Shown here in pieces: positions 1 to 32,010 of a stretch of 32,010 nt of DNA (position 1 is the first letter of the stretch; every line of letters begins with the position of its first letter). Both the position numbers and the translations under genes were made by a program. This DNA is from a virus. Where the stretch lies: positions 1 through 32,010 of the IMG/VR virus record IMGVR_UViG_3300030061_000021. One strand, given 5' to 3'. The notes below the pieces were generated by a model. That model did no database searches. It was not told the DNA's origin and was given only the letters and a program-made list of their open reading frames with translations.

Positions 1-56
1 TTACTATTCAATTTCCAGCAGCAGATGCATCAAATGCTATTATAAGAATAGCTTAA
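1..56 (+). CDS. 3' end of an unidentified upstream gene (partial)
   Basis: The third reading frame is open from the left edge to TAA at 54-56 and encodes a C-terminus reading TIQFPAADASNAIIRIA. The other two forward frames give less protein-like sequence. The gene ends 6 bases before the next start, in keeping with the tight packing elsewhere. From its position ahead of tail-fibre genes it is probably a tail or structural protein, but 17 residues are too few to assign a family. No function is claimed. Confidence 0.5.
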   Translation, partial: TIQFPAADASNAIIRIA

Positions 57-62
57 TAGCCA

Positions 63-758
63 ATGGCTAATGTAACTGGTTGGGGTCGTGGGACCTGGGG
101 ACAACTTACTTGGGGTGAACCTATACCAGTTGTCGTTACTGGAGTTGCAGGAACTACTGCACTTGGTAGCGAAACAGTAATAGCTAAAGCTTTAGTATCA
201 GTTACTGGAGTAAGTGCTACATCAGCTTTAGGAAGTGAAACTGTAACAGGAACAGCTAATATTTCTGTTACAGGTAATGTAGGCACATCAGCATTAGGCG
301 ATGAAGTTGTTGCTGCTGATGCAAATACTTCAGTTACAGGTAATACTGGAACTTCAGCTTTAGGTAATGCTATTACAATGGGAGCTGCTGTTACAGGGGT
401 TTCTGGTTCAGCATCAGTAGGAACTCTTGGTGATGAATCGGTATCTGCAGCAGCTAATGTTGCTATTACTGGTATTTCTGCTACAAGTTCTTTAGGAAGT
501 ATATCTTTAGTAACAAATAATATACTTTCAGTTACAGGTTTATCAGGAACTACAAGTTTAGGATCAGAAACTGTAATAGCTAAAGCAGATATATCTATAA
601 CTGGTTTATCTGCTACTGGAGAAATACAAGGCGTTAATATTTGGTCTATAATAGATGATTCACAAACAGCAAGTTATAGTAATATATCAACAACACAAAC
701 AGCAAATTATTCAGAAATTTCTACTTCACAAACACCAGATTGGAGTGAAGTAGCATAA
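63..758 (+). CDS. Repeat-rich tail-associated protein (putative)
   Basis: A 231-residue protein with no signal peptide or membrane span. It begins with a GWGRGTWGQLTWGE segment, then carries about seven degenerate repeats of roughly 23-26 residues built on VTG-x(2-3)-(G/A)T(S/T)-(A/S)LG, separated by Ala/Val-rich stretches; LGSETVIAKA occurs twice. The last 30 residues are three 10-residue repeats of the type SQT-A-x-YS-x-IST, ending TPDWSEVA. The composition (Thr, Ser, Gly, Val, Ala) and position directly before the tail fibre suggest an extended beta-rich virion protein such as a tail fibre, tail spike or adhesin. I recall similar proteins from marine metagenomic phages, without a known function. 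The ATG at 63 has no clear ribosome-binding site, and translation may be coupled to the gene ending at 56. Confidence 0.65.
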   Translation: MANVTGWGRGTWGQLTWGEPIPVVVTGVAGTTALGSETVIAKALVSVTGVSATSALGSETVTGTANISVTGNVGTSALGDEVVAADANTSVTGNTGTSALGNAITMGAAVTGVSGSASVGTLGDESVSAAANVAITGISATSSLGSISLVTNNILSVTGLSGTTSLGSETVIAKADISITGLSATGEIQGVNIWSIIDDSQTASYSNISTTQTANYSEISTSQTPDWSEVA

Positions 759-782
759 TAAAATTATAAAGAGGAATACACA

Positions 783-3700
783 ATGGCAAGTTCATATGTA
801 AATGATTTAAGATTAAACGAGATGGCTACTGGTGATGCTAGTGGTACATGGGGTGAAACTACAAATACTAATCTTGAATTAATAGCAGAAGCTTTTAGTT
901 ATGGCACAGAAGCCATTACTACAAATGCTGATACGCATACAACTACAATAGCAGATGGAGCAACAGACCCAGGTAGGTCTATGTTCTTAAAATATACAGG
1001 CACATTAGATTCTACTTGTACTATTACTATAGGACCTAATACTGTATCTAAACTGTGGATCATAGAAAACGGAACAAGTGGCTCACAATCTATAATTATT
1101 AAACAAGGTAGTGGTGCTACAGTAACAATACCTAGTGGTAAAACTAAAGTAATTTATTCTGATGGTGCAGGTTCAGGTGGAGCAATGGTTGATGCTTTTG
1201 CTTCTTTAAATTTACAAACAAGTGGAATTATAGAAACATCAGCTTCAATACAAACAGGTCTTATAGAATTTACTGATGGCGATGATGCCATGACTATAGC
1301 AGATGGTGGTGGTGTTACCTTTGCACAAACAGCTACTTTTAGTGGTGATATAGATTTAGCTGGTTCTATAGACGTAGACGGAACTACTAACCTAGACGTA
1401 GTAGATATAGATGGAGCTGTAGATATGGCTTCTACATTAGCTGTGGGTGGTGTTGTAACTGCAAACGCAGGTGTGGTGGTAGATAACATAACTATAGACG
1501 GTACTGAAATAGATTTATCTAGTGGCGACCTTACGATTGATGTTGCAGGAGATATTATTCTTGATGCAGATGGTGGAGATTTTACATTTAAAGATGGTGG
1601 CACAACACAGTTTCAATTACAAAATAGTAGTGGTGATGTTCAATTAGTAAATAATACCCAAGACAAAGATATTAAGTTTATGGGTGATGATGGTGGCTCA
1701 ACCATTACAGCCCTTACCCTTGATATGTCAGATGCTGGTAAAGCTTCTTTTAATAACGGAATTTTAGCAGTCAATATTCAAGGTGCTGGAGACGAATCTG
1801 GTTGGACTTTTGGTGGTGCTGCAATAAATCCAAGAAAAAATGGGTCAGCAGCAGACAATACTGTAGATTTAGGGTCAACAAGCGCAAGAATGAAAGACAT
1901 ACATTTTGGCGGCACAATCAATGGCGTAGGTATATCTTCTAATATAACAAACTTTTCTAATAGTATATTAATAAGCCAAGATGCAGGTACAGGAACTTTA
2001 TCTTCAGCTAGTAATAATACTGGTCTTGGTAATGAAGTATTTAATGCATTAACATCAGGTACTCAAAATACAGCAGTAGGTAGTTTATCTTTAGATGCTA
2101 ATACTACAGCCGATAACAACACAGCAGTTGGATATAACTCATTAGGAGCAAACACTACAGGTGCTACTCTTGTTGCTATAGGACAAAATGCACTTGCAGC
2201 AAATACAACAGCTAATAATAATGTTGCAGTAGGAGCTGAAGCTTTAGAGGCTAATACAACTGGTGCAGATAATGTAGCTATGGGTAAAGCAGCTTTAGCA
2301 GATAATACTACAGGTAATTACAATACTGGAGTAGGTACTTTAGCAATATTAGATAATACAACAGGTTCAAGCAATACAGCATTAGGATATTTTGCTTTAT
2401 CAAATAACACTACAGCAAGTAACAACACCGCAGTTGGTAAAGATGCTTTACTATCAAACACTACAGGAACTCAAAATACAGCAGTAGGTAGTTTATCTTT
2501 AGATGCTAATACTACAGGTATAGAAAACACAGCTTTAGGTTATGCTGCCTTAAGTGCTAATACAACTGCAAATTTTAATACTGCTCTAGGTAGAAAAGCA
2601 CTAGAAGATACTACAACTGGTCATTCTAATACTGCAGCAGGTGCTGATGCTTTAAATCAAAATACAACAGGTGCTCAAAATACTGCTATCGGTTATCAGA
2701 ATTTATCAGCAAACACCACAGCAGATAACAATACTTCTGTTGGTTTTCAAGCATTAAAAGCAAACACTACTGGTACTCAAAATACCGCAGTAGGTTCTTT
2801 ATCTTTAGATGCTGCAACTACAGCAGATAACAACACATCAGTTGGTTATGCAAGTTTAACATCTACGACTACAGGAGCAGGTAATACAGCTCTTGGTAGA
2901 GCAGCACTAAATGAAAACACTACAGGAACTCAAAATACTGCTATAGGTAAAGATGCTTTAGAATCAAACACAACAACAAGTAGAAATACAGCTGTAGGTT
3001 TTGAAGCCTTAGAGCAAAACACAGCATCCGACAACGTAGCAGTTGGTTATTTAGCATTAGATACTAACACATCAGGTTCTAATAACACAGCAGTCGGTAC
3101 AGAATGTATGGATGCTAATACAACAGGTTCAGCAAACGTAGCTATGGGTTATAGAACTTTAGATGCAAATAGTACAGGCTCTAATAACGTAGCGATTGGT
3201 CAACAAGCATTAGGAGCAAATACCACAGCTGATAATAATACAGCAGTAGGTAAAGATGCACTTAAAGCAAACACTACAGGTGCTGACAACAATGCATTTG
3301 GCTCTGGTGCTTTAGATGCAAATACTACTGGTGGAGATAATAACGCTTTTGGTAGAGATGCTTTAGGAGTAAACACGACAGGTACAGGTAATACGGCTAT
3401 GGGTCACGGTGCATTAGATGCCAATACTACAGCAGACAATAATACAGGATTTGGTACAAATGTTTTATCTGATAATACTACAGGACATAGTAACGTAGCG
3501 GTTGGTTATAGAGCTTTATTAGATAACACTACAGCAAATAATAACACAGCAGTTGGGTTTTCAGCTTTACTATTAAACACTACAGGTACAAGAAATACAG
3601 CATTAGGTAGTTTAGCTTTAGACGCAAATACTACAGCAAGTAATAATACAGCTTTAGGTTATGATGCCTTGACAGATAATACTACAGGTGGTTCTAATAC

Positions 3701-4880
3701 TGCTGTAGGTAGAAATGCTTTATCAGATAACACTACAGGTACAGGTAATGTAGCTTTAGGTGCACTTGCCTTAACATCTAATACTACTTCTAATGGTAAT
3801 ACAGCTCTTGGTTATAATTGTTTGAGTACTAATACCACAGGTGCAACAAATACAGCAGTAGGTCAAGAAGCTTTACAAATGAGCACAACTGCAAATAATA
3901 ATGTTGCAGTCGGGTATCAAGCCTTAGAAGAAAACACTACAGGTGCTAATAACACAGCTATAGGCACTAATGCTTTAGATGATAATACAACAGCAAATAA
4001 TAACACAGCAGTTGGTCATGGTTGCATGAGTGCTAATACTACAGGTGACCAAAATGTAGCTATGGGTGTAGGTGCATTAGGAAATAACACAACAGGAACT
4101 ATTAACGTAGCTATGGGTTTTGGAGCGTTAAATGACAATACAACAGCTAATAACAATACTGCTATAGGTAATCAAGCTTTAGCTGTAAACACTACAGGAC
4201 CAAGGAATACTGCTTTAGGTTCATCAGCAGGTGCAGCTACAACTACAGGAACTGACAATACTTTTGTCGGTTATTTAGCTGGAGGTGTAGGCACAGTAAC
4301 AGGTAATAATAATACTACTCTTGGGTCATCCGCTGGTAAAAATTTATCAAGTGGTGGCAACAATCTCTTATTAGGACATGATGCAGGACTTTCGGGAAGT
4401 CCGGGTGGACCTATAGATACTGAATCAAATGAAATTGTCTTAGGTGATGAAAATATTTCAGCTGCACATATACAGGTAAGCTTTACAGTAGCATCTGATA
4501 AAAGAGACAAAACAGATGTAGAACCTGTAAAAATGGGATTAGACTTTGTTAATAAATTAGAGCCTGTAACATATAAATGGGATAAACGAAGTTTATATGT
4601 AGAAAAAGGTGAAGACTTTAATGACATAGTACCAGATGGTTCACATAAAGAAGATTGGTTAGATGTAGGATTTCTTGCTCAAGATGTTGAAAAACTTGAA
4701 TCAGAATATGGCTACAACATATCTGATAAAACCAATCTAACTACAAATGTTTCTGAAAATGGTGAACAGTATGGATTGACCTATTCTAAATTTGTACCTA
4801 TGCTTGTAAAAGCAGTCCAACAACTTTCTACGCAAGTAGATGAATTAAAAACTGAAATTAAAATTCTAAAGGAGGAATAA
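783..4880 (+). CDS. Long tail fibre with 46 tandem 17-residue repeats and S74 intramolecular chaperone domain
   Basis: A 1,365-residue protein. Residues 1-410 are beta-rich and repetitive (an N-terminal part with SGTWGET, then Asp/Gly-rich stretches such as DLAGSIDVDG), probably virion attachment and shaft. Residues 412-1193 are 46 tandem units of about 17 residues with consensus NTAVGxxALxANTTGxx, resembling the stacked head repeats of trimeric autotransporter adhesins (YadA/Hep_Hag type). The last 128 residues start at SDKRDK and match the S74 chaperone family seen on endosialidases and phage fibres: S1238 and K1243 have the Ser+5 Lys spacing of the known self-cleaving dyad, followed by LEPVTYKW and LAQDVEK motifs. 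A C-terminal helix ends in a coiled coil (VQQLSTQVDELKTEIK). The likely role is a trimeric receptor-binding fibre whose chaperone tip is removed after folding. The start is preceded by AGAGG. Confidence 0.88.
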   Translation: MASSYVNDLRLNEMATGDASGTWGETTNTNLELIAEAFSYGTEAITTNADTHTTTIADGATDPGRSMFLKYTGTLDSTCTITIGPNTVSKLWIIENGTSGSQSIIIKQGSGATVTIPSGKTKVIYSDGAGSGGAMVDAFASLNLQTSGIIETSASIQTGLIEFTDGDDAMTIADGGGVTFAQTATFSGDIDLAGSIDVDGTTNLDVVDIDGAVDMASTLAVGGVVTANAGVVVDNITIDGTEIDLSSGDLTIDVAGDIILDADGGDFTFKDGGTTQFQLQNSSGDVQLVNNTQDKDIKFMGDDGGSTITALTLDMSDAGKASFNNGILAVNIQGAGDESGWTFGGAAINPRKNGSAADNTVDLGSTSARMKDIHFGGTINGVGISSNITNFSNSILISQDAGTGTLSSASNNTGLGNEVFNALTSGTQNTAVGSLSLDANTTADNNTAVGYNSLGANTTGATLVAIGQNALAANTTANNNVAVGAEALEANTTGADNVAMGKAALADNTTGNYNTGVGTLAILDNTTGSSNTALGYFALSNNTTASNNTAVGKDALLSNTTGTQNTAVGSLSLDANTTGIENTALGYAALSANTTANFNTALGRKALEDTTTGHSNTAAGADALNQNTTGAQNTAIGYQNLSANTTADNNTSVGFQALKANTTGTQNTAVGSLSLDAATTADNNTSVGYASLTSTTTGAGNTALGRAALNENTTGTQNTAIGKDALESNTTTSRNTAVGFEALEQNTASDNVAVGYLALDTNTSGSNNTAVGTECMDANTTGSANVAMGYRTLDANSTGSNNVAIGQQALGANTTADNNTAVGKDALKANTTGADNNAFGSGALDANTTGGDNNAFGRDALGVNTTGTGNTAMGHGALDANTTADNNTGFGTNVLSDNTTGHSNVAVGYRALLDNTTANNNTAVGFSALLLNTTGTRNTALGSLALDANTTASNNTALGYDALTDNTTGGSNTAVGRNALSDNTTGTGNVALGALALTSNTTSNGNTALGYNCLSTNTTGATNTAVGQEALQMSTTANNNVAVGYQALEENTTGANNTAIGTNALDDNTTANNNTAVGHGCMSANTTGDQNVAMGVGALGNNTTGTINVAMGFGALNDNTTANNNTAIGNQALAVNTTGPRNTALGSSAGAATTTGTDNTFVGYLAGGVGTVTGNNNTTLGSSAGKNLSSGGNNLLLGHDAGLSGSPGGPIDTESNEIVLGDENISAAHIQVSFTVASDKRDKTDVEPVKMGLDFVNKLEPVTYKWDKRSLYVEKGEDFNDIVPDGSHKEDWLDVGFLAQDVEKLESEYGYNISDKTNLTTNVSENGEQYGLTYSKFVPMLVKAVQQLSTQVDELKTEIKILKEE
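2016..4361 (+). repeat. 46 tandem repeats of 51 bases inside the tail-fibre gene
   Basis: The stretch is exactly 46 x 51 bases and stays in frame. One unit is a codon short (EQNTASD) and a late unit is a codon long (GTVTGNN). Each unit encodes N-(T/V/N)-A-x-G-x(3)-L-x(2)-N-T-T-(G/A)-x-x. Most units differ at many third positions, but bases 2061-2109 and 2469-2517 are identical over 49 bases and lie exactly eight units apart (408 bases), with a diverged third copy at 2775. This is protein-coding repeat expansion, not a CRISPR array. Confidence 0.95.
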
Positions 4881-4881
4881 A

Positions 4882-5202
4882 ATGGCAGTAAGTAAAGCAA
4901 TAACAAAATGTGTTCCGTATGTAAACTCATCTAGTAAAGTAGATAAGTGGGATATAGAAATGACATATACAAATGATAGTGAGGGTGACAGTACTTACTA
5001 CACTTCTACTTTTAACATCACAGTAGAGCAAGCAGTAAATGGTTTTGCACTTAAAGCTAAAAGCAGCTGGTCTAATTCTGACTTGGTAGCTATCTGTCCT
5101 GTATCACATTGGGATACAGTATTTGCTAGTCAAGTAGATAGTGTTATAACCAACCCACCTACTTATAGCACGCCAGACGAAGCATTTAGCGTACCTAGTT
5201 AA
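4882..5202 (+). CDS. Hypothetical protein
   Basis: A 106-residue protein of unrecognised family, with no signal peptide, membrane span or catalytic motif. It has alternating polar and hydrophobic segments (WDIEMTYTN, YYTSTFNITVEQA) that suggest a small beta-sandwich, and a Pro/Thr-rich tail (ITNPPTYSTPDEAF). It starts 1 base after the tail-fibre stop, behind a very strong AAAGGAGG site at 4869-4876. Placement right after the fibre suggests a fibre-associated or virion protein, but this is inferred from context only. Confidence 0.6.
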   Translation: MAVSKAITKCVPYVNSSSKVDKWDIEMTYTNDSEGDSTYYTSTFNITVEQAVNGFALKAKSSWSNSDLVAICPVSHWDTVFASQVDSVITNPPTYSTPDEAFSVPS

Positions 5203-5246
5203 GGAGGCGAACAATAGCTTCTAACCTTAATTGTTGGGATGCATAG
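5201..5246 (+). pseudogene. Ribosome-binding site with ATA in place of ATG: possible dead or non-canonical tiny gene
   Basis: AAGGAGG at 5201-5207 overlaps the stop codon of the preceding gene. Six bases later comes ATA (5214-5216), followed by nine sense codons reading ASNLNCWDA and TAG at 5244-5246. The spacing is ideal for initiation and the encoded start resembles the MAS-type N-termini nearby, but the start codon is ATA. Either this is the remnant of a gene that lost its ATG and body, or a very short peptide starts at a non-canonical codon. It could also be chance. Confidence 0.3.
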
Positions 5247-5247
5247 A

Positions 5248-5277
5248 TTTTAGTTTGATTGCATTTTGCACTATAAT
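5248..5277 (+). promoter_or_regulatory. Possible sigma70-type promoter in the 5203-5305 gap
   Basis: A perfect TATAAT lies at 5272-5277, 28 bases before the next start codon and in the largest non-coding stretch on the + strand side. The best match to a -35 box at a workable distance is weak (TTTTAG at 5248-5253, 18-base spacer). In AT-rich DNA a TATAAT box is often chance. The position, at the head of a tight gene run that begins at 5306, is the main argument. Confidence 0.3.
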
Positions 5278-5305
5278 TAGTTATTAACTTTTAAATGGGA
5301 AAATT

Positions 5306-5509
5306 ATGACAGATAAAGAATTAACTAAAGAACAGCAATATTGTAAATCACAAATAAAAGATTTAGAAAACAAAGAATCACAACTTAGTTTTCAATTAGA
5401 TCAAGTAAGAGCTAGTAAAACAGTTTTTATAAATTTACTTGCAGAACATACTAAAAGTGCTTCAGAAGAAGTTGAAAAAGAATTTAAAGATAATAAGGAA
5501 AAAAAATGA
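5306..5509 (+). CDS. Small coiled-coil protein
   Basis: A 67-residue, highly charged protein, almost entirely predictable as one helix, with heptad-like spacing in QIKDLENKESQLSFQLDQVR and a Lys/Glu-rich C-terminus. There is no membrane span or catalytic motif, and I do not recognise the family. Its stop overlaps the next start by 4 bases (ATGA), so translation is likely coupled to the small membrane protein downstream. It could be a scaffold, a chaperone or a partner of that protein; nothing in the sequence decides. Confidence 0.6.
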   Translation: MTDKELTKEQQYCKSQIKDLENKESQLSFQLDQVRASKTVFINLLAEHTKSASEEVEKEFKDNKEKK

Positions 5510-5691
5510 CAACAATTAAAGATGCTTTAAATGCTATAGAATCTCACGAAAGAGAATGTAAAGCATTATATAAAAGTATTGATAAAAGATTAGAAGATGG
5601 CTCTAAGCGTTTTGATAAAATTGAAATGATGATATGGGCAGTTTATCCATTTATAGTAGCTACTGTAATAACAGCAGGATTTTTATCGTGA
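5506..5691 (+). CDS. Small helical protein with C-terminal membrane anchor
   Basis: A 61-residue protein with an amphipathic charged helix (residues 1-40, including SIDKRLEDGSKRFDKIE) followed by one membrane span at 42-61 (MIWAVYPFIVATVITAGFLS). This helix-plus-tail-anchor layout is like XhlA-type haemolysin/holin accessory proteins, but the similarity is architectural only. It sits in a run of short membrane genes near the lysis block, so a lysis or membrane role is plausible. Its TGA stop overlaps the GTG start of the following gene. Confidence 0.6.
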   Translation: MTTIKDALNAIESHERECKALYKSIDKRLEDGSKRFDKIEMMIWAVYPFIVATVITAGFLS

Positions 5692-5975
5692 GTAGAGCAA
5701 AAAAAGTAGTAGAAAGAGTAGTAACAAAATTAAAAAAAGCTAGTAAAGCACATGCTGGTCAAGCTAAAAGTTTAGAATCTATATCTTTTAAAAAAGGTCG
5801 TAAAACTAAAAGCAGAGTAAATGAAGCTGGTAATTATACTAAGCCTGGTCTACGAAAAAGAATATTTAATAGAATAAAAGCTGGTAGTAAAGGTGGTAGA
5901 CCTGGACAATGGTCAGCAAGGAAAGCACAAATGATGGCAAAAGCTTACAAAAAAGCAGGTGGCGGATATAAATAA
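5688..5975 (+). CDS. Basic protein with conserved KPGLRKRIFNRIKAG / WSARKAQMMAKAYK signature
   Basis: The start is taken as GTG at 5688, which overlaps the previous TGA in GTGA; the open frame runs further upstream but there overlaps a well-formed gene. The product is about 95 residues and strongly basic, with two conserved-looking blocks, one around YTKPGLRKRIFNRIKAG and one around PGQWSARKAQMMAKAYKKAGGGYK. I recall this C-terminal signature from many marine phages, with no established function. The charge suggests nucleic-acid or membrane-surface binding. A second basic protein of similar style lies at 6678-6920. Confidence 0.65.
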   Translation: MSRAKKVVERVVTKLKKASKAHAGQAKSLESISFKKGRKTKSRVNEAGNYTKPGLRKRIFNRIKAGSKGGRPGQWSARKAQMMAKAYKKAGGGYK

Positions 5976-5997
5976 TTAAAAACTAAGGGAAAGAGTT

Positions 5998-6678
5998 ATG
6001 GCTTATTTACAAAGCAATATTCCACATTTTAAATGTTGGGTTAGAAAAGAATATACACACAATCACGAAAAATATCATGGAGAATTTTTACACGCTATGG
6101 CAATAGCTGTAACTACAATGCCATGTCGTTGTTTAAGTTTTCAAGTAATTTTTACAGGTGCAGAAACTTATGACGATCCTGATCAAGATAATGTTTATGG
6201 TGGAGCTATGTGGGCAAGGATGCCTATAACAGCTTTAGTTGCAGATATACCAGTAGATGAATGGGCAGAACCAATGCCTGTTTGGGCAGCACAGCCTTGG
6301 GATTGTTCTTCTTATAATCATTCAGTATATGTTTTAGATAGAGCAACACCTTCTCCTTGGTTAGCTAAGATAGATGGTGATATGTATCCTGCTAGATATT
6401 TATTTACAGTAGATTATGCAGAAAATGAAATAGCAGATGACCCAGCACAACATAAACAAAGTCATGTGTTGGAGTTATTAGATGCTGGAAAATGGACTGG
6501 TAATATTGTAGCTTTACCAAATAATAGAGTTAGAGTAACACATCCAGCTTGGTTTGAGGTTGGTAATGGAGCACCAGATTTTAGACCATCTCAACATATA
6601 CACTATAGTAGAAATGATTTAGATTATGCTTTAGATGTAAACCAAGTATTTGATAATTTATATAATGAGGAAGATTAA
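5998..6678 (+). CDS. Conserved phage protein of unknown function
   Basis: A 226-residue acidic soluble protein with many aromatic residues (WAEPMPVWAAQPWDCSSYNHS) and no signal peptide or span. It begins with a block around HFKCWVRKEYTHNH and contains MPCRCLSFQV, YPARYLFTVDYAEN, SHVLELLDAGKWTG and LPNNRVRVTHPAWF. I believe this family recurs in marine phages next to small basic genes, but no function is known to me. The start follows AAGGGAAAG. Its stop overlaps the next gene in TAATG, indicating translational coupling. Confidence 0.65.
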   Translation: MAYLQSNIPHFKCWVRKEYTHNHEKYHGEFLHAMAIAVTTMPCRCLSFQVIFTGAETYDDPDQDNVYGGAMWARMPITALVADIPVDEWAEPMPVWAAQPWDCSSYNHSVYVLDRATPSPWLAKIDGDMYPARYLFTVDYAENEIADDPAQHKQSHVLELLDAGKWTGNIVALPNNRVRVTHPAWFEVGNGAPDFRPSQHIHYSRNDLDYALDVNQVFDNLYNEED

Positions 6679-6920
6679 TGCCTTTAAAAAAAACGCAAAG
6701 AAGTTTAAAAAATTGGACAGACCAAGATTGGACTACTTCTAGTGGCAAAAAATCTAGTGAAACAGGAGAAGTATATGCTCCTAAAAAACAAATACAAAGA
6801 TTAAAATCAACAAAAAAAGGTAGAAGAAAGTTAGCAGCAGCTAATAGAAAAAAGAGAGCAGCTACAAGAGCAGGTAAACAACATGCTAAACATGGATTAC
6901 ACAAAGGAAAAAAAAGATAA
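6678..6920 (+). CDS. Small, very basic protein (SLKNWTDQDW...SSETGEVYAP type)
   Basis: An 80-residue protein with about a third Lys/Arg. The N-terminal half carries SLKNWTDQDWTTSSGKKSS and ETGEVYAPKKQIQRLKS. The C-terminal half is a Lys/Arg/Ala helix ending in QHAKHGLHKGKKR. The pattern (a Trp-containing motif, then a 'tail' of AKA/RKK repeats and QH-x-KH) recurs, as far as I recall, in phage and giant-virus proteins of unknown role. Nucleic-acid binding is a reasonable inference from charge. It is coupled on both sides by TAATG overlaps, with the nuclease gene directly after it. Confidence 0.6.
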   Translation: MPLKKTQRSLKNWTDQDWTTSSGKKSSETGEVYAPKKQIQRLKSTKKGRRKLAAANRKKRAATRAGKQHAKHGLHKGKKR

Positions 6921-7300
6921 TGGCTAAAGCACCAGATGCATTTGTTTATAATGCAACATTAGAAAGAATAGTAGACGGAGACACTTTTGATTGCTGTCTT
7001 GATTTAGGTTTTAGTGTAAAGCTACATAAACAAAGAGTAAGATTATCTGGTATAGATACACCTGAATCAAGAACAAGAGATAAAGCAGAAAAAGTTTTAG
7101 GTTTAGCTGCTAAAGAAAGATTAAAAGAACTTTGTATTGGTGATATAAAAGTTAAATCTTTAGGTAAAGGAAAGTATGGTCGAATACTTGGAATACCTTA
7201 TACAGAAGATGGCAAAGATATTTGTCAAATATTAATTAAAGAAGGTCATGCAATAGAATATCATGGCGGTAAAAAAACTAAAATATGGGGTGATTACTAA
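6920..7300 (+). CDS. SNase/thermonuclease-family nuclease
   Basis: A 126-residue protein covering a complete staphylococcal-nuclease-like (SNase, OB-fold) domain. All the active-site positions of the family are visible: D21 in VDGDT, R41 in VRLSGIDTPE with D46 and E49 in the same motif, and R88 in KYGRILG. Family members are Ca-dependent phosphodiesterases cutting DNA or RNA. There is no signal peptide, so it should act in the cytoplasm, perhaps on host or superinfecting DNA. It is joined by TAATG overlaps to the basic protein before it and the holin-like protein after it. Confidence 0.88.
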   Translation: MAKAPDAFVYNATLERIVDGDTFDCCLDLGFSVKLHKQRVRLSGIDTPESRTRDKAEKVLGLAAKERLKELCIGDIKVKSLGKGKYGRILGIPYTEDGKDICQILIKEGHAIEYHGGKKTKIWGDY

Positions 7301-7689
7301 TGAATGATGGACAAGGAAGATTTGGCGGAGATATGGATCGCAATGAAGTAGAAATGGACTTAAATAAGTTCATGGCTATGATTCAAGAAATAGGTGCACT
7401 AAAAGATAAAATTAGGGAATTAGAAGATGTTACTAATGTAAATCCACATCAAAAATGGATACATTTAGCACAAGCTGTAGATTCATGGCGTATTTTTCCA
7501 AGAGCATTTTTAACTGTTTATATTTTTTTACTTTATTATACGGTGATGTGGTTTATGGATTTGCCTGAACCAAGTTTTGAGCAATCAGGTCTTATATCAA
7601 TTATTGTTGGAGCAGGTGCTGCTTGGTTTGGTTTATATGCAGGAACATCAGGATCATCTAAAAGTTTTAAAGGAGAAGGTAAAGATTAA
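7300..7689 (+). CDS. Holin-like membrane protein, two spans
   Basis: A 129-residue protein: a charged helical N-terminus (residues 15-45, coiled-coil-like), then two membrane spans at about 65-86 (IFPRAFLTVYIFLLYYTVMW) and 97-115 (GLISIIVGAGAAWFGLYAG), and a short Ser/Lys-rich tail. Two spans joined by a short loop (DLPEPSFEQS) with a charged tail fit class II-type holins. It begins a run of three membrane-protein genes, and the spanins and endolysin are downstream beyond the curli cassette. The endolysin lacks its own export signal, so a holin is required somewhere, and this is the best candidate. The assignment rests on topology and position, not on sequence family. Confidence 0.6.
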   Translation: MNDGQGRFGGDMDRNEVEMDLNKFMAMIQEIGALKDKIRELEDVTNVNPHQKWIHLAQAVDSWRIFPRAFLTVYIFLLYYTVMWFMDLPEPSFEQSGLISIIVGAGAAWFGLYAGTSGSSKSFKGEGKD

Positions 7690-7985
7690 TGAATCAAGCC
7701 ATTAATTTAGTTGGTGAAGTAGGATTACCAATAGCTAGTGGTTTGATAATGGGATATTTTATTTTTCTTATAATAAGACAGCTTATGAATAATCTTGTTT
7801 CTGATATTAAATCAGTTCAAGGTATAACTAAAATGCTTATTACTAGAGCTTCAATAATGAATAATGACATAATTAGAATTGATACTGTTGTATCAAGTGC
7901 TTTAAACATACCTCCTGATTTGGATAGAATAGCTAGAGCAGAAAATTTTGTAGAAGATGGAAAAATAGATGCAAGGCGTGACTAA
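7689..7985 (+). CDS. Small membrane protein, one N-terminal span (paralogue pair, first copy)
   Basis: A 98-residue protein with one span at about 6-30 (GLPIASGLIMGYFIFLIIRQ), followed by a cytoplasmic-looking helix with IKSVQGITKMLITRASIMNNDIIRIDTVV. The next gene encodes a protein of the same plan: (G)(L/F)P-x(4)-(I/L)-x-GYF(I/V)F-x(2)-(R/W)Q-x(2), then SDIKS / SEMKT, then a helix ending NDIIRIDTVV / QDMIRLKEKVDTVV. The pair looks like a tandem duplication. Roles could be holin, antiholin or pinholin-type functions, or superinfection exclusion at the membrane; none is proved. Confidence 0.62.
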   Translation: MNQAINLVGEVGLPIASGLIMGYFIFLIIRQLMNNLVSDIKSVQGITKMLITRASIMNNDIIRIDTVVSSALNIPPDLDRIARAENFVEDGKIDARRD

Positions 7986-8230
7986 TGGATATAGTTATAT
8001 TAGTGCAAAAATTTGGTTTTCCTACTGTTATGGTTATAGGTTTAGGATATTTTGTATTTTTTGTTTGGCAAACAATAACAAAAACTATTGATCCATCTGT
8101 TAGTGAAATGAAAACAACAATTATTAGATTAACTGATCAACTTCGTTTATTAGATCAAGATATGATAAGGTTAAAAGAAAAAGTTGATACAGTTGTAAAG
8201 CTTAAAGAAAATGATAGAAATAAAAAATAA
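7985..8230 (+). CDS. Small membrane protein, one N-terminal span (paralogue pair, second copy)
   Basis: An 81-residue protein with a span at about 10-32 (FGFPTVMVIGLGYFVFFVWQ) and a helical tail (LTDQLRLLDQDMIRLKEKVDTVVKL). It aligns by eye with the preceding gene product over most of its length. The short N-terminal span followed by a basic coiled coil recalls YvrJ-like or holin-accessory proteins, with no firm family match. The last 20 bases overlap the csgF start in another frame, tying the curli genes translationally to the membrane-protein run. Confidence 0.6.
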   Translation: MDIVILVQKFGFPTVMVIGLGYFVFFVWQTITKTIDPSVSEMKTTIIRLTDQLRLLDQDMIRLKEKVDTVVKLKENDRNKK

Positions 8231-8723
8231 AAAAAATTTACATGAAGAACATGAAAAAATATTTATACTTAAAACTTTAGTTATTATAGGAATAATAATA
8301 TTTTTAGGTATTATTGGTGTTAATTTAAGTGCTGATCAAATAACTTTTAAATTTAAGTCCCCATCTTTTTCTGGAATTGGTACTAGCTCACATTATCTTA
8401 CTATTGAGAATCAAGAGCATATGCGTAAGATGACTATAAAAGAAGAAATAAAAGCATTACAAGAACAACTAGAAAGAGATGCTGAGAATACAACACTTGC
8501 AAGATTTATAAGAAATTTAGAAAGTCGTATTTATGCACAAATATCCAGACAGATTGTAGAAAATATGTTTGGTGAAACACAATCAACGGAAGGCACATTT
8601 GAACTAGAAGGTAATATCATCTCTTATAAAATAGAAGATGGTATGATAATACTTACAATTTTTAATACTAATGATGGTACAACAACTGAAATATCTTTGC
8701 CTCTCGGGGATTTTTCTTTCTAG
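8211..8723 (+). CDS. csgF: CsgF-like curli secretion accessory protein
   Basis: A 170-residue protein with a charged N-terminus, a hydrophobic segment at about 18-42 and a likely signal-peptidase site after LSA. The mature part begins DQITFKFKSPSFSG, matching the CsgF N-terminal pattern (TF-x-F-(R/K)-(N/S)-P-x-F-(G/S)-G), which is the segment known to sit in the CsgG channel. A helical region (RFIRNLESRIYAQISRQIVE) and a final beta region (GNIISYKIEDGMIILTIF, then TTTEISLP) also fit the family. In bacteria CsgF is a periplasmic/surface partner that binds CsgG and couples the curlin nucleator to it. The gene begins inside the preceding gene and its last 53 bases overlap csgG. No other ATG before the hydrophobic core is in frame. 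Confidence 0.87.
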   Translation: MIEIKNKKNLHEEHEKIFILKTLVIIGIIIFLGIIGVNLSADQITFKFKSPSFSGIGTSSHYLTIENQEHMRKMTIKEEIKALQEQLERDAENTTLARFIRNLESRIYAQISRQIVENMFGETQSTEGTFELEGNIISYKIEDGMIILTIFNTNDGTTTEISLPLGDFSF

Positions 8724-9492
8724 TTGTGCAGTCTTTGATGTAGTCAGAGATACAAAACCAGAAAGATTTGAAAGAAAAGGATTAAATAATTACAGTATAT
8801 TTGATTTACAATCTGCTGAACTTAAATATATACAAGCACCAAAAATAAAACCAGTTGTAGCTGTTTATCCTACTGCATTTACAGATCAGACAGGACAAAG
8901 AAAAAGTAATAGTGAGTTTGCTTTATTTTCATCAGCTATAACACAAGCACCATATACTATACTTATAAGGTCTTTAAAACATGCTTCAGATGGTAATTTT
9001 TTTCGTGTAGTTGAAAGAATAGGTCTTGATAATCTTACAAAAGAAAGACAACTTATAAGATCGACAAGAGAACAATTAGATGATGAAAATGTTTTATCAC
9101 CTTTATTGTTTGCAGGAGTTTTATTAGAAGGCGCTGTTGTTTCATATGATAGTAATCTATCAACTGGTGGAATAGGAGCTAGGTATCTTGGTATTGGTTC
9201 TAGTATGCAATATAGAGAAGATTCTGTTAGTGTAAGCTTACGAATGGTATCTGTAGCTACAGGAGAGATACTTATAGAAGTAATGTCACAAAAAACTATA
9301 TATAGTTATGGGCAGTCACAAGATATTTTTAAATTTATAGAAATGGGAACTGAGCTTGTAGAGGTAGAAATAGGTTCTGCCTCAAATGAGAGCACTACTT
9401 TAGCTTTAATGAAAGCTATTGAGGGTGCAATTTTAGAACTTATTAATATAGGGTACGAAAGAGGGTACTGGAAATATGAAAAAATTAATTAA
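8671..9492 (+). CDS. csgG: CsgG-like outer-membrane curli secretion channel (lipoprotein)
   Basis: A 273-residue protein with a lipoprotein signal ending LSSC; C19 would be the acylated residue. The CsgG family match is strong along its length: VAVYPTAFTDQTGQ, then LIRSLKHASDGNFFRVVERIG, NLTKERQLIR, FAGVLLEGAVVSYDSN, GGIGARYLGIG, VSVSLRMVSVATGEIL, TIYSYG, and EIGSASNESTTLALMKAIE. CsgG forms a nonameric diffusion channel in the outer membrane that exports curlins. Around the channel constriction, an alignment by eye keeps the Phe equivalent of E. coli F56 (in ALFSSA) but not Y51 or N55, so the gate may differ. Length is close to the bacterial protein (277). The lipoprotein signal is encoded almost entirely within the end of csgF. 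Confidence 0.93.
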   Translation: MMVQQLKYLCLSGIFLSSCAVFDVVRDTKPERFERKGLNNYSIFDLQSAELKYIQAPKIKPVVAVYPTAFTDQTGQRKSNSEFALFSSAITQAPYTILIRSLKHASDGNFFRVVERIGLDNLTKERQLIRSTREQLDDENVLSPLLFAGVLLEGAVVSYDSNLSTGGIGARYLGIGSSMQYREDSVSVSLRMVSVATGEILIEVMSQKTIYSYGQSQDIFKFIEMGTELVEVEIGSASNESTTLALMKAIEGAILELINIGYERGYWKYEKIN

Positions 9493-10201
9493 CTTTGTTT
9501 TATTTTTATCATTATCTGTTTTGGCAGATAATGAAATATATGTAGATCAGTCAGGCAATTCAGCTACTATTGATTTAGAACAACTTGGATCATCAAACTT
9601 AATAGGTGGAACACAGGCTACATCTGGAACAATGACTGCTTTAGACCTTGATGGTGTGTCAATGACACTTGACATTAATCAAATAGGAAGCTCAAACATT
9701 TTTAGATCAGATGCTATTGATGGTGATAACTTCACTGGATATTTTGAGTGGAATGGTGATTCTAATATTATGGATATACTTATGAACAGTACAGGTCTTA
9801 TTAGTGCTGATTATGTTAATCTTAATATTGACGTAACAGGCAGTAGTAATGAATTTGATTTAGCTATAGCTGAAAATGCAGATTCATCTTATCTAGACTT
9901 AGATTGGATAATAACTGGAGATAGTAATGAGCTTGATTTTGATATTGACTATGCAAATGCAATTAACTATCTTGATATAAACGGAAGCACAAACACATTA
10001 AATTTCACTGGAAGTGGGTATGGTGGAACATCATCAGCAGATGCAGGTTATTTTTATCTAGATTTAGATGGGAGTTCAAATACAATTGACATTACACAAT
10101 CATCTACATTGGCAAGGGATTATCTTAAAATTATTAGCAATACTTCTAATAGTAATATTTGCGTTATTCAAAACGACCAAGGTACAAGCACAAGCTGTTA
10201 A
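9476..10201 (+). CDS. Exported curlin-like repeat protein (probable CsgG substrate)
   Basis: A 241-residue acidic protein. Residues 1-17 form a short signal peptide (MKKLINFVLFLSLSVLA, cut before DNE). The rest has eight or nine beta-turn repeats around a G-(S/D)-(S/T)-N core: QSGNSAT, QLGSSNLI, QIGSSNIF, WNGDSNIM, VTGSSNEF, ITGDSNEL, INGSTNTL, LDGSSNTI. The early repeats keep the curlin-type Q-x-G-x(3-4)-N spacing; later ones replace Gln, and the whole is Asp-rich. This looks like a CsgA/CsgB-type solenoid rather than a close copy. The C-terminus (NICVIQNDQGTSTSC) has two Cys that could pair. It starts within the last 17 bases of csgG, supporting a substrate or nucleator role. Amyloid formation is inferred, not shown. 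Confidence 0.72.
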   Translation: MKKLINFVLFLSLSVLADNEIYVDQSGNSATIDLEQLGSSNLIGGTQATSGTMTALDLDGVSMTLDINQIGSSNIFRSDAIDGDNFTGYFEWNGDSNIMDILMNSTGLISADYVNLNIDVTGSSNEFDLAIAENADSSYLDLDWIITGDSNELDFDIDYANAINYLDINGSTNTLNFTGSGYGGTSSADAGYFYLDLDGSSNTIDITQSSTLARDYLKIISNTSNSNICVIQNDQGTSTSC

Positions 10202-11231
10202 TATTGGTGATATCTCTGAATTAAGAGGTAACGCACAAATAGTAAGAAATAAACCCTTAGATGCTTTTGTAGATTTTAATATACAAAGTAATGATGAAGC
10301 TATAACTTCTAATGGTCGTATGGCTATAACATTTCTTGATGATTCTACAGTTAGACTTACAGAACACAGTCAATTATTAATAGACGAGTATATATACGAT
10401 CCAGACCCAAGCAAATCTAAAATGGCACTTACATTTGCTATTGGAACAACTAGATTTATTTCTGGGAATATAGATAAACTTAATAAAAAAAATATATCTT
10501 TAAAAACACCTACAGCTAATATTGCTATAAGAGGAACAGATTTTACAGCTACAGTAAATGAGTTGGGTGAATCATTAATAATACTTTTGCCAGATAAATA
10601 TGGTTTATCTAGTGGAGAAATAGAAGTAATAACTGCAACAGGAAGTGTCATACTTAATAAACCTTTTGAAGCTACTACTGTTTCCGTATTTGAAAATGCA
10701 CCAAGCAAGCCAGTAATATTAGATTTATCTTTAGATTTAATTGATAACATATTAATAGTATCACCACCTGAAGAAAAAGAAATAAAACAAGAAGAAGTTG
10801 TTGCACAGTCAAATAGTATTTTAGATTTTAATGATTTAGATATTGATTATTTAGAAGAAGATTTTTTAGATAGTGAATCTGATTTAGAATTTACTGAGCT
10901 TGATATAAATTATTTAGATGTAAATTTTCTTGAAGATTTGTTAGATGTAATAGATGAATTAAATATAGAAGATGAACAAGAAGAATTACAAGCTGATGTA
11001 ACATCTTTATCTATTGTAGGCACTAAGTTTGGTCAAGATACTGAAACACAAATAACTACTTTTGTTACAGGTGAAAAATTAACTGTTTTAAGAAGTGTTA
11101 ATAATACAGCTAGAATAGATATAAACTCTGGTGGTAGTTATACAGTTATTTTAATACAAGATGGTGTATCAAGAACTATAAAAATAAATGGTGGTAGTAG
11201 CAGTATTATAAGAATTAAACAGGAAAGCTAA
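10068..11231 (+). CDS. Exported FecR-domain protein
   Basis: A 387-residue protein with a hydrophobic segment at 18-34 and a signal-peptidase site after AQA (residue 43), so the mature chain is periplasmic or beyond. Residues 45-200 are a FecR domain, with LRGNAQIVRN, AITFLDDSTVRLTEHSQL and the signature LKTPTANIAIRGTDFTA. An acidic stretch at about 249-305 has a repeat (LDIDYLEEDFL, LDINYLDVNFL). The last 75 residues are beta-rich with GGSYTV and GGSSS. Unlike true FecR sigma regulators it has no cytoplasmic anti-sigma part, and no sigma factor or TonB receptor is nearby; instead the gene is fused by TAATG to the CHASE2 cyclase. I recall FecR-domain proteins next to CHASE2 cyclases in bacteria. 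ATG 10068 lacks a clear ribosome-binding site; TTG at 10086 is an alternative. Confidence 0.82.
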   Translation: MGVQIQLTLHNHLHWQGIILKLLAILLIVIFALFKTTKVQAQAVNIGDISELRGNAQIVRNKPLDAFVDFNIQSNDEAITSNGRMAITFLDDSTVRLTEHSQLLIDEYIYDPDPSKSKMALTFAIGTTRFISGNIDKLNKKNISLKTPTANIAIRGTDFTATVNELGESLIILLPDKYGLSSGEIEVITATGSVILNKPFEATTVSVFENAPSKPVILDLSLDLIDNILIVSPPEEKEIKQEEVVAQSNSILDFNDLDIDYLEEDFLDSESDLEFTELDINYLDVNFLEDLLDVIDELNIEDEQEELQADVTSLSIVGTKFGQDTETQITTFVTGEKLTVLRSVNNTARIDINSGGSYTVILIQDGVSRTIKINGGSSSIIRIKQES

Positions 11232-12973
11232 TGAAAAAACTTATATTACCTATAGTTGTAATATTATTATTACCATTAATATATCAATTAACACCAACAG
11301 AGATATTAAAACTTAGAGTATATGATGCTCTAATAGAAACACCAGAATCATCAGGTAATTTTGTAATATTAAATATAACTGAAGAAGATGTAGAGATTGA
11401 AGGTGGTTATCCTTTACCAAGACAAAGACTTGCAGAGATAAATTTACAATTATTATCTAAGGGTGCTATAGGAGTTGGCTGGGCAATATCATTTCCACAA
11501 GCTGATAGATTTGGTGGTGATGAGGATTTTGCTAGATCACTTGGTTATGCACCTTCAGTTATAGCTATGTTTGAAGATGGTAAAGGTAATTATCCTAAAC
11601 CTACAGGAACAGTGGTGAAAGGTAAAGATAATGGTGGTATAGTAAGTTTGGGAGTTAAGGAAAACCTGAACACTCTTACAGATAATACATTGCAGGGTCT
11701 AGCCATTGCTCCCACAGAAGTAGATCAACTTGTAAGAAGAATACCTCTTTTAGTTAAAACTCCAGAAAATCAATGGATAGCTAGTTTTGGCACACAAATA
11801 TATAAATCAATATTTGATGTTAAGACATACATTATAAAAACTAGTGATAATGGTATAGAGGAAATATCAATACGAGGAATACCACCTGTCAAAACAGATA
11901 CTTTAGGTCGTAAATGGATAAGTTGGGTAGATACTCAACAAACAGATTTACAAGAAATGGATGTTAATGGTAGGTTTGTTATTGTTGGAGTTACTGCAGC
12001 AGGGGTGATGCCGCAAATTTCTACACCTGTTGGTTTATTAGAGCCTCATAAAATACAAGCTGCATTAGCAGAAAGTATATTAATACAAGATAGTCCTTAT
12101 ATTCCTGATTGGCATTTGGCTGCTGAATTATTAATTCTAGTGATAACAGTAACCTTTGTATGGTTTTTAATAAATATTTTTGGAATAACTCTAGGAATAA
12201 CATTTACCAGTCTATTATTTTTATTAACAATATTTTCTGGATACTATTTAATACAGCGTGGAATATTAATAGATGTTAGTTGGACTTTAATATCTCAATT
12301 TATAACTGCTTCTATAGGTTTTTATTTACGATTTAGAGAACAGTACAAACTAAGACAACAAGTTAAAAAACAATTTGAACACTACCTTGATCCAAGACAA
12401 GTTAAAAAACTACAAGATGATCCAAGTTCTTTAGTATTAGGTGGAGAACGTAGATATTGCACTTTTTTATTTACAGATGTAAGAGGATTTACTTCTATGT
12501 CTGAAAAATTAGAACCTGAAGAAGTAACAAATATAATGAATAAAGCTCTAACAATACAAGCAAATGCAGTTAAAAAGTATGGTGGTATGGTTGATAAGTA
12601 TATTGGTGATGCAATGATGGCTATATTTAATGCTCCAATAGACTTAGAAGAACATGAGACTGTTGCTGTTAATTGTGCTAAAGAAATACAAGATAATATA
12701 AAACAAGAAAATTTAGGTATTGAGATTGGGATAGGTGTTAATACTGGATATGCTGTTGTAGGCAATATGGGAAGCGAAACAAGGTTTGATTATACAGCTA
12801 TAGGTGATGCTGTTAATCTTGCAGCTAGATTAGAAAGCTCTACTAAAGAAGTGGGAGAAGATATAGTTATAGGTCATTCTACAAAGAAAGAATGTAAACA
12901 TAAGTTAAAGTTATTAAAACCAATATCTGTTAAAGGTAAACAAAAAAAGGTAATAATATATACATGGAATTAA
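11231..12973 (+). CDS. CHASE2-domain membrane adenylate cyclase (class III)
   Basis: A 580-residue protein: N-terminal span (4-18), an extracytoplasmic CHASE2 sensor (about 25-275; LRVYDALIE, YPLPRQRLAEIN, LLSKGAIGVGWAISFPQADRFGGD), three spans (about 290-365), a linker (YLDPRQVKKLQDDP) and a class III cyclase domain (about 405-575). Catalytic positions are complete: metal-binding D416 (FTDVRGFT) and D460 (KYIGDAMMAIF), adenine-specifying K456 and T522 (FDYTAIGDAVN), and transition-state N529 and R533 (NLAARLE). The Lys/Thr pair fits class IIIb adenylate rather than guanylate cyclases. It should make cAMP under control of a periplasmic signal, perhaps the neighbouring FecR protein. The start has AGGAAAG upstream and overlaps the FecR stop. 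A full-length sensor cyclase in a phage is unusual. Confidence 0.92.
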   Translation: MKKLILPIVVILLLPLIYQLTPTEILKLRVYDALIETPESSGNFVILNITEEDVEIEGGYPLPRQRLAEINLQLLSKGAIGVGWAISFPQADRFGGDEDFARSLGYAPSVIAMFEDGKGNYPKPTGTVVKGKDNGGIVSLGVKENLNTLTDNTLQGLAIAPTEVDQLVRRIPLLVKTPENQWIASFGTQIYKSIFDVKTYIIKTSDNGIEEISIRGIPPVKTDTLGRKWISWVDTQQTDLQEMDVNGRFVIVGVTAAGVMPQISTPVGLLEPHKIQAALAESILIQDSPYIPDWHLAAELLILVITVTFVWFLINIFGITLGITFTSLLFLLTIFSGYYLIQRGILIDVSWTLISQFITASIGFYLRFREQYKLRQQVKKQFEHYLDPRQVKKLQDDPSSLVLGGERRYCTFLFTDVRGFTSMSEKLEPEEVTNIMNKALTIQANAVKKYGGMVDKYIGDAMMAIFNAPIDLEEHETVAVNCAKEIQDNIKQENLGIEIGIGVNTGYAVVGNMGSETRFDYTAIGDAVNLAARLESSTKEVGEDIVIGHSTKKECKHKLKLLKPISVKGKQKKVIIYTWN

Positions 12974-13194
12974 AACTAAAATTATTATTAGATTGGATTT
13001 TAAGTTTATTTAGAACTAGATATAAAGTTACTGTTTCTTTTAATAAAGAATATGGTGATGCAGATGATAGAAATTATGTTGCTAAAAAAATAATTATACA
13101 AAAAGAAAAACATCTTAAATTTAGAGATGAAGAAGATAAAATAGTAGAATATAGAAGTGCAGCAGGTTTAAATTATATTATAGAGGATATGTAG
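12964..13194 (+). CDS. Small conserved phage protein of unknown function
   Basis: A 76-residue basic protein. An amphipathic N-terminal helix (LKLLLDWILSLF) is followed by a small beta domain (YKVTVSFNKEYGDADDRN) and a conserved-looking block KEKHLKFRDE with VEYRSAAGLNY. I recall this block from marine phages, without a function. It overlaps the cyclase end by 10 bases and touches the i-spanin start (TAGTG), so it belongs to the phage backbone that resumes after the curli/cyclase cassette. Confidence 0.62.
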   Translation: MELKLKLLLDWILSLFRTRYKVTVSFNKEYGDADDRNYVAKKIIIQKEKHLKFRDEEDKIVEYRSAAGLNYIIEDM

Positions 13195-13589
13195 TGCAAC
13201 AAATATTAATAGGAATAATATTAATTTTAGGTTTAAGTAGTTATTGGTTATATCAAGAAAACAATACTTTAAAAGCAAATAATATTGCTTTAGAAGGAGC
13301 AATAGCTACACAAGAAGAAGCAATAGAAACTTTACAAAATGATTTTGCTTTACAAACTACACAACTTCAAGATATGACTAAGAAAAGTCAAGAAGCACAA
13401 CGAGAGCTTAATAGATATACTCAATTTATACAGAATTATCAATTAACAGCAAAAATATTAACTGATCCTACAGAAATGCAAAGGAAGATAAATAATGGTA
13501 CAAAACACATTATGGAAGATATTGAGAAAATCAGCGTTACAGTTGACGATCTTGATGATGGTTTGCAGTTGCAGCCTAATTCCAACTAA
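13194..13589 (+). CDS. Rz-like i-spanin (inner-membrane)
   Basis: A 131-residue protein starting at GTG, which overlaps the previous TAG. It has an N-terminal span at 3-20 (ILIGIILILGLSSYWLY) and then a long periplasmic coiled coil (NTLKANNIALEGAIATQEEA through about residue 75), ending with HIMEDIEKISVTVDDLDDG. This type II N-in topology with a coiled coil is that of Rz spanins, which join the inner and outer membranes with the o-spanin and fuse them at lysis. The o-spanin gene begins inside it in the +1 frame, the classic Rz/Rz1 arrangement, and the endolysin follows. Confidence 0.82.
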   Translation: MQQILIGIILILGLSSYWLYQENNTLKANNIALEGAIATQEEAIETLQNDFALQTTQLQDMTKKSQEAQRELNRYTQFIQNYQLTAKILTDPTEMQRKINNGTKHIMEDIEKISVTVDDLDDGLQLQPNSN

Positions 13590-13878
13590 ACAAATAGAAG
13601 TTACTGCAAAACCTATGGACAGGACTATTATTCAGCCTGTTATGCCAAGAGAAATTGATTTGAAAGAGGTAAGATGGTTAACAATAACACCAGAAAACTT
13701 TGAAGAACAGTTTAAAGTTATAGAGAATCAAGAAGGAGAATTAGTATTTTTAGCTATGACTGTCCCTGATTACGAAGTCATGGCATATAATATGCAAGAA
13801 ATTAAAAGATACATAATAGAATTAAAAGATGTTGTGGTGTATTACAGAGAAGTTACTACAAAACAAGAGGAGAACTAA
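13495..13878 (+). CDS. Rz1-like o-spanin (outer-membrane lipoprotein)
   Basis: A 127-residue product with a basic n-region (WKILRKS), hydrophobic core (ALQLTILMMV) and a lipobox best read as VCSC, with C26 acylated; the alternative is C24. The mature part starts SLIPTKQ and contains a Pro-rich stretch (PVMPREIDL), a beta segment (LVFLAMTVPDYEVMAY) and a C-terminal helix (NMQEIKRYIIELKDVVVYY). The whole signal is encoded inside the i-spanin gene. It is about twice the length of lambda Rz1, so it may be an expanded o-spanin. Overlap, lipobox and position between i-spanin and endolysin support the call. Confidence 0.75.
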   Translation: MVQNTLWKILRKSALQLTILMMVCSCSLIPTKQIEVTAKPMDRTIIQPVMPREIDLKEVRWLTITPENFEEQFKVIENQEGELVFLAMTVPDYEVMAYNMQEIKRYIIELKDVVVYYREVTTKQEEN

Positions 13879-13879
13879 T

Positions 13880-14335
13880 ATGAATATTTCACAAGAAGGT
13901 ATAAGCTTAATAAAAAAGTTTGAGGGTTGTGAGTTTAAAGCCTACAAGTGTGCTGCAGGAAAATGGACAATAGGATTTGGCAGAATTAAAAATGTAAAAG
14001 AAGGCGATACTTGTACACAAGAACAAGCAGAAGAATGGTTAAAAGAAGAATTACCAGTCTATGGTTCTTATGTAAATAGTGCTGTAACTGTGCCATTAGA
14101 ACAAAATGAATTTGATGCTTTAGTAGCTTGGACTTATAACTTAGGTCCTACAAACCTAAATAGTAGCACTATGTTAAAAGTTTTAAACGAAAATAAAAAA
14201 GATGAAGTTCCACACCAAATGCGTAAATGGAATAAAGCAAGAGTAAATGGAGAAAAAGTAGTTTTGCCAGGTTTAGAACGAAGAAGATTAGCAGAATCTT
14301 TACTATTTGAAGGTAAAGAATGGCATGAGGTTTAA
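13880..14335 (+). CDS. GH24 (T4-lysozyme-type) endolysin
   Basis: A 151-residue muramidase. The start is ATG 13880, 5 bases after AGAGGAGAA; the open frame reaches back to 13829 but those residues overlap the o-spanin. The catalytic pattern is E15-x8-C24-x5-T30 (KKFEGC, YKCAAGKWTIGFG), the E-(D/C)-T triad spacing of the family, here with Cys rather than Asp. Further family motifs are QNEFDALVAWTYNLG, QMRKWNKA and LPGLERRRLAE. It cleaves the glycan backbone of peptidoglycan. There is no signal peptide or signal-anchor, so release depends on a holin. It is followed 2 bases later by the next gene. Confidence 0.92.
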   Translation: MNISQEGISLIKKFEGCEFKAYKCAAGKWTIGFGRIKNVKEGDTCTQEQAEEWLKEELPVYGSYVNSAVTVPLEQNEFDALVAWTYNLGPTNLNSSTMLKVLNENKKDEVPHQMRKWNKARVNGEKVVLPGLERRRLAESLLFEGKEWHEV

Positions 14336-14337
14336 AT

Positions 14338-16191
14338 ATGCCATTAAGAAAGTATGTATTTAGACCAGGAATAAATAAAGAAGGCACTAATTATAGCAAT
14401 GAAGGTGGCTGGTTTGATGCAGATAAAGTTAGATTTCGTAAAGGTAGACCTGAAAGAATAGGTGGTTGGCAAAAACAAAGTACTGATAGTTTTATTGGTA
14501 CATCAAGAAAAATTTATTCTTATAAAGCTGCTAGTGGTACAAATTATATAACTCTAGGCACTCATCAAAAATTTTATGTATTAGAGGGTAATCAATATGC
14601 TGATGTAACTCCTATTAGAAGCACAACATCTGCAGGAGATGTAACATTTGCAGCAACAAATGGAAGTTCAACTATTACAGCAACTGATACTTCTCATGGT
14701 GCAGTGCAAGGAGATTTTGTTACATTTAGTGGTGCAGCAACTTTAGGTGGCAATATTACTGCTACAGTTTTAAATCAAGAATATCAAATAGATACTGTTC
14801 CAAATGATAACACATTTACTTTTACAGCTACTGCAACAGCTAATTCAAGTGATACTGGTAATGGTGGCAGTTCTATAGTTGGTGTATATCAAATTAATTC
14901 TGGGTTAGATTCATATGTTACATCTACAGGATGGGGAGCAGGAACATGGAGTGCTGGAACTTGGGGTTCTACGACATCTTTATCTTTTGCTAATCAACTT
15001 AGATTGTGGTCAATAGATAATTTTGGTGATGATACAGTTTTAAATCCGAGAACTGGTGGTCTTTTTTATTGGGATGAATCATCAGGAACTAACACTAGAG
15101 CAGTAAATGTAACAACAAAGGCTGGAGCTAGTGATGTACCTACAATAGCTTTACAAACAATGGTTTCTGATGTAGATCGTCATGTTATTACTTTTGGCTG
15201 TAATCCTGTAGGATCATCAAATTTAGACCCTTTATTAGTAAGATTTTCAGATACAGAAAGTATTACTGATTGGACACCAACTGCAACTAATCAAGCTGGT
15301 GGAGTACAACTATCTATGGGTTCTACAATCATAGGAGCTTTACAAACAAGGCAAGAAATACTTATTTGGACAGATGCAGGTATTATCTCTATGAGGTTTG
15401 TAGGAGCACCATTTGTTTTTTCTTTTAATGAAGTTGCACAAGGTCCTTCTTTAATATCTCCAAATGCAGCAGTTAGTGCAAATAATAGTGTTTATTTTAT
15501 GGATAATGGTGGATTTTATGTCTACTCAGGTTCTGCACAAAGATTGCCATGCACAGTTTTAGATTATGTTTTAAGTGATCTTAATCAAGGACAAGCATTT
15601 AAGATATTTGGTGCTGTAAATGATAGTGCTAATGAGATTATGTGGTTTTATCCTTCAAAAGATAGCTCAGAAGTAGATAGATATGTTTTATATAATTATT
15701 TAGAACAAGTATGGTCTATAGGAACTACTGCAGATAATTTTGTGAGAACAGCTTGGGATCAAGCATTAATATTAACTAATCCTATAGCTGCAAGTAAAAA
15801 TAGTAGCACAAGCAATAATAACTATATTTTTAGACATGAAATAGGTCATGGTGATGATGGTGATGATTTTACTGCATTTATAGAATCAAGTGATTTTGAT
15901 TTAGACCCAGATGGAGAAAATTTTATATCTGTAAATAAAATAATACCTGATATACAATTTAGAGATCAGCAATCTACATCTGATAATGTAGATATAATAA
16001 TTAAAGGTAGAGATTATCCATTAGAAAGTTTATCAACATTATCTACTGTTTCAGTTACTCCAGCTTCAACATTTACTAATACTAGAGCTAGAAGTAGACA
16101 ATGTGCAATAAGAGTATCTAATTCATCAAATGATTATGGTTGGCGATTAGGTGATGTAAGATTAGATATAAGACCAGATGGTAAAAGATAA
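14338..16191 (+). CDS. Phage stabilisation / head-tail connector protein (P22 gp10-like, tentative)
   Basis: A 617-residue soluble protein. It begins with a block around FRPGINKEGTNYSNEGGWFD and VRFRKGRPERIGGWQK, then has a Ser/Thr/Gly-rich insert (about residues 100-215, with a TGWGAGTWSAGTWG motif) and a beta-propeller-like body: FANQLRLWSIDNFGDD, GGLFYWDE, LIWTDAGIISMRFVG, VYFMDNGGFYVYSG, WFYPSKDSSEVDRYVLYNY and a final GWRLGDVRLDIRP. The overall plan (repeating 'value plus display' blades, C-terminal RLGD-type strand) resembles the packaged-DNA stabilisation proteins of P22-like phages. I consider that family likely but not certain. It is clearly virion-type and starts the structural block after lysis. 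Confidence 0.6.
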   Translation: MPLRKYVFRPGINKEGTNYSNEGGWFDADKVRFRKGRPERIGGWQKQSTDSFIGTSRKIYSYKAASGTNYITLGTHQKFYVLEGNQYADVTPIRSTTSAGDVTFAATNGSSTITATDTSHGAVQGDFVTFSGAATLGGNITATVLNQEYQIDTVPNDNTFTFTATATANSSDTGNGGSSIVGVYQINSGLDSYVTSTGWGAGTWSAGTWGSTTSLSFANQLRLWSIDNFGDDTVLNPRTGGLFYWDESSGTNTRAVNVTTKAGASDVPTIALQTMVSDVDRHVITFGCNPVGSSNLDPLLVRFSDTESITDWTPTATNQAGGVQLSMGSTIIGALQTRQEILIWTDAGIISMRFVGAPFVFSFNEVAQGPSLISPNAAVSANNSVYFMDNGGFYVYSGSAQRLPCTVLDYVLSDLNQGQAFKIFGAVNDSANEIMWFYPSKDSSEVDRYVLYNYLEQVWSIGTTADNFVRTAWDQALILTNPIAASKNSSTSNNNYIFRHEIGHGDDGDDFTAFIESSDFDLDPDGENFISVNKIIPDIQFRDQQSTSDNVDIIIKGRDYPLESLSTLSTVSVTPASTFTNTRARSRQCAIRVSNSSNDYGWRLGDVRLDIRPDGKR

Positions 16192-16394
16192 TGGCAAATC
16201 CTAAAAATATAGTATTACCAATACCTAGACAAGAATATGATGCTATAGAAGAAACAGTATCAAGAAGAATTACAGAACAAGCTATACAAGATTTAGCTAT
16301 TCAAGTTAGTAAATTAAGTAAATTACAAGATGTTGTATCAAGTAAAGCTGTAAAGAGACAACAATTTTTATTAATGGGAATGAAACATGGCTGA
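16191..16394 (+). CDS. Small helical phage protein
   Basis: A 67-residue protein: an N-terminal IVLPIPRQEYDAIEE block, then a helix (VSRRITEQAIQDLAIQVSKLSKLQDVV) and a basic end (KRQQFLLMGMKHG). There is no membrane span. I do not recognise a function. Its start overlaps the stop of the preceding structural gene (TAATG), and its end overlaps the next start by 8 bases, so it is co-translated with virion genes and may be a small virion or assembly component. Confidence 0.58.
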   Translation: MANPKNIVLPIPRQEYDAIEETVSRRITEQAIQDLAIQVSKLSKLQDVVSSKAVKRQQFLLMGMKHG

Positions 16395-16728
16395 TAATTT
16401 AAAAGTTTTAGGTCAATTAGACCCAGCAGCAACTACAACTACTACGCTTTACACCTGTCCTGATATGACGCAAACAACAGTAAGTTCAATAGTTGCAGCA
16501 AATAGAACAGGATCAGCAATAACATTTAGATTAAGTGTTCATGTTGCTGGTGCAACTGCTGATGATAAGCAGTTTCTTTTTTATGATAAATCAGTATCAG
16601 CAAATGATTCTTTTGCTATTGTTTTAGGCATAACCTTAAATCAAACAGATGTAGTAAAAGTTTATACAAGTGCAGTTGACATGAGTTTTAATATGTTTGG
16701 CTGTGAAACCAAAGAGGAAGATAGATAG
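16387..16728 (+). CDS. Small beta-rich virion-type protein
   Basis: A 113-residue protein with a Thr-rich start (DPAATTTTTLYTC), then alternating strands: VSSIVAANRTGSAITFRLSVHVAG, FLFYDKSVSANDSFAIVLGITL and VVKVYTSAVDMSFNMFGCE. The pattern of a compact beta sandwich with 'N-R-T/G-S-A' turns is, to my memory, common in marine phage tail regions; function unknown. A decoration, tail or adhesin subunit is plausible. The next gene starts immediately after its stop. Confidence 0.58.
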   Translation: MADNLKVLGQLDPAATTTTTLYTCPDMTQTTVSSIVAANRTGSAITFRLSVHVAGATADDKQFLFYDKSVSANDSFAIVLGITLNQTDVVKVYTSAVDMSFNMFGCETKEEDR

Positions 16729-19104
16729 ATGGATATAAAACAACAAACTAAGAACGTAGCAGCACAAGGTCGTTTTGGCGATTCTATGTTACTTCATGTT
16801 AATCCTGCAGAAGTTAAAGGATTAGCATCTGCTATGCCTATAACAATGAATCCAGAAACAGGACAACCTGAAGCTTTCTTACCTTTCTTAGCACCTATGT
16901 TAGGTAGTTTATTAGCACCTACTTTATTAGCTGGAACAGGTTTATCAGCAGCAGCATTATCAGGTATAGGAGCAGGTTTAGCTACTTATGCACAAACAGG
17001 TGGTTCTGGTAAAAAAGCATTATTATCAGGTCTTACAGCAGGATTAGGAACAAAAGCTTTAAGTGATGTAGCTAATCCAGGATTTATTGGACCAGTGCAG
17101 CCAGGTACTCCAATACCGCCAGCTCCGACTACAGGACCAGTAGAATCATTACAAAATATATTTAGTGGTGGACTTGATGAGGGAGTTCAGGCATTAGGAA
17201 GTGCTGCAATGACTCCAACTGGTATGTTAGCAGGAACTGCAGCAGGTACAGCGAGTGTTATACAGTCACAAGAAGAATTTGAAAGAATGTTAGCTCAAAT
17301 GGATATTGATGAAGAAGAAAGAAAAAGATTAATGTATGAAAGATATCCTGAACAAATACCTATGGCTAGTGGAGGTAGAGTAGGTTTTCAAAGAGGTCGT
17401 AATGTTTATTTTAATGGCAATGATGATTACTATAATTATGATGATGGGAATGTTGGTGTAGGTAATAATCCTTTAACAGGTGGATATAATCTACCTGCTC
17501 GTAGGGCACCAAGACAAATTCCTAGAGGTTTTATGCCAGGTTTTCAGCCTGAGTTTTCATATTTTGAATCAATAAATCCAACTGCAACTGATTTAGGTTT
17601 TAATCAGGGTCAGGAACAAACTCAAGGTTTTAATTCTTTTGCACCACCTAGAAGGGGTGGATTTGGTGGTTTGTTTGGACAAAGAAGGAGACCAATGAGA
17701 GGTAGAGATGTTATGTACCCAGGTGGTAGTCCTACTTTTGATGAAAGAGGATTTAGATTTGGTAGACCACCTATGTTTGCAGGATATGGTAATCCATTTA
17801 TGCAGTCTCCAACTTATCAAACATTTTATGGTACTCCACAAATGCAACAAATGTTAAATCCATATGCTAGATTTGTGCAACAGCCTATGCCATTCCCAAT
17901 ATTTGAACGACCAGTAAGACCACCTGCTCCACCATCAATAGGTGGACCAGGAGAAGGACCAATATCTACACCACCACCAGACTCAGTAACACCACCACCA
18001 AATGTTGGTGGACCAGTACCATCTCCAAAAGGTGCAGCTTTTAATCCTACTCCAGTTGATCCTGGTGATAATTTTGTAAATCCTTTTGTTGGTGGACCAG
18101 CACCTGATCCTATGCCTACACCAGGGTTGCCTAATCCAAGTGAGTTACCAGTAACTGGACCAGGAGATGAAGACATATTTGGTGGCAAACCACCAAGTAT
18201 GCCTAAACCTAATCCAATAGATTTTGCTAAACCTTTACCAGGTGGTGGAACTATATATGATCAATCTCCAGAAACTATTACTATACCTATTGAAGGTGGA
18301 GCAGATGTAACTATACCTGTAGAAATGCCTGTAACTAAACCAACACCTCCACCATCAATAGGTGGACCAGGTGGTGGTTTTAATGATGATAGAGTATTTG
18401 CAGGTGGCAGTCCTACATTTAATGAAAGAGGACCTGTATTTACACCACCTATATCAGCAGCACCAGCTAATACACCAATGCAATCATTTGGTATTAGACC
18501 TATGACTAATACTCCTATGTTTAATGCACCTATGTTTGCAGAAGGTGGAGACACCGATAAAGAATTACCTAATGAAGGATTAAAAGCTTTAGCTAAAACA
18601 GAAAAAGGTAGAGAGGCTGTAAAAGCAATGGGTTATCAAGAAGGTCAAGATGTAAATATGCCTACTGGTCAATCAACAGATATGATGCAAGACCCTATAG
18701 TACAAGAAACTATACAGTTTATTTTAGGAGAAACTGATAATAGTGATGTTGTAAATGAGTTTATTGTTAAGTATGGACAAGAACAATTTATGATATTGCG
18801 AGATCAAATACTAAGACAAGCTGCAGGCAATTTAGATGTACAAACTGAAGGGTTAATTAGAGGCAATGGCAATAGTGGCATGGCTGATGACTTACCTATG
18901 TCAATAGGAGCAGATACAACTGCTGCTGCTGTATCACAAGATGAGTATATTATTCCTGCAGATGTTGTATCTATGTTAGGAGATGGCAGTTCTGATGCTG
19001 GCTCTAAACAATTAGATTCTATGTTAGATAGAGTTAGAACAGAAAAAACAGGTACAACTAAACAAGCAGGTCGTATAAATCCAAATAAGGTATTACCAAG
19101 ATGA
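16729..19104 (+). CDS. Gly/Pro-rich internal virion-like protein
   Basis: A 791-residue protein. It opens with a KNVAAQGRFGDSMLLHV block, followed by a hydrophobic Gly/Ala/Leu stretch at about 45-90 (FLAPMLGSLLAPTLLAGTGL) that could insert in a membrane. The middle (about 205-620) is Pro/Gly-rich and disordered-looking, with repeats: MASGGRVGFQ, GGSPTFDERG and GGSPTFNERG, and PPSIGGPGEG / PPSIGGPGGG. The C-terminal 180 residues are more compact (ALAKTEKGREAVKAMGY, DEYIIPADVVSMLGDG, GSKQLDSMLDRVRTEKTG). The position before three further putative ejection proteins, and the shared MASGGR motif with the gene at 20758, suggest a virion-internal or ejected protein. No specific family function is known to me. 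Confidence 0.6.
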   Translation: MDIKQQTKNVAAQGRFGDSMLLHVNPAEVKGLASAMPITMNPETGQPEAFLPFLAPMLGSLLAPTLLAGTGLSAAALSGIGAGLATYAQTGGSGKKALLSGLTAGLGTKALSDVANPGFIGPVQPGTPIPPAPTTGPVESLQNIFSGGLDEGVQALGSAAMTPTGMLAGTAAGTASVIQSQEEFERMLAQMDIDEEERKRLMYERYPEQIPMASGGRVGFQRGRNVYFNGNDDYYNYDDGNVGVGNNPLTGGYNLPARRAPRQIPRGFMPGFQPEFSYFESINPTATDLGFNQGQEQTQGFNSFAPPRRGGFGGLFGQRRRPMRGRDVMYPGGSPTFDERGFRFGRPPMFAGYGNPFMQSPTYQTFYGTPQMQQMLNPYARFVQQPMPFPIFERPVRPPAPPSIGGPGEGPISTPPPDSVTPPPNVGGPVPSPKGAAFNPTPVDPGDNFVNPFVGGPAPDPMPTPGLPNPSELPVTGPGDEDIFGGKPPSMPKPNPIDFAKPLPGGGTIYDQSPETITIPIEGGADVTIPVEMPVTKPTPPPSIGGPGGGFNDDRVFAGGSPTFNERGPVFTPPISAAPANTPMQSFGIRPMTNTPMFNAPMFAEGGDTDKELPNEGLKALAKTEKGREAVKAMGYQEGQDVNMPTGQSTDMMQDPIVQETIQFILGETDNSDVVNEFIVKYGQEQFMILRDQILRQAAGNLDVQTEGLIRGNGNSGMADDLPMSIGADTTAAAVSQDEYIIPADVVSMLGDGSSDAGSKQLDSMLDRVRTEKTGTTKQAGRINPNKVLPR

Positions 19105-19574
19105 ATGAAGTAGCAGAAAAAATAGAAGCAAAAGAAGAATTTGATATATCATTAATGCCAAGCGATAGAATTACTTTGGTATGGGATGATTGTGAAAAGT
19201 TTTTACAAAAATCTTGTAATCGTTCTAATGGTAGAGCAACTACTAAAGATATATTTTATGATTGCATAAGAAATGTTTGTTCTTTATGGATTATATTTGA
19301 TACAGAAACTTTAGAAATTACAGGTTGTGCTATTACTAAAATAAGTCAATATCCTACTGGCAAAAGAATGTTAAATATTGATCATGTAGCTGGTAAGAAA
19401 ATGAATGAATGGGCAGATAGAGGTTTAGAAGTTATATATAAATGGGCAAAAGCTAATGACTGTAATGGCGTAGAAGGCGTTGGCAGAGAAGGTTTTTGGA
19501 ATTGGATTAAATCAAAAGATAATTGGCAAAAAACATCAATATTTTTTGAATATGAATTTGAGGACAGTAAATAA
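19101..19574 (+). CDS. Small GNAT-like protein in the internal virion block (tentative)
   Basis: A 157-residue protein. The core reads SLWIIFDTETLEITGCAITK, then ISQYPTGKRMLNIDHVAG, then a helix (MNEWADRGLEVIYKWAKAN) and GVEGVGREGFWNWIKSK. This strand-strand-helix order, with a final 'EGVGREGFWNW' segment, resembles GNAT acetyltransferase-like proteins that T7-type phages carry next to their internal virion genes (T7 gp13 region). The acetyl-CoA loop (Q/R-x-x-G-x-G/A) is not clear, so enzyme activity is doubtful. It overlaps the genes on both sides (ATGA, TAATG). Confidence 0.5.
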   Translation: MNEVAEKIEAKEEFDISLMPSDRITLVWDDCEKFLQKSCNRSNGRATTKDIFYDCIRNVCSLWIIFDTETLEITGCAITKISQYPTGKRMLNIDHVAGKKMNEWADRGLEVIYKWAKANDCNGVEGVGREGFWNWIKSKDNWQKTSIFFEYEFEDSK

Positions 19575-20758
19575 TGGGTGGTAGAAGTAGTAGTGCACCA
19601 GCACCAACAGAAACAAGGGTAACTCAGAGTGATTTACCAGAATACGTTCAACCTTATTTTGAGAGACTTCTTAAAAGAGGTGAGGCTGAATCTAATCAGC
19701 CATATACACCTTATGGTGGCGAAAGAATAGCTTATTTTTCACCTGATGAGTTATCTTCACAGGCTATGACTAGAGGTTATGCTCAATCAGGTACACCTTT
19801 TGAGTTTGATGTAGCTTCACAAAGAGCAGCTATGTTAGGTGGACCATATGGTTCTGGATATGATGCAATGACTACACAATCTTCATATGATCCTAGAGAT
19901 ATAACATCAATGTATGGAGCTGGTAATGTTGGTGAGCAATATGTGCCTTTAGGTTTTGAAGAAAACTTACAAAGATTTATGTCTCCATATCAACAAAATG
20001 TTATAGATATACAAAAAAGAGAAGCTCTAAGACAATCAGAAATGTTAGGTGATAAAACTGCAGATGCAGCTATTAGATCAGGTGGTTTAGGTGGCTATCG
20101 TGAAGCTATAATGCAAGCAGAAAGAGAGCGTAATTTAGGACAACAATTAGATGATATACAAGCAAGAGGTAGTCAAGCTAGTTATCAATCAGCACTACAA
20201 CAACTTGAAAGAGAGAGAGCTGCTGAATTAAAAGGAGCACAATTTGGACTACAACAATTTGGTGTTAGCGAGAAATCAAGACAAGCAGAAGAATCATTTA
20301 GACAAAGAGCTTATGATGCAGGTGAAAAAGCTAGACAGGCAGCAGCTAAATTAGGTTTAACTGCTGATCAACAAAATGAAGCAGCAAGACAAGCAGAAGA
20401 AAAATTTGCTCAAAGTGCATATAGTATGACACAAAAATATGGCTTAGAATCTATAGATGCTTTAAGAGGGATTGGTCGTGATATACAAGATGATGTAAGA
20501 CAAAGAATTGGAGCATTGCAAGGTATTGGCTCACAACAAAGAGGTATGCAACAAGCTTCTTTAGATATGGGTTATCAAGACTTTTTAAGACAACAAGGAT
20601 TTACACAAGATCAGTTAGGTTTCTTAGGTGGATTACTAAGAGGTGTGCCTGTTCAACCACAGCAACAAATAAGCACTTATCAACAACAACCAGGATTATT
20701 CCAGTCAGCTTTAGGTATGGGACTGCAGGGACTTGGACTTTATAAGGGATTATCATAA
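19574..20758 (+). CDS. Gln/Ala-rich helical internal virion protein (putative ejection protein)
   Basis: A 394-residue protein. An N-terminal region has a DLPEYVQPYFERLLKRGE block and a Tyr/Gly/Pro-rich part (TPYGGERIAYFSPDE, GGPYGSGYDAM). Residues about 125-350 are long Gln/Ala/Arg/Glu helices (IQKREALRQSEMLGDKTADA, AERERNLGQQLDDIQARGSQ and similar), and the end is Gln-rich, then Gly/Leu-rich (FQSALGMGLQGLGLYKGL). Long Gln/Ala helices with a C-terminal amphipathic segment are typical of podophage ejection proteins. There is no catalytic motif. I recall the family from marine phages as uncharacterised. Confidence 0.6.
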   Translation: MGGRSSSAPAPTETRVTQSDLPEYVQPYFERLLKRGEAESNQPYTPYGGERIAYFSPDELSSQAMTRGYAQSGTPFEFDVASQRAAMLGGPYGSGYDAMTTQSSYDPRDITSMYGAGNVGEQYVPLGFEENLQRFMSPYQQNVIDIQKREALRQSEMLGDKTADAAIRSGGLGGYREAIMQAERERNLGQQLDDIQARGSQASYQSALQQLERERAAELKGAQFGLQQFGVSEKSRQAEESFRQRAYDAGEKARQAAAKLGLTADQQNEAARQAEEKFAQSAYSMTQKYGLESIDALRGIGRDIQDDVRQRIGALQGIGSQQRGMQQASLDMGYQDFLRQQGFTQDQLGFLGGLLRGVPVQPQQQISTYQQQPGLFQSALGMGLQGLGLYKGLS

Positions 20759-22089
20759 TGGCAAATTTAGTAGAATTATCACAAATGGCAGAAGATATGC
20801 CTGATGAACAGTTAATACAATCAACACAAGGTCAAGGAAATTTACCACCATTCGTTGCTATAACAGAAATAAAACGTAGAACAGATTTGCGTAAAGCTTA
20901 TGAAGCACAACAACCTAAGCCACAAGCATCTGTGGCTGAGGAGTTAGTAGCAGAATTTGCAGGAAGTCCATCTGGTTTAGGAGCTATGGCTCAGTCACCT
21001 GATTTACAACAAGCTTTCCCATCGGGTGATATGGGTAACATGGCTCCGCCTTCTCCTATGCAGATGATGGCTAGCGGTGGTAGAACTGGTTATCAAGCAG
21101 GCACTTATGGTGGATATAATCTTGATGCTTATTCTTCAACACCAAATAAAGTAGAAGAACAAATACAATCAACACTTAATAATCCCATGTTAGATAACTT
21201 AACTGAAGAAGAAAAAATTAAATTATTTGGTAAAAGTGGAATACTTTTTGATCCCTATAATCCAGTAGATTATATATTAGCTCTTTCTGGTGTAGGTAAA
21301 CTTGGACAAATAGGATTTAAAGGATTAAAAGCTTTAAAAGCAAAAGGAGCTTTTCAACCAAAAATAGTAAAAGAAACAAAATTACCAGATATAAAAGTAA
21401 AAGGTGGTGGTAAAAAACCTGGTGGTGTTATGGTAGAAACAACACAAGAAGCAGGAAAATTGCGTGGATTAGTAGATAATCCTATTACAAGAAATCCATT
21501 TACATTTGGTTTAGGCTCAGCATATGTTCTTGGTAAAGGGCAACAATTTTTTGGTGCTAGTTCTGAAAATGAAAGATTAAGAAAAGAATTAAATGATTTA
21601 AGAGCAAAACAAGCTGCTAATACAAAAACAAATGAACAAGATGTTTCACTTAAAGTAGAAGAAGATTCAGATAAAGGATTAACTAAACTTAGAGAATTTG
21701 CAACATCTCCTGATAATGCAGACCTATTAATAGGTCTTGGTGGTGCTATATCTTCAGCTAAAAATATAGGTGAATTAGGTAGTGGTATATCTGATGCATA
21801 TAGAGGAGTTATGGCAGATAGAGCTGCTGTAAAGCAAGCAGGTTTACAAGGTAGATTATTAGAAGCACAGATTTCTAAAATTGAATTAGAAGTAGCTAAT
21901 ATGCCATTAAATATTGCTATTAAACAGTATGAGTCTTTGAATGATTTAGTTGATTCTGGAGTATTAACTGCAGAAGAAGCAAAAATAAGAGAAATTGCAT
22001 TATCAAAAAGAATACAGAAATTACAGGGAATAACAGCTAATCAAAAAAGTGAAAGAGATGAATTATTAGGTTTAACTAAAGTAGTATAA
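20758..22089 (+). CDS. Internal virion-like protein with hydrophobic and coiled-coil parts
   Basis: A 443-residue protein. It has an N-terminal helix (LVELSQMAEDMPDEQLIQ) with a PPFVAITEIKRRTDLRKAYEA block, then MMASGGRTGYQAGTYGGYN at 103-121, which repeats the motif of the 791-residue protein. Next come a hydrophobic/amphipathic region (VDYILALSGVGKLGQIGFKG), a Lys-rich stretch, FTFGLGSAYVLGKGQQFFG (possible membrane contact), a coiled coil (NERLRKELNDLRAKQAAN) and a C-terminal helix bundle (RGVMADRAAVKQAGLQGRLL through KRIQKLQ). I take it as an ejected or internal virion protein from order and composition. The next gene starts 3 bases later. Confidence 0.58.
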   Translation: MANLVELSQMAEDMPDEQLIQSTQGQGNLPPFVAITEIKRRTDLRKAYEAQQPKPQASVAEELVAEFAGSPSGLGAMAQSPDLQQAFPSGDMGNMAPPSPMQMMASGGRTGYQAGTYGGYNLDAYSSTPNKVEEQIQSTLNNPMLDNLTEEEKIKLFGKSGILFDPYNPVDYILALSGVGKLGQIGFKGLKALKAKGAFQPKIVKETKLPDIKVKGGGKKPGGVMVETTQEAGKLRGLVDNPITRNPFTFGLGSAYVLGKGQQFFGASSENERLRKELNDLRAKQAANTKTNEQDVSLKVEEDSDKGLTKLREFATSPDNADLLIGLGGAISSAKNIGELGSGISDAYRGVMADRAAVKQAGLQGRLLEAQISKIELEVANMPLNIAIKQYESLNDLVDSGVLTAEEAKIREIALSKRIQKLQGITANQKSERDELLGLTKVV

Positions 22090-22092
22090 ATT

Positions 22093-25000
22093 ATGACTGA
22101 ATATGATATTGGTGGTGGGAAAAAAATACAAATTCCAGATAATTTAGATGCTGAAACAAGATTAAAATTAGCTGAAGTTATAAAAGATGAATATGGAATA
22201 GATATAAATCAAACATCAGCACTAGAGCAAGCAAAAGAGTTTGGTAAAGCGATACCTAGAGGTATTGCTAGTTTAGCTTTAGATGTGCCTACAGGTATTG
22301 TTGGTTTATTTGATATTGGCAACGATAGTAACTTATATAAAGGTCTTGAAGGTTTACAAGATAGACTAAGACAAGATTCTGTATTAGCAGCAGACCCACG
22401 ATATGCTGATAAATTTTCTACAAAACTAGGAGAAGGCGTAGGATCGTTTGTTCCTTTCTTAGGTGCAGGTATGGTAGGTAGAGCTTTAGCAAAGGCACCA
22501 GGAGCAGCTAAAGGCTTTTTATCACCAACATTTACAGCACCAACAGCTTTAGCAATACCAACAGGTATAGCAGCACAAGGCGATAGACTGCAGATGGCTA
22601 GAGAGATGGGTGAAGATGTAAGTGGTCTTACTGAGACTACTGCTGAATTATTTGGTGGTCTCATAGGTATAAGTGAAGTAGTGCCTATTGCTAGTATATT
22701 AGGTAAAGTTCACAAAAACGCACCATTATCTTATAAAGAACAATTAGTATCAGCATTGCAATCAGGAGCTGTTGAAGGTGGTCAAGAAGTTCTTGCTTCA
22801 GTATTACAAGATGGTGTAGCAAGAGGTCTTTATAGTGAGGACTTACCTACTGGCGATAGTATGTTTGAAGAATTTACTATTGGTGGCATTATTGGTGGTG
22901 CTGCTGATCTAGTTGTATCTAGTATGGCTGGTAAAAAATCTATAAGAGATGCACAAATAAGAGAAGATGAGTTAAGGTCTGAAGAAAATAAACGAAAAAT
23001 AATACTTGAAAAGAAACAAGAACAAGCTGTTGAACAAGGTGTGCTTGAAGAAATGCAAGACATACCATCTGTTACAGTTCCACAAATAATAGCACCTGAA
23101 GAACTAGGAGCAGAGCCATCTGTAGAAGTTATAGTCACACCACAAGAACAATTTGCTGTTGTTGATATTAGTAATCCTGAAGCTCCTGTAGAAATTGATA
23201 TAAAAGATAAAGAAGTAGATGCTATTAAAGTTAGAGATAAAATAACGCAAGACTTTAACAATAAAAAATTAAAATCAAAATTAGACAATGACACTTATAA
23301 CTTAGGATTAATTAATAGTTCTACTGCTTATGAAATAGGACAAAGCTTAGAAGATAGTAGAGCTAGTGATGTAACTATTTCACAGTTAATTAATAGTGTG
23401 CCTAAAAATTCTAAACAAGAGGTAACTCTTAGAGGCTTAGTAAATAGTTTTGTTGCACAAAATCCAGGCAAAACTTCTCGTAGTTATCCTAGATTATCTA
23501 TGGCAGAAGCTAAACAATTATTAACTGCAAAACAATTTAATGAATTTACATCTGCATATGCACAAGGAGTATTTAAGGCTTCTGAGAAAAAAGGTGAGCC
23601 TTCTATTATTGCAGATAAAGATACAATAGATACATCAGCTAAATATATAAAAGAAATAGCTGCATCTAAAAATATAGATTTAAGTTTCTTATCACCTGCT
23701 GTTTTATACGCAGCAGAAAAATACACAGGTACTGCTGAGTTCAGTAAAATGAATAAAGGTCAAAAAGAATTATTTTTGGCTAAACTTCATTCAATTCCAA
23801 AGTTCAATTCAAGAACAACTTTCCCAGACTTTAGACCAAGAGACTATACTGCACAGGATATGGCAGATTTTGTTGCTAATGCAAAAAGCGACAAGATTCT
23901 TTTTAATAGAATTTCATTACAACAAACTGGTAGACAAGATCAGTTTTTTGATGATTTGATTTATAGTGGCAGAGCTGAACAAGTAGAAGGCACTAATAAC
24001 TATAAGATTAGAGATAACTTTGAGTTTGATATAGCTAGAAAAGCAGAAGGTTTTAATGAAACACCAGAAGAATTTGGTGCAAGACTTACTACAGAAGGCA
24101 AATTACCTGCAGAATCTATTGCAGAATTAGTAGAACAAGAAAGAACAAAACAAGAAAGACTATTACCACCTGTAGAAGTAGAACCTAAATTTATTAACTA
24201 TGCTGAGACCTTGCAAGAAGGTAAGGTTAATAAGTTTGCAAAAGAGTTTAGAAAAAGATTAAACGCTGTAGGTTTAAAAGAAACTGGTATTGTTGTAAGT
24301 GATGACATACTTTCTACTACTACATTAAGGAGAGTAGATGGAGAAATAAAATTTGATCCAAGAGAAACTAGAGGATCAGTAGAAGGACAATATGATAAAA
24401 ATACAGATACTATATTTTTATCTTTAAATGCAGTTAATCCTGATGGTGGTGCTACAGAAGTAGAAATAGAAGAAAGACTTAGAAAAGTATTAGACCATGA
24501 AATGATACATGCTTTTAGAGCAAAAGATTTAATTAATAAATCTGAATATAGTTATTTAACTAAGATGACTAAGACAACTAAATTTCCTAATGATTTAAAA
24601 AATAGAACTTTTTACAATGAAGCTGTAGAAAGAACTAAAAGAGAAAGACAAGGCAGAAGTGCTGCAATACAAGAGGATTTAATTGTAGAAGAAGCTATAG
24701 CAGAACTTTTTAGAAATAAAGATTTACTGATTAATACTCCTCCTAAAGTAGATGGCATCTTTAATAAGATAATTCAGTTCTTTAAAACTGCAGGACAAGC
24801 AATGCGTAGCTCAGGCTACAAGAGTGCTACAGAAATATTTAATAATATAGAATCTGGCAGGGTTGGTGCAAGAGAAAGAGGAGTTGTGCGAACCACAAGA
24901 CTTGTAGATAAGGGTCTTATTCCTGCTAATTTTCTTACGACAGAAGAACGAGATGAAGTTATAAGGACACCAGAGCCAATTCCTGGTGATGAGATAAGAC

Positions 25001-28000
25001 AAACTCTAAGACCTAGAGGCATAAGACCTACAGCTATACCAAAACCAACACCAGCACCACCTGTGCCACCTACACCAACAGGTCCTACTACTCCACCTAC
25101 TACACCTACACCACCTGTTGGACCTGTTACAAGTCCTGTGCCAAATAAAATTTATAACTCACAAACAATGAGTTTTGCAGAAAGAGCAAAAGAAAGACAA
25201 TTTATTTTAGATGGTCTTAGAAATGCAGGTGTATTTAATCCAAGAAGTCGTACTAAAGGTGATTCTGTAAAGATGATGAAATGGTTAAAAAATAATGCAC
25301 CTAATGAAGATTACAAAATTATAGCTACAAAAGTGCATCAATCTTTACTAGCGTTACAAAAATTAGGTTATGACTTTCCTTTAGAAATTACACAGAATCA
25401 AAGAAAAGTAAGAGGATTTAGAGGTAGGATAGGGTATGACAAACTAAGACCACAATCTTTTGAAATGCGTATTAATGATAAGTTTGGTAGAGATATTCCA
25501 AAAGATGAAACAGCTATTAAATTAGTGCCTGATACAAATCCTTTATCTGAAATTATAAAGGCAACTAATGGTGTAAATTTTGAAACACTACTACATGAAG
25601 GCATACATCAAGCTACTGTTCCACATATGGAAGATGTAAGTGGTGGTCCAAAATCTAAGAATAAAAAAATAGCTAAAGCATATAAAGATTTAGCTAATCA
25701 AAGAAAAAGAGTTGAGACCTACATTAGAGATATAATGTCTAAATTTGATGAGGGTGCTACAAATATTGATGAAGGTAAATTAACTTTTGATCAATTTATT
25801 TCTAGTTTACCTACTACATTAAATAAATCTTTAAGGAGAGATTTAGTAAGTGTATATTTTGATAATGGAAATTTACGAACTAGAAGTCAAGTAAGAAGAA
25901 ATATAAAAGAGTTTGAGAGAATTTTAATAAATTATAAAATTAATGGAATACAGAGTGGAAGTCCTAATCCAGATTCTGCAGAATTTTTAACATTTGGTTT
26001 AACAAATAGAAATTTTCAAGAGATATTAGAATCAATACCAACAAAACCAGGTGCTACTAAAAGTATATGGAATGAGTTTGTTGAAGCTATTAGAGCTATA
26101 TTAGGAATACCAGCTAAACTTAATACAGAGTTATCTGCATTTCTTAAAAATGCTGGAGTAGTTTTAGATTTACAAGCTGAGGGTGTGCCTTTTGCATATC
26201 AACTTGCTGGTACGGATGTTGGTCGTAGAGGTGTGGCTGAAGAAGTTACCTTATTTAGTAGACCACCAAGAGATGAATCATCTGGTCATTTAGCTGATTT
26301 CGCACCTGCACAATATGGTCCACCTGCACATGACTTAAATGCAAAACCTAGTCAAGAAGAATTTACTCCTGAAGGTTATTCTACTTTTGATGTGACTGTA
26401 GATTACAATCGATTGAGAGAGTACAGCACAGCTAGACCTGAAGAAAGAGCTGAAGAACAAAGATTTTTAAATAAGTTAAAACAAATCAAAGGTAATCCAA
26501 ATGCAGAAATAACTATGTATCAAGCTGCACCACAAAGAGATTTAAGAGAGGGAGATTTAATAACTCCATTCTTAAGTGAAGCTGAAGCTCTTGTAGAAGA
26601 TTCTAAAGTTACACAACAAGAAATAAAAGAAGCACAAAAAGATGCAAGAATACAAGATAGATTAGATAGAGGTGTAGATGAACTTACTGCTAGGAGAGAT
26701 GAAGGACTGTTTGATGCTTTTGATCGAATGTTAACAATATCTGATGTAACTCCATCAAGAGTACATACTTTTAAATTAAAAGCAGGTGATGTTCGTTGGG
26801 ATGGTAATAATGGTTGGGCACGATGGGGTTATTTCCCATCAAGAGTAAAAGATATAGGTGGAGATATACCTACCTTTAGTAGAGCACCAAGTAGATTTCC
26901 AACAACACAAGAACAAATAGATACCGCCTCTCAACAAATATTAGAAGATAGTCTTAGCTATCATAATAATTTAGTAGAAAAAACAGAAAAAGAATTATTC
27001 CAAGATGTATTAAGACCTGATGAAAGAACTACTCTTGATAGAAGGCGTTATAACGCAGAAGCTGTTGTTGCTAAAACAGAAAGAAGATTAAGAGAATTAC
27101 AAACTAACACAGGACAGTTACCTTTATTTAGTAGAACTAATTTAGTACCTGATGATAGTGAAGTTCCTTTTGATTGGGCAAGAAAAAATAGTTTTGAAAC
27201 TTATTCAATATTAGATCAATTAAAAATGAGTAGAGAGGATGGTGGTAATAGAGATAATCCTGCACCACTTAAAATGGCTATAGTTGAAGCATTTAAAGGT
27301 AGAAAGAATAGACCTTTATTAAGAGCTAGTAAAAAATTCTTAGAAAGATTTACAAATAAAAAAGGTAACTTAGTTTTATTTAGAGCTTTAAATATTCCTG
27401 AAGGTGAGAAAATTAAAAACTATGGACAGCTTCCAGAAGATTTATTTGCAAGCACAACATTAAATAGTAAAGAAGCACTAGCTATAGGTCGTAATTTATT
27501 TAACAGATCACAAAGAAGGGGTGAAGCATGGAATCCTGAAATACTTAGATATGAAGTTCCTATGAGTAAAGTAAAAGGTTATGTCCCTATATTATTAAAA
27601 GCAATGAAACCAGATTATATTGATATGCTTGAAGATTCATATAATGGTTCGGGCATTTATAAAAGAGATGCTTTGAATCAATTACAAGAAGAATTTGATA
27701 AAAGTTATTATCGAATTGAAGATTTAAAGAGTGAGCTTGAAGCAACTGAATCTGATATAAGTCGTGAAGAACTAGAAGAAGAAATAGATAGATTAGAAAT
27801 TGAATTTGATAATGAGTTTAGAGAGTTTTTATATCCAGGTAGTGAGCCTAATCGTACAGAAAGTCAAGAAGATTTACTTGAAGATGAAATGTATAGCTAT
27901 GATAGATACATTGAAGAAGCAGAAGTTCTTACTGATCTTCGTGGCATAAAACCAACATATCAATATTCTCCAGAATTAGAAAACAGAAAAGCTGCTTTGA

Positions 28001-30939
28001 TAACAGATGTGCCATTGTTTAGTAGAAAAAGGAGAGATGCTACAGCCACAAACTCACAAGAGAATATACAATTAAGAGAAGCTCTAGCAGAAGCCGAAGA
28101 AACAGTTAAACAGACACCTAGAGGTTCAATACCTTATTACAATTTAAATGCCTCAGATACAGCTTTAAAGGCTGCTATAGACTTTAATAGAGACCTATCT
28201 GCTACAGCACCAGATGACATACCTAAGTTCTCAAGACCCACACTTGATAATATAGACCCTAATATTGCAGAAGCAGCAGAAAGATTAGGTGGTGAACATA
28301 GACCAGATGTGTCTTGGGGTGCTAGAACTATTGAAGCAGTAAAAGACCCAGTTACATCTATTAGTAATGTATTTAAAAACTTTAGAACAAATTTTGTAGA
28401 TAAATTAGATGCAGTAGAAAAGAAAATAATACAAGCAAAAGAAGATAATGAAGATGTAAGACTTGCAAATAATACTGCTGATACAGCTACTATGGCTGCT
28501 TTAAGATTAGCAGATAGAGCTAGAGGTTTATTTGCAGGACTTCTTACTAGAGGTTATGTAACTGATGTTATAGATGGTCAAGCAGCTTTAGCAAATATAA
28601 AAGACTTAGAGTTAGAAAATGGACAAACAGGTGGTTTAGTACAAATATTAGCACCATTGTATGGAAATCTTGATGTTAATTTAGAACAAGTATTTAAGTT
28701 ATATGCTACTTTAAAAAGAGCAAAGACATTTGATGAAACTGGTAAAGAAATAGATACACCAGTAAGACCTGAAGATTTTGCTCTTATAGAACAAATAGAA
28801 CAGCAACATCCAGAAGTGGTAGAGGTCTATAACAACTACCAACGATGGAATAATAGACTGATAGAATTTGCAGAAAATAAAGGTTTATTAGACCCTGAAC
28901 AAGCTCAGATGTGGAAAACACACTCATCATATTATCCTTTCTATAAACAAATGATAGATGATGCAGATATGCAGGGACCAAGAATAGCAGGTGGATCATT
29001 ACCTAATAACCCATTAAGTATAAAGATTACTGGATCAGAGAAACCTATTGATGCAGACCCAATAGAAGCTATATCAAGAAACTCACTATCTATTCTTACT
29101 GCAGCACTAAAAAATGATGGTACTGCCAAATTATTAAGAGACTTACAATCAATAGGTGAAGCAAGAAAAGTAAGTGCTAAACAAGCAGGTAGATTAAATA
29201 CTATATTTGTTTTTGAAGATGGTATAAAACAATATTATCAGTTAGATGATGTTAATTTATTTCATGGCATACAAGCTATCGGTGGCACAAGTGTAGGACC
29301 AATAGCACAAGCACTAGCAATGCCTGCAGGATTATTAAGAGATACTGTTACAAGAGACCCTGGATTTGTTGTTGTAAACATATTAAGAGATACCTTATCT
29401 TCTGCTGTAACAAGTGGTGCTCCATATACACCATTTGTTGATTCAGTAAAAAATATGTTTGGTGAGATGGAAAACTTAGAAAAGTTTGGTGTACTTGGTG
29501 GTTATGATTTTGCCAATGATGAAGGTAGTGTAAAACAATTTATCACTAGAACAATGAGACAAAAAGGATTGACACCAAATAATGGTATGTCAGCCTCTGG
29601 AGCTTTCTTTAAATTATGGGATGGTCTTGGAGCACTTACCACTAAATCTGATGGTGCAACTCGTATGGCAGTATATGATGCTGTATATAAGAAACTAAAG
29701 AATGAAGGTTATACAGAAGCACAAGCTCAGTCCGAAGCAGCGTTCCAGGGATTAGAAATAATAAATTTTGGAAGGCGTGGTTTAGACACTAATTTCAGAA
29801 TAGTTACTGCAGCCATACCATTTTTAAATGCAAGAATACAAGGTTTAGATGTTCTGTATAGAGGATTTACTGGTCAATATTCTTCTGTAGAAAAACTTGG
29901 TGAGGGTGAAACACTTAAAGATGTTCAATCAAGGATAATGAGGAGAGCATTATTGAATGGTGGTTTGTTGTCTGGTTTAACACTATTGTATTACTTGATG
30001 GTGCATGATACAGATGAATACAAAAATCTTAAACGAGAAGTAAGAGATGATAACTGGGTAATACCTATAGGTAGTGGAAATGCAGTTAAGATACCTATTC
30101 CATTTGAGGTAGGTATGTTGTTTAAAGCTATACCTGAAAGAGTGTTTGATATGACCTTAGGAGATGATGCTTTTACAAGAAAATCTGCTGATGAAGCATT
30201 AACCTCTATAACTAGACAATTAGGCACTTCAGCAAATATTCCATTCTTCCAGCCAGGTGCTGGTTTGCAATTAATTAAACCAATAGCTGAAGTTAGAGCT
30301 AACAGAAATAGTTTTACTGATACAGAAATTGTGCCTTACTATCAACAACAAAAGGAGCCTGCACTACAAGCAAGGGCAACTACCAATGAATTTGCAAGAA
30401 TTATGGGTGAATTTCTTAATATTTCACCATCAAAGATAGAACACATTATGAGAGGTTATACAGGAACTCTTGGTGGATATGTATTAGCTTTAGTAGATAC
30501 TATCACTAGAGGAGCTACAGGAAGTCCTCTATTACCTTCTAACTTTGAATTAAATAAACTACCAGTCATTAATAGACTATTACTTGATTTAGATAAGTCT
30601 GGTGGCTATCAGCAACAATTCTATGAGCTAAGAGGTGAGGTTGACAGGGCAGTAGCAACTATCAACTCGCTACAGAAACAACAACGATTTGATGAGCTAT
30701 CAGCTTACAGAAGCAATATGCAAGGCGTGTTGAATGTCAAAGGTCAAGTAAGAGCGATTGAGAGATACTTAGACAACTGGAGAAAGCGTAGAGATAGGCT
30801 GATGAGAAATGAGAATATATCTGTATCAGTTAAGTCAGATATGCTTCGTGAACTAGAGCTAGAGAGAGATATGAGACTAGCTATGGTGCCAGAACTAAGA
30901 AAGAGAGCTAATATACCTGTTTTAAGCCTTAACCTTTAA
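22093..30939 (+). CDS. Giant polyvalent virion protein: two metallopeptidase, two ADP-ribosyltransferase-like modules, LPD38-like C-terminus
   Basis: A 2,948-residue protein, the last of the internal-virion block. The N-terminal 290 residues have hydrophobic stretches (120-165, 180-203, 258-280) suited to membrane entry, then mixed helices. A first zincin has HEMIH at 802-806 with a downstream VEEAIAELF and the FFKTAG...GYKSATEIF tail seen in polyvalent proteins. A Pro/Thr linker spans 980-1020. A second zincin has HEGIH at 1168-1172. Then follow an ART-like module with MYQAAP and AGDVRWDGN (1391-1592), a helical segment, and a second ART-like module with R1764, S1787-TT and E1942-A-E1944, interrupted by a coiled coil. 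From 2047 on, INFGRRG and IPFLNARIQGLD match LPD38, with a span near 2617-2637. Polyvalent proteins are thought to enter the host with phage DNA and act as early effectors. Exact domain edges are estimates. Confidence 0.85.
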   Translation: MTEYDIGGGKKIQIPDNLDAETRLKLAEVIKDEYGIDINQTSALEQAKEFGKAIPRGIASLALDVPTGIVGLFDIGNDSNLYKGLEGLQDRLRQDSVLAADPRYADKFSTKLGEGVGSFVPFLGAGMVGRALAKAPGAAKGFLSPTFTAPTALAIPTGIAAQGDRLQMAREMGEDVSGLTETTAELFGGLIGISEVVPIASILGKVHKNAPLSYKEQLVSALQSGAVEGGQEVLASVLQDGVARGLYSEDLPTGDSMFEEFTIGGIIGGAADLVVSSMAGKKSIRDAQIREDELRSEENKRKIILEKKQEQAVEQGVLEEMQDIPSVTVPQIIAPEELGAEPSVEVIVTPQEQFAVVDISNPEAPVEIDIKDKEVDAIKVRDKITQDFNNKKLKSKLDNDTYNLGLINSSTAYEIGQSLEDSRASDVTISQLINSVPKNSKQEVTLRGLVNSFVAQNPGKTSRSYPRLSMAEAKQLLTAKQFNEFTSAYAQGVFKASEKKGEPSIIADKDTIDTSAKYIKEIAASKNIDLSFLSPAVLYAAEKYTGTAEFSKMNKGQKELFLAKLHSIPKFNSRTTFPDFRPRDYTAQDMADFVANAKSDKILFNRISLQQTGRQDQFFDDLIYSGRAEQVEGTNNYKIRDNFEFDIARKAEGFNETPEEFGARLTTEGKLPAESIAELVEQERTKQERLLPPVEVEPKFINYAETLQEGKVNKFAKEFRKRLNAVGLKETGIVVSDDILSTTTLRRVDGEIKFDPRETRGSVEGQYDKNTDTIFLSLNAVNPDGGATEVEIEERLRKVLDHEMIHAFRAKDLINKSEYSYLTKMTKTTKFPNDLKNRTFYNEAVERTKRERQGRSAAIQEDLIVEEAIAELFRNKDLLINTPPKVDGIFNKIIQFFKTAGQAMRSSGYKSATEIFNNIESGRVGARERGVVRTTRLVDKGLIPANFLTTEERDEVIRTPEPIPGDEIRQTLRPRGIRPTAIPKPTPAPPVPPTPTGPTTPPTTPTPPVGPVTSPVPNKIYNSQTMSFAERAKERQFILDGLRNAGVFNPRSRTKGDSVKMMKWLKNNAPNEDYKIIATKVHQSLLALQKLGYDFPLEITQNQRKVRGFRGRIGYDKLRPQSFEMRINDKFGRDIPKDETAIKLVPDTNPLSEIIKATNGVNFETLLHEGIHQATVPHMEDVSGGPKSKNKKIAKAYKDLANQRKRVETYIRDIMSKFDEGATNIDEGKLTFDQFISSLPTTLNKSLRRDLVSVYFDNGNLRTRSQVRRNIKEFERILINYKINGIQSGSPNPDSAEFLTFGLTNRNFQEILESIPTKPGATKSIWNEFVEAIRAILGIPAKLNTELSAFLKNAGVVLDLQAEGVPFAYQLAGTDVGRRGVAEEVTLFSRPPRDESSGHLADFAPAQYGPPAHDLNAKPSQEEFTPEGYSTFDVTVDYNRLREYSTARPEERAEEQRFLNKLKQIKGNPNAEITMYQAAPQRDLREGDLITPFLSEAEALVEDSKVTQQEIKEAQKDARIQDRLDRGVDELTARRDEGLFDAFDRMLTISDVTPSRVHTFKLKAGDVRWDGNNGWARWGYFPSRVKDIGGDIPTFSRAPSRFPTTQEQIDTASQQILEDSLSYHNNLVEKTEKELFQDVLRPDERTTLDRRRYNAEAVVAKTERRLRELQTNTGQLPLFSRTNLVPDDSEVPFDWARKNSFETYSILDQLKMSREDGGNRDNPAPLKMAIVEAFKGRKNRPLLRASKKFLERFTNKKGNLVLFRALNIPEGEKIKNYGQLPEDLFASTTLNSKEALAIGRNLFNRSQRRGEAWNPEILRYEVPMSKVKGYVPILLKAMKPDYIDMLEDSYNGSGIYKRDALNQLQEEFDKSYYRIEDLKSELEATESDISREELEEEIDRLEIEFDNEFREFLYPGSEPNRTESQEDLLEDEMYSYDRYIEEAEVLTDLRGIKPTYQYSPELENRKAALITDVPLFSRKRRDATATNSQENIQLREALAEAEETVKQTPRGSIPYYNLNASDTALKAAIDFNRDLSATAPDDIPKFSRPTLDNIDPNIAEAAERLGGEHRPDVSWGARTIEAVKDPVTSISNVFKNFRTNFVDKLDAVEKKIIQAKEDNEDVRLANNTADTATMAALRLADRARGLFAGLLTRGYVTDVIDGQAALANIKDLELENGQTGGLVQILAPLYGNLDVNLEQVFKLYATLKRAKTFDETGKEIDTPVRPEDFALIEQIEQQHPEVVEVYNNYQRWNNRLIEFAENKGLLDPEQAQMWKTHSSYYPFYKQMIDDADMQGPRIAGGSLPNNPLSIKITGSEKPIDADPIEAISRNSLSILTAALKNDGTAKLLRDLQSIGEARKVSAKQAGRLNTIFVFEDGIKQYYQLDDVNLFHGIQAIGGTSVGPIAQALAMPAGLLRDTVTRDPGFVVVNILRDTLSSAVTSGAPYTPFVDSVKNMFGEMENLEKFGVLGGYDFANDEGSVKQFITRTMRQKGLTPNNGMSASGAFFKLWDGLGALTTKSDGATRMAVYDAVYKKLKNEGYTEAQAQSEAAFQGLEIINFGRRGLDTNFRIVTAAIPFLNARIQGLDVLYRGFTGQYSSVEKLGEGETLKDVQSRIMRRALLNGGLLSGLTLLYYLMVHDTDEYKNLKREVRDDNWVIPIGSGNAVKIPIPFEVGMLFKAIPERVFDMTLGDDAFTRKSADEALTSITRQLGTSANIPFFQPGAGLQLIKPIAEVRANRNSFTDTEIVPYYQQQKEPALQARATTNEFARIMGEFLNISPSKIEHIMRGYTGTLGGYVLALVDTITRGATGSPLLPSNFELNKLPVINRLLLDLDKSGGYQQQFYELRGEVDRAVATINSLQKQQRFDELSAYRSNMQGVLNVKGQVRAIERYLDNWRKRRDRLMRNENISVSVKSDMLRELELERDMRLAMVPELRKRANIPVLSLNL
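26251..28236 (+). repeat. Five FSR motifs (mostly P-x-F-S-R) at module boundaries of the giant protein
   Basis: The motifs are VTLFSRP (F1388), IPTFSRA (F1595), LPLFSRT (F1679), VPLFSRK (F1976) and IPKFSRP (F2046), encoded at 26251-26262, 26869-26883, 27121-27135, 28012-28026 and 28222-28236. They separate metallopeptidase 2 from ART 1, ART 1 from a 70-residue helical segment, that from ART 2, ART 2 from a spacer, and the spacer from the LPD38 region. Codons differ between copies (TTT AGT AGA four times, TTC TCA AGA once), so it is a protein-level repeat. Confidence 0.85.
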
Positions 30940-31257
30940 CATAGCTATATCTTTTTCTTCTTTCAATGGTTTTAGTGTAAAGAAGTCTTTGTGTTGTGGA
31001 TGCCTTGCGTGGAATAGTCTTGCATAGAAACCTATGTAATCATTACTAATCTTAAACTCACCACCCTTTGTTTCTATCTCATTGTGCCAACGAATACGAT
31101 TTATGATCGCCCATTGTGAGTATTTCTTTCTCCCACTATCGATAGCCTCTAATGTGTATTTCTCAAACTTATCCCAAACCTGTGGATTCTTTTTGTGCCA
31201 TTCCCACCACTTCCTTTTTCTTTTATCTAACTTTTCTTGCAGTATATCAACTAGCAT
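30922..31257 (-). CDS. Small conserved phage protein of unknown function
   Basis: A 111-residue basic protein: KWWEWHKKNPQVWDKFEKYT, GRKKYSQWAIINRIRWH, then FKISNDYIGFYARLFHARHP. The order (xNPxVWxxFxxY, R..SxxAIixRIRW, EFKIxNxxxxxYARxFxxxHP) is, from memory, a recurrent small phage family without assigned function; a nucleic-acid-related role is possible from the aromatic and basic content. GGGGGAG lies just ahead of its ATG on the minus strand. Its last 18 bases overlap the end of the giant protein gene on the opposite strand, so the two transcription units converge with no visible terminator between them. Confidence 0.68.
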   Translation of the reverse strand: MLVDILQEKLDKRKRKWWEWHKKNPQVWDKFEKYTLEAIDSGRKKYSQWAIINRIRWHNEIETKGGEFKISNDYIGFYARLFHARHPQHKDFFTLKPLKEEKDIAMLKVKA

Positions 31258-31289
31258 TTTCTCCCCCGATTACAATAGACTGGTAAATA

Positions 31290-31682
31290 TTATATTTTGC
31301 TGCAGCCTGGAGCTGCGATCACCAATTCACACCTAGGATTGTCTTTATCAATCCCACCAAATTTATAGATCACTTCTTTGATCTGTTTAAAACTATCATC
31401 CTCTAACACATTCGCTTTAACTAATGCGTCACAGGTAAACTTATCAATAATAGAACAAGGATTACTAACATCTAACCTTCTCTTGGTTTTGGCGTAGTAT
31501 GTATAGGTCAATATCACAGGCTCCTCATACATAGGATAGCTAATCCTATCAACTAAATTTTCTGCATAAATCTTTTTGGCACTAGCCAACACCCTATAAT
31601 GTGCGTTGCGATAGTTATTCAAGTTCAAGATAAACTTCTTATTCTTTGTGTAGTAAACCTCTAAAGGTAGATCAATCTTCAT
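31290..31682 (-). CDS. rusA: RusA-family Holliday-junction resolvase
   Basis: A 130-residue protein. It begins with LPLEVYYTKNKKFILNLNNYRN, followed by helices and the RusA core: RRLDVSNPCSIIDKFTCDAL with D71 and D80, then VLEDDSFKQI with D95/D96. In the family a cluster of Asp residues binds Mg and the dimer cuts four-way junctions. The length is close to E. coli RusA (120). The C-terminus (CELVIAAPGCSKI) is not special. Its start overlaps the end of the Ref-type nuclease gene by 11 bases, so the two are co-transcribed on the minus strand and fit a DNA recombination or debranching step before packaging. Confidence 0.8.
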   Translation of the reverse strand: MKIDLPLEVYYTKNKKFILNLNNYRNAHYRVLASAKKIYAENLVDRISYPMYEEPVILTYTYYAKTKRRLDVSNPCSIIDKFTCDALVKANVLEDDSFKQIKEVIYKFGGIDKDNPRCELVIAAPGCSKI

Positions 31683-31983
31683 TCTTTAGTATATTATTAA
31701 CTTGCTCTAATAACTTTTCTTCTGTGCCATAAGCACTCTCAAATCTTCTTTTGTATGGATGTCTGCTAATCATTGGCTCAAACCTACCACCTTCTCTATG
31801 ATGCCCAAAACATAAGGGCAATACTTTAAAGTGTGCGTTATCCTTTGTCTTGCCTTCTATGTGGTGTATTTCAGCAGGTACTACACCTAAACCCATATTC
31901 CTACAAACAATGCAACCTAAATCGCTTACCTTGTCCATGTGTTCAGCTTCTTCTTTTGTTGGGTTTCTACCCTTTATTGACAT
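31672..31983 (-). CDS. Ref-type HNH nuclease (RecA-dependent nuclease family, probable)
   Basis: A 103-residue protein with a zinc-binding HNH-like arrangement: C24-x2-C27 (GCIVCRN), H40-H41 in PAEIHHIEG, C58 with H61/H62 in LPLCFGHHREGG, and H75 in ISRHPYKRRFE, ending in YGTEEKLLEQV. The pattern (C-x2-C, AEIHH, LC-x2-HH, FE-x2-YG) fits the Ref family of phage nucleases, which make RecA-dependent DNA cuts; a generic HNH endonuclease is the alternative. It is followed on the same strand by rusA with an 11-base overlap, suggesting joint action in recombination. The ATG lacks a strong ribosome-binding site and may be coupled to a gene upstream. Confidence 0.75.
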   Translation of the reverse strand: MSIKGRNPTKEEAEHMDKVSDLGCIVCRNMGLGVVPAEIHHIEGKTKDNAHFKVLPLCFGHHREGGRFEPMISRHPYKRRFESAYGTEEKLLEQVNNILKNED

Positions 31984-32010
31984 TTGTGATTCTTAATATC
32001 TTCTATCGCT
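31974..32010 (-). CDS. 3' end of a further minus-strand gene (partial, tentative)
   Basis: Reading leftward from the right edge, one minus-strand frame is open and ends ...AIEDIKNHKCQ with TAA at 31974-31976, overlapping the start of the Ref-type gene by 10 bases. This copies the 11-base overlap between the Ref-type and rusA genes. A competing frame stops earlier. Only 11 codons are visible, so identity is unknown. Confidence 0.35.
   Translation of the reverse strand, partial: AIEDIKNHKCQ

Follow-up and report, generated by a model that had tools for sequence, protein, structure and literature searches.

The array and its architecture

A tandem-repeat array within the tail fibre gene of an uncultured marine phage raises the question of how such a gene changes. 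Most units of the array are strongly diverged in DNA, yet two segments of 49 bp, eight repeat lengths apart, are identical. The first-pass annotation of this DNA read the duplicate as the outcome of recent gene conversion or block duplication and took it as a sign of ongoing change in fibre length, which might alter receptor reach. The window analysed here is the entire IMG/VR virus record of 32,010 bases, which may itself be a fragment.

The fibre is laid out as an N-terminal part, a long array of units of approximately 17 amino acids and a C-terminal Peptidase_S74 intramolecular chaperone (Table 1): PF13884 scores 42.7 bits on the C-terminus against a cut-off of 22, which assigns the domain to the S74 family. 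The 46 repeats counted originally equal 2346/51 and are essentially right, the refined count being 47 G-terminated units. The odd-length units lie at 3000–3047 (16 aa) and 4272–4325 (18 aa), and the first unit and the last three are degenerate. Among the 45 units of 51 bp the mean identity of unit pairs is 59% and codons agree at 55% of same-residue sites, so the earlier statement that most units are diverged at synonymous sites is right. Mean identity is 0.60 between neighbouring units (lag 1) and 0.596 at lag 8, and stays within 0.58–0.61 over all lags from 1 to 23. The near-identical neighbours that mark a slippage-type hypervariable tandem repeat are thus absent from the window array, and the flat profile led to the rejection of a higher-order periodicity: the unit-to-unit comparison suggested for finding higher-order blocks reveals none.

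A tblastn search finds relatives of the fibre in 109 named phage records. Methylophilales phage Venkman, together with Pelagibacter phages HTVC111P and HTVC112P, gives the best matches; Synechococcus and Bacillus phages contribute the largest numbers of records.

Table 1. Features of the fibre gene and its array (positions in the 32,010-base window).
Feature	Position	Strand	Details
Tail fibre gene, 1365 aa	783–4880	+	ORF; PHROG tail spike 4636, virion structural 23837/6002
INGVGI motif directly ahead of array	1917–1934	+	
Array, 47 units ending in G	1980–4376	+	45 of 17 aa, one of 16, one of 18
49-bp exact duplicate, copy 1	2061–2109	+	
49-bp exact duplicate, copy 2	2469–2517	+	
Third, diverged copy	2775–2823	+	43/49 identical to each of copies 1 and 2
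Block in common with L100 fibre	2944–3254	+	88.1% over 311 bp
Block in common with L218 fibre, other array position	3261–3556	+	92.9% over 297 alignment columns
Block in common with L005 fibre	3732–4044	+	85.4% over 314 bp
Peptidase_S74 (intramolecular chaperone) domain	4494–4706	+	PF13884, E 7e-11, residues 1238–1308

An exact duplicate of one unit

The identity of the two segments was confirmed. The 49-bp sequence occurs exactly twice in the window, at an offset of 408 bp (8 × 51). No exact repeat of the array is longer, and the next two measure 26 and 24 bp. The patch is one unit long: it starts right after TSG in copy 1 or NTTG in copy 2 and ends one base past the next NTT. The flanking 51 bp of the two copies are 59% identical before the patch and 57% after it. 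On the downstream side, the third copy and copy 1 continue with a common flank (84.6% identity across 78 bp) that is absent at copy 2. A further, more divergent relative of the unit is located near 3591. The array of L083 contains a similar unit that matches copy 1 at 42 of 49 bases (85.7%) and is followed by copy 1's kind of downstream flank. An exact patch of one unit in an otherwise saturated array supports recent local copying, and the duplicate is best read, as far as sequence can tell, as recent local gene conversion. There are weak hints that the arrangement at copy 1 came first and that copy 2 received the patch, which would have passed perhaps from units 2–3 into units 10–11. Taken alone, the duplicate is a minor event.

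It is unlikely that a different phage carrying this unit instead supplied it to either of the two positions. Transfer of larger blocks between phages does seem to occur, as described below, and the L083 unit resembles copy 1, but an exact scan of viral contigs, from which records very near the window may have been left out, did not find the 49 bp. An assembly artefact, whereby reads of co-occurring strains were joined or the assembler repeated a unit, is improbable: the record derives from an uncultured virus and arrays of this kind are difficult to assemble, but the frame is intact, the two regions are unlike outside the patch and exact repeats of at least 41 bp occur in 4 of 147 other arrays, these being likewise metagenome assemblies.

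The idea that unequal crossing over recently duplicated a block of eight units (408 bp) in tandem and so lengthened the fibre was rejected as very improbable. Out-of-register exchange is possible in such an array and the offset is exactly eight units; however, the rest of the supposed block (2110–2468 against 2518–2876) is 63.5% identical, with single units at 57–73%; since unit pairs average 59%, the other units lie near background. Moreover, the spacing is no sign of a block, as multiples of 51 separate all units that are in register. Of the two processes originally proposed, gene conversion is therefore favoured by the exact one-unit patch in a saturated array and recent block duplication falls away. 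Nor does a change of length follow from the patch, because conversion in place keeps the unit count.

It is scarcely credible that the identity arose with no copying, through chance or through selection for an identical peptide combined with strong codon bias: the genome is AT-rich with biased codons and the SLSLDANTT unit recurs in arrays of other phages, but synonymous-codon shuffles that kept the protein (n = 1000) gave a longest repeat anywhere in the array of 21.8 bp on average (95th percentile 28, maximum 38) and reached 49 bp in 0/1000 cases, and, given identical amino acids and the array's own codon usage, the 16 whole codons would all coincide with a probability of 1.4e-5. The shorter exact repeats (26, 24, 19 and 18 bp) fall inside the shuffle expectation and were dropped as copying traces.

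Internal copying across sampled arrays

Related arrays were collected by four scans of viral contigs, the best 80 loci being kept from each, and the counts given here describe this sample. The window and 167 of 319 loci yielded 176 array ORFs, the window's included, of which 148 are distinct; 138 have at least 10 units, as counted by an automatic motif chain that can undercount diverged units. The window harbours the third longest exact internal repeat among the 148 distinct arrays in the matches listed. Repeats of at least 41 bp are present in five of these: L105 (135 bp), L236 (85 bp), the window (49 bp), L106 (46 bp) and L119 (41 bp). A codon-shuffle test was applied to 137 arrays with 100 shuffles each, L215 being left out owing to ambiguous bases. 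In ten of the 137, including the window, the exact repeat was unreached by any shuffle, where approximately one such array is expected, and hence local copying occurs as a minority trace.

Units within one array resemble each other just slightly more than units of different arrays. Mean identity is 0.548 within and 0.535 between arrays, the value within being higher in 115 of 143 sampled arrays; the corresponding figures for same-residue codon agreement are 0.478 and 0.424, with a higher value within in 22 of 25 arrays sampled. Strong homogenization of arrays is thus not seen, and shared codon usage or some weak homogenization could explain the slight excess.

Blocks shared between phages

Three blocks of several units in the window array recur in fibres of other phages (Table 1). 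Those in common with L218, L100 and L005 score 445, 384 and 330 bits respectively, against a maximum of 219 in 60 shuffles of unit order. L100 and L005 are recognizable relatives of the window outside the array. L218, for which the comparison covers 6 kb, gives a single blastn match to the window outside the array region, 79% over 107 bp at the gene end, and the distances of its block from both ends of its complete array differ from those in the window.

Comparison of the 138 sampled arrays with at least 10 units identified 50 pairs sharing at least 150 bp at 84% identity or more. It recovers two of the three window blocks, the L005 block lying outside the chained array of L005. In 36 of the 50 pairs (49 arrays involved) the shared stretch takes up under half of the smaller array, and register is kept in these 36: the start offset is an exact multiple of 51 in 22 and within two codons of one in the rest. 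In 26 of the 36 the block is found at a different distance from both ends. Both arrays are complete in 10 of these ectopic pairs and an array open at one end is involved in the other 16; in addition, three of the 26 rows repeat others via near-identical arrays (L180/L183, L199/L211), so that independent ectopic cases are fewer than 26. Decoys with shuffled unit order returned 8 pairs; in 7 the two arrays are close relatives. The ectopic tract measures 250–330 bp in 17 of 26 pairs, a clustering that may stem from the thresholds and from BLAST alignments running on into conserved motifs, and a preferred block length is not claimed. These sequence comparisons suggest that phages remodel such fibres by trading runs of complete repeats with one another. 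Such exchange appears to be a commoner trace than the gain or loss of a unit, and a more interesting one than the duplicate. No report of block exchange or of unit-number change in phage fibres was found in the literature searched.

The array may also be present or absent between similar flanks. L243 and L244 possess the window's flanks, in pieces of 83–93% identity, and fibres without a 17-aa array. L006 and L007 are identical from approximately 1.27 kb ahead of the gene to fibre nucleotide 710, beyond which their arrays differ (41 and 31 units by automatic count); misassembly could give the same look to this break. The identity ends at the INGVGI motif, which precedes the array in the window as well.

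Changes in fibre length

Counting units among related phages, a check proposed at the outset, gave a range of 6 to 65 units with a median of 31 in 102 complete ORFs among the matches listed. A change of a single unit separates L182 and L186: their sequences match at 99.3% for 1485 nt, a 51-bp unit is then missing from one of the pair, and the following 126 nt agree up to the contig end of L186, which is open there. When the sequences are read directly, the junction is a hybrid within the ANTT-coding motif. Of the 11 upstream differences, seven fall within the final 66 nt. With the gap placed as it is, perfect microhomology amounts to 0–2 bp only, and the search for a donor of the changed stretch of L186 found none. 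A larger difference, 354 bp inside the array, distinguishes L130 from L135, which are 99.4% identical over the first 2534 nt.

Complete pairs from the sampled arrays that share at least 500 bp at 95% comprise 19 that differ in length (several of these pairs repeating others) and 4 of equal length. The four equal, non-identical pairs are >99.6% identical end to end, and no length change is seen among complete pairs at this level, a selection by end-to-end alignment that itself favours equal lengths. Overall, the sequences support the notion that fibre length changes among relatives. The claim of ongoing length change therefore draws nothing from the patch, and finds its backing in the L182/L186 indel and in the spread of 6–65 units. 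The fibres of the cultured phages HTVC111P and HTVC112P comprise 811 and 756 aa respectively; the two phages share one host strain, and the surroundings of the gene are 82–84% identical. This one pair hints that length by itself does not decide host choice.

Predicted fold of the repeat

An AlphaFold2 model was built for units 4–12 as a single chain, with 59 other array segments in the alignment. The prediction is a beta-solenoid whose strands recur every unit (pLDDT 76.7, pTM 0.73), with one turn per unit in a manner resembling YadA heads. A Foldseek search against the PDB gave no significant match, the best being BoaA (E 0.91). In a second-look alignment (VIA) the top rows were AtaA (Z 14.0), YadA (13.8), BpaC (13.7) and BoaA (13.6); left-handed beta-helix enzymes reach 13.2, tied with the YadA-type heads, and sequence identity to the model is 19–32% for the adhesin heads and 5–17% for the enzymes. 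The glycine at the unit end is invariant in nine of nine units of the 60-sequence alignment, a result partly built in, as segments were picked by a G-ending motif. Comparable solenoids turn up in predictions for many viral proteins, including those of giant viruses (53 with E up to 0.001). Sequence searches for the fold gave hits that were set aside as too weak, namely Pfam LbH_EIF2B (E 0.12) and PDB chain 7ar9_z (E 0.012); the whole fibre gave no match, and Pfam gave none to YadA.

The available text of PMC9543794 reports a rise of 0.48 nm (4.8 Å) per layer for BpaC. If this value applied to the predicted solenoid, the 47-unit array would be approximately 22 nm long and one unit would account for about half a nanometre. 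A conversion in place would change the surface of one turn and leave the length as it is.

A model for array remodelling

These observations can be accommodated in a model that is judged probable. The array would form the shaft of the tail fibre, each 17-aa unit making one YadA-head-like beta-roll turn, and its DNA would be an old, synonymously saturated tandem repeat whose register is held by selection on the fold. Non-allelic units would recombine homeologously, with junctions at the conserved ANTT/NTTG motif. Inside a single genome, the outcome would be one-unit conversion patches, such as the 49-bp duplicate, and occasional indels of whole units; between phages, stretches of several units would be carried to different places in the array. 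If the model is right, abundant marine phages remodel the fibres that contact their hosts by a route that can be counted, namely exchange of whole structural turns between diverged phages. Metagenomes could then be used to track fibre evolution, with the number of units, the blocks in common and the motifs at junctions as markers, and length change would be separable from surface change.

A wider proposal, advanced tentatively and with some doubt, is that marine phages draw on a common stock of interchangeable 17-aa beta-roll units, and that in-register homeologous recombination at ANTT places blocks at any position, also in diverged fibres. Were this true, shafts would be rebuilt in whole structural turns, with surface and length altered and the fold unbroken. 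The phage's own gene for a Ref-like RecA-dependent nuclease could favour such recombination.

Comparison with known systems

Judging from tblastn, the same 17-aa repeat is already known in the fibres of cultured marine phages: HTVC111P gp52, HTVC112P gp48 and Venkman gp55 match at 43–46% over 52–70% of the fibre. They differ from the window's fibre in their N-terminal parts and unit numbers, and have longest internal exact repeats of 18–22 bp; the maximum in these three cultured phages is thus 22 bp.

The heads of YadA, BpaC, BoaA and AtaA resemble the array in the predicted beta-solenoid with one turn per repeat, in the invariant glycine and in the Z scores of 13.6–14.0. The repeat is, however, 17 residues long in the window fibre, whereas in YadA-like heads it has 14, or 15 in UspA1, according to the available text of PMC9543794, which sets the two apart. 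Furthermore, YadA-like proteins are trimeric autotransporter adhesins with near-identical units, whereas the window protein is a phage fibre with an S74 chaperone and units saturated in DNA. For BpaC, the same portion of that article proposes that addition or removal of layers tunes length, and BoaC lacks 10 layers.

The hypervariable fibre regions of pelagiphages, known as metaviromic islands (PMC3909814), are comparable in having a conserved N-terminus, a fibre-specific repeat and a variable C-terminal part. The accessible portion of that paper holds no description of in-register block exchange or unit-number change; it does record one pelagiphage fibre of a metaviromic island that contains a YadA domain.

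Fibre arrays in related loci

Two of the related fibre arrays found on viral contigs carry exact internal repeats longer than the 49 bp of the window's own: 135 bp in the L105 ORF that starts at 7267, with the copies nine units apart, and 85 bp in the L236 ORF that starts at 2465, where the copies lie ∼23 units apart. Two further contigs of this kind, L006 and L007, match without a difference along ∼1.27 kb ahead of the fibre gene and through the gene's first 710 bp, past which their arrays differ, the break falling at INGVGI, the motif just before the array. The window's Ref-like nuclease might conceivably promote the kind of recombination that the fibre shows.

Features of the window and of the paired loci
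Feature	Location	Strand	Basis
Repeat-built protein adjoining fibre gene, 231 aa	window 63-758	+	own degenerate repeats
Curli secretion gene region	window 8211-10201	+	CsgF, CsgG, small secreted-looking protein
FecR-domain protein, then CHASE2 + adenylate/guanylate cyclase protein	window 10068-12973	+	Pfam
2948-aa protein with LPD38 domain	window 22093-30939	+	E 5e-37
Ref-like 'recombination enhancement, RecA-dependent nuclease'	window 31672-31983	-	PF16786, E 4e-20
Matching fibre-gene stretches	L006 3274-3983; L007 7998-8707		sequence identity

Other genes of the window

The protein adjoining the fibre gene gave no match in Pfam or PHROG; its degenerate repeats are of the VTG..GTSALGSETV type, and its gene includes a short tandem at 659-741. 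Beside CsgF (E 7e-17) and CsgG (E 1e-47), the small secreted-looking protein has a curlin-repeat match (E 0.0036, 17.6 bits) that falls below the 20.7-bit cut-off. This candidate curlin merits attention because in pelagimyophages, according to PMC7029224, CsgF and CsgG are present while CsgA and CsgB are described as missing. The FecR-domain and CHASE2/cyclase proteins, the latter of 580 aa (PF05226, E 2e-24; PF00211, E 2e-19), represent unusual phage cargo.
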